A DNA stretch of 52,834 nucleotides from an uncultured Rhodospirillales bacterium (GTDB taxonomy: Bacteria; Pseudomonadota; Alphaproteobacteria; Acetobacterales; Acetobacteraceae): contig CAIMOR010000432.1 of NCBI GenBank assembly GCA_903843125.1, positions 1 to 52,834 on the forward strand, in the 5' to 3' direction. Positions 1 to 52,834 of the stretch are shown piece after piece. The notes under the pieces are model-generated. The model saw nothing but the letters and a program-made list of their open reading frames with translations, was not told the origin of the DNA and searched no databases. A program made the position numbers and the translations under genes. Position 1 is the first letter of the stretch; the number at the start of each line of letters is the position of its first letter.

Positions 1-600
1 ACCCTGGCGACCCTGCTGGGCGGCCTGGTTGGCTGGGTGCTGGCCCGGCAGGGCGCGTTCCGTGGCCGCGCGCTGTTCGGCGCCCTGGCCGGTGCGCCAC
101 TGGTGCTGCCGGAGGTGGTGACCGGCCTCTCCCTGCTGCTGGCTTTCGTCGGGCTGCAAAGCCTGGTGGGCTGGCCCGCCGAGCGCGGTGCTACCATTGT
201 GCTGCTGGCCCATGCCACGCTGGGCGCCGCCTACGCCGCCGTGGTGGTGCAGTCTCGCCTGGCGCAGCTGGATCGTGGGCTGGAGGAAGCCGCCGCCGAC
301 CTAGGCGCCACCCCGGCAGACGTATTCCGCACCATCACCCTGCCACTGATCGCTCCGGCGCTGGCGGCAGCCTGGCTGCTGGCCTTCACCCTTTCCCTGG
401 ACGACGTGGTGGTGGCCAGCTTCGTCTCGGGCCCGGCCGGCACCACCTTGCCGATGCTGCTGTTCTCCCGCCTGCACCTGGGCCTGACCCCCGAGGTCAA
501 CGCCCTGGGTGCCGCGATACTGGCCCTGGCCGGGCTGGCGCTGGGCCTGGCGGGGGCCATGCTGCACCGTTCTGCCGGGCAAGCGGGCAAAGCGGGTTGA
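1..600 (+). CDS. potI: PotI-type ABC transporter permease (5' end outside window)
   Basis: Inner-membrane permease of a polyamine-type (putrescine/spermidine) ABC importer. The frame is open from the first base, so the N-terminus lies outside the window. The visible 199 codons hold several hydrophobic membrane segments and the cytoplasmic EAA loop that contacts the ATPase (LEEAAADLGA, then G/P-rich residues, about codons 94-120). The C-terminal part contains SLDDVVVASFVSGP and TTLPML, which closely match the end of E. coli PotI. This is an importer component whose ATPase, first permease and binding protein presumably lie upstream. The ligand cannot be read from this fragment; a polyamine or another small cation is inferred from family resemblance. 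Stop TGA at 598-600. Confidence 0.88.
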   Translation, partial: TLATLLGGLVGWVLARQGAFRGRALFGALAGAPLVLPEVVTGLSLLLAFVGLQSLVGWPAERGATIVLLAHATLGAAYAAVVVQSRLAQLDRGLEEAAADLGATPADVFRTITLPLIAPALAAAWLLAFTLSLDDVVVASFVSGPAGTTLPMLLFSRLHLGLTPEVNALGAAILALAGLALGLAGAMLHRSAGQAGKAG

Positions 601-622
601 AACCGGGGGGTGCGGAAGCTAG

Positions 623-1858
<1,236 letters not shown>

Positions 1859-1859
1859 C

Positions 1860-3062
1860 ATGCCGGAACTCGCCCAGCGCCTTGCACAGGTAAAGGTCTC
1901 CGCCAGTGCCGCGATGACGGCGCGGGCGCGGGACTTGCGGGCGCAGGGCATCCAGGTCCTCAGCCTGGCCTCGGGCGAGCCGGATTTCGCCACGCCGCCG
2001 CACGCCATCGAGGCAGCCTATGCGGCGGCGAACAAGGGCGACACCAAGTACCCGCCGCAGGGCGGCACGGTGGCGCTGAAGCAGGCGATCCAGCGCAAGT
2101 TCAAGCGCGACAACCACCTGGACTACAGCCTGGACGAGATCATCGTCGGCAATGGCGGCAAGCAGATCATCTTCAACGCCCTGATGGCCACGCTGGACCC
2201 GGGCGACGAGGTGGTGATCCCGGCGCCGCACTGGATCAGCTACGCCGACATGGCCAAGGTGGCCGGCGGCGTGCCGGTGCAGTTCACCTGCCCGCAGAAT
2301 AACGGCTTCCGGCTGCGGCCGGAGGACCTGGAAGCCGCCATCACGCCGCGCACCAAGTGGGTGATGCTGAACTTCCCGTCCAACCCCACCGGTGCCGCCT
2401 GCACGCGGGACCAGATGCGCGCGATTGCCGACGTGCTGATGCGCCACCCGCAGGTGTGGATCATGTCCGACGACATGTACGAGCACATGATCTACGACGG
2501 CTTCGACTTTTGCACGATCGCGGAAGTGGAACCCGGCTTGAAGGACCGCACGCTGACGGTCAACGGCGTCTCCAAGACCTATGCCATGACCGGCTGGCGC
2601 CTCGGCTTCGCCGGCGGGCCTGAGAAGCTGATCAAGGGCATGTTCAACATGCAGGGCCAGGCCACGGCCGGCGTCTCCACCATCAGCCAGGCCGCCGCGA
2701 CGGCCGCGCTGGATGGCCCGCAGGAACTGATCAAGGACCGCCAGGCGGTCTACAAGCAGCGGCGCGACATGGTGGTGGAGATGCTGAACGCCGCCCCCGG
2801 CATCAGCTGCCACAAGCCGGAAGGCGCCTTCTACGTCTTCCCGAACCTGGCGGGCTGCCTCGGCAAGACCAGCAAGGGCGGCCGCCGGATCGAGACCGAC
2901 AGCGACTTCGTCGAGGCCCTGCTGGAGGAGAAGCGCGTGGCCGCGGTGCCCGGCGCCGCCTATGGCATGAGCCCCTACATGCGCATCAGCTACGCCACCT
3001 CCACCGAGACGCTGGTGGAAGCCTGCACCCGCATCCAGGACTTCTGCCGCGAGCTGGGCTGA
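1860..3062 (+). CDS. PLP-dependent aspartate-type aminotransferase, copy 2
   Basis: Second 400-residue class I aminotransferase, aligning without indels through the N-terminal 250 residues to the copy just upstream. It keeps the PLP-lysine at the same position (Lys239 in GVSKTYAMTGWR), NPTG, the SDDMYE aspartate and a C-terminal YMRISYATS arginine. Substrate-pocket residues differ between copies: copy 1 has CWVSYPD, NPCNPTG and FTDDIYEKL where this one has HWISYAD, FPSNPTG and MSDDMYEHM. That suggests diverged specificity rather than dosage. The start codon follows the preceding stop by one base. The stop codon abuts the stop of the convergent gene on the other strand. Confidence 0.93.
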   Translation: MPELAQRLAQVKVSASAAMTARARDLRAQGIQVLSLASGEPDFATPPHAIEAAYAAANKGDTKYPPQGGTVALKQAIQRKFKRDNHLDYSLDEIIVGNGGKQIIFNALMATLDPGDEVVIPAPHWISYADMAKVAGGVPVQFTCPQNNGFRLRPEDLEAAITPRTKWVMLNFPSNPTGAACTRDQMRAIADVLMRHPQVWIMSDDMYEHMIYDGFDFCTIAEVEPGLKDRTLTVNGVSKTYAMTGWRLGFAGGPEKLIKGMFNMQGQATAGVSTISQAAATAALDGPQELIKDRQAVYKQRRDMVVEMLNAAPGISCHKPEGAFYVFPNLAGCLGKTSKGGRRIETDSDFVEALLEEKRVAAVPGAAYGMSPYMRISYATSTETLVEACTRIQDFCRELG

Positions 3063-4019
3063 CTACTCCAGCGTGATGTGGGCGGCGCGGATCGTCTCGC
3101 CCAGTTCCTTCACCTCGCGCCGCGCCAATGCGTCCATCTCCGCCGCCGTCAACGGCTGCAATAGCACGCCACCCTGCTCGGCCCGGCGCCGGACATCCGG
3201 GTCGCGCGTCGCCTCGCGCATCGCCGCGTTCAGCCGCTCCACCACCGGCGCCGGCGTGCCGGCGGGGGCGAAGAAGGCGAACCAGGCATCCACGGTGAAG
3301 CCGGGCATGCCGGCTTCCGCCGTGGTCGGCACGTTGGGCAGTGCGCTGATGCGGTTCTGGCTGGCGATGGCCAGCGCCTTCAGCTTGCCGCCCTGCACCA
3401 GCGAGATGGCCGAGGATGGGGTGGTGACGAACAACTGCACCCGCCCGGCCACCACGTCCTGCATCGCCGGCCCGGCGCCCCGATAGGGCACGTGGACCAT
3501 TTGGGCGCCGATCGCCTGGGCGAAGCGCGCGGCGCCGATGTGCTGGATGCTGCCATTGCCGGACGACGCGTAGTTCACCTGGCCCGGCCGCGCGCGGGCG
3601 TAGGCGATGAACTCCGCCAGCGTTGTCACCGGCAGCTCCGGCGCTACGAAGATGCCGTGCGGCGCGCTGTCGCCCATGCCCACCGCCACGAGGTCGCGCA
3701 ACGGGTCCCAGCCGATATCGTGCATCAGCGCGGGGTTGCCGCCATGGTAGCCGCTGTACTGCATCAGCAGCGTATGGCCATCCGGCGCCGCGCGCACCGC
3801 GGCCAGTATGGCGATGTTGCCGTTGCCGCCGGGGCGGTTGTCCACCACCACCTGCTGGCCCAGCAGGCGAGACAGCGTGTCCTGGAACAGCCGCGCGGCG
3901 AAGTCGGTGCCGCCGCCCGGCGGGTTCGGCACCAGCACGGTGATGGGCCGGCTGGGCTGCCAGCCCTGCGCCAGGGCCGGGGTAGCCGCGAGCGAGGCCA
4001 GCAGCGCGCGCCGCTTCAC
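3063..4019 (-). CDS. Bug/TctC-family periplasmic solute-binding protein
   Basis: Periplasmic binding protein of the tripartite tricarboxylate transporter (TTT) type, 318 residues, the normal family length. A signal peptide is evident (MKRRALLASLAATPALAQG), followed by the hallmark start WQPSRPITVLVPNPPGGGTDFAAR and VVVDNRPGGNGNIA, which form the carboxylate-binding loops. Later family motifs are VPYRGAGPAMQDVVAGRVQ and LPNVPTTAEAGMPG. The GTG start overlaps the TGA of the upstream hydrolase gene by 4 bp, so the two are probably translationally coupled. No TctA/TctB membrane partner is present, which is common for the expanded Bug family. The ligand is unknown; an organic acid is likely. Confidence 0.92.
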   Translation of the reverse strand: MKRRALLASLAATPALAQGWQPSRPITVLVPNPPGGGTDFAARLFQDTLSRLLGQQVVVDNRPGGNGNIAILAAVRAAPDGHTLLMQYSGYHGGNPALMHDIGWDPLRDLVAVGMGDSAPHGIFVAPELPVTTLAEFIAYARARPGQVNYASSGNGSIQHIGAARFAQAIGAQMVHVPYRGAGPAMQDVVAGRVQLFVTTPSSAISLVQGGKLKALAIASQNRISALPNVPTTAEAGMPGFTVDAWFAFFAPAGTPAPVVERLNAAMREATRDPDVRRRAEQGGVLLQPLTAAEMDALARREVKELGETIRAAHITLE

Positions 4020-4894
4020 AGGAAGCCCTCCAACGCGGCCAGCACCTCTTCAGGTGCTTCCTCCGCCAAGTAATGCCCACTGTTCACCGCGCCGCCGCTC
4101 AGTGGTCCGGCGGCGTAGTCGCGCCATACCGCCAGCGCGTCGTACCATTTGGGAATACTGCCCTTGGCGCCCCACAGCGCCAGCATCGGGCACTGCACCT
4201 TCACCCCGGCGGCGCGGCTCTCGCGGTCGTGCTCCAGGTCTATGCCGGTGGCCGCGCGGTAGTCCTCGCAGATCGAGTTGACCGTGCCGGGCAGCCGCAG
4301 CGCCGCCAGGTAGTCGGCCCGCGCCTCCGGGTGGAAGAACCCCTTGTCCTTCGGCTCGCGCGCGGTGTGCAGGTCGAACCAGTCCTCCACGTCGCGCAGG
4401 ATCATGCGCTCCGGCCGGTCATGTGGCTGGGCCAACCAGAACCAGTGATAGTAGCCCATGCCGAACGCCATGTCGGCTCGCTCGAAATGTTCAAGCGTCG
4501 GGATGATGTCCATGGTGCAGAGCTTCTCGACCGCGGCCGGGAAATCCAGCGCCAGCCGATGCGCCACGCGGGCGCCGCGGTCGTGGCTCACCACGCGGAA
4601 GCGCTCATGCCCATGCTGGTGCATCAGCGCCACCAGGTCGGCGGCGTATTCGCGCTTGGCATGCGGCGCGCTGCCCCGCTGCACCGGTGGCTTTGACGTA
4701 AAGCCGTAGCCGCGGATATCCGGCAGGTAGCAGGTGAAGCGCTGCGCCAGCGTTGGAGCTACCTTGTGCCACATGGCGTGGGTCTGCGGGTTGCCGTGCA
4801 GCAGCAGCAGGGGCGGTCCCTCGCCACCGCGGCGCAGGCGGATGCGCTGGCCGCGGACCTCCACCGTTTCCAGGCTGAAGCCTTCGAAGAACAT
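4016..4894 (-). CDS. alpha/beta hydrolase, fluoroacetate (haloacetate) dehalogenase-like
   Basis: Cytoplasmic alpha/beta-hydrolase of 292 residues. The pocket resembles fluoroacetate dehalogenases: nucleophile Asp105 in SHDRGAR, carboxylate-gripping Arg106 and Arg109, acid Asp129 in MDIIPT, halide-pocket His150-Trp151 in YYHWFW, Tyr212 in CEDYRA, and catalytic His274 in NSGHYLAEE. The oxyanion-hole stretch reads HGNPQTH. In the characterised enzymes this set performs SN2 displacement of halide from a haloacetate and hydrolysis of the ester intermediate. I chose the ATG whose product begins MFFEGF because upstream sequence in the frame is not hydrolase-like. It is coupled by a 4-bp overlap to the Bug binding-protein gene downstream, suggesting uptake and turnover of a small acid. 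Epoxide hydrolase or haloalkane dehalogenase activity is the alternative. Confidence 0.85.
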   Translation of the reverse strand: MFFEGFSLETVEVRGQRIRLRRGGEGPPLLLLHGNPQTHAMWHKVAPTLAQRFTCYLPDIRGYGFTSKPPVQRGSAPHAKREYAADLVALMHQHGHERFRVVSHDRGARVAHRLALDFPAAVEKLCTMDIIPTLEHFERADMAFGMGYYHWFWLAQPHDRPERMILRDVEDWFDLHTAREPKDKGFFHPEARADYLAALRLPGTVNSICEDYRAATGIDLEHDRESRAAGVKVQCPMLALWGAKGSIPKWYDALAVWRDYAAGPLSGGAVNSGHYLAEEAPEEVLAALEGFL

Positions 4895-5002
4895 CGCCGC
4901 GCGCCTCCCGTTTCCCGGCCATTTTGCGCGCCCCACCCGGTTGACCGCAAGCCGCCACGGCGCCAGCCTGCGCCACCCACCGAAACACCCGGGAGAAGAC
5001 CG

Positions 5003-5392
5003 ATGTCCGAAGATAGTGCCCTGTTCGACAAGGGCATGCCGATCCGCCGTGAAGTGCTGGGCGCCGAGTACGTGGATGCCAGCATGGCCAAGGCCGACGA
5101 GTTCATGATGAGCTTCCAGCGCGCCACCACCAGCTGGGCCTGGGGCTGGGCCTGGGGCGACCCGACGCTGGACCGCAAGACGCGCAGCCTGATCAACCTG
5201 GCCATGCTGACCGCGCTGAACCGCTCCCCCGAGATCAAGCTGCACGTGCTGGGCGCGCTGAACAACGGCTGCACGGTGGAGGAGATCAAGGCCGCGCTGC
5301 TGCACGCCACCGCCTATTGCGGCATTCCCGCGGGGCTCGACGCCTTCAAGGCGGCCCATGAGGTGCTGGTGAAGCAAGGCGCCATCAAGTGA
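5003..5392 (+). CDS. carboxymuconolactone decarboxylase-family protein
   Basis: Small all-alpha protein (129 residues) of the AhpD/CMD superfamily. The core DRKTRSLINLAMLTALNRSPEIKLHVLGALNNGCTVEEI is the PcaC-like signature, with a following helix LLHATAYCGIPAGLDAF. The AhpD CxxC is absent, so a thiol-peroxidase role is unlikely. The gamma-carboxymuconolactone decarboxylase branch, or one of its many uncharacterised relatives, fits better. ATG start with GGGAGAAG a few bases upstream. Its TGA overlaps the GTG of the next gene by 4 bp, making it the first gene of a three-gene catabolic-looking unit. No other beta-ketoadipate gene is in the window. Confidence 0.87.
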   Translation: MSEDSALFDKGMPIRREVLGAEYVDASMAKADEFMMSFQRATTSWAWGWAWGDPTLDRKTRSLINLAMLTALNRSPEIKLHVLGALNNGCTVEEIKAALLHATAYCGIPAGLDAFKAAHEVLVKQGAIK

Positions 5393-6291
5393 GCAGCGCC
5401 ATCCGCAAGGTCGGCTTCATCGGCATCGGCAACATGGGCTGGCCCATGGCGGCCAACCTGGTGAAGGCCGGCTTCGACGTCACCGTCTGCGACGCCCGCC
5501 CCGGCCACGCCACCAAGTTCGCGGCCGAGGTCGGCGGCAAGGCCGCGGCCTCCACGGTGGAAGCCGCCACCGGCATGGACGCCGTCATCACCATCGTGCC
5601 CACATCGAAGCAGGTCGCTGAGGTCGCGGCACAGATCGTGCCCGTGCTGGCCAAGGGTGCCATGGTCATCGACATGACCAGCGGCCAGCCCGGCAAGACG
5701 CGCGAGATCGCGGCCGAACTCGCCGAGCGTGGCGTGGCGATGATCGACGCGCCGGTTTCCGGCGGCGTGCCGCGCGCGAAGACCGGCGAACTGGCCATCA
5801 TGGTCGGCGGCGCGGATGCGGACCTTGACCGCGCCGATGCCGTGTTGAAGGCCATGGGCACCAGCATCCACCGCTGCGGTGGCATCGGCGCCGGGCAGGC
5901 GATGAAGGCGCTGAACAACCTGGTCAGCGCCGGCGGCTTCCTGATGGGGATCGAGGCGCTGCTGATCGGCCAGCGCTTCGGGCTCGACACCGTCAAGATG
6001 GTGGACGTGCTGAACGCCTCCTCCGGCATGACCAACTCCAGCCAGAAGAAGTTCAAGCAATACGTCCTGAACCGCAGCTTCGAGGACGGCTTCGGCCTGG
6101 AGCTGATGGTCAAGGACCTTGGCATTGCGCTGGAGGTCGGTCGCGACACCAGCACGCCGACGCCGTTCAGCGCGCTCTGCCGGGAGATGTGGGCTTCGGC
6201 GCTCAACGCGCTGGGCCCCGGGCACAATCACACCGCCGTGACGCTGCTCTCCGAGAAGCTGGCGGGGGATGTCCTGGGCGGCAACAAGTGA
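5389..6291 (+). CDS. 3-hydroxyisobutyrate dehydrogenase-family NAD(P)-dependent oxidoreductase
   Basis: Beta-hydroxyacid dehydrogenase, 300 residues, the standard length for MmsB/GarR-type enzymes. The N-terminal Rossmann motif is GFIGIGNMGWPMAANL (residues 9-24). Asp35 at the end of strand beta-2 (VTVCDAR) favours NAD(H). The substrate-binding motif DAPVSGG lies at 120-126 and the catalytic lysine is Lys173 in GAGQAMKALNN. It would reversibly oxidise a 3-hydroxyacid such as 3-hydroxyisobutyrate, or reduce tartronate semialdehyde. The GTG start overlaps the previous stop, and its own TGA overlaps the next GTG, so all three genes should be translated together. The exact substrate is unknown. 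Confidence 0.92.
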   Translation: MSSAIRKVGFIGIGNMGWPMAANLVKAGFDVTVCDARPGHATKFAAEVGGKAAASTVEAATGMDAVITIVPTSKQVAEVAAQIVPVLAKGAMVIDMTSGQPGKTREIAAELAERGVAMIDAPVSGGVPRAKTGELAIMVGGADADLDRADAVLKAMGTSIHRCGGIGAGQAMKALNNLVSAGGFLMGIEALLIGQRFGLDTVKMVDVLNASSGMTNSSQKKFKQYVLNRSFEDGFGLELMVKDLGIALEVGRDTSTPTPFSALCREMWASALNALGPGHNHTAVTLLSEKLAGDVLGGNK

Positions 6292-7088
6292 GCGCGCATT
6301 GGGAAGCCTTCGCGATCCGCTACGGCCACCACGACCGGCCGAAGCAGGCGAGTTACCTCATGCCGGTCGAGGACCCGCATGAGGCCAACCCGCTCGACTA
6401 CTTCGTCTGGCTGCTGCGCGGCCCGGGTGGTCGGCAAATCCTGGTGGATTGCGGCTTCGACGAGGCGACGGCGGCGAAGCGCGAGCGCAAGCTGCACCGC
6501 ACGGTGATGCAGGCGCTGATCGACTTCGGCACCCAGCCGGAGCAGATCAGCGACGTCATCATCACCCACCTGCACTACGACCACGCCGGCAACCTCGATG
6601 CCTTCCCGAACGCCACCTTCCACCTGCAGGAGCGGGAAATGGCCTTCGCCACGGGGCGGCATATGTGCCAGCACTGCATCCGCCATCCGTTCGAGGTGGA
6701 GGACGTGGTGAAGATGGTGCGCCACCTCTACAACGACCGCCTGACCTTCCATTCAGGCGAAGGCGAGGTGGCGCCTGGCGTGACCGTCCACGGCGTTGGC
6801 GGCCATTCGGATGGCTTGCAGATGGTCCGGGTGCAGACCGCGCGTGGCCCGCTGGTGGTGGCGTCGGACGCCATGCATTTCTACGGCAATGTGGAGCGCA
6901 ACAACCCCTTCCCGATCATCTTCGACCTGGGCGCCATGACCCAGGGCTGGAAGACCGCGAAGAAGCTGGCCGGCGGCGACGAGACGCTGGTGGTGCCGGG
7001 CCACGACCCCATCGTGCGGCAGCGCTACCCCGCCATGCCCGGCACGGATGGCGAGGTGGTGGCGCTTCACCTCGCGCCCAAGGCCTAG
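6288..7088 (+). CDS. metallo-beta-lactamase-fold hydrolase, AHL-lactonase-like
   Basis: MBL-fold metallohydrolase of 266 residues. The dinuclear metal site is visible: HLHYDHAGN with His94, His96, Asp98 and His99; a later His in GVGGHSDG; Asp in VVASDAMHF; and His in VVPGHDP. The architecture matches the N-acyl-homoserine-lactone lactonase (AttM/AiiA) clade, where LVDCGFD and THLHYDHAGN are typical. I use the GTG start that overlaps the previous TGA by 4 bp because it gives a full MBL N-terminus. The neighbours (CMD-like protein and hydroxyacid dehydrogenase) suggest it opens a lactone within a catabolic route, but quorum quenching cannot be excluded. Its 3' end overlaps the stop of the opposite-strand gene. 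Confidence 0.88.
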   Translation: MSAHWEAFAIRYGHHDRPKQASYLMPVEDPHEANPLDYFVWLLRGPGGRQILVDCGFDEATAAKRERKLHRTVMQALIDFGTQPEQISDVIITHLHYDHAGNLDAFPNATFHLQEREMAFATGRHMCQHCIRHPFEVEDVVKMVRHLYNDRLTFHSGEGEVAPGVTVHGVGGHSDGLQMVRVQTARGPLVVASDAMHFYGNVERNNPFPIIFDLGAMTQGWKTAKKLAGGDETLVVPGHDPIVRQRYPAMPGTDGEVVALHLAPKA

Positions 7089-7411
7089 CTGAGCAGGACA
7101 ACACTCGCCATCGCCGCCCCGGCGATGGCGAGCGCCTCCGACAGGGCCGGCCAGCTGCGCATGACCCCGGCGCGCAGCACCAGCGCATTGAGCGCGAGCG
7201 AGCCGATCACCCCGGCCAGCGGCCCCCACCAGTTCAGCTGCCAAAACCCCCATCCCAGCAGTGCCAGCCAAAGCCCGAAGGCGCCGCGGCCCAACACCAT
7301 GAACAGCCGGTCGCCGAAGCGGGATGCGGGGCGCAACCCAGGGTCGGTGCTGCGCGCCTCGATCATCGCGGCAACGGCAAGGGCCAGCAGGGCAGGGAAA
7401 TAGAAACGCAT
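7085..7411 (-). CDS. small hydrophobic membrane protein, unknown function
   Basis: A 108-residue, strongly hydrophobic protein with about three or four predicted membrane helices (residues 4-16, 37-60, 62-84 and 88-106), separated by a short basic loop EARSTDPGLRPASRFGDR. It somewhat resembles the isoprenylcysteine-methyltransferase/NnrU type of small membrane proteins, but I see no diagnostic motif. The stop overlaps the stop of the convergent MBL-fold gene by 4 bp. It starts 187 bp from the divergent CoxL-type gene. A real gene is supported by the clean run of membrane segments. Function unknown. Confidence 0.6.
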   Translation of the reverse strand: MRFYFPALLALAVAAMIEARSTDPGLRPASRFGDRLFMVLGRGAFGLWLALLGWGFWQLNWWGPLAGVIGSLALNALVLRAGVMRSWPALSEALAIAGAAMASVVLLS

Positions 7412-7598
7412 GGGCTGTTCCGGCCTGTTGGTTGGGTGGCCGGGTTCGCCCCGGCCCTCGCGGGCAGGTCGGTGGGTCCCCGGCGACCTGTTCGCCTCAA
7501 CTCTGCCGTGCGCGCCCCGCTGTCAACGGCCGGTAGTGGGGTCGCGCAAGGCGCCAAGCTGGCTTATCGTGCACTGCAGCAACCGAGGGACGCGGCCC

Positions 7599-9965
7599 AT
7601 GCCCGACACCAATCAGACCTTCGACCCCACCAAGCTGAAGTTCGGCGTCGGCCAGCCGGTGCCCCGGCAGGAAGACCCCATCCTGCTGCAGGGCCGCGGC
7701 CGCTACACGGACGATATCGCGCTGGAAGGCCAGGCCTGGTGCGTCATGGTGCGCAGCCCCTATGCCCATGGCGTCATCAAGCGCATCGACAACTCGGCGG
7801 CGAAGGCGATGCCCGGGGTGCTCGGCGTGTTCACCGGCGCCGACCTGGCCGAATATGGCCCGATGAAGTGCGTCCTGCCGCTGAAGGGCAAGGACGGCTC
7901 GCCGTTGCTGAACATCCTGCGACCCTCGCTGGCCATGGACAAGGTGCGCTTCGTCGGCGACCCCGTCGCCTGCGTCGTCGCCGAGACCAAGCTGCAGGCC
8001 CGCGACGCCGCCGAGGCGGTGGAACTGGATATCGACAGCCTGGACGCGGTCACGGAAGCTTCGGCCGCCGCCGCCCCGGGCGCGCCGCAACTGTACGACC
8101 ACATCCCCGGCAACGTCGTGCTGGACTTCCAGTATGGCGACGCCGCCAAGGTCGCCGCGGCCTTCGCCAACGCCGCGCACGTGACGCGACTGGCAATCCG
8201 TAACAATCGCGTGGTGGTCTGCGCGATGGAACCACGCAGCGCCATCGGCGAATACGATGCGACCGAGGGCCGCTACACCCTGCATGTCGGCTGCCAGGGC
8301 GTGTTCGGCCTGCGCGGGCAGATGGCGGGCGACCTGCTGAAGGTGCCGGCCGAGAAGGTCCGCATCCTCACCGGCAATGTCGGCGGCAGCTTCGGCATGA
8401 AGGCCAGCGCCTATCCGGAATACGTCCCCGTGCTGCACGCCGCCAAGCTGCTGGGGCGCCCCGTGAAGTGGACCGACGACCGCAGCGGCAGCTTCGTCAG
8501 CGACCAGCATGGCCGCGACCACGAGGTGGATGCCGAACTGGCCTTCGACGGTGCCGGGAAGGTGCTGGCGGTGCGCGTCACCGCCTTCGCCAACATGGGC
8601 GCCTACCTGGCTACCGTGGCGCCGCTGATGGGCACGGGCAACTTCGTCAAGAACATCCAGTCGAACTACCAGACGCCGCTGATCGAGGTTAATACCAAGT
8701 GCGTGGTCACCAATACCACGCCGGTTTCCGCCTATCGTGGCGCCGGGCGGCCAGAGGGCAACTACTTCATGGAGCGCCTGTTCGAGCAGGCGGCCCGGGA
8801 GATGGGCCGCAGCGCGATCGAGCTGCGCCGGCTGAACCACATCCACGAAGACCAGTTCCCCTACAGCACCGCCAGCGGCACCGTCTATGACACCGGCGAG
8901 TTCAGCGCCATCATGGACCAGGCGCTGGCCTCGGCCGACTACGCCGGCTTCCCCGCGCGCCGTGCGGCGGCGAAAGCGCAGGGCAAGCTGCGCGGCATCG
9001 GTATCGGCAACTTCCTGGAATGCACCGCCCCGCCGCAGAAGGAACAGGGTGAGCTGCGCTTCGAGGCCGATGGCAGCGTCACCATCGTCACCGGTACGCT
9101 GGACTACGGCCAGGGGCATTGGTCGGCCTTCGCCCAGTTGCTGCACACCAGGCTGGGCGTGCCGTTCGAGGCGGTGCGCCTGCTGCAGGGAGACAGCGAC
9201 CAGCTGATCGCCGGCGGCGGCACGGGTGGTTCCAAGTCCATGATGGCGTCGGGTGCCGCCATCATCCAGGCTTCGGCCGAGGTGGTGGAGAAGGGCAGGG
9301 CGGCGGCGGCCTTCATGCTGGAAGCCGCGGTCGGCGACATCGAGTTCACCCAAGGCCCGGACGGCCTCGGCCGCTTCACCATCGCCGGCACCGACCGTTC
9401 GATCGGCATCATTGAACTGGCCGAGAAGCTGCGCGGCGCGCAGGGGCTGCCGGATGATGTGCCGCACAGCCTGAACACGCGGACCGTGTTCCAGGACGCG
9501 CCGATGGCCTACCCCAACGGCTGCCATGTCGCCGAGGTCGAGATCGACCCCGAAACCGGCCATACCGAGGTCGTGAAGTACACCACGGTCAATGATTTCG
9601 GCGTCATCGTGAATCCGCTTCTGGTGCAGGGCCAGGCGCATGGCGGCATTGTGCAGGGCATCGGCCAGGCGTTGATGGAGCAGGTGGCCTATTCCGAGGA
9701 AGGCCAGATCCTGACCGCCAGCTACCAGGACTACGCGCTGCCGCGCGCCGGCGACCTGCCGAACTTCGGTTTCGAGGCGCATGCCGTTCCCTGCAAGACC
9801 AATCCGGTCGGCGCCAAGGGCTGCGGCGAGGCTGGCTGCGCCGGCAGCCTGCCCGCGGTGATGAATGCCGTTGTGGATGCGCTGTCCGACTACGGGATCC
9901 AGCACATCGATATGCCGGCAACGCCGGAACGGGTCTGGCAGGCCATCAACGCCGCGAAAGGGTGA
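7599..9965 (+). CDS. CoxL/xanthine-dehydrogenase-family molybdopterin-binding subunit (solitary)
   Basis: Large molybdenum-hydroxylase subunit, 788 residues, close to the family norm. It starts with GVGQPVPRQEDPILLQGRGRYTDD, typical of aerobic CO-dehydrogenase-like large subunits. It carries the moco motifs GGSFGMK and AYRGAGRPEGNYFMERL, and the catalytic glutamate in KGCGEAGCAGS (Glu744). The AYRCSFR loop of true CO dehydrogenase is absent; AYRGAGRPE marks the form II/xanthine-dehydrogenase-like branch, so CO oxidation is unlikely. The substrate is probably a heterocycle or aldehyde. Neither the FAD-binding medium subunit nor the [2Fe-2S] small subunit lies beside it, so partners must be encoded elsewhere. 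I chose the ATG at MPDTNQ, because upstream sequence in the frame is not conserved-looking. Confidence 0.92.
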   Translation: MPDTNQTFDPTKLKFGVGQPVPRQEDPILLQGRGRYTDDIALEGQAWCVMVRSPYAHGVIKRIDNSAAKAMPGVLGVFTGADLAEYGPMKCVLPLKGKDGSPLLNILRPSLAMDKVRFVGDPVACVVAETKLQARDAAEAVELDIDSLDAVTEASAAAAPGAPQLYDHIPGNVVLDFQYGDAAKVAAAFANAAHVTRLAIRNNRVVVCAMEPRSAIGEYDATEGRYTLHVGCQGVFGLRGQMAGDLLKVPAEKVRILTGNVGGSFGMKASAYPEYVPVLHAAKLLGRPVKWTDDRSGSFVSDQHGRDHEVDAELAFDGAGKVLAVRVTAFANMGAYLATVAPLMGTGNFVKNIQSNYQTPLIEVNTKCVVTNTTPVSAYRGAGRPEGNYFMERLFEQAAREMGRSAIELRRLNHIHEDQFPYSTASGTVYDTGEFSAIMDQALASADYAGFPARRAAAKAQGKLRGIGIGNFLECTAPPQKEQGELRFEADGSVTIVTGTLDYGQGHWSAFAQLLHTRLGVPFEAVRLLQGDSDQLIAGGGTGGSKSMMASGAAIIQASAEVVEKGRAAAAFMLEAAVGDIEFTQGPDGLGRFTIAGTDRSIGIIELAEKLRGAQGLPDDVPHSLNTRTVFQDAPMAYPNGCHVAEVEIDPETGHTEVVKYTTVNDFGVIVNPLLVQGQAHGGIVQGIGQALMEQVAYSEEGQILTASYQDYALPRAGDLPNFGFEAHAVPCKTNPVGAKGCGEAGCAGSLPAVMNAVVDALSDYGIQHIDMPATPERVWQAINAAKG

Positions 9966-10256
9966 CCGGTCGGCTCAATGGGCCGCAAACGCGGCAGTTC
10001 GCGCCACCAGCGCGGCGCCGTCACGATCACGAATAGGCGATCATGGCGCAGCTTCGCGGCGCCAAACCAATGTAGGACCTGTATCCGCCGTCGCTGACCT
10101 ATGCGGGGGAATATATATACCCTCATCGGCTCTGGACCCTCCCCGCTGCGGCAGTCACTGTCCATTCGGGGTGGTTTCGTAGCCACCGATTGGTTTGGCG
10201 CAGGGGCTGGGTGATCGTGTTTCGGCCCGGCGGCCCTGTTGTGGAGGAGTTTCGGC
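9966..10256. other. longest intergenic region (291 bp)
   Basis: No convincing gene is visible here. Open frames crossing it are arginine/serine-rich, as expected from GC-rich noncoding DNA. It contains the AT-rich palindrome described separately (10107-10122) and the leader of the response-regulator gene, with a strong GGAGGAG ribosome-binding site at 10243-10249. It probably holds the regulator's promoter, although I could not assign -35/-10 boxes. Confidence 0.5.
10107..10122. promoter_or_regulatory. AT-rich palindrome flanked by GGG/CCC
   Basis: GGGAATATATATACCC is a near-perfect dyad (one mismatched pair) centred on eight alternating A/T bases in an otherwise GC-rich genome. It lies 134 bp upstream of the response-regulator start. 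It could be an operator for a dimeric regulator or an easily melted promoter element. The assignment rests on symmetry and composition only. Confidence 0.35.
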
Positions 10257-10616
10257 ATGACCAGGCTTTCCGGGCGTCGCGTCCTGGTTGTTGAGGACGA
10301 GGCTTTGGTGGCGATGCTGGTGGAAGACGCCTTGCTGGACGCGGGTGCGGAGGTCGTCGGCCCCGTGGCCACGGTGGCCGAGGCGCTGCAGTTGCTGAAG
10401 GGCCGCCTGCCCGAGGCTGCGGTACTTGATCTCAACCTGGCAGGGGAAACCTCCACGCCGGTCGCGGATGAACTGGCACGCCGCGGGGTGCCCTTCGTTG
10501 TGGCCACCGGGTACGGCGCCGATGGCCTGCCGCCCGGCCATGCCAACGTGCCGGTGCTGGCCAAGCCCTATGACCCGGCCGACCTGACCGCCGCGTTGGC
10601 CCGGTTGTGGAACTGA
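10257..10616 (+). CDS. single-domain response regulator (REC only)
   Basis: A 119-residue CheY-like receiver with no output domain. The acidic pocket is Glu13-Asp14 (VVEDEALV), the phospho-acceptor is Asp58 (AVLDLNL), the switch threonine is Thr84 (VATGYG), and the conserved lysine is Lys103 (LAKPYD). The family (small alphaproteobacterial REC proteins next to HWE/HisKA2 kinases) usually acts as a phosphate sink or through protein contacts. I placed the start at the ATG seven bases after a near-ideal GGAGGAG site rather than at an in-frame codon 18 bp upstream. No histidine kinase is nearby. A perfect 10-bp hairpin follows the stop. Confidence 0.9.
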   Translation: MTRLSGRRVLVVEDEALVAMLVEDALLDAGAEVVGPVATVAEALQLLKGRLPEAAVLDLNLAGETSTPVADELARRGVPFVVATGYGADGLPPGHANVPVLAKPYDPADLTAALARLWN

Positions 10617-10624
10617 GCAGGCCG

Positions 10625-10648
10625 ACATGCGCCCGGTCGGGCGCATGT
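10625..10648 (+). terminator. hairpin downstream of the response regulator
   Basis: ACATGCGCCC, a four-base loop GGTC, then GGGCGCATGT forms a perfect 10-bp stem eight bases after the stop codon. There is no clear T-run after it, so it may be a weak or Rho-assisted terminator or a 3'-end stabiliser. Confidence 0.55.
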
Positions 10649-10738
10649 CATGCGGTGTGATTTGGTAACTCCGTAGCTAGTCATCCGTTCTGACGTCCAT
10701 CACGACGGAAACTGCGCCTCGTCCCACTTCCGTTCGGT

Positions 10739-10756
10739 GGCGCCAAGCTAGGCGCC
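10739..10756. repeat. GGCGCC-N6-GGCGCC inverted repeat
   Basis: Two copies of the self-complementary hexamer GGCGCC flank AAGCTA, itself nearly symmetric, 49 bp before the dioxygenase start. It could be an operator for the downstream operon or a chance GC-rich dyad. Confidence 0.25.
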
Positions 10757-10804
10757 GGCCCGGCCCAGGATTAGGCTGGCCTCATCAAATCGGAGGAACG
10801 ACGG

Positions 10805-11719
10805 ATGTCGGCAGCCCTGAAGGCGGAACAACCCGCCCTTGCCTTACGTATCACCGCGCTGCACCCGGTCTTCGCCGCCCGATGCGAAGGCCTCGATCTG
10901 CGCCGGCCGCTCACGCCCGCACAGGCCACCGCGGTGGAAGCCGCGATGGACCGCTACGCCGTGATGGTCTTCCCCAACCAGCCGATCGACGACGACCTGC
11001 AACTCGCCTTTGGCCGCAACTTCGGCGAGGTCGAGGCGGAGCCGTCGCTGGTGGACAAGGCGCGCCGCCGCCTGCCGGACAACCAGGTCAACGACATCTC
11101 CAACCTGGGCGCCGATGGTCAGCTGCTGGCCGCCGATGACCGCCGCCGCATGTACAACCTGGGCAATGCGCTGTGGCACAGCGACAGCAGCTTCAAGCCC
11201 ACGCCGGCCAAGTACTCCATGCTGCATGCCCGCGTCATTCCACCGAGCGGCGGGGAGACCGAGTTCGCCGACATGCGCGCCGCCTGGGATTCGCTGGACG
11301 AGGAGCGCCAGGCCGAGTTGCTGCCGCTGGTCGCCGACCATTCCCTGATGTTCTCCCGCGCGCAGCTTGGCTTCGACGACTTCACGCCCGAAGAGCAGGC
11401 CAAGTGCGTGCCGGTGCCGCAGCGCCTGGTGCGCCGGCACATGGGCAGCGGCCGGCGCTCGCTCTACCTCTCCGCCCATATCGGCGGCATCCACGGCATG
11501 CCCAGGCCGGAAGCGCTGATGCTGATCCGTGAGTTGACCGAGCAGGCGACCAAGCCGCAATTCGTCTACAGCCACACGTGGTCCGTGGGCGACCTCGTGG
11601 TGTGGGACAACCGTTGCACCATGCATCGCGGCCGGCCGTATGCCGACAAGCGCTACCCGCGGGACATGCGGCGGGTAACGCTGGCGGACGTGGCGCCGAC
11701 GCTGGAGCAGCCGCAGTGA
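10805..11719 (+). CDS. TauD/TfdA-family Fe(II)/2-oxoglutarate dioxygenase
   Basis: Non-haem iron dioxygenase of 304 residues, near the size of TfdA (about 290). The facial triad is visible as His125-x-Asp127 in LWHSDSSF and His274 in WDNRCTMHRG. The 2-oxoglutarate-binding arginine is in RDMRRVTL (about 289-290). In family members the enzyme hydroxylates a carbon next to a leaving group (sulfonate, ether, and so on), splitting the substrate while decarboxylating 2-oxoglutarate. The ATG follows CGGAGGAACGACG, a good ribosome-binding site. Its TGA overlaps the GTG of a Bug binding-protein gene, which is then coupled to a ThDP enzyme. A catabolic unit for one organic acid is likely; the substrate is unknown. 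Confidence 0.93.
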   Translation: MSAALKAEQPALALRITALHPVFAARCEGLDLRRPLTPAQATAVEAAMDRYAVMVFPNQPIDDDLQLAFGRNFGEVEAEPSLVDKARRRLPDNQVNDISNLGADGQLLAADDRRRMYNLGNALWHSDSSFKPTPAKYSMLHARVIPPSGGETEFADMRAAWDSLDEERQAELLPLVADHSLMFSRAQLGFDDFTPEEQAKCVPVPQRLVRRHMGSGRRSLYLSAHIGGIHGMPRPEALMLIRELTEQATKPQFVYSHTWSVGDLVVWDNRCTMHRGRPYADKRYPRDMRRVTLADVAPTLEQPQ

Positions 11720-12666
11720 AGCGCTGGCTGGCGGCGCTGCTGCTGCTGGGCGGCACCGCCCACGCGCAGGACTACCCGGACCACCCGATCCGCCTGATCG
11801 TCGCCACCGCCGCCGGCGGCGCCAGCGACATCCTGGCCCGCCAGGTGGGCGAGAAGCTGGGCGAGCAATTCCGCCAGCCGGTGGTGGTGGACCCGCGCCC
11901 CGGCGCCAACGGCAATGTCGCGGCGCTGGCCGCCGCCCGCAGCGCGCCGGACGGCTTTACGCTGATGATGGGCACCATCGGCGTCCTGGCGGTGAACCCG
12001 GCGATCTACCGCGACCCGGGCTACGACCCCGCCCGGGACTTCGACCCCGTCGCGCGGCTGGTCAGCTTCTCCAACATCCTGGTGGTCAACCCTGGCCTGC
12101 CGGTGACGACGCAGCCGCAGTTCATCGACTACGTCCGCGCGCATCCCGGCCTCGGCTATGGCTCGCCGGGCAATGGCGGCTCGCCGCATCTGGGCATGCT
12201 GGTCTTCGCCCGCATGGCCGGCATCCAGATGGAGCACATTCCCTATCGCGGCGCGGCGCCGGCGCTGAACGACCTGATCGCCGGCAACCTGGCCAGCGCC
12301 TTCTCGGACCCGCTGGCGACGCTGCCGCAGATCCGCGCCGGCCTGGTGCGTCCGCTCTCGGTCAGCGGCACCCGCCGCCTGGCCGCGCTGCCCGATGTGC
12401 CCACCGTGGCCGAGGCCGGCATTCCCGGCTACGAGGTGGTCGGGTGGCTCGGCATCGTCGCCCCGCACGGCACGCCGCAGCCCATCGTGGCTCGGCTGAA
12501 CACGGCGCTGAACAGCATCATGCACCAGCCGGACATGGTCCAGCGTCTGACCGCGCAGGGCGCGGAGATCGTCACCGGCACGCCCGGCGAGTTCGGCGAC
12601 TACATCCATGGCGAGATCGCGCGCTGGGCGCAGGTCACCCGCGAAGCAGGAATACGCGCAGAATGA
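11716..12666 (+). CDS. Bug/TctC-family periplasmic solute-binding protein
   Basis: Second TTT-type binding protein of the window, 316 residues. It has a cleavable signal peptide (MKRWLAALLLLGGTAHAQ), then YPDHPIRLIVATAAGGASDILAR and VVVDPRPGANGNVAA, the ligand-loop signatures. IPYRGAAPALNDLIAGN and LPDVPTVAEAGIPGYE follow. The GTG start overlaps the upstream dioxygenase stop by 4 bp, and its TGA overlaps the next ATG. It is embedded in a dioxygenase-ThDP enzyme operon and presumably binds that pathway's carboxylate substrate. No TctA/TctB is nearby. It is clearly diverged from the Bug protein at 3063-4019. Confidence 0.92.
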   Translation: MKRWLAALLLLGGTAHAQDYPDHPIRLIVATAAGGASDILARQVGEKLGEQFRQPVVVDPRPGANGNVAALAAARSAPDGFTLMMGTIGVLAVNPAIYRDPGYDPARDFDPVARLVSFSNILVVNPGLPVTTQPQFIDYVRAHPGLGYGSPGNGGSPHLGMLVFARMAGIQMEHIPYRGAAPALNDLIAGNLASAFSDPLATLPQIRAGLVRPLSVSGTRRLAALPDVPTVAEAGIPGYEVVGWLGIVAPHGTPQPIVARLNTALNSIMHQPDMVQRLTAQGAEIVTGTPGEFGDYIHGEIARWAQVTREAGIRAE

Positions 12667-14264
12667 GCAATGTCGCCGATGCCATCGTCAAGCGGCTGGC
12701 TCAGCATGGCGTCAAGCGCATCTGGGGGGTGCCCGGCGGCGATTGCAGCCTGGATATCCTGGACGCCGCCGCGCGCCACGGCATCCACTACGTGTTGACC
12801 CGCACCGAAAGCGGCGCCGCGATGATGGCGATGGCCGATGCACAGGTCACCGGCGCGCCCGGCGTGCTGCTGACCACGCGCGGTCCCGGCCTGACCAACG
12901 GCACCAACGGCATCGCCTGCGCCAGCCTGGACCGGGTGCCGCTGCTGGTGCTGGCCGATGGGCACGAGACCGACATGGGCCATGTCTCCCATCAGCGCTA
13001 CGACCAGATGGCGCTGATGGCACCGCTGGTGAAGGCCAGCAGCGTGCTGGAGAGCGGTGACCCAGTGGCCGAGTTGGATCGGCTGATGGCCTCCGCCATG
13101 GCTGGACCCGCCGGCCCGGTCTATCTGGAAATGGTCGGCCAGCGGCTGCGCGCTCCTTTCACGGCCGTTGACCGCCCGCTGCCCGCGCCGCCGCGTCCGC
13201 CCGCGCCGGAGGAAGCTGCCTTGGCCGCCGCCCGCGCCGTGCTCGGCAAGGCGCGCCGCCCGATCATCATCGCCGGCCTGCAGGCCCGCGACGAGGCCGC
13301 CGCCGCCGGATTGCGCTGGCTGGCCAGCCAGTGGGAGGCGCCGGTGCTGGCCACCTGCATGGGCAAGGGCGCGCTGAGCGACACGCATGAATGGGCGCTC
13401 GGCCCCTTCATCAGCGGCGCCGCCGAGGACCCGATGCTGCGCCAGGCCGATTGCATCCTGCTCTACGGCGCCGACCCCATAGAGTTCATGCCCAAACCTT
13501 GGGCCTATGCCAGCACGCCGGTGGTGGAACTGACCGCCCACACCCATGCCCGGCCCTACCTGACGCCACAGGCGCAGGTGGTGGGCGATCTTTCCGAAGC
13601 TGCGATGGCGTTGGAGGATGCGGTGGCCCCCGGCCACTGGGCGCCGGAACAGGTTGCCGATGCGCGCGAGACCATGCGCGCCCTGGCTCGGACCACCAGC
13701 AGCGGCATCGCACCGCACCAGGTGGTGGAAGCCGCCATGCAGGCGGCGCCGGACGGCACCCGCGTGACGGTCGACGCCGGCGCCCACATCCTGCCGGCGG
13801 TGGCGCTGTGGCCGGCGCGCCAGGCGCTGGACTTCTTCATCACCCGGGGGCTGGCCACCATGGCCTATGCGCTGCCCAACGCCATCGGTGCCGCGCTGGC
13901 CGACCCATCCAAGCCCGTGCTGGCCTTCACTGGTGATGGCGGGCTCATGATGGGCGCCGGCGAACTCGGCACCGCCGTGCAGGAAGGCGCCAACGTGAAG
14001 GTGGTGGTCTTCAACGACGCCTCGATCGCGCTGATCGAAGTGAAGCAGCGCCGCCGGCAATTCCCGCTGCATGGCATGCGCTACCCGGCCACCGACTTCG
14101 CCGCCGTGGCGCGCGGCTTCGGCTGCGCGGCGCTGCGGGTGGAAAGCCTGGACCAACTGGTGCCGGCGTTGCGCGAGGCCTTCGCCACGCCAGGCCCGGT
14201 GCTGCTGGACGTGGCGGTGGACGGCCAAGCCTACCACAGCCTGGTACCGGCGTTGCGAGGCTAG
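12663..14264 (+). CDS. thiamine-diphosphate-dependent enzyme, acetolactate-synthase-like
   Basis: ThDP enzyme of the acetohydroxyacid-synthase/benzoylformate-decarboxylase superfamily, 533 residues. The cofactor-activating glutamate is Glu49 in LTRTESGAAMMA. The N-terminal PYR domain contains TTRGPGLTNGTNGIA, a central TH3 domain spans about 190-330, and the C-terminal PP domain holds the Mg-ThDP motif GDGG (from 424) to Asn451-Asp. It would cleave or form a C-C bond next to a carbonyl, for example decarboxylating a 2-oxoacid. I see no FAD-related clue and no small regulatory subunit, so biosynthetic IlvB is unlikely. ATGA coupling to the Bug gene ties it to the dioxygenase operon. Substrate unknown. 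Confidence 0.88.
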   Translation: MSNVADAIVKRLAQHGVKRIWGVPGGDCSLDILDAAARHGIHYVLTRTESGAAMMAMADAQVTGAPGVLLTTRGPGLTNGTNGIACASLDRVPLLVLADGHETDMGHVSHQRYDQMALMAPLVKASSVLESGDPVAELDRLMASAMAGPAGPVYLEMVGQRLRAPFTAVDRPLPAPPRPPAPEEAALAAARAVLGKARRPIIIAGLQARDEAAAAGLRWLASQWEAPVLATCMGKGALSDTHEWALGPFISGAAEDPMLRQADCILLYGADPIEFMPKPWAYASTPVVELTAHTHARPYLTPQAQVVGDLSEAAMALEDAVAPGHWAPEQVADARETMRALARTTSSGIAPHQVVEAAMQAAPDGTRVTVDAGAHILPAVALWPARQALDFFITRGLATMAYALPNAIGAALADPSKPVLAFTGDGGLMMGAGELGTAVQEGANVKVVVFNDASIALIEVKQRRRQFPLHGMRYPATDFAAVARGFGCAALRVESLDQLVPALREAFATPGPVLLDVAVDGQAYHSLVPALRG

Positions 14265-14302
14265 CTCAGGCGCAACGCCCGCGGCCCCGAACGCCCGCGC
14301 CG

Positions 14303-15628
14303 CTACACGGCGGCGCTATGCCGCCCGCTGCCGGTGCCGAGATAGGCATCGAAGGCGGCGGCCACATGCCGGACATGGCGCCGGCCATCCGGCAGCACAC
14401 GCAGGTAGTCGCGGTCGAGCGCGATGATGCCATCCGCATCCAGCTGCGCCAGCAGCGGCATCGCCTCGTCCAGTACCACGGGTGGCAGCGCGCCGAGGTC
14501 CAGCGCGAAGTCACACATCACCCGTTCGATCACGCCCCGCCGCAGCCGGTCGTCCGCGTTCAAGGCGCGGCCGCGCTTCACCGGCAGGGCGCCAGCTTGA
14601 ACGGCAGCAACATATTTCCGCTCGTCCGGCTCGTTCTGCGCATAGCCCGCCGGCAGGCTGCCGATGGCGGAGGCCCCCAACCCCAACAGCGTCGGCGCGT
14701 CGTCGGTTGTGTAGCCTTGGAAGTTGCGGCGCAGCCGGCCCGCGCGCAGCGCCACCGCCATGCCGTCCTCCGGCCTGGCGAAATGGTCCAGGCCTATCGA
14801 CACATAGCCGGCGCCGACCAGTACCGCTTCGGCGGCGTCGGCCTGCAGCATGCGCTCCAGCGCCCCGGGCAGGCTGGCGCTGTCGATGGCGTTCTGATGT
14901 GGCTTCATCCAGGGCACGTGGGCGTAGCCGAATACCGCGACCCGGTCGGCGCCCAACTGCGCCGCAAAGCGCGTGGTGGCCTGCACCTCGGCCACGCCCT
15001 GGCCGGGTAGGCCATACATCACGTCCACATTGATGCTGCCGATACCGTGGGCGCGCAATCGCGCAACCGCGTCGGCGACGCAATCCTGCGTCTGCACCCG
15101 GCCGATGCGGTGCTGCACCGCCGGCGAAATGTCCTGCACCCCCAGCGAGGCCCGGGTCAGCCCGGCTTCCGCCAGGGCGGCCACGGTGGCTTCGTCCAGG
15201 CTGCGCGGGTCCAGTTCCGCGGCCAATTCGGCACCGGGACGCAAGCCGAAGGCCAGCCGAACCACATGCAGTACCCGCGCCAGCGCCGCAGCACCCAGCG
15301 CGGTCGGCGTGCCGCCACCCAGGTGCAGGTGCGCGATGCCGCCATGACGCGGCAATGCCGCCGCGACAAGGTGCGCTTCGGCTTCCAGCGCCGCGGCATA
15401 GTGCTCGATGCGCGCGGCGCTGCGCGTTACCGCCGTATGGCAGCCGCAGTACCAGCACAGCGACTTGCAGAATGGGACGTGCAGATAGAGCGACAGCGGC
15501 GCGCCCTCGGGCACCTGCGCCAGCCAGTCGGCATACTCGGCCGGCCCGAGCGCCCCGAAATGCGGCGCGGTGGGGTAGCTGGTGTAGCGCGGGATATTGG
15601 CCAGGGCGTAGCTGATCGGCGGGGTCAT
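14303..15628 (-). CDS. hemN: oxygen-independent coproporphyrinogen III oxidase
   Basis: Radical-SAM enzyme of 441 residues that oxidatively decarboxylates coproporphyrinogen III to protoporphyrinogen IX without oxygen, in cytoplasmic haem or bacteriochlorophyll synthesis. It carries the YTSYPTAPHF N-terminus, the cluster motif CKSLCWYCGC (Cys54, 58, 61, plus Cys63 typical of true HemN rather than HemW), and the SAM-binding LHLGGGTPT. DVMYGLPGQ, the HVPWMKPHQ stretch and SIGLDHFARPED follow. The C-terminal HemN domain is complete. It lies 45 bp downstream of a cupin gene on the same strand. Expression in low oxygen is expected from the family, but I saw no convincing FNR box. Confidence 0.95.
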   Translation of the reverse strand: MTPPISYALANIPRYTSYPTAPHFGALGPAEYADWLAQVPEGAPLSLYLHVPFCKSLCWYCGCHTAVTRSAARIEHYAAALEAEAHLVAAALPRHGGIAHLHLGGGTPTALGAAALARVLHVVRLAFGLRPGAELAAELDPRSLDEATVAALAEAGLTRASLGVQDISPAVQHRIGRVQTQDCVADAVARLRAHGIGSINVDVMYGLPGQGVAEVQATTRFAAQLGADRVAVFGYAHVPWMKPHQNAIDSASLPGALERMLQADAAEAVLVGAGYVSIGLDHFARPEDGMAVALRAGRLRRNFQGYTTDDAPTLLGLGASAIGSLPAGYAQNEPDERKYVAAVQAGALPVKRGRALNADDRLRRGVIERVMCDFALDLGALPPVVLDEAMPLLAQLDADGIIALDRDYLRVLPDGRRHVRHVAAAFDAYLGTGSGRHSAAV

Positions 15629-15673
15629 GCGCCATGGTTAGCGCGTCGCCCGGCTCCGCCGCCTTGCGCGACA

Positions 15674-16003
15674 TCAATCCGGCGGCAGGTGCACCGCCAG
15701 CCACAACGTCTCGCAGCCTGGGTCGGTCCAGACAACCCGGTGCCGGCACCCGGCCGGCAGCACCACCCAGTCGCCGGCTGCCAGCGCCCGCTCCGTGCCA
15801 TCGGTGAAGCCCAGCCGGGCCGCGCCCGCCACCAGCAGCACGAACTCGGCATGCGGCTGATCGTACCAACAGCCGTTGGCCATGGCGCGCGAAGCGATCC
15901 GCTCCACCCGTGCCCCGCCCGCGGCCGCGAGTTCGTCGAGGCTCTCGCCTCCGGCCGGCGCGGCCTCACCCTCGCCGATCCGTCCGAAGCGTGGGACCGT
16001 CAA
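15674..16003 (-). CDS. cupin-domain protein (probable TTG start)
   Basis: Small single-domain cupin of 109 residues. It shows RVERIASRAMANGCWYDQPHAEFVLLVAG, then GDWVVLPAGCRHRVVW, the two cupin motifs in the branch with WYDQ. His in PHAE and His in CRHRV are the likely metal ligands. No ATG gives a complete N-terminus; the internal ATG at MANGC would cut off the first strands. A TTG overlapping the upstream amidase stop (TTGA) gives the normal length and fits the coupling style of this genome. Function is unknown; proximity to the amidase pair suggests an accessory role. Start uncertain, protein family fairly sure. Confidence 0.72.
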   Translation of the reverse strand: MTVPRFGRIGEGEAAPAGGESLDELAAAGGARVERIASRAMANGCWYDQPHAEFVLLVAGAARLGFTDGTERALAAGDWVVLPAGCRHRVVWTDPGCETLWLAVHLPPD

Positions 16004-17400
16004 ACCGCGCCCGCGGCGAAGGCTGCCGGCACCGGGGCGGTGCAGACACCGGCGGCTTCCAAGGCGGCGGCGGCCCGGAACAGCAGCGCCTCGGTCCATG
16101 GCTTGCCGATCAACTGCACGCCGATCGGCAGCACGCCGTCGGCCCGCTGCACCGGCACCGTCACCACCGGCAGGCCGATGCCGCTGATCGGCTGGGTGAA
16201 CAGGCCCATCGAGGCCCGCAGCGGCAGCGTCTCGCCATCCAACTCCAGCGTCTCCTGGCCGATGGGTGTTGCCGGCACCGGGGTGGCTGGCGCGATCAGC
16301 ACGTCCCAGTCCGCCATCATGTCGCGCATCTGAGCCGCGGCCATGGCGCGCACCCGCTGGGCGTGGTTGACCCAGGCGGCAGGGAGCAAGGCGCCGGCCA
16401 GCAGCCGGTCGACGATCAGCGGCTCGTAATCCTCCAGCCGCGTGCGCAGCGTTGGCAGGTGCAGCGTGGCGCCCTCGCTGCTGGTGATGGTGAAGGCGGC
16501 GGCGCGGCAGGCCTCGGCCATCGCCCAGTGCACCTCTCCGGTGCAACCGAGCGCCGCGGCAACGGCCGCCACGGCGTTGCGCGCGGCGGCGGATTGGCGC
16601 TTGCCGAACCAGCCACCCAGTCGGCCTATCCGCAGCCCGGCCAGGCCGGTGCCCAGCCCGGGCGTCACGAACTCCGGTGCGCGCGGCGACTGATGGCCGT
16701 CCTCGGCGTCCAGCCCCTGCAAGGCGTCGTAGCAGGCGGCCAGGTCGGCCACGCTGCGGGCGAACGGCCCGACATGGTCCAGCGAATACACGAATGGAAA
16801 GCTGCCGTGACGCGACAGCCGCGAATAGGTCGGCTTCACCCCGAACAGGCCGTTGAGCGATGACGGCACGCGAATGCTGCCATTGGTGTCCGTGCCCAGG
16901 CTGAGCGGTACCAGCCCGGCCGCGACAGCCGCGCCCGAGCCCCCCGAGGAGCCACCGGCGATGCGCGACAGGTCGTGCGGGTTGCGTGCGGCGCCGTAGT
17001 GGCTGTTCTCGGTGGTGAAACCGTAGGCGAACTCATCCATGTTCAGCGCGCCAAGGCACACGGCCCCGGCCGCTGCCAGCTGCCGCACCAGGAAGCAGTC
17101 GCGTGCCGCCGGCGGATTGCCGCGCAGCACCTTGCTGCCGGCGAGCGTGGTCACGCCCTGCAGGTCGAACAGGTTCTTTACCGCATAGGGCACGCCGGCC
17201 AGCGGACCGGGGTCCTCTCCCCGGGCGATGCGTGCATCCACGGCAGCGGCCTCCGCCATTGCCCGTTCCGGCAGCAGGGCGGTAAAGGCGTTGACCTTGG
17301 GATTCAGGGCCTCCGCCCGCGCCAATGCGGCGCGCGTCGCCTCCACGGCGGTAGTCTCCCCGGCGCGGATGCGGGCGGCAACTGCCAACGCTGGGTTCAT
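16000..17400 (-). CDS. AtzE-type amidase (1-carboxybiuret hydrolase-like), amidase-signature family
   Basis: Amidase-signature hydrolase, 466 residues. The Ser-cisSer-Lys triad is readable: Lys75 (VPYAVKNLFD), cis-Ser151 in AGGSSGGSGAAV, and nucleophile Ser175 in GTDTNGSIRVPSS. The segment around FGVKPTYSRLSRHG and DHVGPFARS follows the AtzE style. A gene for an AtzG-like small subunit overlaps its start by 4 bp (ATGA), which is the strongest evidence for the AtzE subgroup. In Pseudomonas ADP, AtzE with AtzG deaminates 1-carboxybiuret in cyanuric-acid breakdown. Here no cyanuric-acid hydrolase (AtzD) or allophanate hydrolase (AtzF) is nearby, so the physiological amide is open. Aspartyl/glutamyl-tRNA amidotransferase GatA is less likely given the partner. 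Confidence 0.87.
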   Translation of the reverse strand: MNPALAVAARIRAGETTAVEATRAALARAEALNPKVNAFTALLPERAMAEAAAVDARIARGEDPGPLAGVPYAVKNLFDLQGVTTLAGSKVLRGNPPAARDCFLVRQLAAAGAVCLGALNMDEFAYGFTTENSHYGAARNPHDLSRIAGGSSGGSGAAVAAGLVPLSLGTDTNGSIRVPSSLNGLFGVKPTYSRLSRHGSFPFVYSLDHVGPFARSVADLAACYDALQGLDAEDGHQSPRAPEFVTPGLGTGLAGLRIGRLGGWFGKRQSAAARNAVAAVAAALGCTGEVHWAMAEACRAAAFTITSSEGATLHLPTLRTRLEDYEPLIVDRLLAGALLPAAWVNHAQRVRAMAAAQMRDMMADWDVLIAPATPVPATPIGQETLELDGETLPLRASMGLFTQPISGIGLPVVTVPVQRADGVLPIGVQLIGKPWTEALLFRAAAALEAAGVCTAPVPAAFAAGAV

Positions 17401-17585
17401 GGCCGAAACACCGGGGCGGGTTCGTCGCCGGGCGCCAGCGTCACCACCAGCGCCGGGGCTGCCGTATGCACCACCAGGGCGAGCGCTGCGGCCACCCGAC
17501 CCTGGCGTGCGGCATCCAGGTGCAGCCCCACCATCGGCGCTGCGGCAGCGACATGCGCGGCGGGGTCGAACTCGGGGTCAAGCAT
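17397..17585 (-). CDS. AtzG-like small subunit (DUF4089 type)
   Basis: A 62-residue protein. It begins MLDPEFDPAAHVAAAAPMVG and ends DEPAPVFRP, the characteristic C-terminal tail of AtzG-like small subunits that wrap onto AtzE amidases. A ribosome-binding site (CAGGAG) lies about 9 bases before the ATG. The stop overlaps the amidase ATG (ATGA), so stoichiometric coupling with AtzE is expected, as for a GatC-like chaperone or structural subunit. It lies at the head of the AtzE-cupin(-hemN) group and is divergent from glgE across a 160-bp region. Confidence 0.8.
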   Translation of the reverse strand: MLDPEFDPAAHVAAAAPMVGLHLDAARQGRVAAALALVVHTAAPALVVTLAPGDEPAPVFRP

Positions 17586-17745
17586 CGGCAAGGCTCCTGT
17601 CTCCAGCCCAGGCTGCCATGCTGGAACCGTGCCGCCCAGGCCCGCTTCCCGCCGCCGGCTCGCGCAGCGGTGAACCTTGGCCCGATGCAGCCCAGGCGCC
17701 GCCGCCCGCGTTGGCCCCGCACGGCGATAGCGGGGGCAGGTTTGG

Positions 17746-20700
17746 ATGGCAGGTAAGGGCGGCGCTGGCCCCAGGAGCAGGCGCGCTGCTGCGCGTCCGG
17801 TTGCAGACAACGTGCAGCCCGCACCGTCCGGGTCACAGGCTCGCCTGCCCGCCGCGGAGCCGCCGGCTGCTGCCAATGCAAATGTGCCAACCACGCCCAG
17901 CTTTCGCATGTACCTGGTCAGCCCGCTGCTGGTCGGTCCGCTGTCGGCCTGGGAAGCGCTGTTCGCCCATGCTGCCGGGCTCGGCTGCAATGTCGTGTTG
18001 GTGGCACCCCCGGGCCAACCAGGCCCGACCGGGAACCTCTACCACCTTGGCGACCCCGACCTGCCGCACCCCTGTCTGGCCACGTCGGGCAGTATGCCGC
18101 AGGCCTTGGCGCAGCTTGCGGACTCTGCCCGGGTCCATGGCCTGGCCCTGTACTTGGACCTGGTACTGGACCGCGTGGCCAGCGGCGGCAGCCTCGCTGC
18201 CCGACACCCAGACTGGTTTGCCCTCGCCGCGGCCGAAGGGCCACCCGACCCGCGCCAGCCGCCAACGGAGGTTGGAACCGCTGCGGCCCGATGGGAGGTT
18301 CCCGGGTTGGCCATGGAGTGGCGTCAGCGCATTGGCGCCTGGGTTGCGGCGGGCGTGGCCGGCTTCCGCTGCCTGCACCCAGATGCTGTTCCCGCCGCTT
18401 TTTGGCGCAGCCTGACGGCTGAGTTGCCGGAGACGCGCTTTGTCGCCTGGACTCCCGGCCTTGCCGCGGAAGCGCAACTCGGACTGGCCGGTCTGGGCTT
18501 CGCTGCCTGTTGCAACAGCTTGGCCTGGTGGGACCTGCGTGGCGAGTGGCTGGCCGAGGAATCGCGCCGGCTGAGGGGCGTGGCCCCGGCCCTGGCCACG
18601 GTGGAGCCGCCCTTCGGGCCGCGCCTGGCCGCGGCGGAGCCGGATGCCCGCCTCGTCGAGCACCATGTCCGCCGCCAGTTGTCGGTTGCGGCCGGGCTGG
18701 GTGCGGGGATGGTGCTGCCGATGGGCTGCGAGTACGGCGCGCTGCGCCCGCTCGATGCCACGCGCGACCGCCCCGGGGATTGGGCCTGGCTGCAGGCCAA
18801 TCCCCCACACGATTTGCGCGATGCCGTCCGCGCCGCCAATGCCCGGCTGGCGCGGCAAGGGCTTGAACCGGTGGAATTGCACCCGCTCGCCGGTCCAGGC
18901 GGCCGGGCGGCGGCGCTGTTGTGCGAGCAGCCCGCCGGCGCCCGTGTAGTGGTCGCCAACACGTCGCTGCGGCAGGAAGCGAGGCTGCCGGTGGCAGCGC
19001 TGCTGGCCCTGGCCGCGCAGCCGGTCGGGCGCCTGCTGCCGCCGGAAGGTCAGCCGCTAGGGCCCGGCGAGACGCTGCGCGTGGCGGCGGGCGAGGTGGT
19101 TGTGCTGGCCGCCGAAGCGGCCCGCCCTGTGCTGGCGCCCGCCCGGCCGGAACCCGGCAAGCGGCACACCACCGCTGGCGAAACCGCCATTGCCGCAGCC
19201 TGCGCTCCGCGCATCGGCATCGAGACCGTGACCCCCGCTGTTGATGCGGGACGCTTCGCCGCCAAGCACGTGTTGGGTGAAAGCGTCACCGTCAGCTGCG
19301 ACCTGGTCTGCGACGGTCACGACAAGCTCGCGTCCATGCTGCGTTGGCGCCCTGCCGATGAGGTGGACTGGACCGAGGTGCCGATGCGCCCGCTGGGCAA
19401 CGACCGCTGGAGCGCCGCCTTCCCGCTGCAGCGCCTGGGGCGCCACGTGTTCTGCGTGGAAGCCTGGCGCGACGCCTTTGCTACCTACCGCGACGAGCTG
19501 GACAAGAAGCACGCCGCCGGCCTCGACCTGACCCTGGAACTGGAGGAAGGCCGCTTGCTGCTGGCGCGCGCGGCCTGCCGTGCCGGGGGCGCGCTGGCCG
19601 AGTTGGCGCAGAACCTGGCCGAGGCGGGTATGGCGGAGCGCCTGCATTGCCTGCTGGCCCCGGACACGGCTCGCCTGATGGCCGCCGCCGACGACCGCCC
19701 GTTCCGCACCAGCAGCGTCGAGCTACCGGTGGAAGCCGAGCGCCGCGCCGCCGCCTTCGCCGCCTGGTATGAACTGTTCCCGCGTAACTACGGTGGCCTG
19801 CGTGGGGTTATCGAACACCTGCCGCATATCCGCGCCATGGGGTTCGACGTGCTGTACTTCCCGCCGATCCATCCGATCGGCCGGACCAACCGCAAGGGTC
19901 GCAACAACAGCCTGGAACCGGCAGCCGACGACCCCGGCAGCCCCTACGCCATCGGCAGCGAAGCCGGCGGCCACGATGCATTGGACCCCGGCCTCGGCAC
20001 GCTGGAAGACTTGGCCGCCCTGCGCGACGCCGCAGCGCGGCATGGGCTGGAGCTGGCCTTGGACTTCGCCATCCAGTGCAGTCCGGACCACCCCTGGCTG
20101 AAGCAGCACCCCGAGTGGTTCGACTGGCGACCGGATGGCTCGCTGCGCTATGCCGAGAACCCGCCGAAGAAATACCAGGACATCGTCAACGTCGACTTCT
20201 ACGGCGAAGGCGCGGTGCCATCGCTGTGGCTGGCACTGCGCGATGTCGTGCGGTTCTGGTGCGACCAGGGCGTGCGGATCTTCCGCGTCGACAATCCGCA
20301 CACCAAGCCGCTGCCGTTCTGGGAATGGCTGATCGGCGAAATCCGTGCACACCACCCGGATGCCATCTTCCTGGCCGAAGCGTTCACCCGGCCGAAGGTG
20401 ATGTACCGTCTCGGCAAGCTCGGCTTCACGCAAAGCTACAGCTACTTCACCTGGCGCAACACGAAGGCCGAGATCACCGAATACCTGACCGAGCTGGCGA
20501 CGCCTGAGATCGCCGCGATCTATCGGGCGAACTTCTTCGTCAACACGCCCGACATCAACCCGCCCTTCCTCCAGGAAGGAGGCCGTGCCGCGCATCTGAT
20601 CCGCGCCGCGCTGGCCGCGACCACCGGTGCGGTATGGGGCGTGTTCCAGGGCTTCGAGCTGTGCGACGCCACGCCGCTGCCCGGGCGCGAGGAATACCTC

Positions 20701-21108
20701 GACAGCGACAAGTACGAGGTTCGCCAGCGGCCGCAGCGAGCCGCCGGCGATATCGTCGAAGAAATCACCCGGCTCAACGCGATCCGCCGGGCCAATCCGG
20801 CGTTGCACCGACAGACAGGGATCGCCTTCCACAATGCTTACAACGACCAGGTGTTGTGGTTCCGTCGCGCGGACCCGACCCGCGACAACGTTCTGCTCAT
20901 CGGCCTCAGCCTGGACCCCTACCAACCGCAGCAGGCCACGGTGGAACTGCCACTGTGGGAATGGGGCCTGCCGGACGGCGCCAGCCTGGAGGCCGAAGAA
21001 CTGATGCACGGCCACCGCTTCACCTGGCAAGGCAAGCAGCAGCAATTGCGCTTCGATCCGGCCATGCCCTTCGCCATCTGGCGCGTACGCCCGGGAGGCG
21101 AGGCATGA
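17746..21108 (+). CDS. glgE: maltosyltransferase GlgE with N-terminal pseudo-GH13 extension
   Basis: Alpha-1,4-glucan:maltose-1-phosphate maltosyltransferase, which extends glucan by maltosyl units from maltose-1-phosphate. At 1120 residues it is far longer than the approximately 660-700 of classical GlgE. Residues about 490-690 are the GlgE N/S (DUF3416) domain (IGIETVTPAVDAGRFAAK). The catalytic GH13_3 barrel follows, with nucleophile Asp849 (FRVDNPHTKP), acid/base Glu878 (LAEAFTRPK) and Asp936 (NTPDINP). The nucleophile-acid spacing of 29 equals Streptomyces GlgE (394/423). Residues about 55-480 look like a second, inactive GH13 barrel plus beta-sandwich (see findings). Residues 1-54 are low-complexity, so the start could instead be the ATG at 17908. 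First gene of the seven-gene trehalose/glucan operon; its TGA overlaps treS. Confidence 0.95.
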   Translation: MAGKGGAGPRSRRAAARPVADNVQPAPSGSQARLPAAEPPAAANANVPTTPSFRMYLVSPLLVGPLSAWEALFAHAAGLGCNVVLVAPPGQPGPTGNLYHLGDPDLPHPCLATSGSMPQALAQLADSARVHGLALYLDLVLDRVASGGSLAARHPDWFALAAAEGPPDPRQPPTEVGTAAARWEVPGLAMEWRQRIGAWVAAGVAGFRCLHPDAVPAAFWRSLTAELPETRFVAWTPGLAAEAQLGLAGLGFAACCNSLAWWDLRGEWLAEESRRLRGVAPALATVEPPFGPRLAAAEPDARLVEHHVRRQLSVAAGLGAGMVLPMGCEYGALRPLDATRDRPGDWAWLQANPPHDLRDAVRAANARLARQGLEPVELHPLAGPGGRAAALLCEQPAGARVVVANTSLRQEARLPVAALLALAAQPVGRLLPPEGQPLGPGETLRVAAGEVVVLAAEAARPVLAPARPEPGKRHTTAGETAIAAACAPRIGIETVTPAVDAGRFAAKHVLGESVTVSCDLVCDGHDKLASMLRWRPADEVDWTEVPMRPLGNDRWSAAFPLQRLGRHVFCVEAWRDAFATYRDELDKKHAAGLDLTLELEEGRLLLARAACRAGGALAELAQNLAEAGMAERLHCLLAPDTARLMAAADDRPFRTSSVELPVEAERRAAAFAAWYELFPRNYGGLRGVIEHLPHIRAMGFDVLYFPPIHPIGRTNRKGRNNSLEPAADDPGSPYAIGSEAGGHDALDPGLGTLEDLAALRDAAARHGLELALDFAIQCSPDHPWLKQHPEWFDWRPDGSLRYAENPPKKYQDIVNVDFYGEGAVPSLWLALRDVVRFWCDQGVRIFRVDNPHTKPLPFWEWLIGEIRAHHPDAIFLAEAFTRPKVMYRLGKLGFTQSYSYFTWRNTKAEITEYLTELATPEIAAIYRANFFVNTPDINPPFLQEGGRAAHLIRAALAATTGAVWGVFQGFELCDATPLPGREEYLDSDKYEVRQRPQRAAGDIVEEITRLNAIRRANPALHRQTGIAFHNAYNDQVLWFRRADPTRDNVLLIGLSLDPYQPQQATVELPLWEWGLPDGASLEAEELMHGHRFTWQGKQQQLRFDPAMPFAIWRVRPGGEA

Positions 21109-24100
21109 GCCCACCCCGCGACCCGCACTGGTATCGTGACGCTGTCATCTACCAGTTGCACATCAAGAGCTTCTTCGACGCCAACAATGATGGTGTGGGC
21201 GATTTCACCGGGCTGCTCGAAAAGCTGGACTATATCGCCGAACTCGGCGTTGACACGCTGTGGCTGCTGCCTTTCTACCCCAGCCCGCGGCGGGACGACG
21301 GCTACGACATCGCCGACTATCGTGGCGTCCACCCCGATTACGGCAACCTGCACGACGCCCGTCGCTTCATCCGCGAAGCGCATGCGCGCGGCCTGAAGGT
21401 CATCACCGAACTCGTCGTCAACCACACCAGCGATCAGCACCCGTGGTTCCAGCGCGCCCGCACCGCGCGGCGCGGCAGCAGCCACCGCGACTACTATGTC
21501 TGGTCGGACAGCGACCAGAAATATCCGGAAACCCGCATCATCTTCCTCGACACCGAAAAGTCCAATTGGACCTGGGACCCCGTGGCAGGTGCCTATTTCT
21601 GGCACCGATTCTACAGCCACCAGCCCGACCTGAACTTCGACAACCCGCGGGTGCTGAGCGAAGTGCTGAATGCCATGCGCTACTGGCTGGACCTGGGCGT
21701 GGACGGGTTGCGGCTTGACGCCGTGCCCTACCTGGTGGAGCGCGAGGGCACCAACAACGAGAACCTGCCCGAGACGCACGAGGTGCTGCGCCTGCTGCGC
21801 GCCAAGCTGGATGCCAACTACCAGGGCCGCATGCTGCTGGCCGAAGCCAACCAATGGCCTGAGGACACCCAGCAATATTTCGGCAACGGCGACGAATGCC
21901 AGATGGCGTTCCACTTCCCGCTGATGCCGCGGATGTACATGAGCATCGCGCAGGAAGACCGCTTCCCCATCACCGACATCCTGCGCCAGACGCCGGACAT
22001 TCCCGAAGGCTGCCAGTGGGCGATCTTCCTGCGGAATCACGACGAGCTCACGCTCGAAATGGTCACCGACCGCGAGCGTGACTACCTGTGGAGCACCTAC
22101 GCCGCCGACAAGCGCGCCCGTATCAACCTGGGCATCCGACGCCGCTTGGCGCCGCTGCTGGAACGCGACCGCCGGCGGATCGAGCTGATGAACGGCTTGC
22201 TGCTGAGCATGCCCGGCACGCCCGTCATCTATTACGGCGACGAGATCGGCATGGGCGACAACATCTTCCTGGGCGACCGCGACGGCGTGCGTACACCCAT
22301 GCAGTGGAGCCCCGACCGCAATGGCGGCTTCAGCAAGGCCGACCCGGCGCAGTTGGTGCTGCCCTCGATCCAGGACGCGCTCTACGGTTTCCAGGCGGTG
22401 AATGTCGAAGCCCAGGCGCGCGACCCGCACAGCCTGCTGAACTGGATGCGCCGCATGTTGGCGGTGCGCCGGCGCAGCCGCGCCTTCGGCCGCGGTGCGA
22501 TGCGTCTGCTCTACCCCGGCAACCGCAAGGTACTGGCCTATCTGCGCGAGCATGAGGAGGACACCATCCTCTGCGTGTTCAACCTCAGCCGCAGCGCGCA
22601 GGCGGTGGAACTGGACCTCTCCGCGCTGGCTGGTCGCGTGCCGGTGGAGATGCTCGGCGGCACCGCCTTCCCGCCCATCGGCCAACTGCCCTACCTGCTG
22701 ACGCTGCCGCCCTACGGCTTCTACTGGTTCGTGCTGGCGGCCGAGAAGGCGCTGCCACCCTGGCACGTGCCCAGCCCGGAGGCGCTGCCGGACCTGCGCA
22801 CGTTGGTGTTGCGCGCTGGCGTGAAGGACTTCCTGGACGACGCCGTCCGACGCGAGTTGGAACGCGAGGTGCTGCCTGCCTGGCTGCCGAAGCGGCGGTG
22901 GTTCGCCGCCAAGGACGCCCGACTGCGCAAGGTAACGCTGCAATCCATTGCGACGCTGCCGGAATCGCAGGGTTCGGTCGTCATGGCCGAGGTTTGCGTG
23001 CAGCTTGAAGACCGCACCGAACACTACGCGCTGCCCCTCGCGGGCGTCGAGGATCTGGAGGGCGTGCCGCCGCTGGCGTCGCAGCTCGCGCTGTCGCGGT
23101 TGCGGCAGGGCCGTCGCGTTGGGTTCCTGACCGACGCCTTCGCCGCAGACCGGATGCCGCCGGCGGTGATTGCGGCGCTGCAGGCGCGCCTGGTGCTGGC
23201 GACGGTCGATGGCGACATCTGCTTCCGCCCGACCGCGCGGCTGGCGGAAACGGCGTTGCCGGAATCACCAGCGGTGCGTCGGCTTTCCGCGGAGCAGTCG
23301 AACTCCTCGCTCATCTTCGGCGAGGCTGTCGTCATCAAGATCATTCGCCGCCTGAACCCGGGTATCCATCCGGAAGCGGAAGTGACGCGCTACCTCACCG
23401 ATGCAGGCTTCGCCAACATCGCGCCGTTGTTGGGCGAGGTGGTGCGCGTGCCGTCCGACGGCGAACCCTGCACCTTGATGCTGGTGCAGGGCTTCGTGCG
23501 CAACCAGGGCGACGGCTGGCAATGGACGTTGGATTGGCTGCATCGCGCGGTTGACGAAGCTGCATTGACGGACGAGTCCGAGGCCGACGTCTTCGCGGGC
23601 TATGTCGCGTTTGCCTCGGCTCTGGGCCAGCGACTTGCAGAGCTGCACGTGGCACTTGCGGCGCCGACGGAGGACGCAGCCTTCAGTCCCGAAGTTGCGA
23701 CCGAGGCCGACCGCACCGCCTGGGCCGACGGCGTCCTGTCGCAGCTCGACCCCGCATTGGATCAGGTGGAAGGCCGCGCGGATGCGGCGGCGCTGCTGGC
23801 AAAGGCTCCGGCGTTGCGTGCCGCAGTGCAGCGGCTGGCGCACGCGGCCGAAGGCGCGCTCAAGACGCGCGTGCATGGGGATTTCCATCTTGGCCAGGTG
23901 TTGGTGGCGCAGGGCGACGCCGTGATCGTCGATTTCGAAGGGGAGCCAGCGCGGCCGTTGGCGGAGCGGCGCGCCAAGGCAAGCCCGATGCGCGATGTCG
24001 CGGGCCTGCTGCGCAGCTTCGACTATGCCGCGGCGGTGGCCATCACCAACAAGGCTTCGGCGACCGCGACCGCGGCGCCGACCGAACGTCGCACCGCGCT

Positions 24101-24305
24101 GCTGGAACGCTGGCAGCGTGAGGCCGCGGCTGCCTTTCTCGACGCCTATGCGGCCGTCTCGCCGATCGGCGCGCAGGCACTGCTGGACTTGTTCCTCATC
24201 GAGAAGGCGGCCTACGAAATTCGCTACGAGGCCGCCAATCGGCCGGGCTGGGTCGGTGTGCCCCTGCGCGGGCTGACGGCGCTTGCCGAGCGACTGACCG
24301 CATGA
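21105..24305 (+). CDS. treS: trehalose synthase-maltokinase fusion (TreS-Mak/Pep2)
   Basis: Bifunctional 1066-residue protein. Residues 1 to about 545 are a GH13 trehalose synthase isomerising trehalose to maltose: [25 protein letters not shown], nucleophile Asp205 ([11 protein letters not shown]), acid/base Glu247 (LLAEANQWP), and the [11 protein letters not shown] transition-state aspartate. Residues about 590-1066 are maltokinase: [14 protein letters not shown], the kinase catalytic loop [11 protein letters not shown], the metal motif [11 protein letters not shown], and [10 protein letters not shown]. The product, maltose-1-phosphate, is GlgE's substrate, so fusion channels trehalose into glucan. 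A GGGAGG site sits six bases before the ATG inside the end of glgE. Its TGA overlaps the glgB ATG. The fusion is known in other bacteria. Confidence 0.97.
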
Positions 24306-26458
24306 CGCCGGACGCGATAGAGGCCCTGGTGCAGGGCCGCCACGGCGATCCGTTCGCGGTGCTCGGGCGTCATGGCGATGAGCTCCGCAGCTTCCAGCCC
24401 GGGGCGCAATCAGTGCAGGTGCTGGCACGGGACAGCGGTGAGGTAATGGCGACGCTGCCACGCCTCCACCCTGCCGGCCTGTTTGCAGGCCCGGTGCCGC
24501 CGGGCGCCTACCGGCTGCGGGTCGAATGGCCTGCGCTGCCGGAGGAGACCGAGGACCCCTACAGCTTCGGCCTGCTGCTTGGTCAGCTGGACCTGCATCT
24601 CTTCGCCGAGGGCCGGCACTTCGAGCTGGGACGTGTGCTCGGCGCGCAGGCGATGCAGGTTGATGGCATCCTTGGCGTGCGGTTTGCCGTCTGGGCACCG
24701 AATGCGGGCCGCGTCTCCGTGGTCGGCACCTTCAACGGCTGGGATGGCCGCCGGCACCCAATGCGGCGGCGCGCCGAGGCCGGCGTGTGGGAGTTGTTCA
24801 TCCCCCGCCTGCTGCCGGGCACCCTGTACAAATACGAAATCCTGGGCCGCGACGGTCAGGTGCTGCCGTTGAAGGCCGACCCGCTGGCACTGGCGACGGA
24901 AGCCCCGCCGGAGACGGCATCGCGCGTCGCCAACCCGCAGCCGCATCGCTGGCTGGATGAGCGCTGGATGCGCGAGCGGGCGCAGCGCCAAGCGCCGGAC
25001 GCGCCGATCTCGATCTACGAGGTTCACGCGGCTTCCTGGTGGCGCGATCCCGCAGGCGAATCGCCTGGCTGGGAAGGCCTGGCCGACCGGTTGATCCCCT
25101 ACGCACAGGGCATGGGCTTCACGCACCTGGAGCTGCTGCCGATCATGGAACATCCGTTCGGTGGCTCCTGGGGCTACCAGCCGCTTGCCATGTTCGCGCC
25201 CAGTGCGCGGTTCGGCGCGCCGGAGGGCTTTTCCACTTTCGTCGACCGTGCCCATGCGGCCGGGCTCGGCATCATTCTCGACTGGGTGCCCGCGCATTTC
25301 CCCACCGACGCGCACGGCCTGTATCGCTTCGACGGCACCGCCCTCTATGAGCACGCCGACCCGCGCGAGGGATTCCACCGCGACTGGAACACCGCGATCT
25401 ACAATTTCGGGCGCAACGAGGTCCGCGGCTTCCTGCTGGCCTCCGCGTTGCATTGGCTCGAGCACCACCATGTCGATGGACTTCGCGTCGATGCCGTCGC
25501 CAGCATGCTGTATCGTGACTATTCCCGGCCGGCGGGCGAGTGGCTGCCAAACCGCCATGGTGGCCGCGAGAACGAGGAAGCCGTGCGCTTCCTGCAGGAA
25601 CTCAACGCCGTCGTTGCCGAGCGCTGTGAAGGCGCCGTCGTCATCGCCGAGGAAAGCACCGCTTGGCCAGGCGTCACCAAGCCGACGCAGGAAGGCGGCC
25701 TTGGCTTTGCCTACAAGTGGAACATGGGGTGGATGCACGACACGCTCCACTTCATGGAGCAGGACCCGATCAATCGGCGCTGGCACCACGACAGCATGAC
25801 CTTCGGTCTGGTCTATGCGTGGACCGAACGCTTCGTGCTGCCGCTCAGCCACGACGAGGTGGTTTACGGCAAGGGTTCGCTGCTGACCAAGATGCCCGGC
25901 GACGAATGGCAGCGCTTCGCCAACCTGCGCGCCTATCTGGGCTTCATGTGGACCCAGCCCGGTCGCAAGCTCATCTTCATGGGTGGCGAGTTCGCGCAGC
26001 CGACCGAATGGAACCACGACATCCAACTGAACTGGCCGCTGTTGGATGACCCGCGGCATCGCGGCATGCAGCGCCTGGTGCATGACCTGAACGCCGCCTA
26101 TCGCACCTATCCTGCGCTCCACCGGCAGGACGCCACGCCGGATGGCTTCCAGTGGGTGGTCGCAGACGACCGCGCGAACAGCGTGTTCGCCTGGCTGCGG
26201 CTCGGCAGCTTCGAGGATCCGCCCGCGTTGGTCATCGCCAACTTCACCCCGGTGCCGCGCCATGGCTATCGCGTGGGCGTGCCGCGCGGTGGCAGTTGGG
26301 ACGAGGTGGTGAACTCCGATGGCGCTGCCTACGGCGGCACGAACTGCGGCAACGGCGGCGCAGTCACTGCCTTGGCGACACCGAGCCACGGCTTCGATTA
26401 CGCCCTGGAGTTGTTCCTGCCACCGCTCGCCACCATCATCCTGCTGCACCGGGGTTGA
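24302..26458 (+). CDS. glgB: 1,4-alpha-glucan branching enzyme
   Basis: GH13 branching enzyme, 718 residues, close to the E. coli length (728). It introduces alpha-1,6 branches into the linear glucan made by GlgE. It has an N-terminal domain, a CBM48 module ([25 protein letters not shown], about 120-145), the barrel with YEVHAASW and [16 protein letters not shown], nucleophile Asp397 ([16 protein letters not shown]), acid/base Glu450 ([12 protein letters not shown]), and [15 protein letters not shown]. The 53-residue gap between nucleophile and acid/base is that of E. coli GlgB. ATGA overlap with treS-mak. A 66-bp gap follows before treZ, the only real spacer in the operon, with no obvious promoter boxes. 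Confidence 0.97.
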
Positions 26459-26524
26459 TGTGAGGCGCTTGCCACAACCCAGCTCCGCCCGACCGCGCAG
26501 CACCAGCAAGCAGGCGCACAGGTC

Positions 26525-28339
26525 ATGAGCGGTTACGCGCAGCCCACCACCTGGGGCGCAACGTTGTTGGCACCAGACCGCACGCGGTTCCGTCTATGGG
26601 CGCCGGACGCCGTGGCACCGCAGCTTGAGATTGAAGGCTTGCCACCGCAGCCGATGCAAGCCGGGTCGGACGGCTGGTACGCGCTGGAAGCGGCGGTTGG
26701 CGCCGGTTCGCTCTACCGCTTCCGCGTCAGCCCAGACCTTGCAGTACCCGACCCGGCCGCGCGCCTGCAGGCCGGCGGGGTCCACGACGCCTCCATCGTC
26801 GTCGACCCCGGCGCCTATGCCTGGCAGAACCCGGATTGGCAGGGCCGGCCCTGGCACGAGGTGGTGCTGTACGAGGTGCATGTCGGCGCACTCGGCGGTT
26901 TCGCCGGGGTACAGGCCCAGCTGCCGCGCCTGCGCGACCTCGGGGTAACCGCCGTTGAACTGATGCCCGTGGGCGCCTTTCCAGGCCGGCGCGGCTGGGG
27001 CTACGACGGCGTACTGCCCTACGCACCGCACGCGCCCTACGGCACGCCGGATGAACTGAAGGCCTTGGTCGACGCCGCCCACGGCCTGGGTCTGATGATC
27101 TTTCTCGACGTGGTCTACAACCACTTCGGACCCGACGGTGCCTATCTGCACGCCTTCGCCAAGGGCTTCTTCAACGAAGGCATCCACACGCCCTGGGGCG
27201 CCGCCATCGATTTCCGCCAACCGGCGGTACGCGCCTACTTCGAAGACAACGCGCTGCTCTGGCTCAACGAATACCGCTTCGACGGCCTGCGCTTCGATGC
27301 CGTCCATGCCATCGCCGAAGCCGAATGGCTGGATGTGCTGGCGGCCCGGTTGCGCCACGAGACCGCTGGGCGCCACGTTCACCTGGTGCTGGAGAACGAA
27401 CGGAACGCCGCCCGGCACCTGCAGCCGAACGGCGGCTTCGATGCCCAGTGGAACGACGACGGCCACAACATCCTGCACCCGCTGCTGACCGGTGAGCGCG
27501 AGGGCTACTACGAGGACTTCTGTGACGCCGGTGCCGAGAAGCTGGCGACCGTATTGGCCGAGGGCTTCCTGTTCCAGGGCCAGTTCTCGCCCCACCTCGG
27601 TGCCCCGCGTGGCGAGCCGAGCGCACAGTTGCCGCCGACCGCCTTTGTCCTGTTCCTGCAGAATCACGACCAGGTCGGAAACCGTGCCTTCGGAGAGCGA
27701 TTGGCGGCGTTGGCTTATCCTCAGACGCTGCAGGCCGCGGCGGCGCTCCTGCTGCTCGCGCCGCAGATCCCGCTGCTGTTCATGGGAGAGGAATGGGCGG
27801 CCTCTGCGCCCTTCCTGTTCTTTACCGACCACAATGCGGAGCTTGCGCCGTTGGTGACGCAGGGGCGGCGCAAGGAGTTCGCCAAGTTCGCCGCCTTCCA
27901 GGACCCGGCCAGGCGCGAGACCATCCCCGACCCGAACGACGCAGCGACGTTCCAGGCCTCGATCCCCAACCTGGCCGAGGCTGCGACCCCGCACCATGCC
28001 GCAATGCTGGCGCTGCACCGGCACCTGTTGGCGCTGCGGCATCGGCACATCGTTCCCCGCCTGCCGGGCGCCCGGGCCGTTGGCGCGCATGCCGTCGGTG
28101 ACCGTGCGGTATTGGCGCGATGGCGGCTGGGCGACGGCGCCATACTGACCATTGCCTGCAACCTCGGTGAGCGACCCGCCGCCTGCGCCGCCAGCGGCCA
28201 ACCGATCTTCGAATCGATAGCCGGTGCCGCCGGCACCCTGGGCACCGGAAGCCTGCTGCCGCGTTGCTGCATCGTTCTGCTCGACCGCCCTGACCAAACC
28301 GGTCTGGCCGACGGGCCGATGATGAAGGGGCCGGGATGA
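26525..28339 (+). CDS. treZ: malto-oligosyltrehalose trehalohydrolase
   Basis: GH13 hydrolase of 604 residues that cuts the alpha-1,4 bond next to the terminal trehalose of maltooligosyltrehalose, releasing free trehalose. It has a CBM48-like N-terminus (TRFRLWAPDAVAPQLEIEG), YEVHVGALGGFAGVQ, ELMPVGAFPGRRGWGYDG, and YNHFGPDG. The nucleophile is Asp258 (FDGLRFDAVHAI), the acid Glu290 (LVLENERNA), and FLQNHDQVGNRAFGERL follows. These are diagnostic of TreZ rather than GlgB. It acts after TreY, encoded two genes downstream. Its TGA overlaps the malQ ATG. Confidence 0.96.
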   Translation: MSGYAQPTTWGATLLAPDRTRFRLWAPDAVAPQLEIEGLPPQPMQAGSDGWYALEAAVGAGSLYRFRVSPDLAVPDPAARLQAGGVHDASIVVDPGAYAWQNPDWQGRPWHEVVLYEVHVGALGGFAGVQAQLPRLRDLGVTAVELMPVGAFPGRRGWGYDGVLPYAPHAPYGTPDELKALVDAAHGLGLMIFLDVVYNHFGPDGAYLHAFAKGFFNEGIHTPWGAAIDFRQPAVRAYFEDNALLWLNEYRFDGLRFDAVHAIAEAEWLDVLAARLRHETAGRHVHLVLENERNAARHLQPNGGFDAQWNDDGHNILHPLLTGEREGYYEDFCDAGAEKLATVLAEGFLFQGQFSPHLGAPRGEPSAQLPPTAFVLFLQNHDQVGNRAFGERLAALAYPQTLQAAAALLLLAPQIPLLFMGEEWAASAPFLFFTDHNAELAPLVTQGRRKEFAKFAAFQDPARRETIPDPNDAATFQASIPNLAEAATPHHAAMLALHRHLLALRHRHIVPRLPGARAVGAHAVGDRAVLARWRLGDGAILTIACNLGERPAACAASGQPIFESIAGAAGTLGTGSLLPRCCIVLLDRPDQTGLADGPMMKGPG

Positions 28340-30372
28340 CTGAAAGCCAACTGCAGGCGCTGGCGGCAGCGGCGGGGGTGCAGCGCCGGTGGGAAGACGT
28401 GCATGGCCAGGCGCACGACGTGGGCGACCTGACGCTCCGCGCCATTGTGGCTGCGCTCGGCCTGCCGGTGGATAGCGATAGTGCCATGCGGGACGCCCAG
28501 GCGTTGCTGGCGGCGGCACAGCAGCGGCTGCCGCCGATGCTCACGATGACCTGCGGTCCCGATGGCCTTGCGGTGCCCGGCAGCGAAGCTGGCGATCGTT
28601 ATCGGTTGGAACTGGAGAGCGGTGAACTGCGCGAGGGCCGGCTGGAGCAGGGTTGGGCCGGCGAGGCGCGGCTGCCCGCGCTGAACGAGCCAGGGTATCA
28701 CCGGCTGGAATCGGGCGGCGCGCATTGCCGGGTGGCTGCGGCGCCGTCGCGCTGCTTCAGCTTGCTGGAAGCGGGCGCCGTCCGGCACGACGCCGCGGCG
28801 CCCTGGGCGCTGGCGGCGCAACTCTACGGACTGCGCCGTGCTGGCGATCTCGGCATCGGTGATTTCGGCGGCGTGGCACAGTTGGCGCGCAGCGCGGGGC
28901 GTCTGGGTGCCGCCGGCTTGGCCCTAAGTCCGATGCACGCGCTGTTCAGCGCCGACCCGACCAGGTACGGCCCCTATGCGCCGTCGACGCGCCTGCTGCT
29001 GAACGTGCTGCACGCCGATCCCGCCGCCGCTCTCGGTCCGCAGGCGGTGCCAGCGAATGACGACGCGACGTTCATCGACTGGCCCGCTGCGGCCCGCCGC
29101 AAGCTGGCGCGGCTGCAGGCGCTGTTTGATCGGACGCAGGACCACCCTGGCTTCGTCGCCTTCCGCAACCAGGCCGGCCCGGCGTTGGAGGAGCATGCGC
29201 GCTTCGAGGCACTGCACGCCCATCTCTACGGCAGCGACCCCGCGCTGTGGCATTGGCGCTACTGGCCGGCGGAATACCGCACGCCGCATTCGGCAGGCGT
29301 GCAGCGCTTCGTCCAGCACCACGCCGGCGATGTCGCCTTCCACGCCTTCTGCCAATGGCTCGCCGACGCCTCGCTCGCGGCAGCGCAGCGCGCCGCACGT
29401 CAGGCAGGGATGTCGATCGGGCTGATCGCCGACCTGGCCGTCGGCACCGATGGCGGCGGCAGCCATGCCTGGTCCCGCCAGGACGAGGTGGTCAGCGGCT
29501 TCAGTGTCGGCGCCCCGCCGGATGTCTTCTCGCCACTCGGCCAGGACTGGGGGCTCACGGCCTTCTCGCCGCTGCAGATGCGCGCTGGTGGCTTCAGTGC
29601 CTTCCTGGAATTGCTGCGTGCGGCCATGCGCCATGCCGGCGGCATTCGGCTGGACCATGCGATGGGGCTGCAGCGGCTCTGGGTGGTTCCGTCCGGCATG
29701 GGGCCGGCCGAGGGCGCTTACCTGAGCTATCCCGTGCAGGATCTGCTGCGGCTGCTCGCGCTGGAATCGCATCGCCACCGCTGCATCGTCATCGGCGAGG
29801 ATCTTGGCACTTTGCCGGAGGGCTTCAACCAGCGCATGGCGCAGACCGGCATCCTTGGCATGCGCGTACTGTGGTTCGAGCAGGAAGAGGATGGCCGCTT
29901 CCGTGCGCCGCAGCAGTGGCCACAGGACGCCGCCGCCATGACCACGACGCACGACCTGCCGACCGTCGCCGGTTGGTGGCGTGGTCGCGATATCGAATGG
30001 CGGGAGAAGCTCAATCGCTTCCCGTCGCGTGAGGCGGCGCAGCAGGAACATGCCCAGCGGCGGCAGGACCGCGTCGCGTTGTGGGATGCCATGCGCGAAA
30101 GCCGCGCCGCCGAGGGCGAGCCGCCGAACGACCCGCAGCAAGTGGTCGATGCCGCCTTGGTCCACGTCGCCAGCGCCCGATGCTCGCTTGCCATCCTGCC
30201 GCTGGAGGATGCCTTGGGCCTGGAAGAGCAACCCAACATGCCCGGCACGGTAGCCGGCCATCCGAACTGGCAACGGCGCCTGCCCGGCGAGGCCGCCGAC
30301 CTGCTGCACGACCCCGTCGTCGCGCGCCGCCTCGGCAGTTTCGCCCGCGCCCGGCCGAGACGCGCCTCGTGA
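28336..30372 (+). CDS. malQ: 4-alpha-glucanotransferase (amylomaltase)
   Basis: GH77 disproportionating enzyme, 678 residues, a typical bacterial long form with an N-terminal extension (LTLRAIVAALGLPVDS). It moves maltooligosyl units between glucan chains. Catalytic residues: nucleophile Asp440 (GGIRLDHAMGLQRLWVVP), acid/base Glu488 (VIGEDLGTLPEG), and TTHDLPTVAGWW with the third aspartate. The 48-residue spacing matches E. coli MalQ (448/496). IGLIADLAVGTDGGGSHAW and DVFSPLGQDWGL are standard. Between treZ and treY it would shorten or lengthen glucan chains to suit TreY and the branching cycle. Its TGA overlaps the GTG of treY. Confidence 0.96.
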   Translation: MTESQLQALAAAAGVQRRWEDVHGQAHDVGDLTLRAIVAALGLPVDSDSAMRDAQALLAAAQQRLPPMLTMTCGPDGLAVPGSEAGDRYRLELESGELREGRLEQGWAGEARLPALNEPGYHRLESGGAHCRVAAAPSRCFSLLEAGAVRHDAAAPWALAAQLYGLRRAGDLGIGDFGGVAQLARSAGRLGAAGLALSPMHALFSADPTRYGPYAPSTRLLLNVLHADPAAALGPQAVPANDDATFIDWPAAARRKLARLQALFDRTQDHPGFVAFRNQAGPALEEHARFEALHAHLYGSDPALWHWRYWPAEYRTPHSAGVQRFVQHHAGDVAFHAFCQWLADASLAAAQRAARQAGMSIGLIADLAVGTDGGGSHAWSRQDEVVSGFSVGAPPDVFSPLGQDWGLTAFSPLQMRAGGFSAFLELLRAAMRHAGGIRLDHAMGLQRLWVVPSGMGPAEGAYLSYPVQDLLRLLALESHRHRCIVIGEDLGTLPEGFNQRMAQTGILGMRVLWFEQEEDGRFRAPQQWPQDAAAMTTTHDLPTVAGWWRGRDIEWREKLNRFPSREAAQQEHAQRRQDRVALWDAMRESRAAEGEPPNDPQQVVDAALVHVASARCSLAILPLEDALGLEEQPNMPGTVAGHPNWQRRLPGEAADLLHDPVVARRLGSFARARPRRAS

Positions 30373-33122
30373 CCTTGCCCACCGCGACCTGCCGCCTGCA
30401 GTTCCACGCCGGCTTCACCCTCGATGACGCCGCTGCCGTGGTGCCCTACCTGAAGCGCCTCGGCATCAGCCACCTGTATGCCTCGCCAGTGTTGAAGGCG
30501 CGGCCGGGCTCGACGCATGGCTATGACATCGTCGACCACAACCAGATCAACCCCGAGCTGGGCGGCATGCCCGCGCTGCTTCGCCTCAGCACCGCGCTGA
30601 AGGCCGCCGGCCTAGGCCTGATCCTCGACATCGTGCCGAACCACATGGGCGTCGGCGGCTCCGACAATGCCTGGTGGCTCGACGTGCTGGAGTGGGGGCG
30701 GCAGTCGCGCTACGCCGCCTTCTTCGATATCGACTGGGAGCCGCCGGATCGCAGCTTGCATAACCGGCTGCTCGCGCCGTTCCTCGGCGCGCCCTATGGC
30801 GAGGCATTGGCCAGCGGCGACCTCACGCTGCAGTTCGAGGCCGCGACCGGCAAGCTCTTTGCGCAGTATTTCGAGCATCGCTTCCCCATCGCGCCGCAGC
30901 ACTACGGCCAGGTGCTGCGCGCTGCGGGTTCGCCGTTGTTGGAGCCGCTGGTCACCAGCTTCGGCCAGGTCACGCTGGTGCAGCGAGACCGCGTCGCCGG
31001 GCGCCTCGCCGCCGAGGATGCGTGCCGCGCCTTGGCCGCTTTCGCCGAGCAGCCGGAGGGGTTGGAGGCCATCAACGCCGCGCTGGCTGCCTTCGGGCCC
31101 GGGATGCCGGAGGGCCGCGAGCGGCTGCATCGGCTGCTGGAACGGCAGAACTACAAGCTGGTCTGGTGGCGCGCCGCGGCCGACGAGATCAACTGGCGCC
31201 GCTTCTTCGACATCACCTCGCTCGCCGGGCTACGGGTGGAGGAAGCCGAAGTGTTCGACGCCACCCATGCGCTGGTGGAACAGCTCTACGCCGATGGCGT
31301 CATCGATGGCGTTCGCGTCGACCATGTCGACGGCCTCGCCGACCCGAGGGCCTATTGCCGGAAGCTGCGCCGCCGGCTGGAAGCGGCCCGCCCGGGTAGC
31401 GATCCCCTGGTCTGGATCGAAAAGATCCTGGCGCCATTCGAGCCGCTGCGGACCGATTGGCTGGTCGATGGTTCGACCGGCTACGACTTCATGGACGAGG
31501 TCGCCGGCGTGCTGCACGACCCCGCCGGCGAGGCGCCGCTGACCGATATCTGGGTCGAGGCCACCGGCCGCGCCGCCCGCTTCGAGGACGAAGCCCGCGA
31601 GGCCCGTCGCCAGATTCTGCGCGACAACCTGGCGAGCGAGCTCAACGCCACCGCCGCGGCGCTGAAGCGCGTGGCGAACCGCGACCTGGTGACGCGCGAC
31701 TTTACCTTGACCGCGCTGCGCCGCGCCCTGGCCGAAGTGCTCGCGCACTTTCCGGTCTACCGGCTCTATGTCGGCCCCGGCGGCCGCAACGCCGAGGACA
31801 AGCGCCTGCTGGACTGGGCCCTGGCCGGCGCGCGCCGCACCGTGCGCGCCACCGAGCGCCCGCTGCTTGACCTGCTGGATGGCTGGCTGGGCGGCGACCC
31901 GCCGCGCAGCCTGGCGCTGGTGCTGCGCCGCGAGCGGCTGGCCGCCGCGGTCCGCTTTCAGCAACTCTCGGCCCCGGTGGCGGCCAAGAGCGTCGAGGAC
32001 ACCGCCTTCTATCGCTATGGCCGCCTGCTCAGCCGCAACGAGGTCGGCAGCGACCCCGGGCATTTCTGCCTCTCGCCGGCCGGCTTCCACGCCGCCGCCC
32101 GCGCCCGCGGCCGCGACTTCCCCGGTGCCCTGCTGGCAACGGCGACGCACGACCACAAGCGCGGCGAGGATGCCCGCGCCCGCCTCGCGGTGCTGTCGGA
32201 GGTGCCAGCCGAATGGGGCGCCGCGCTGTCCCGCTGGATCAGGCTGAACGCCAGCCTGAAGAAGGAAGTCGACGGCACGCCGGCACCTGACGCCGCCGAC
32301 GAGGTGATGCTGTACCAGACGCTGCTCGGCGCCTGGCCGCTCGGCGAAGATATCGCCGACTTGGAGGCGCGCGTCGCCGCCTGGCAGGAAAAGGCGGTGC
32401 GCGAAGCCAAGCGACGCAGCGAGTGGGCGGTGCCGAACCAGCCCTATGAACAGGCCTGCCGCGACTTTCTGGCGGCAATGCTGGCGCCCGACCGTGCCAG
32501 CCGGCTGAGCGACGAACTGGCCGCCTTCGCGCATCGCCTCGCCCCGGCCGGCGCCGTGAACAGCTTGGCGCAACTGCTGCTGCGGTGCACTGCACCGGGC
32601 GTACCAGACCTGTACCAGGGCACCGAGTTCTGGGACTTCTCGCTGGTGGATCCGGATAATCGCCGCCCGGTGGACTGGACCGGACGCGCCGCGGCCCTCG
32701 ATGGCAGCGACCCGGCATCGCTGCTGCCGCACTGGCGCGACGGCCGGGTCAAGCAGGCGCTGCTGGCCCGGTTGCTGGCCCTGCGCGCCGCCCAGCCTGC
32801 CCTGTTCGCGGCCGGCGACTACCTGCCGCTAGCGGCCGAAGGACCGGCCGCGGCGCATGTGCTGGCCTTCGCCCGCCGCCATCGCGGTGCCGTGGTCGTC
32901 AGTGTCGTCACCCGGCTTTCCGCGGCGCTGCTCGGCGAATCGCAACTGCCCCATGTTCCGGTGGCGGCATGGTCGGGAACTACGCTCGCGCTGCCGCGTG
33001 TTGGCAAGGCACGCGGTTGGCGGGACGCACTGACGGGCCATGCCCTGGACGCCGGGGGTGACCAGGTCCCGCTCGGCGACATCCTCTCCCGCCTGCCGGT
33101 GGCGTTGCTGGAGGTGGTATGA
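30369..33122 (+). CDS. treY: malto-oligosyltrehalose synthase
   Basis: GH13 intramolecular transglucosidase, 917 residues, within the 770-950 range of TreY. It turns the reducing-end alpha-1,4 bond of a glucan into the alpha,alpha-1,1 bond of a trehalosyl cap for TreZ. Diagnostic motifs: TATCRLQFHAGFTLDDAAAV, YASPVLKARPGSTHGYD, DIVPNHMGVGG, RRFFDITSLAGLRVE, nucleophile Asp318 (VRVDHVDGLADP), EKILAPFEPL with the acid/base glutamate, and ATHDHKRGEDARARL. The GTG start overlaps the malQ stop (GTGA), and I prefer it because it yields the canonical TreY N-terminus. Its TGA overlaps the otsA ATG. Confidence 0.96.
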   Translation: MTLPTATCRLQFHAGFTLDDAAAVVPYLKRLGISHLYASPVLKARPGSTHGYDIVDHNQINPELGGMPALLRLSTALKAAGLGLILDIVPNHMGVGGSDNAWWLDVLEWGRQSRYAAFFDIDWEPPDRSLHNRLLAPFLGAPYGEALASGDLTLQFEAATGKLFAQYFEHRFPIAPQHYGQVLRAAGSPLLEPLVTSFGQVTLVQRDRVAGRLAAEDACRALAAFAEQPEGLEAINAALAAFGPGMPEGRERLHRLLERQNYKLVWWRAAADEINWRRFFDITSLAGLRVEEAEVFDATHALVEQLYADGVIDGVRVDHVDGLADPRAYCRKLRRRLEAARPGSDPLVWIEKILAPFEPLRTDWLVDGSTGYDFMDEVAGVLHDPAGEAPLTDIWVEATGRAARFEDEAREARRQILRDNLASELNATAAALKRVANRDLVTRDFTLTALRRALAEVLAHFPVYRLYVGPGGRNAEDKRLLDWALAGARRTVRATERPLLDLLDGWLGGDPPRSLALVLRRERLAAAVRFQQLSAPVAAKSVEDTAFYRYGRLLSRNEVGSDPGHFCLSPAGFHAAARARGRDFPGALLATATHDHKRGEDARARLAVLSEVPAEWGAALSRWIRLNASLKKEVDGTPAPDAADEVMLYQTLLGAWPLGEDIADLEARVAAWQEKAVREAKRRSEWAVPNQPYEQACRDFLAAMLAPDRASRLSDELAAFAHRLAPAGAVNSLAQLLLRCTAPGVPDLYQGTEFWDFSLVDPDNRRPVDWTGRAAALDGSDPASLLPHWRDGRVKQALLARLLALRAAQPALFAAGDYLPLAAEGPAAAHVLAFARRHRGAVVVSVVTRLSAALLGESQLPHVPVAAWSGTTLALPRVGKARGWRDALTGHALDAGGDQVPLGDILSRLPVALLEVV

Positions 33123-34510
33123 GTCGCATCGTGGTCGTCTCCAACCGGGTGCCCTTGCCGGCCGGCAATGCTGGCCAGGCCGGCGGCTTGGCGGTGGCGC
33201 TGCTTGGGCTGATGCGACGGCGCGGTGGCCTTTGGTTCGGCTGGTCGGGGGCCGTCAGCGACGTGACCGAGCCCAGCTTCACCAGGCGCGGCGCGGTCGG
33301 CTACGCCACGCTCGACCTGACGGAGGCAGAGCATCGCGGCTTCTACACGGGCTACGCGAACGGCGTGCTGTGGCCGATGCTGCATGGGTTGTCCCATCTG
33401 ATGCAGTTCCGCCGGCAGGACCTGGAGAGCTACCGCGAGGTCAACCAGCGCTTTGCCGACCGTCTGGTGCCGCTGCTGAAGCGCGAGGACCTGATCTGGG
33501 TGCATGACTATCACCTGTTGCCGCTGCCGGGTGCGCTGCGCGGACGGGGGGTGGGGCTGCCGACCGGCTTCTTCCTGCACGTTCCCTTTCCGGCACCGGA
33601 GGCGGTTGCGGTTGCGCCGGGCATCCGCGGGCTGCTGAAGGATGTGCTGGCAGCCGACCTGCTGGGCTTCCAGACCGAGGCGGATCGAGAGAATTTCGCC
33701 GCAGCCGCCATCACCTTCACCCCGGCGCAGCGCTTCGACCAGCATCACCTGCAGTTCGGTGGCCGTCAGGTGCGGCTCGGTGTCTTCGCGGCCGAGATCA
33801 GCGCGCGGGACTTCGCGGCCACCGCTGCCGTGCAGTGCCATGCGGAGCCCGCGCGACTACTGGCGCGCAGCCTGTCCGGCCAAGCCCTGCTACTCGGCGT
33901 CGATCGGCTGGACCCGACCAAGGGCCTGCCCGAGCGCCTGGAGGCCTTTGGCCGGGTGCTGGCCCGGCGCCCCGGTCGCGACGTGACCTTCCTGCAGATC
34001 GCCGCGCCCTCGCGGGAGGAGGTCGCCGCCTACCGCGACCTCAGGCAGGACCTGGATTCAGCCGGTGGCGCCCTGAACAGCGACCACGGCGAACCGGACT
34101 GGACCCCGCTGCGCCTGATTGCCCGACCGCAGGCGCGTGACACGGTCGCGGGCTTCATGCGGCTGGCGCGTGTCGGCCTGGTGACGCCATTGCGCGACGG
34201 CATGAACCTGGTAGCCAAGGAGTATATCGCGGCACAGGACCCCGCCGACCCCGGCGTACTGGTACTGTCCCGCTTCGCCGGCGCCGCAGCGCAGTTGCAG
34301 GACGCGCTGCTGGTCAACCCGCACGACGTGGAAGCCATGGCCGAAGCCGTGTTGCAGGCGCTGGACATGCCGCTGGGCGAACGCCAGGCACGCTGGCGCG
34401 CCTGTTGGGCCGCCATCGCCGGCGCCTCGCCGGAAGGCTGGGGCGAAGCCTTTCTGCGCGCGCTGTCGCCGGAAGCCCTGGCCGCGCTGCCGGTCGCCGG
34501 CCGGGCGTGA
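33119..34510 (+). CDS. otsA: alpha,alpha-trehalose-phosphate synthase (UDP-forming)
   Basis: GT20 retaining glycosyltransferase, 463 residues, like E. coli OtsA (474). It makes trehalose-6-phosphate from UDP-glucose and glucose-6-phosphate. Active-site residues fall at or within one of the E. coli positions: Tyr76, Trp85, Asp130 (VHDYHLLPLP), Arg263 and Lys268 (GVDRLDPTKGLPER). VTPLRDGMNLVAKEYIAAQDP closes the donor site. One oddity is residues 223-227: the PIGI segment usual in GT20 reads FAAEI here. A GGAGG site lies four bases before the ATG at the end of treY. It is the last gene of the run and no OtsB phosphatase is adjacent. Confidence 0.95.
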   Translation: MSRIVVVSNRVPLPAGNAGQAGGLAVALLGLMRRRGGLWFGWSGAVSDVTEPSFTRRGAVGYATLDLTEAEHRGFYTGYANGVLWPMLHGLSHLMQFRRQDLESYREVNQRFADRLVPLLKREDLIWVHDYHLLPLPGALRGRGVGLPTGFFLHVPFPAPEAVAVAPGIRGLLKDVLAADLLGFQTEADRENFAAAAITFTPAQRFDQHHLQFGGRQVRLGVFAAEISARDFAATAAVQCHAEPARLLARSLSGQALLLGVDRLDPTKGLPERLEAFGRVLARRPGRDVTFLQIAAPSREEVAAYRDLRQDLDSAGGALNSDHGEPDWTPLRLIARPQARDTVAGFMRLARVGLVTPLRDGMNLVAKEYIAAQDPADPGVLVLSRFAGAAAQLQDALLVNPHDVEAMAEAVLQALDMPLGERQARWRACWAAIAGASPEGWGEAFLRALSPEALAALPVAGRA

Positions 34511-34562
34511 CCACCGGGGCGTAGTCTGGCACCTTCCGCCTTGTTCTGACGGGAGACGGGCG

Positions 34563-36026
34563 ATGGCCGAATACGATGTGGCGGTACGCGGCGGTACGGT
34601 TGTGGGCGCCTTCGGCACCACGCGCTGCGACGTTGGCGTCAAGGATGGCCGCATCGTCGCCCTGGCCGAACGCATCACGGACGCCACCACCACGTTGGAT
34701 GCTGGCGGCTTGCTGGTACTGCCCGGCGGCGTGGACAGCCATTGCCACCTGGAAGAACAGATGCCCGATGGCACCGTCATCGAGGAGAGCTTCATCTCCG
34801 GGTCGGCGGCCTGCTTCGCCGGCGGCACCACTTCCGTGGTGTGCTTCGTGCAGCAATGGAAGGGCCACGGCATCGCCGAGCGCTACTGGGAACACAAGCG
34901 CCGCGGCGCCACTGGCATGGTGGACCACGCCTTCCACCAGATCATCACCGATGCCTCCGACCTGGCGCTGGAGGAAGAACTGCCTGCGCTGGTGGCCGAT
35001 GGCCTGCGCAGCCTGAAGGTCTTCCTGACCTACGACCCGCTGCACCTGGACGACGCGCAGTATATCCGCGTGCTCGCCGCCGCCCGCCGCCACCGCATGC
35101 TGGTGACGGTGCATTGCGAGAACTACCACGCCATCAACTGGCGCACGGAAGCCCTGCTGAAGGCCGGGCTGACCGCGCCGAAGTACCACAGCTGGTCGCG
35201 CCCGCCGGTGGTGGAGCGCGAGGCCACCCACCGCGCCATCGCGCTGGCCGAGCTGGTGGACCAGCCGATCCAGGTCTTCCACGTCTCCTGCGAGGAAGCC
35301 GCCGAGGAGATCGCCCGCGCCCAGGCCCGTGGCCTGAAGGTGTGGGGCGAGACCTGCCCGCAATACCTGACCCTGACCGCCGCCCATATGGACCGCAGCA
35401 ACCCCGAGGACGGCGCCTTCGAGGGCGCCAAGTTCATGTGCAGCCCCAGCCCGCGCGATGCTGCGGAGCAGACCAAGGTGTGGGGCATGCTGCGGCGCGG
35501 CGTGCTGGACGTGGTTTCCTCCGACCATTCCGGCGCCAGTTTCCACAACGCGGTCGGCAAGGCGGTCCATGGCCGCGACGCCCCTTTCAGCCAGATCCCC
35601 AACGGCATCCCCGGCCTGGCCGCCCGCCTGCCGATCCTGTTCAGCGAAGGCGTGGTCAAGGGCCGCATCAGCCTGGAGCAATTCGTCGCGCTGACCGCCA
35701 CCAACCCGGCCCGCCTGATGGGCCTGGCGCCGCGCAAGGGCAGCATCAACGTCGGCGCCGATGCCGACCTGGTGCTGTGGGACCCGGCGAAGCAGGTAAC
35801 GCTGACCAACGGCCTGATGCAGCACGCCATAGACTACACCCCCTACGAGGGCATGCAGGTTACCGGCTGGCCGGTAGCCACGCTGCGCCGGGGCGATGTC
35901 GTGATGCGGGACGGCCGGGTGCAGGCCCAGCCTGGCACGGCGCATTATCTGCCCCGTAACCCTTATGACTTTATTGCAGCCCGTGGTATACTTTCAAACG
36001 GATTTGACGCTGCCCCACCAGCCTAG
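34563..36026 (+). CDS. dihydropyrimidinase/hydantoinase-like cyclic amidohydrolase
   Basis: Amidohydrolase-superfamily protein, 487 residues, the usual dihydropyrimidinase length. The binuclear metal site is visible: His60-x-His62 (DSHCHLEE), carbamylated Lys152 in SLKVFLTYDP, His184 (VTVHCEN), His in QVFHVSC, and Asp in VVSSDHSG. The substrate tyrosine and serine/asparagine loops (TYDP, IPNGIPG) are present. It hydrolyses a cyclic ureide such as dihydrouracil or a hydantoin in the cytoplasm. An HEEQ-like variation (HLEEQMPDGTVIEESF) instead of the common HLxMPF suggests a subfamily with a different substrate. It starts 52 bp after otsA, with GGGAGACGGGCG before the ATG, and is functionally unrelated to the glucan operon, so an own promoter is likely. 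Confidence 0.9.
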   Translation: MAEYDVAVRGGTVVGAFGTTRCDVGVKDGRIVALAERITDATTTLDAGGLLVLPGGVDSHCHLEEQMPDGTVIEESFISGSAACFAGGTTSVVCFVQQWKGHGIAERYWEHKRRGATGMVDHAFHQIITDASDLALEEELPALVADGLRSLKVFLTYDPLHLDDAQYIRVLAAARRHRMLVTVHCENYHAINWRTEALLKAGLTAPKYHSWSRPPVVEREATHRAIALAELVDQPIQVFHVSCEEAAEEIARAQARGLKVWGETCPQYLTLTAAHMDRSNPEDGAFEGAKFMCSPSPRDAAEQTKVWGMLRRGVLDVVSSDHSGASFHNAVGKAVHGRDAPFSQIPNGIPGLAARLPILFSEGVVKGRISLEQFVALTATNPARLMGLAPRKGSINVGADADLVLWDPAKQVTLTNGLMQHAIDYTPYEGMQVTGWPVATLRRGDVVMRDGRVQAQPGTAHYLPRNPYDFIAARGILSNGFDAAPPA

Positions 36027-36063
36027 CCACAATTCGGCCGCCGCCGGGGCCCAGGAAGAAAAC

Positions 36064-36426
36064 ATGGAACCGAACGAGCCGGCCTTCACCGCCTACGACG
36101 CTGACGACGAACCCTGGCGTATCGCCCGCCTGATCCGCACCGACGGCCGGGTGCGCGAATTGCTGCGGGTTGCCACGCCGGAAGCCGAGGACTCGGTCAG
36201 CAGCGTGGGCGAGCGTGTCTGGATCGCGCATGTCAGCCGTCTGCACGACGAGCGCGGCACGCTGCAGGCCTATGTCTCGGCAACCCTGGGCGGCTCCGCC
36301 TGGCTGGCGGTCATTGCCTTGGTGTTGTCCCGCGCCTGGAATGGCGAGGACGAGGCCGAGGTGGACTTCCTGGTTGAGGGCGAGCCCTTGCCCTGGCCGC
36401 TGGCCGCGGTGCTGCCAAAGCTGTAG
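36064..36426 (+). CDS. unrecognised ~120-residue protein, tandem copy A
   Basis: A 120-residue protein I do not recognise. It opens with an acidic, proline-poor N-terminus (MEPNEPAFTAYDADDEPW), then a basic helix RIARLIRTDGRVRELLRVAT, a central SSVGERVW, a conserved-looking RLHDERGTLQ, one hydrophobic stretch (WLAVIALVLSRAW, about residues 83-96) and an acidic tail. There is no signal peptide or known catalytic motif. The paralogue at 36559-36924 shares the same layout and many identities (EPW, RLIRTDGR, RELLR, SSVGE, RLHDERGTLQ, RAW, GE). I use the ATG at MEPNEP because the paralogue starts with the same MEP and similarity begins there. Likely a soluble or peripheral protein; function unknown. 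Confidence 0.72.
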   Translation: MEPNEPAFTAYDADDEPWRIARLIRTDGRVRELLRVATPEAEDSVSSVGERVWIAHVSRLHDERGTLQAYVSATLGGSAWLAVIALVLSRAWNGEDEAEVDFLVEGEPLPWPLAAVLPKL

Positions 36427-36558
36427 CCGGAACAAAACCCGGGCCGCCGCCGTTCTGCCATGGCGCGTCGGCGCCGGCTTTGGCAGAGTGGAACAATTGG
36501 AAGGACCCACGGCCCTGCGGCAACGCAGCCGACGCGGCCGGGACCTGGAGCAGGTGGC

Positions 36559-36924
36559 ATGGAACCGGTTGAACCCAAGCTTTCCGCGCATAACGCGGAT
36601 GAGGAGCCCTGGCGGCTGCGGCGGCTTATCCGCACCGATGGCCGGGCGCGCGAGTTGCTGCGGATGGTCACGCTTCCGGCTGCCGATTCGGAAAGCTCGG
36701 TCGGAGAGCTGGTCTGGGCGCATAACGTGAACCGGCTGCATGACGAGCGCGGCACGCTGCAGCTGCACGTTTCGCCGGAACTGCCTGCCAGCCCCTGGCT
36801 GGGGCTGATCGCCATGGTCGCGCTGCGCGCCTGGGATAGCGAGGACGAGACGGCCATCGCCTTCTTCGTCGATGGCGAGGAGATCGAGTGGCCGTCCGAG
36901 ATACTGCAGAGCCCACCGGGCTGA
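36559..36924 (+). CDS. unrecognised ~120-residue protein, tandem copy B
   Basis: A 121-residue paralogue of copy A, clearly homologous over its whole length with conserved blocks EEPWR, RLIRTDGRARELLR, SSVGE, NRLHDERGTLQ, and RAWDSEDE. The hydrophobic stretch (PWLGLIAMVALRAW) and acidic C-terminal third are retained. Conservation at protein level while the flanking 132-bp spacer differs indicates that both copies are under selection as coding genes. The ATG is preceded by CTGGAGCAGGTGGC. No assignable function. It ends 118 bp from the convergent cinA-like gene, with a hairpin between them. Confidence 0.72.
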   Translation: MEPVEPKLSAHNADEEPWRLRRLIRTDGRARELLRMVTLPAADSESSVGELVWAHNVNRLHDERGTLQLHVSPELPASPWLGLIAMVALRAWDSEDETAIAFFVDGEEIEWPSEILQSPPG

Positions 36925-37015
36925 GCCCCGGAGCCGGCGGCCAGCCCCCCACGGCCCGGCGCGGCGCAAACCGGGTATGCTCAGCGGCCGCCCGCCCGAG
37001 GCGTATCGCCCGTCC

Positions 37016-37036
37016 GCTTCAAACTAACCTTGAAGC
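37016..37036. terminator. hairpin between convergent genes
   Basis: GCTTCAA, loop ACTAACC, TTGAAGC forms a perfect 7-bp stem seven bases beyond the end of the minus-strand cinA-like gene and 92 bp after copy B. It may act as a terminator for the minus-strand gene. Low GC for this genome and no T-run, so tentative. Confidence 0.35.
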
Positions 37037-37042
37037 CTCATG

Positions 37043-37810
37043 TCAGTCCGGCTCGCCCTGGATCGGCGCGTGGCCCATTCCGGCAATGAAGGCGGTGATC
37101 GCTTCACCGGCCGCCACCACCTCGGCTTCTTCGGTGCCCTTGGCCACCAGCGCCACGCCGTTGCCGGTGCTGCGGTAGAACGGATAGCTGCCGATATCCA
37201 ACTGCGGGAAGCGCTGCTGGATCGCTTCCAACCCCGCGGCGATAGCGCCCTCCTGCAGCCCGGCGGCCCAGACCGTGCGCGATTTGACCGGCACGCCGCC
37301 CTGCAACGTCGGCGCCAGTATCTCGAACATCGCCTGCATGATCCGCGGCACCCCGGCCATGACATGGACATTCTCCATGCTGAAGCCCGGCGCGATGGAG
37401 ATGCCGTTGTCGATCAGCACGCAACCGCGCGGCATTGTCGCCATGCGCTGCCGCGCCGCGTTGAAATCACCTGGCGGGGTCTGCCGGGCATAGTGGCTGG
37501 CCAGGCGTTCCCAGGCCACCGGCTGCGGCTCCCATGGCACGCCGAATGCCTTGGCGATGCATTCGCTGGTGATGTCGTCATGCGTCGGCCCGATGCCGCC
37601 GGTGGTGAAAACGTGGTCGAACTTTGCCCGCACCTCGTTCACCGTCTCGACGATGGTCCGTTCCACATCCGGGATCACGCGGACCTCCCGCAGCGGAATA
37701 CCCATCTCGCCCAGGCGCTGCGCCAGGAACTGCAGGTTGGCGTCGCGCGTGCGGCCGGAAAGCACCTCGTTGCCGATGATCAGCAGGCATGCGGTGGGGT
37801 TGGTCGTCAT
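37043..37810 (-). CDS. CinA N-terminal-domain (MoaB/Mog-fold) protein
   Basis: A 255-residue protein with the molybdopterin-binding (MoCF) fold of the CinA/COG1058 family. LLIIGNEVLSGRTRDANLQFLAQRL is the family opening, followed by VFTTGGIGPTHDDIT, the phosphate/pterin-binding loop, and later FSMENVHVMAGVP. The C-terminal nicotinamide-mononucleotide deamidase domain of full-length CinA (about 410 residues) is absent, as in many alphaproteobacterial paralogues. Relatives act as ADP-ribose/FAD pyrophosphatases or are uncharacterised. It lies 29 bp after the GNAT-Nudix fusion gene on the same strand, a fitting neighbour if both clean up nucleotide derivatives (inference). Confidence 0.87.
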   Translation of the reverse strand: MTTNPTACLLIIGNEVLSGRTRDANLQFLAQRLGEMGIPLREVRVIPDVERTIVETVNEVRAKFDHVFTTGGIGPTHDDITSECIAKAFGVPWEPQPVAWERLASHYARQTPPGDFNAARQRMATMPRGCVLIDNGISIAPGFSMENVHVMAGVPRIMQAMFEILAPTLQGGVPVKSRTVWAAGLQEGAIAAGLEAIQQRFPQLDIGSYPFYRSTGNGVALVAKGTEEAEVVAAGEAITAFIAGMGHAPIQGEPD

Positions 37811-37839
37811 GGCAGTCAGGTCCTTCCGGAGGCCCTATT

Positions 37840-38835
37840 TCACAGGAAATCCCGCAGCATGGCCACCAGCGGAATATCCGCCGGCGGTACCTCGTAGTCG
37901 CCCAGCCGCGCCGGCTTCACCCAGGCCAGACCCTGGCCTTCCACGGCCGTCACCTGGCCGCGCCAGCGCCGGCACAGGAACAGCGGCATCAGCAGGTGAA
38001 ACTTCTCATAGCTGTGGCTGGCGAAGGTAAACGGGCCCAGGCAGGCGGCGGTCACGTCGATGGCCAGCTCCTCCTTCAACTCGCGGATCAACGCGGCCTC
38101 CGGCGTCTCGCCCGGGTTGACCTTGCCGCCAGGGAACTCCCACAGCCCGGCCAGCGGCTTGCCCTCCGGCCGGCGCGCCAGCAGCACACGGTTCTCCGGG
38201 TCCACCAGGGCGCAGGCGGCCACCAGCAGTACCGGCTTGCCGCCGCCCGCGGCCCCCACGGCCTCGGCCGGGGCCGCGGTCAGGGTCAGTTGCTCCCGGT
38301 TGCCGGAAAACAGCCGTACCGGCATCGGGCCGCCACGGCACAGGAACTCCCGCGTGCCCTTGCCGGTGGCGCGAAATCCCAGCCGTTCCAGCACCTTGCC
38401 CGAGCGCTCGTTTTCCTCCAGCGCACTGGCGACCACGCTGTCCAGCGGCAGGTTGGCGAACGCCCAGTTCAGCAGGCGCGCGGCCGCTTCCGGCGCCACG
38501 CCATGGCCCCAGTATTTGCGGCCGACCCAGTAACCCAGCTCCGCCTGGCGGGTGCCGCGCTGCATGGTCAGCGCGATGCACCCCACCAGCACGTCCTTGC
38601 CGGCTTCCTCTCCGATGATCGCCAGGTCCCAGGCGTCGCCGGCCTCAATCCGTGGCCAGGTGCTGGCGATCCACTCGTCGGCCAGGTCGCGCGGGTAGGG
38701 GAAGGGCACGCGGGCCAGGTACTTCGCGACCTCCCAGTCGTTCACCAGCCGATGCATCGCCGGCGCGTCCGCCGCCTTAAAGGGGCGGATGGTCAGGCGC
38801 TCGGTGCGCAGCGGGGCGAAGCTGGGTGCGGACAA
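37840..38835 (-). CDS. GNAT acetyltransferase-Nudix (MutT-like) fusion
   Basis: A two-domain protein of 331 residues. Residues 1-170 are a RimJ/RimL-type GNAT N-acetyltransferase (LRTERLTIRPFKAADAPAMHRL, the acetyl-CoA loop RKYWGHGVAPEAA at 106-118, and the NERSGKVLERLGF helix). Residues about 200-331 are a Nudix hydrolase resembling MutT (VDPENRVLLARRPEGKPLAGLWEFPGGK), with the Nudix box from G237, RE at 251-252 and EE at 255-256. Ala258 stands where the consensus has glycine. MutT removes 8-oxo-dGTP; the GNAT substrate is unknown. It lies upstream of the cinA-like gene and 165 bp downstream of argJ. Similar bifunctional proteins occur in related bacteria. Confidence 0.92.
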   Translation of the reverse strand: MSAPSFAPLRTERLTIRPFKAADAPAMHRLVNDWEVAKYLARVPFPYPRDLADEWIASTWPRIEAGDAWDLAIIGEEAGKDVLVGCIALTMQRGTRQAELGYWVGRKYWGHGVAPEAAARLLNWAFANLPLDSVVASALEENERSGKVLERLGFRATGKGTREFLCRGGPMPVRLFSGNREQLTLTAAPAEAVGAAGGGKPVLLVAACALVDPENRVLLARRPEGKPLAGLWEFPGGKVNPGETPEAALIRELKEELAIDVTAACLGPFTFASHSYEKFHLLMPLFLCRRWRGQVTAVEGQGLAWVKPARLGDYEVPPADIPLVAMLRDFL

Positions 38836-39000
38836 AGGCGGGCCTTGCGGTCGGGCGGGCGTTGCGGTGGCGGCCGGCCATGGATGGCCAGCCGATGCCC
38901 GCTGTCAACCTTGCTGCCCCAACATGGCGGCGCAAGGCCGCGGGACCATGCTGCGGCGGCCGCTCCTCCGCCTATTGGCCCCGCCTGCGCCAAACAGGCG

Positions 39001-40230
39001 CTAGCTGCGATACGAACCGTTGATGTCGATGTAGCCATGCGTCAGGTCGCAGGTCCACGCGGTGGCCTTGCCGCGACCAAGGCCGATATCCACGGTGATC
39101 TCCACCTCGCGGCCCTTCATGTGGGCGACAACGGGGGTCTCGTCGTAGCCTGGCACCACGCCGCCGTCGCGCGCCATCCAGACCCCGCCGACGGCGATGC
39201 CGAGCTTGTCGCGGTCTGCCGGTTCGCCGGCCTTGCCCACGGCCATGACGATGCGGCCCCAGTTGGCGTCCTCGCCGGCGATGGCGGTCTTCACCAGCGG
39301 GCTGTTGGCGATGGCCATGGCGATGCGGTGCGCCGACTTGCCCGAAACCGCGCCGGTCACGTTGATGGTGACCAGCTTCTGTGCGCCTTCGCCATCGCGC
39401 GCCACCTGCAGCGCCAGATCGTGCAGCACCTCGTGCAGCGCGCGGGCGAAGTCCTTCAGGATGGCGCCGCCCTCTGCCGGCACGCGCGGATGCTTCACCT
39501 GGCCGGTGGCGAAGACCAGCACGCTGTCGCTGGTGCTGGTATCGCTGTCCACGGTCACGCAGTTGAACGATTTGTCGCAGCCCTTGGCCAGCAGGGTTTG
39601 CAGCGCGGCGGCCGGCAGCTTCGCGTCGGTGGCGATGAAGCTGAGCATCGTCGCCATGTCGGGTGCGATCATGCCGCTGCCCTTGGCGATGCCGACGATG
39701 GTCACGGTGGCCTCGCCGATTCGGGCGGTGCGCACGGCGCCCTTGGGGAAGGTATCCGTGGTCATGATGCCGCGCGCCGCCTCGGCCCAGCGATCCGGCG
39801 TCAGCGCCGCGAACAGCGCCGGCAGGGCCGCCGTCAGGCGATCATGCGGCATGGTTTCGCCGATGACGCCGGTGGAGGCGAGGAAGACCTCGCTCGGCTT
39901 GCAGCCCACCAGCTTCGCCGCGGCCTCCGCGGTGGCCTTGGTCGCCTCCCGCCCGGCCTTGCCGGTGAAGACGTTGGCGTTGCCGGCATTGACCACCAGC
40001 GCCCGTGCCTTGCCCGATTTCATGGCCGCCCGGCACCAGTCCACCGGTGCGCCGGGGCATTTGTTGCGGGTGAACACGCCGGCCACCGTGGTGCCGGCCG
40101 GAAATTCGAACATCGTCAGGTCGGCCCGGCCCTTGTATCGGATGCCGGCCTCGATGACGCCGAGGCGCACGCCGGCGATCGCCGGCATCTCGGGCAGCGG
40201 GACGGCAAGCGGGGACACGGGCAGGGCCAT
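39001..40230 (-). CDS. argJ: glutamate N-acetyltransferase/amino-acid acetyltransferase
   Basis: Bifunctional ornithine acetyltransferase, 409 residues. It recycles the acetyl group of N-acetylornithine to glutamate, and may also use acetyl-CoA, in arginine synthesis. The protein self-cleaves; the predicted site is Ala193-Thr194 in KGSGMIAPDMATML, and the new N-terminal threonine is the nucleophile. GIMTTDTFPK and STGVIGETMP (oxyanion-hole region) are intact, as are RNKCPGAPVDW and VVNAGNANVFTG. Length and all motifs are standard. It lies 42 bp downstream of the ppiC-like gene on the same strand, so the two may be cotranscribed. Confidence 0.97.
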   Translation of the reverse strand: MALPVSPLAVPLPEMPAIAGVRLGVIEAGIRYKGRADLTMFEFPAGTTVAGVFTRNKCPGAPVDWCRAAMKSGKARALVVNAGNANVFTGKAGREATKATAEAAAKLVGCKPSEVFLASTGVIGETMPHDRLTAALPALFAALTPDRWAEAARGIMTTDTFPKGAVRTARIGEATVTIVGIAKGSGMIAPDMATMLSFIATDAKLPAAALQTLLAKGCDKSFNCVTVDSDTSTSDSVLVFATGQVKHPRVPAEGGAILKDFARALHEVLHDLALQVARDGEGAQKLVTINVTGAVSGKSAHRIAMAIANSPLVKTAIAGEDANWGRIVMAVGKAGEPADRDKLGIAVGGVWMARDGGVVPGYDETPVVAHMKGREVEITVDIGLGRGKATAWTCDLTHGYIDINGSYRS

Positions 40231-40272
40231 CTTGATGGTCTTTCTGTTCTTGGTTCGGGGTGTGGCGGGGGT

Positions 40273-41265
40273 TTACCGGCGCCGCGGCTGGGTCGGCGTC
40301 GGTTGCGCCGGCGGCGGCGGGGCGGCTTGGTTCAGCAGCGAGTTGGCCGGCGGCGCCGGCGGCTGGTCCAGCCGCTCCACCCGGGCGGCGCCGCGGATGC
40401 GCTGGACCGTTGCGGTCACCTCCTCCTGCAGCAGGTGCTCGCGGATTTCCTGCTTCACGTCATCGAACGGGCGGGCGGTCGCCCGGCGGCGCTCCTCCAC
40501 CTTGATGATGTGCCAGCCGAACGGGGTGTGCACCGGCGCGGGAGAGACCTGGCCGGGCTGCAGCGCGAAGGCGGCATTGGCGAATTCCGGCACCATGTCG
40601 CCCTTTTTGAAGAAGCCGAGGTCGCCGCCGTCGCGCGCGCCGGGGTCCTGGCTCTTGCTGCGGGCCAGGGCGGCGAAGTCACCCCCGTGCTGCAGTTCGG
40701 CCAGGATCTGGCGTGCCTCGGTTTCGGTCGGCACCAGGATATGCCGGGCGTGGACCTCCTCCTCGCCTTGCTGGCCGGCATTGTCGCGGTCATAGCGGGC
40801 GCGGACGGCGGCATCGGTGATCCGGCCCTCCACCTCCCGGCGCAGCAGGGCCTGCTGCAACTCCTGCTCCTCGGCCCGGCGGATGCGGCTGGCGATATCA
40901 GGGTCCTTGTCCAGCCCGAGCGCGCGGGCGGCATTGACCAGGGCCCGTTCGGTGATGGCACGCTCGACCAACTGGCGCTTCACCTCGGGCGGCAGCATCT
41001 GCAGCAGGGTGGCGCCGGGCATGGCGCGAAGCTCCGGCGGCAGCACCCCCTCGGCCGTGGCCAGCACGTCCGAAAGCCGCAGCGGCTGGCCATCGACCCG
41101 CGCCATGACCGGGTCTTCCTCGGTGGCCGGGTTCGCCGCGGGCGGCGCCGGGGTGGCCGCGGGTGGGGCAGCGGGCGCTGGCGCCGCGGGGCGGGGGGCC
41201 TGGGCCAGGGCAACCCCCATTGGGGCAAGCGTCAGGGCAGCCAGGACAGCAAGGCGGCAGCGCAT
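40273..41265 (-). CDS. PpiC/parvulin-type peptidyl-prolyl isomerase, periplasmic
   Basis: A 330-residue exported foldase. It has a signal peptide (MRCRLAVLAALTLAPMGVALAQ), an Ala/Pro-rich linker, a SurA-like N-terminal helical domain (about 60-165) and one parvulin domain (about 165-270: ARHILVPTETEARQIL, GGDFAALARSKSQDPGARDGGDLGFF, and TPFGWHIIKVEER). The tail is proline-rich. It should isomerise X-Pro bonds in outer-membrane or periplasmic clients. I chose the ATG at MRCRL because it follows GGAG at good spacing and exposes the signal peptide directly. It is divergent from secA across 233 bp, which pairs export and folding functions. DUF or SurA-type naming is uncertain, since there is only one parvulin domain. 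Confidence 0.9.
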   Translation of the reverse strand: MRCRLAVLAALTLAPMGVALAQAPRPAAPAPAAPPAATPAPPAANPATEEDPVMARVDGQPLRLSDVLATAEGVLPPELRAMPGATLLQMLPPEVKRQLVERAITERALVNAARALGLDKDPDIASRIRRAEEQELQQALLRREVEGRITDAAVRARYDRDNAGQQGEEEVHARHILVPTETEARQILAELQHGGDFAALARSKSQDPGARDGGDLGFFKKGDMVPEFANAAFALQPGQVSPAPVHTPFGWHIIKVEERRRATARPFDDVKQEIREHLLQEEVTATVQRIRGAARVERLDQPPAPPANSLLNQAAPPPPAQPTPTQPRRR

Positions 41266-41368
41266 TCGATAGCTCCGGGAAACGGGCCCGGACAATGGCC
41301 GAACCGCCACCGGCCGGCAAGGCGGCGGCAGGTGACAGCGTGGCCGCCCCCTGTCATGCCGCGCTACG

Positions 41369-41397
41369 TTGACCTGGGGCCGGCCCCCCCCTATCTC
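41369..41397 (+). promoter_or_regulatory. candidate sigma-70-type promoter of secA
   Basis: TTGACC (five of six to the -35 consensus), 17 bases, then TATCTC (three of six to the -10 consensus). It lies about 100 bp before the secA ATG in the divergent ppiC-secA region. Spacing is ideal but the -10 is weak. Confidence 0.4.
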
Positions 41398-41498
41398 TCG
41401 CCGCGCCAGGGTCCGCCAGTTGTCCGCCAGTTGGATGCCCGATGGGGGCTGCCGGCAGCGGCCAGTTCCCGGACCCGCCCCGGAGTCTCAAGCCCCGC

Positions 41499-44225
<2,727 letters not shown>

Positions 44226-44233
44226 AGCGTCAC

Positions 44234-44251
44234 CTCCGCCGGGCGGCGGAG
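44234..44251. terminator. hairpin between secA and the convergent glycosyltransferase gene
   Basis: CTCCGCC, loop GGGC, GGCGGAG: a perfect 7-bp GC-only stem within the 29-bp gap between the two stop codons. Its position suits a bidirectional terminator, although neither side has a T-run. Confidence 0.5.
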
Positions 44252-44254
44252 CGC

Positions 44255-46537
44255 CTATCCAGCGCGCCGCTGGTCTTCGCTTTCCAGCAGCAACGCTTCC
44301 GTCAGCTCCTGCCGCGCCAGCAGGTTGTCGGTGGCCACATGCGCCAGCCGCTGCAGGTAAAACCGTGCCGACAACCTGGCCTTGCGGGCGCCGGGGGCGG
44401 TCAGCACCTCCAGCGACAGCTCCACCACCCCGGCGGAGTCGGCCGCGGCCGTCACGCGCAGGTCCAGGCTGCGGCTCGGGCCGGCCAGCCCGGGCCGTGG
44501 TCTGGCCGGTTCCACTTGGCAGGCGGCGCCCAGCGTCGGCACCACGCGCAGCACCACCCCGGGGGCCGCGTCCCGCACCATCAAGCGCAGGAACACCAGC
44601 AGCGGCGCGCCCGGAGCGGCATTGGTGCCGAAGCGCAGGACCGCGGCACCGGCTGCTGAATCGCTGCCGGCACCGGCAATGTCCGGCGCCGACCAGCCGC
44701 TGGCCAGCACCAGGCGGAGCGGCTGGTTGGCGTCCCCCGGCGCCACGTCGCGCGCCACCAACGTGGCCGGCCGGAACACGGCGCCCTGCGGCAGCAACGG
44801 CACCGGCACCGGGCGTGGCGTCGTGGGCTGCAGCCGCCGCGCCGCGGCGAAGAACGCCTCGCCCACCTCGGCCCAGCCGCGTGGCTGGAAGTGGGTGCGG
44901 ATCTCCGCCTCCCGCTCCGCCAGCGCCGCCGGGTCCTCCAGATAGCGCCGGACGGCCGCCAGGCCGGTGTGCAGGTTCAGCGGGTCGATGTAGTCGACCA
45001 GGTCGCCGCCCACTTCCGGCAGGCTGCTGGTGTTGCTGGCGATGCAGGCTTTCCCATGGGTCAGGCTTTCGCCCACCGGCAGGCCCCAGCCCTCGACGAA
45101 GCTGGGGAAGATGGTGAAGCGGCAGTGCCGGTACAGCGTCGCCAACTCGGCATCGGCCAGGTCGTGCAGCACGCGGATGCGGCCACCGAGGAAGCCGGTG
45201 GCCTTGAGCTGTGCATACAGGTCGGCGACGCGCCAGCCGAAGCGCCCAACCAGCACCAGCTCGGGCGGCTCGATGCCTTGCTGCATCAACTGGCGCCAGA
45301 GCTGGAACAGGTAGGCGTGGTTCTTGCGCGCCTCGATCGTGCAGACGCACAGCACGTAGTCCCGCCCCTGCAGCGCGGCGATGGCGCTGGGCCAGCGCGC
45401 CGGCGCGGGCGCCACCACCTGGCCAGGCAGGCGGAAGTCATGCGCCAGCGGTACCGCTTCCACTGGGATGGGCGGCAGCCCCTGGGCTGCCAGCCAACGC
45501 CGCATCTCGGCCGCGGTGTATTCGGAGATTGCCAGCAGGAAGTCGAAGAAGGCCAGGCCCTCGGCCAGCGCGCGGGTGAAGTCCACCACCAGCCCGGCGT
45601 CGCAGAACTCCGGATGGGTGGCCGGGATCAGGTCGTAGATGTAGCAGCCGATGCTGGCGCCCGCCGCCTTGGCCGCGGCATAGGCCGGCGCCACGCTGCC
45701 GCCAACCCAGAAGGCACCCAGCACCAGCAGGCACTGCCCGGCCCGAAGTTGGGCCGTGGTGGCGCCGCGCTTGGCCGCCTCCAGCAGGCGGTCCAGCGTG
45801 GCGCGCTCCACCTCGGCGCCGGAGGCATGCTGCACCAGCGCGGCAACGCGTGCCTCCTCCAGCAGCAGCAACTCCGGTCGTTCGCCCTGGCGGATGATGA
45901 AGGCCGTGCGCTCCCGCGCGGCGACCGGCAGCGCCAGCACATGCGCGACCAGGCCGAGCTGCACCCGCTGGATGCCGGATACGGTGCGGTGGTCGTGCAG
46001 GTAGACGAACAGGTCGGTGATCTCGAGGTAGCTGCAATCCGCGGGCTTCCGGGCGCTCCAGGCCTGCAGCAGCAGCGCCGCCATCGCGGCATCGTCCAGC
46101 GCCACCATTTCGTCGTGGGCGGCGCGCAATGGCGCCAGGCGCAGCGCCTCGGCATAGGCGGCCAGCGCCTGAGGCCGGCGCCCGGCCAGCTTGTGCAGGT
46201 GGCCCAGCTGCAACTGCGTGTCGGCTTCGCCGGGGGCCAGCCGCGCGGCCTGACTATAGGCTGCCTCGGCCTCGGCCAGCTTGCCCTGCTCCTTCAGCGC
46301 ATGGCCCAGTTGGACCCACAGCGCGGCATCGCCGGCTTCGATGTTCAGATAGGCGCGATAGGCCTCTTCGGCGGCGCCCCAGTCGCGACGGTCGCGCGCT
46401 GCGTCGCCGGTGTCGCGCAGGGCGCCTGGGTCGCCGGCCTCGGCCAGGACCGGCTCCGCGGGGGTGGGCAGATCCTGTCGCGCGGCGGCGTCGTCGGGCA
46501 TGGTCGGGCGGCTGTCCTGGTCTGGTGGCGCCAGCAT
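44255..46537 (-). CDS. TPR-containing GT4-type glycosyltransferase
   Basis: A 760-residue cytoplasmic protein. After a low-complexity start it has two or three TPR units (about 45-140: WGAAEEAYRAYLNIEAGDAALW, EQGKLAEAEAAYSQAARLAPGEA). A GT-B glycosyltransferase of the GT4 family follows (about 170-590), with VCTIEARKNHAYL, the donor-site stretch FPSFVEGWGLPVGESL (EX7E), and SNTSSLPEVGGD. The last 150 residues are beta-rich and unassigned. Related proteins build surface polysaccharides or glycosylate proteins; the acceptor is unknown. The start is uncertain: an ATG 36 bp inside gives MPDDAA, and neither has a good ribosome-binding site. It is 123 bp downstream of accA on the same strand. Confidence 0.88.
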   Translation of the reverse strand: MLAPPDQDSRPTMPDDAAARQDLPTPAEPVLAEAGDPGALRDTGDAARDRRDWGAAEEAYRAYLNIEAGDAALWVQLGHALKEQGKLAEAEAAYSQAARLAPGEADTQLQLGHLHKLAGRRPQALAAYAEALRLAPLRAAHDEMVALDDAAMAALLLQAWSARKPADCSYLEITDLFVYLHDHRTVSGIQRVQLGLVAHVLALPVAARERTAFIIRQGERPELLLLEEARVAALVQHASGAEVERATLDRLLEAAKRGATTAQLRAGQCLLVLGAFWVGGSVAPAYAAAKAAGASIGCYIYDLIPATHPEFCDAGLVVDFTRALAEGLAFFDFLLAISEYTAAEMRRWLAAQGLPPIPVEAVPLAHDFRLPGQVVAPAPARWPSAIAALQGRDYVLCVCTIEARKNHAYLFQLWRQLMQQGIEPPELVLVGRFGWRVADLYAQLKATGFLGGRIRVLHDLADAELATLYRHCRFTIFPSFVEGWGLPVGESLTHGKACIASNTSSLPEVGGDLVDYIDPLNLHTGLAAVRRYLEDPAALAEREAEIRTHFQPRGWAEVGEAFFAAARRLQPTTPRPVPVPLLPQGAVFRPATLVARDVAPGDANQPLRLVLASGWSAPDIAGAGSDSAAGAAVLRFGTNAAPGAPLLVFLRLMVRDAAPGVVLRVVPTLGAACQVEPARPRPGLAGPSRSLDLRVTAAADSAGVVELSLEVLTAPGARKARLSARFYLQRLAHVATDNLLARQELTEALLLESEDQRRAG

Positions 46538-46660
46538 ACCGGGGCCACCGCCGGCTGTCTGCCGGCACGCGGAACGGGCGGCCCAGCCGGTGGCAAAGAT
46601 TGCCGCAACCGCGCAGCGGCGGGTGGCTTCCCGAAACCCGGCCCAGCGCCGGCGGTCGCC

Positions 46661-47617
46661 TCAGGCTACCGCGTGCCGACCCATCTCCAGGAACTTCTCC
46701 CGCCGGCGGTTGCGCAGCGTCGCGGGGTCCAACGGCAGCAGCGGTTCCAGGCAATCGGCAATCTGCCTGGCCACGGCGGCCAGCATCGCCTCGGGGTCGC
46801 GGTGGGCGCCGCCCATGGGCTCCGGGATCACCGCATCGATCAGTGCCAGGCGCTTGAGGTCCTCCGCCGTCAGCTTCAGCGCCTCGGCGGCGGTGCTGGC
46901 CATGGCGGCGTCGCGCCACAGGATGCTGGCGCAGCCTTCCGGGCTGATCACCGAATAGACCGCGTGTTCCAGCATCAGCACCCGGTCGGCCGAGGCCAGC
47001 GCGATGGCGCCACCGGAGCCGCCCTCGCCAATGATGGTGGCGATGAAGGGCACCGGGGCCTCCAGGCCGGCCTCGATGCTGCGCGCAATCGCCTCGGCCT
47101 GGCCTCGGGCCTCGGCATCGATGCCCGGGAAGGCGCCGGCGGTGTCGACGAAGCTCAGGATCGGCAGGCCGAAGCGGCCCGCCAGTTCCATGATCCGCCG
47201 CGCCTTGCGGTAGCCCTCCGGCCGGGCCATGCCGAAATTGTGCTGCACCCGGCTTTCGGTGTCGTTGCCCTTCTCGGTGCCCAGCACGGCCACGCTGCGG
47301 CCGCGGAAGCGGCCCAGGCCGCCGACGATGGCTGCGTCGTCGGCGAAGGCGCGGTCACCGGCCAACGGGGTCCATTCGCTGATCAGGCCGCGGATGTAGT
47401 CCAGGCACTTCGGCCGGTCCGGGTGGCGGGCCACCAGGGTCTTCTGCCAGGGCGTCAGCTTGCCGTAGGTGGTCCGCAGCAGTGACTGGGCCTTGTCGCG
47501 GAGCTTGCCGACTTCCTCGGCAACGTCGATGCCGCCGGCGTCGGTGGTCCGCCGCAGCTCCTCGATCTTGCCTTCGAGCTCGGCGATGGGTTTTTCGAAT
47601 TCGAGGAAATGGCGCAT
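46661..47617 (-). CDS. accA: acetyl-CoA carboxylase carboxyltransferase subunit alpha
   Basis: Alpha subunit of the carboxyltransferase half of acetyl-CoA carboxylase, 318 residues (E. coli 319). It transfers the carboxyl from biotin-AccB to acetyl-CoA to make malonyl-CoA for fatty acids. The N-terminus FLEFEKPIAELEGKIEELR, the crotonase-like core with FVDTAGAFPGIDAEARGQAEAIARS, IIGEGGSGGAIALASADRVLMLEHAVYSVISPEGCASILW, and the C-terminal helix are complete. As usual in alphaproteobacteria, accD is not adjacent. It sits downstream of xerD and a methyltransferase gene, a common arrangement for xerD-accA. Confidence 0.97.
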   Translation of the reverse strand: MRHFLEFEKPIAELEGKIEELRRTTDAGGIDVAEEVGKLRDKAQSLLRTTYGKLTPWQKTLVARHPDRPKCLDYIRGLISEWTPLAGDRAFADDAAIVGGLGRFRGRSVAVLGTEKGNDTESRVQHNFGMARPEGYRKARRIMELAGRFGLPILSFVDTAGAFPGIDAEARGQAEAIARSIEAGLEAPVPFIATIIGEGGSGGAIALASADRVLMLEHAVYSVISPEGCASILWRDAAMASTAAEALKLTAEDLKRLALIDAVIPEPMGGAHRDPEAMLAAVARQIADCLEPLLPLDPATLRNRRREKFLEMGRHAVA

Positions 47618-47673
47618 CGTCGGCTCGGGTTAGCGGAAAAGCCGGCCGGGCGGAAGCACTCAGGCGGCAGCGG

Positions 47674-48429
47674 TCAGCCCTGGGCCGGGCCGGCGGCTTC
47701 ACCCGGCGGCGCCGGCGCCGGCACCGGCTCGGCCATCAGCACGCGCTCCAGCTCGCGCATCCGGGCCTGCAGCGCGCGCAGTTCCAGGATGGCGTGGATG
47801 CGGAACTGGCCTTCCTGGGTGTGCTCGGCCGCGTTGCCAAGCTCGCCGGGCTGTTCCAGCAGCCGGTAGTTGGTGATGCCGGCGATCCGGTGGGCCAGGC
47901 GCTCGGCCCGCGGCGCCGGTTCGCCCTTCGCAAAGACCATCACGCAGTCGTTGAACCAGGCGTCCTGCTGCGGCGCGATGAAGCTCTCCACCAGGGTCAC
48001 GGCCTGGCCCATCAGCCGGCCCCAGTCCTGCAGCGCCAAGCCGGCATCGGGGTAGAAGCGCCAGTTGTCGCGCGGGTAGGCGTGGTAGCCGCCGTTCGAC
48101 GGGGCATTGATGTACATGTGCCCGCCCGGCCGCAGCACCCGGTTCATTTCCAGGAAGCTGACCCAGAACATCGGATCGTGCTCGAAGCAGCTGGTCGAGA
48201 CCACCAGGTCGAAGCTGTCGTTGGGGAAGGGATAACGGCGGGCATCCTCCAGCACCAGGTCGACCCCCGGGCCGGCGCTCAGGTCGATGCCCGTATAGGG
48301 CGCGCCGGCCGGCGCCACCGGGCGTAGCGTGCCGTTCACGTCGTAGGAGCCGACATCCAGGATACGGCTTTCCGGCTGGGCATAGACCTCGAAGAAGGCC
48401 CGCCCGATGTTGAGCGCCGACAGGTGCAT
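47674..48429 (-). CDS. class I SAM-dependent methyltransferase
   Basis: A 251-residue Rossmann-fold methyltransferase (Methyltransf_11 type). Motif I is ILDVGSYDVNGTL, the acidic residue after beta-2 is in YTGIDLSAGPGVD, motif III is FDLVVSTSCFEHD, and motif IV/V is EMNRVLRPGGHMYINAPSNG. The C-terminal tail is a helix followed by a Pro/Ala-rich end (VPAPAPPGEAAGPAQG). The substrate is unknown; the same overall pattern is common in surface-glycan or lipid loci. The ATG (MHLSALN) lies four bases after the xerD stop, and GGAG sits inside the xerD end, so it is translated from the xerD message. Sequence further upstream in this frame is only the shadow of xerD. Confidence 0.87.
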   Translation of the reverse strand: MHLSALNIGRAFFEVYAQPESRILDVGSYDVNGTLRPVAPAGAPYTGIDLSAGPGVDLVLEDARRYPFPNDSFDLVVSTSCFEHDPMFWVSFLEMNRVLRPGGHMYINAPSNGGYHAYPRDNWRFYPDAGLALQDWGRLMGQAVTLVESFIAPQQDAWFNDCVMVFAKGEPAPRAERLAHRIAGITNYRLLEQPGELGNAAEHTQEGQFRIHAILELRALQARMRELERVLMAEPVPAPAPPGEAAGPAQG

Positions 48430-48433
48430 GCGG

Positions 48434-49357
48434 CTACGCTCCGGCCTGGGGGCTGGCAGCTTGCGCCAGCGGATGATGCGCCTCAACCAGCGCGCGCAGC
48501 CGCTCCTCCAGCACCTTGGTGTAGATCTGCGTGGTGGCGATATCGGCGTGGCCCAGCAGCAGCTGCAGGCTGCGCAGGTCGGCGCCGCGGCCCAGCAGAT
48601 GGCTGGCGAAGCTGTGCCGCAGCACGTGCGGGCTGACCCGCTCCGGGTCCAGCCCGGCCGCCAGCGCGGCATCCTTCAGCAAAAGTCCAAGGCCCTGGCG
48701 CGTCATGTGGCCAGAGGCCGCCCGGCCCGGGAACAGCCAGCGCGGCGGTACCGGCTTGGCCCGCGGCTTGGCCGCCAGCGCGGCACGCGCCGCCAGGGCG
48801 GCATCCCGGGCCCGCCGGCTGACCGGCACCAGCCGCTCCTTCGAGCCCTTGCCGCGGACCGCGACCAGCTGCTCGTCCGCCCGCAGCGCCGCCAAGGGCA
48901 GGGCGACCAGCTCGCTGGCCCGCAGGCCACTGCAGTACAGCAGCTCCAGCGCCGCCACAGCCTGCTGGCCGCGCAGGCCGGGCAGGGTGGCGGCCCCGTC
49001 GATCAGCTGGATCACCTCCGATTCGGCCAGCGCCTTCGGCAGGCTCGCGGTCGGGCGCGGGCCGGCGAGCAACTCGGTCGGGTCATCCGGGCGAACGCCC
49101 TCCCGCGCCAGGAAGCGGAAGTATTGCCGCAGCGCCGAGAGCCGCCGGGCAGCAGTGCGCGCGGCCAGCCCCAGGTCGCTCAACCGCTGCAGGTAGCGGC
49201 CGACCAGCGCGCCGTCGGCGGCCTCGGGCGCCACCCCTTGGGCGCGGCTGAAAGCGGCGAAATCGCTGAGGTCGGCCTGGTAGGCGGCCAGCGTGTTGCG
49301 GGCGGCGCCGCGTTCCGCCACCAGCATTTCCAGGAAGGCTTCCAGGTGGCGGTTCAA
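48434..49357 (-). CDS. xerD: site-specific tyrosine recombinase XerD
   Basis: Tyrosine recombinase of 307 residues that with XerC resolves chromosome dimers at dif near the end of replication. The N-terminal SAM-like domain (NRHLEAFLEMLVAERGAARNTLAAY) binds the core site. The catalytic set is Arg146 (CSGLRASEL), Lys170 (VRGKGSKER), His244-x-x-Arg247 (HVLRHSF), His270 (LLGHADIATT) and Tyr279 (QIYTKV), at or within two of the E. coli XerD positions. This and the accA neighbourhood favour XerD over XerC or an integrase. No attachment-site repeats or cargo flank it, so it is not a mobile-element integrase. It is 13 bp after the 48-residue ORF. Confidence 0.94.
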   Translation of the reverse strand: MNRHLEAFLEMLVAERGAARNTLAAYQADLSDFAAFSRAQGVAPEAADGALVGRYLQRLSDLGLAARTAARRLSALRQYFRFLAREGVRPDDPTELLAGPRPTASLPKALAESEVIQLIDGAATLPGLRGQQAVAALELLYCSGLRASELVALPLAALRADEQLVAVRGKGSKERLVPVSRRARDAALAARAALAAKPRAKPVPPRWLFPGRAASGHMTRQGLGLLLKDAALAAGLDPERVSPHVLRHSFASHLLGRGADLRSLQLLLGHADIATTQIYTKVLEERLRALVEAHHPLAQAASPQAGA

Positions 49358-49370
49358 CGCCGGGCCGCCG

Positions 49371-49517
49371 CTACCGCGTCTGGAAGCGGTCGTTGGGCAG
49401 CACGCGCTCCACCGTGGTGGGCGTGGCGGCAGGCGGGAAGGCCCCCACCGCCAGCAGGCCGGCGCCGGCCACGACGATCAGGAACAGCACCAGCAACAGG
49501 ACCGGCCGGCGAAACAT
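49371..49517 (-). CDS. 48-residue single-pass membrane peptide
   Basis: A short ORF that begins MFRRPVLLLVLFLIVVAGAG and continues with an Ala/Pro segment and the polar tail TTVERVLPNDRFQTR. This looks like a type II anchor: two arginines, about 20 hydrophobic residues, then a short exported or periplasmic tail. GAGGGAG lies about ten bases before the ATG. The stop is 13 bp before xerD, so it is the first gene of the xerD-methyltransferase-accA run. From memory, similar short ORFs ending in RVLPNDRF occur before xerD in other Rhodospirillales, which supports reality. Function unknown. Confidence 0.7.
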   Translation of the reverse strand: MFRRPVLLLVLFLIVVAGAGLLAVGAFPPAATPTTVERVLPNDRFQTR

Positions 49518-49571
49518 GACAGCGAGCGCTCCCTCGCGCCTGGGTGGGGGGCTGTGCTACCCGTCAAGGTC

Positions 49572-51332
49572 GTGTCACGCAACAGCGCCATCGAGGTTCC
49601 GGCCGACGCCCCGCCCCACGCCACGTGGACCGAGGCGGCCGACCCCATCCCCCACACCGTGCCCGGCCCCAGCGCCGAGCCGCGGCGGGCCGGCCATGCC
49701 GGGCGCTCCATCGTGCTGGTCGGCATGCCGGGGGCCGGCAAGTCCTCCATCGGCCGGCGCCTGGCGGCCCGGTTCGGGCTGCCCTTCCTGGATGCCGACA
49801 CCGAGATCGAGGCCGCCGCCGGACTGCCGATCACGGAAATCTTTGCCCGGTACGGAGAGGCCCACTTCCGCGATGGCGAGCGGCGGGTCATTTCCCGCCT
49901 GATCTCCGGCCCGCCCGTGGTGCTGGCCACCGGCGGCGGCGCCTATGCCGATGCCCGCACCCGTGCGGCGATTCGCGGCGCCGGCGCCATTGCCGTTTGG
50001 TTGCACTGCCGCATGCCCACCCTGTTGCGCCGCGTATCCGGGCGGGAGCATCGGCCGATGTTCCTGAACGCCGACCCCGTTGATGTCCTGCAGCGGCTGA
50101 TGACCGCACGCCACCCCCTTTATGCCGAGGCCGACATGGTCATTGCCTGCACCGACGAGCCGCCCGAACTCACCACCCGCCGCGTGGCCGAGGCATTGGA
50201 GCATTGGCAGCCACCGCTGCGCCTGCCGGTGACGCTGGGGGAGCGCAGCTACGACATCCTGATCGGCGCCGGGCTGCTGGCGCGTGCCGGGGCGCTGATG
50301 GCGCCGGTGCTGCCCGGTCGCCGCGTGGTGGTGGTGACCGACGAGAACGTGGCCCCGGTCCATCTGCCGACGCTGCGCGCGGGGCTGGAAGCCGCGGCCT
50401 TCGAGGTGCTGGCCGAGATCACCGTGGCGCCGGGCGAGGCCAGCAAGGATTTTTCCGTGCTGCAGCGCGTGCTGGAACAGCTGCTGGCGGCCGGCGCTGA
50501 TCGCCGCACCACGGTGGTGGCGCTGGGCGGCGGCGTGGTCGGCGACCTTGCGGGCTTCGCCGCCGCGGTGGCGCTGCGTGGCCTGCCCTTCGTGCAGGTG
50601 CCGACAACCCTGCTGGCCCAGGTGGACAGCAGCGTCGGCGGCAAGACCGGCGTGAACCTGGCACTCGGCAAGAACCTGGTCGGCGCCTTCCATCAGCCAC
50701 GCCTGGTGCTGGCCGATACCGACACGCTGCAGACCCTGCCGCCGCGCGAACTGCGGGCCGGCTACGCCGAGGTGGCCAAGCACGGCCTGCTCTCGGGCGA
50801 GGAGTTCTGGCAGTGGTGCGAGGCGAATGGCGAGCGCCTGGTGGGCGGCGACGGCACCGCGCTGGCCCATGCCGTGCTGGAAAGCTGCCGGCTGAAGAGC
50901 GAGGTCGTCGCCGGCGATGAGCGCGAGGAAAGCGCCGAGGGCGGCCGGGCGCTGCTGAACCTGGGCCATACCTTCGGCCACGCCTTCGAGGCCGAGAGCG
51001 GCTATGGCGGCCAGCTGCTGCATGGCGAGGCAGTGGCTGTCGGCCTTGGCCTGGCCGCCGCCATCTCGGCGCGGCTCGGCCATTGCAGCCAGGAATTGCC
51101 GGGGCGCGTCATCGGCCATCTGCAGGCCTGCGGCATGCCCGCCCGGGTGCGCGACCTGCCGCGCAGCTACGCGGTGGAAGCACTGCTCGGGCGCATGCGC
51201 AAGGACAAGAAGGTACGCGACGGCGCGCTGCGCTTCGTGCTGCTGCGGCAGCCGGGTGACGCCTTCACCAGTGCCGAGGTGCCGGTGGATGCCGTGGCGC
51301 AACTGCTGCGCGACGAGGGCTGCACCAGCTAA
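49572..51332 (+). CDS. aroKB: bifunctional shikimate kinase/3-dehydroquinate synthase
   Basis: AroK-AroB fusion of 586 residues acting at two non-consecutive steps of the shikimate pathway. Residues about 45-205 are shikimate kinase: P-loop GMPGAGKSS (51-59), DADTEIE, FRDGERRVI, ATGGGAY, and the adenine-lid REHRPMF. Residues about 215-586 are 3-dehydroquinate synthase: VVTDENVAPVH, APGEASKDF, GGGVVGDLAGFAA, VPTTLLAQVDSSVGGKTGVN, EVAKHGLL, and zinc ligands in NLGHTFGHAFE and LLHGEAV. No ATG precedes the P-loop in frame, so a GTG must be used; I chose the GTG giving MSRNSAIEVP, with the GTG at 49554 as the alternative. Divergent from the xerD group. Confidence 0.93.
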   Translation: MSRNSAIEVPADAPPHATWTEAADPIPHTVPGPSAEPRRAGHAGRSIVLVGMPGAGKSSIGRRLAARFGLPFLDADTEIEAAAGLPITEIFARYGEAHFRDGERRVISRLISGPPVVLATGGGAYADARTRAAIRGAGAIAVWLHCRMPTLLRRVSGREHRPMFLNADPVDVLQRLMTARHPLYAEADMVIACTDEPPELTTRRVAEALEHWQPPLRLPVTLGERSYDILIGAGLLARAGALMAPVLPGRRVVVVTDENVAPVHLPTLRAGLEAAAFEVLAEITVAPGEASKDFSVLQRVLEQLLAAGADRRTTVVALGGGVVGDLAGFAAAVALRGLPFVQVPTTLLAQVDSSVGGKTGVNLALGKNLVGAFHQPRLVLADTDTLQTLPPRELRAGYAEVAKHGLLSGEEFWQWCEANGERLVGGDGTALAHAVLESCRLKSEVVAGDEREESAEGGRALLNLGHTFGHAFEAESGYGGQLLHGEAVAVGLGLAAAISARLGHCSQELPGRVIGHLQACGMPARVRDLPRSYAVEALLGRMRKDKKVRDGALRFVLLRQPGDAFTSAEVPVDAVAQLLRDEGCTS

Positions 51333-51440
51333 CCCTTCACGGAGTTGTCACGGCGCTCCCGGCGACCGGGGCACCGCTGCTCGCGTTTCTGCGCATAGGT
51401 GGTGTGGCCGTGCCCGCCGCCTTCGCATGAAAGGACGGGC

Positions 51441-52601
51441 ATGGCCGGGACAGTTTTGGTGGTGGGTGCCGGCTTCGCCGGTGCCGTCTATGCACGCATG
51501 CTGGCAGAGCATGGCTATGCGGTGACGCTGGTGGATCAGCGACCGCATATCGGCGGCAACGCCTACGACGAACGCGACGCCAATGGCATCCGCGTGCATC
51601 GCTATGGCCCGCACCTGTTCCACACCAACAACGCCGCCGTGGTGGAGTGGCTGCGCCGCTTCGGTGCCTGGGTGCCCTATGAGCACCGGGTGCGAGCCTT
51701 GCTGCCGACAGGCCAACGCGTACCGTTGCCGGTCAATCGGGCAACGTTGGAGGCCGTCTTCGGTGAGAGCCTGCCGGACGCCGCCGCGGCGCAGGCGCTG
51801 CTGCAGCGCGTGGCGGAGCCGGTCGCCAGGCCGCGCAACGCCGCCGAACATCTGCACGCCAGCATCGGGCGCCAACTGACCGACCTGTTCTTCCGCCCCT
51901 ATACGAAAAAGATGTGGGCGCTGGACCTTGAGGAGTTGGACGCCAGCGTGGTGCAGCGCATTCCGCTGCGTTTCGACGACGAGGACCGCTACTTCCCGAA
52001 CGACAAGTTCCAGCTGCTGCCGGAGCAGGGCTACACGGCGATCTTTGCCAATATCCTGGACCACAAGCTGATCCGGCTGCACACGGCGACCACGTTCCAC
52101 CCCAGCATGCTGCGCGGCCATGCCGCCGCCTTCCTCAGCGTGCCGATCGACGAGTATTTTGACAGTCGCTTCGGTGAACTGCCGTACCGCTCCATCCGCT
52201 TCGGTCACCGCAGCGTGGCGCGCAACCCCGAGATCACCTGGGGCGTCACCAACTTCACCGATGCCGGGCCTGTGACCCGCGAAACCCATTGGCACGTGTT
52301 GCCGCGCCACGGCAATGCGGAGGGGCTGGTAACGGCAACGCGTGAGACGCCCTGTGACTACAAGGAAAACGGCTATGAACGTTACTATCCGGTTAAGACC
52401 GCCGACAATCGCCACGCCGCCACGTTGAAGCGTTACCAGGCGTTGGCGGCCCGCACGCCGGAGGTCCAGTTCATCGGCCGCTGCGGCACCTATCAGTATC
52501 TGGACATGCACCAGGTCATCAACCAGTCCCTGATCGGCGCGCAGCGCTGGTTGGCGGAACAGGGCCGCGCCTCGCTGGCGGTGGCCAGCCAGGTCGCCTG
52601 A
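51441..52601 (+). CDS. glf: UDP-galactopyranose mutase
   Basis: FAD enzyme of 386 residues (family about 370-390) interconverting UDP-galactopyranose and UDP-galactofuranose for cell-surface glycans. The FAD motif is VVGAGFAGAVYARMLAEHG. GGNAYDE and RYGPHLFHT carry the flavin/substrate His. The mobile-lid arginine region (FFRPYTKKMWAL), QLLPEQGYTAIF, and the C-terminal YYPVKTADN and TYQYLDMHQVI complete the set. The ATG follows AAGGA by about five bases. No galactofuranosyltransferase is beside it in the window. The stop is part of a palindrome shared with the convergent gene. Confidence 0.95.
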   Translation: MAGTVLVVGAGFAGAVYARMLAEHGYAVTLVDQRPHIGGNAYDERDANGIRVHRYGPHLFHTNNAAVVEWLRRFGAWVPYEHRVRALLPTGQRVPLPVNRATLEAVFGESLPDAAAAQALLQRVAEPVARPRNAAEHLHASIGRQLTDLFFRPYTKKMWALDLEELDASVVQRIPLRFDDEDRYFPNDKFQLLPEQGYTAIFANILDHKLIRLHTATTFHPSMLRGHAAAFLSVPIDEYFDSRFGELPYRSIRFGHRSVARNPEITWGVTNFTDAGPVTRETHWHVLPRHGNAEGLVTATRETPCDYKENGYERYYPVKTADNRHAATLKRYQALAARTPEVQFIGRCGTYQYLDMHQVINQSLIGAQRWLAEQGRASLAVASQVA

Positions 52602-52610
52602 GTCAGGCGA
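52594..52610. terminator. palindrome joining two convergent stop codons
   Basis: TCGCCTGAGTCAGGCGA is a perfect 17-base dyad around one G. It contains the glf TGA and the TGA of the opposite-strand gene, which are two bases apart. The transcript could fold with a five-base loop (GAGTC). A bidirectional terminator is possible; so is chance. Confidence 0.35.
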
Positions 52611-52834
52611 AGCGGGCCAGACGTACGGCCGTCTGGCCCCGCCCGACGCGCAGGTTGGGCATGACCAGCAGGCAGTCATCGTGCGGCGTGCGAACCTCCG
52701 CCTCGCCGTCGAGCGCGATCAGCGTGTTGCGTGCCGCCACCACCTGGCCACCGCGGTAGGGTCGAAGGAAGGCGAAGCTGTTGCTGCCGGCGGTGACGGT
52801 GCGGGTAACCCGCGCCAAGCGGCCGGGCGGCGCC
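52603..52834 (-). CDS. C-terminal part of a probable succinylglutamate desuccinylase/aspartoacylase-family protein (5' end outside window)
   Basis: Minus-strand frame open to the window edge, ending two bases beyond the glf stop. The visible 76 residues end with VRTPHDDCLLVMPNLRVGRGQTAVRLARFA and contain VAARNTLIALDGEAEV. This resembles the C-terminal beta domain of AstE/aspartoacylase-like zinc carboxypeptidases. The zinc-binding core lies outside the window, so the call rests on the tail only. A TTG at 52818 would give a short complete ORF, but the open frame continues past it and a longer gene is more likely. Confidence 0.5.
   Translation of the reverse strand, partial: APPGRLARVTRTVTAGSNSFAFLRPYRGGQVVAARNTLIALDGEAEVRTPHDDCLLVMPNLRVGRGQTAVRLARFA

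Follow-up and report, generated by a model that had tools for sequence, protein, structure and literature searches.

Organization of the locus

The window, i.e., the whole stretch of 52,834 nucleotides analyzed here, encodes a GlgE protein of 1120 amino acids at positions 17746-21108 of the + strand. The layout of this protein, the replaced active-site positions of its N-terminal part and the run of genes that follows in the same direction (21105..34510, +) are as follows, with the evidence given in brackets:

17746..17901, + strand: Ala/Pro-rich N-terminal tail, residues 1-52 (sequence; outside the modelled folded unit)
17902..19119, + strand: GH13 unit predicted to be catalytically dead, residues 53-458, with an 8-stranded barrel, a domain B loop at ~141-185 and a C-terminal sandwich at ~377-458 (AlphaFold, PDB matches, profile match to the protein's own core)
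18373..18375, + strand: Leu210 at the nucleophile position (Asp in intact-triad relatives; Asp849 in the core)
18448..18450, + strand: Trp235 at the acid/base position (Glu in intact-triad relatives; Glu878 in the core)
18610..18615, + strand: Pro289-Phe290 at the position of the transition-state stabilizer motif (His-Asp in intact-triad relatives)
19120..19206, + strand: linker, residues ~459-487 (full-length model)
19207..21105, + strand: ordinary GlgE part (Pfam, PDB GlgE match, motifs)
21105-24305, + strand: treS-maltokinase (Pfam)
24302-26458, + strand: glgB (Pfam)
26525-28339, + strand: treZ-like gene (Pfam)
28336-30372, + strand: malQ (Pfam)
ending at 33122, + strand: treY-like GH13 gene (Pfam)
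33119-34510, + strand: GT20 trehalose-6-phosphate synthase-like gene (Pfam)

The middle of the linker (residues 464-478) has a pLDDT below 50 in the full-length model. The GlgE part behind it consists of an N/S domain (488-666; PF11896, 8e-58), a catalytic domain in which Asp849, Glu878 and Asp936 are present, and a C domain (1028-1107; PF21702, 2.9e-14). PF00128 was matched as well, and a PDB search with this part returned GlgE at an E-value of 7e-164. The succession of glgE, treS-maltokinase, glgB, treZ, malQ, treY and GT20 is a usual run of GlgE and trehalose genes; the names treZ and treY are our presumptive ones, based on Pfam matches and gene order. At 7410-9965 the window also holds a gene for a molybdopterin-type dehydrogenase, and a gene ~50% identical to it lies ~1.3-1.5 kb from the fused glgE of Azospirillum (L050-L054, L056). 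This shared neighborhood is probably a coincidence.

The N-terminal segment is a complete GH13 unit

An initial annotation, made from motifs, had proposed that residues ~55-480 repeat the plan of the catalytic half of GlgE. The motif positions it gave are right, both in the N-terminal segment (His131, HPDWF at 154, FRCLHPDAVP at 207 with Leu210, VAWTPG at 233) and for the counterparts in the core (His766, HPEWF at 788, FRVDNPHTKP at 846 with Asp849, LAEAFTR at 876 with Glu878). AlphaFold, supplied with an alignment of 28 sequences including that of the window, models residues 53-458 with a pLDDT of 92.5 and a pTM of 0.89. The model comprises all elements of the GH13 fold, i.e., a (beta/alpha)8 barrel with its eight strands, a loop domain (domain B) after strand 3 and a C-terminal sandwich, and the PDB matches agree with it. 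Thus a GH13 unit is present as proposed, within limits that had to be moved to ~53-458, given that residues 1-52 form a tail and ~459-487 a linker. The beta-sandwich-like stretch expected at ~400-470 was found as strands at ~377-458.

Among solved structures, the best VIA-align match was 3dhu, the maltose-forming amylase of L. plantarum (Z 33.4, 3.5 A over 370 residues). GlgE, the GH13_3 maltosyltransferase (3zss, 4u33, 5cgm), has the same fold as the window domain, and with a Z of 32.9 for 4u33 it is tied with 3dhu, as rows with Z within 1 of each other are. Foldseek gave GlgE as the top match. Since both programs return very many GH13 chains, the rank inside GH13 was not used to assign a subfamily. 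The debranching enzyme 7eku scored below 3dhu and GlgE (Z 28.8).

Searches of Pfam, NCBIfam and the PDB with the window segment alone gave weak results, and homology became clear only once relatives were added. With phmmer, the segment alone matched 4gkl (E 0.0012), 3dhu (0.006) and one unrelated entry (0.5) in the PDB, with no GlgE among the matches. No Pfam family reached its cut-off in the segment, and none matched the trimmed window domain at E<=0.01. The only Pfam match in the segment, to the debranching enzyme glucanotransferase family PF14701, stayed below the cut-off and covered residues 61-156 only; like PF00128, this family matches 9/28 relatives at E<=0.01. A profile of related N-terminal domains, from which the row of the window was excluded, recovered the window's own GlgE core with 110.0 bits (E 1.4e-33), whereas the best of 200 shuffles reached 1.9 bits and the reversed core -0.2. 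With a profile of the A1 set only, again without the window row, the core scored 79.6 bits, the best shuffle stretch in the output shown being 4.4. A chance likeness between the N-terminal segment and the core is thus rejected (110 bits vs. 1.9 for the best of 200 shuffles), and we conclude that the N-terminal segment is a complete GH13 unit.

Loss of the catalytic triad

In GH13 enzymes the nucleophile and the acid/base sit at the ends of barrel strands 4 and 5. Leu210 and Trp235 are the last residues of these two strands in the model. In an alignment of 87 GH13 domains, Leu210 falls into the column of Asp849 and Trp235 into that of Glu878, which bears out the earlier reading that leucine stands in place of the nucleophile and that VAWTPG is the counterpart of LAEAFTR. 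The Asp nucleophile, Glu acid/base and Asp stabilizer of active GH13 enzymes are absent from the window domain and present in 81/133 distinct related loci. Judged by these residues, the window domain is predicted to be catalytically dead, i.e., a pseudoenzyme; it and its relatives that have lost triad residues are called dead domains below. One might argue from the complete fold, and from Arg208 and Asp138, which are 100% conserved in the dead set, that the domain could still be an active enzyme working through other residues. However, with Leu, Trp and Pro-Phe all three catalytic positions are replaced, and we hold such an activity to be highly improbable.

Distribution of intact and dead domains

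For the survey of relatives, a genome_contigs scan was performed with seven intact-triad domains, and the best 80 of 426 confirmed relatives were kept. These 80 come from Azospirillum, Skermanella, Methylobacterium, Marinobacter, Rubrobacter and MAGs labelled as several other groups. Altogether, 133 distinct loci out of 161 were counted, 28 being dropped for an identical stretch shared with a kept locus; L143 (genome G047) was also left out, as its fetched region starts inside the gene. The part of the G047 domain that is seen in L021 has a strongly degenerate look.

The initial annotation had asked whether the catalytic residues are always lost in the long form, and they are not. The triad is intact in 81/133 loci, with the domain fused to GlgE in 54, encoded by a separate gene next to glgE in 15 and by a separate gene elsewhere in 12. 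All separate copies are therefore intact (27/27), a count that is biased because the scan patterns (WGDLAE or GFDxxFNS) came from intact domains. Trp occupies the acid/base position in 47/133 loci, all of them fused to GlgE, and one more is cut by a contig end. Other losses from the triad were found in 4/133 loci, which are likewise all fused to GlgE.

Separate genes with an intact triad are found, for example, in Rubrobacter taiwanensis (L073) and Sulfuricella (L090). In four loci (L071, L078, L079, L100) the neighbor is not glgE, and such a gene lies directly before treZ and treY, a pairing that hints at a shared role in short glucans. Ten long frames were inspected near solitary intact-triad copies; five of them matched no Pfam family at E<=1e-5, the other five carry families unrelated to glucans, and some of the ten may be non-genes. 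Two peculiarities of neighboring genes were observed as well. In L106, L113, L116, L117, L120, L122 and L123, a single long open frame that lies upstream of the gene for the domain-GlgE fusion contains both malQ-like and treY-like stretches. Such frames occur in Methylobacterium, Enterovirga and a Rhizobiaceae record and are perhaps MalQ-TreY fusions. In L114 (~7277-9344), a separate intact-triad gene is followed by a glgE that is broken into two frames that overlap, which may be due to a sequencing error or a frameshift.

At the level of the class, the domain was detected by profile search (E<=1e-40) in 17 of 289 sampled genomes, including that of the window, 16 times fused and once separate. 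This separate copy (G183), the only one from the class profile searches, is intact. All 17 genomes fall within the 32/289 that have a GlgE N/S domain. By their motifs, 7 of the 17 are intact, 7 have Trp and 3 show other losses, the window's genome included in these numbers. Protein and profile searches detected the domain in other families of the class, where the nucleophile (mostly as FRCDAAY), AETLG, and ESHDT or ENHD are present. In the order to which the window belongs, all 30 loci (the window's included) fetched from 42 positive genomes have Trp. Within the window's family, the GlgE N/S domain occurs in 66/150 genomes, and 61 of these 66 possess a frame of at least 900 aa, a length that by itself is no proof of the domain.

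Origin by fusion or by internal duplication

Three features of GlgE are missing from the N-terminal domain: the NPPKKY stretch, an Asn directly following the nucleophile, and the N/S domain. The match to PF11896 is confined to residues 488-666, so that the second part of the protein carries the N/S domain and the N-terminal domain does not. The residue after the nucleophile is Asn in 25/25 cores, Ala in the intact-triad relatives and His211 in the window domain, and no NPPKKY stretch was found in the N-terminal domain. The Asn and KKY motifs correspond to the phosphate site of GlgE. Lys355 of the S. coelicolor GlgE is reported as part of this site.

A quick tree of 87 rows separates the 54 N-terminal domains from the 25 GlgE cores, with a support of 100 for each of the two clades, and in a tree of 31 rows the two are sisters at 99/99; both trees carry a long-branch warning. 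The intact-triad domains form one clade in the 31-row tree and do not in the quick tree. That the N-terminal domain is the sister of GlgE and not of the AmyB-like proteins (GH13_48) is not firm, the p-AU being 0.07 for either alternative to the sisterhood with GlgE, one of which is a common clade of N-terminal domains and AmyB-like proteins.

The initial annotation regarded the segment as a second copy of the protein's own catalytic domain. An internal duplication, in which the catalytic half of GlgE was copied in the window's lineage and the copy decayed, would account for two GH13 halves with the same order and spacing of motifs, and it could draw on the sister position of N-terminal domains and cores. 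However, if six dead domains and their own six cores are forced into one clade, the tree becomes 199 log-likelihood units worse (p-AU 2.9e-66), and the two halves of the window-type protein are thus not each other's nearest relatives. Moreover, stand-alone genes for the domain, with its triad intact, are known. Since dead domains and their own cores stand apart in the trees, an internal duplication in the window's lineage is rejected, and we give it next to no chance; a much more ancient duplication, from before the two families arose, is conceivable. From the broader wording of the initial annotation, duplication or fusion followed by decay, the second option survives: the data agree with a separate gene that was joined to the 5' end of glgE and whose product afterwards lost its active site.

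Taken as a whole, the best explanation, and in our judgment quite a probable one, is that the window domain descends from a fused partner enzyme and now sits, dead, on a normal GlgE. The starting point would have been a separate GH13 enzyme encoded beside glgE, from a so far undescribed clade in the vicinity of GlgE and the GH13_48 maltose-releasing amylases, and its gene would then have been fused to the 5' end of glgE. In the lineage that contains the window, the acid/base Glu would have been exchanged for Trp and His-Asp for Pro-Phe, most simply once, and most members of this dead lineage would later have lost the nucleophile Asp. Thereafter the dead domain would have persisted on its flexible linker as an accessory that the protein can do without, with purifying selection relaxed but still acting on it.

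Putative activity of the intact-triad relatives

The best profile matches of the intact-triad domains are GH13_48 maltogenic amylases, i.e., 3dhu from L. plantarum (5e-27) and AmyB 4gkl (2.4e-25), ahead of GlgE (1.8e-19), and the three-domain plan is the same. An exo-mode of maltose release is described for T. neapolitana AmyB and L. plantarum Lp_0179 (PMC11239784, PMC6815381), as is a non-reducing-end site of AmyB formed by His103 and Asp135 (PMC11239784). Equivalents of both residues are found in 33/33 intact-triad domains and 4/4 AmyB-like proteins, while 25/25 GlgE cores have the equivalent of Asp135 alone. Asp135 is part of one search pattern, so that the choice of loci biases its count in 28 of the 33 intact rows; Asp is likewise present in the remaining 5, and His103 is in neither pattern. 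The dead domains have the equivalent of His103 in 2/21 and that of Asp135 in 3/21 rows, the latter lying in domain B, which is poorly aligned in them. With Arg143 and Gly177 at these two places, the window copy is devoid of the GH13_48 exo-site as well as of the triad. Unlike GH13_48, the domain is linked to glgE and to treZ-treY, and the grouping of both in one clade has the p-AU of 0.07 given above.

The conserved residues suggest that the intact-triad relatives are probably exo-acting enzymes that cut maltosyl units from the non-reducing ends of glucans. The released maltose would feed maltokinase and then GlgE. One might speculate further, and we consider this rather doubtful, that the relatives constitute an undescribed GH13 subfamily that acts as the maltose-releasing partner of GlgE. 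The fused intact form would then be two-headed, removing as well as adding maltosyl units. In the window's lineage one head would have been switched off by a fixed Glu-to-Trp exchange and kept as a regulatory or docking part, which would have turned a remodeller into a one-way builder.

Decay, constraint and loss of the dead domain

The 21 dead domains of the 87-row tree group in a single clade with support 100, as do, with support 99, the nine sampled cores that are fused to dead domains. The acid/base position is Trp in 20/21 and Ser in 1/21 of the dead clade, and the nucleophile Asp is still found in 4/21 rows. In the simplest order of losses, the acid/base and His-Asp would have gone first and the nucleophile later. 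Outside the tree stand three fused copies with other patterns. The one of G049 (L141) has the Glu acid/base and His-Asp, lacks the nucleophile Asp and is ~65 residues shorter than the intact copy of G182 (L144) from the same genus; its decay is probably recent and independent. The other two copies are those of G312 and G281. This suggests that triads were lost separately, most clearly in G049.

If the 47 dead domains are compared with the 81 intact-triad ones, only six positions (135, 235, 272, 289, 290, 312) are conserved at >= 80% in both sets and yet differ between them. Three of the six are the acid/base and the His-Asp pair, column 235 by construction, as the dead set was chosen by Trp235. 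Within the dead set, Asp168-Pro169-Arg170 are conserved at 100%, Glu272 at 98% and Pro289 at 91%. According to the Nei-Gojobori method (dead-domain dS 0.17-0.85), dN/dS in 7 dead pairs is 0.23-0.46 for the domain and 0.11-0.29 for its own core. In 9 intact pairs, the domain has 0.12-0.33 and the core 0.07-0.41. The ratio of the domain value to the core value is thus 1.4 to 3 in the dead pairs and 0.8 to 1.8 in the intact pairs. Consequently, the dead domain is under purifying selection, but under a more relaxed one relative to its core.

Erosion was observed as well. Nine dead domains were flagged as short, six of which were confirmed by length, while L127 is cut by a contig end and L179 and L181 derive from partial profile matches. 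These six, out of 51 distinct dead domains, measure 331-381 residues and are 55-105 residues shorter than that of the window (436). In G006 (L213, G006:C6:178000-183500), the GlgE frame has 986 aa and tblastn recognizes no domain in its N-terminal part, which reflects either extreme erosion or replacement. Thus, judging from the shortened copies and G006, an intact barrel is not always needed. A further step is seen in G005, a genome from the window's own genus (L212, G005:C36:4500-11500), whose GlgE, encoded by a single open frame, has 720 aa and lacks the dead domain. The MAGK tail at the start of this protein resembles that of the window protein, a linker peculiar to it leads on to the N/S domain, and its core is ~83% identical. 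The fetched region contains no N, and no other copy of the domain was found in the genome (97% complete) at E<=1e-8. G005 is therefore a natural deletion mutant that lost the domain in frame.

Possible present role of the window domain

A decayed domain that binds glucan, or a scaffold that organizes the other enzymes of the operon, was the role initially put forward. Neither gained ground: the residues that hold the maltosyl unit are mostly lost, one congener does without the domain, and the full-length model (pTM 0.62), with its disordered linker, shows no fixed packing of the domain on the core. As a glucan-binding module, the old cleft would serve as a sugar platform on which Trp235 stacks on glucose, and it would tether GlgE to the particle. 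Such a module would make sense of the Trp at the acid/base position in 20/21 rows of the dead clade and of two other Trp residues that are kept (262, 268). Secondary malto-oligosaccharide sites that assist polymer extension are moreover known from GlgE (PMC5076824). However, the equivalents of His103 and Asp135 remain in just 2/21 and 3/21 dead domains, and Pro-Phe fills the third catalytic place. From these residues sugar binding through the old cleft appears unlikely, and we regard the module as rather unlikely.

A serious rival, if an unlikely one in our estimation, is that the domain is a functionless remnant, i.e., neutral baggage in the course of being lost. The shortened copies, the lack of a recognizable domain in G006 and the in-frame loss in G005 would all be expected of a remnant, as would a dN/dS that exceeds that of the core by more in dead than in intact pairs, and the remaining constraint could reflect only the folding and solubility of a long protein. 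On the other hand, dN/dS stays well below 1 with the frames open, 61/66 genomes of the family keep a long frame, and the dead set has conserved residues peculiar to it (Asp168-Pro169-Arg170, Glu272, Pro289). Purifying selection on the one side, and eroded copies and loss in a congener on the other, lead us to a present role that is accessory and dispensable, or perhaps to none. Since the secondary glucan sites of GlgE help with the polymer, a modest accessory role is plausible. Our tentative preference, held with a little less than even confidence, is that the domain may act through a surface other than the old cleft, stabilizing or modulating either GlgE itself or the way in which GlgE contacts the glucan particle.

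Comparison with known systems and significance

Dead GH13 partners as such are of a kind already known. Plant ISA2 and the GH13_34/35 heavy chains rBAT and 4F2hc are GH13 folds that lack activity and accompany a working protein, as the window domain does. ISA2, rBAT and 4F2hc are separate subunits. In contrast, the dead domain of the window is fused to a GH13 transferase. Where the fused proteins are named in PLSDB, they are annotated as alpha-1,4-glucan--maltose-1-phosphate maltosyltransferase or 'maltotransferase domain-containing protein', names that denote GlgE only and ignore the extra domain. In the literature searched, no title or opening of an abstract describes the domain. Novel, as far as found, are the joining of such a domain to GlgE, its occurrence as an intact gene of its own beside glgE, and the natural gradation from intact copies to complete loss.

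GlgE serves as a drug target, and every GlgE structure matched in this study represents the short actinobacterial form. The intact-triad relatives, a GH13 group for which no assay was found, may link glucan trimming to glucan building. Since intact, dead, eroded and lost versions of the domain coexist, the reason why a cell retains an inactive enzyme domain can be tested directly within a single genus.
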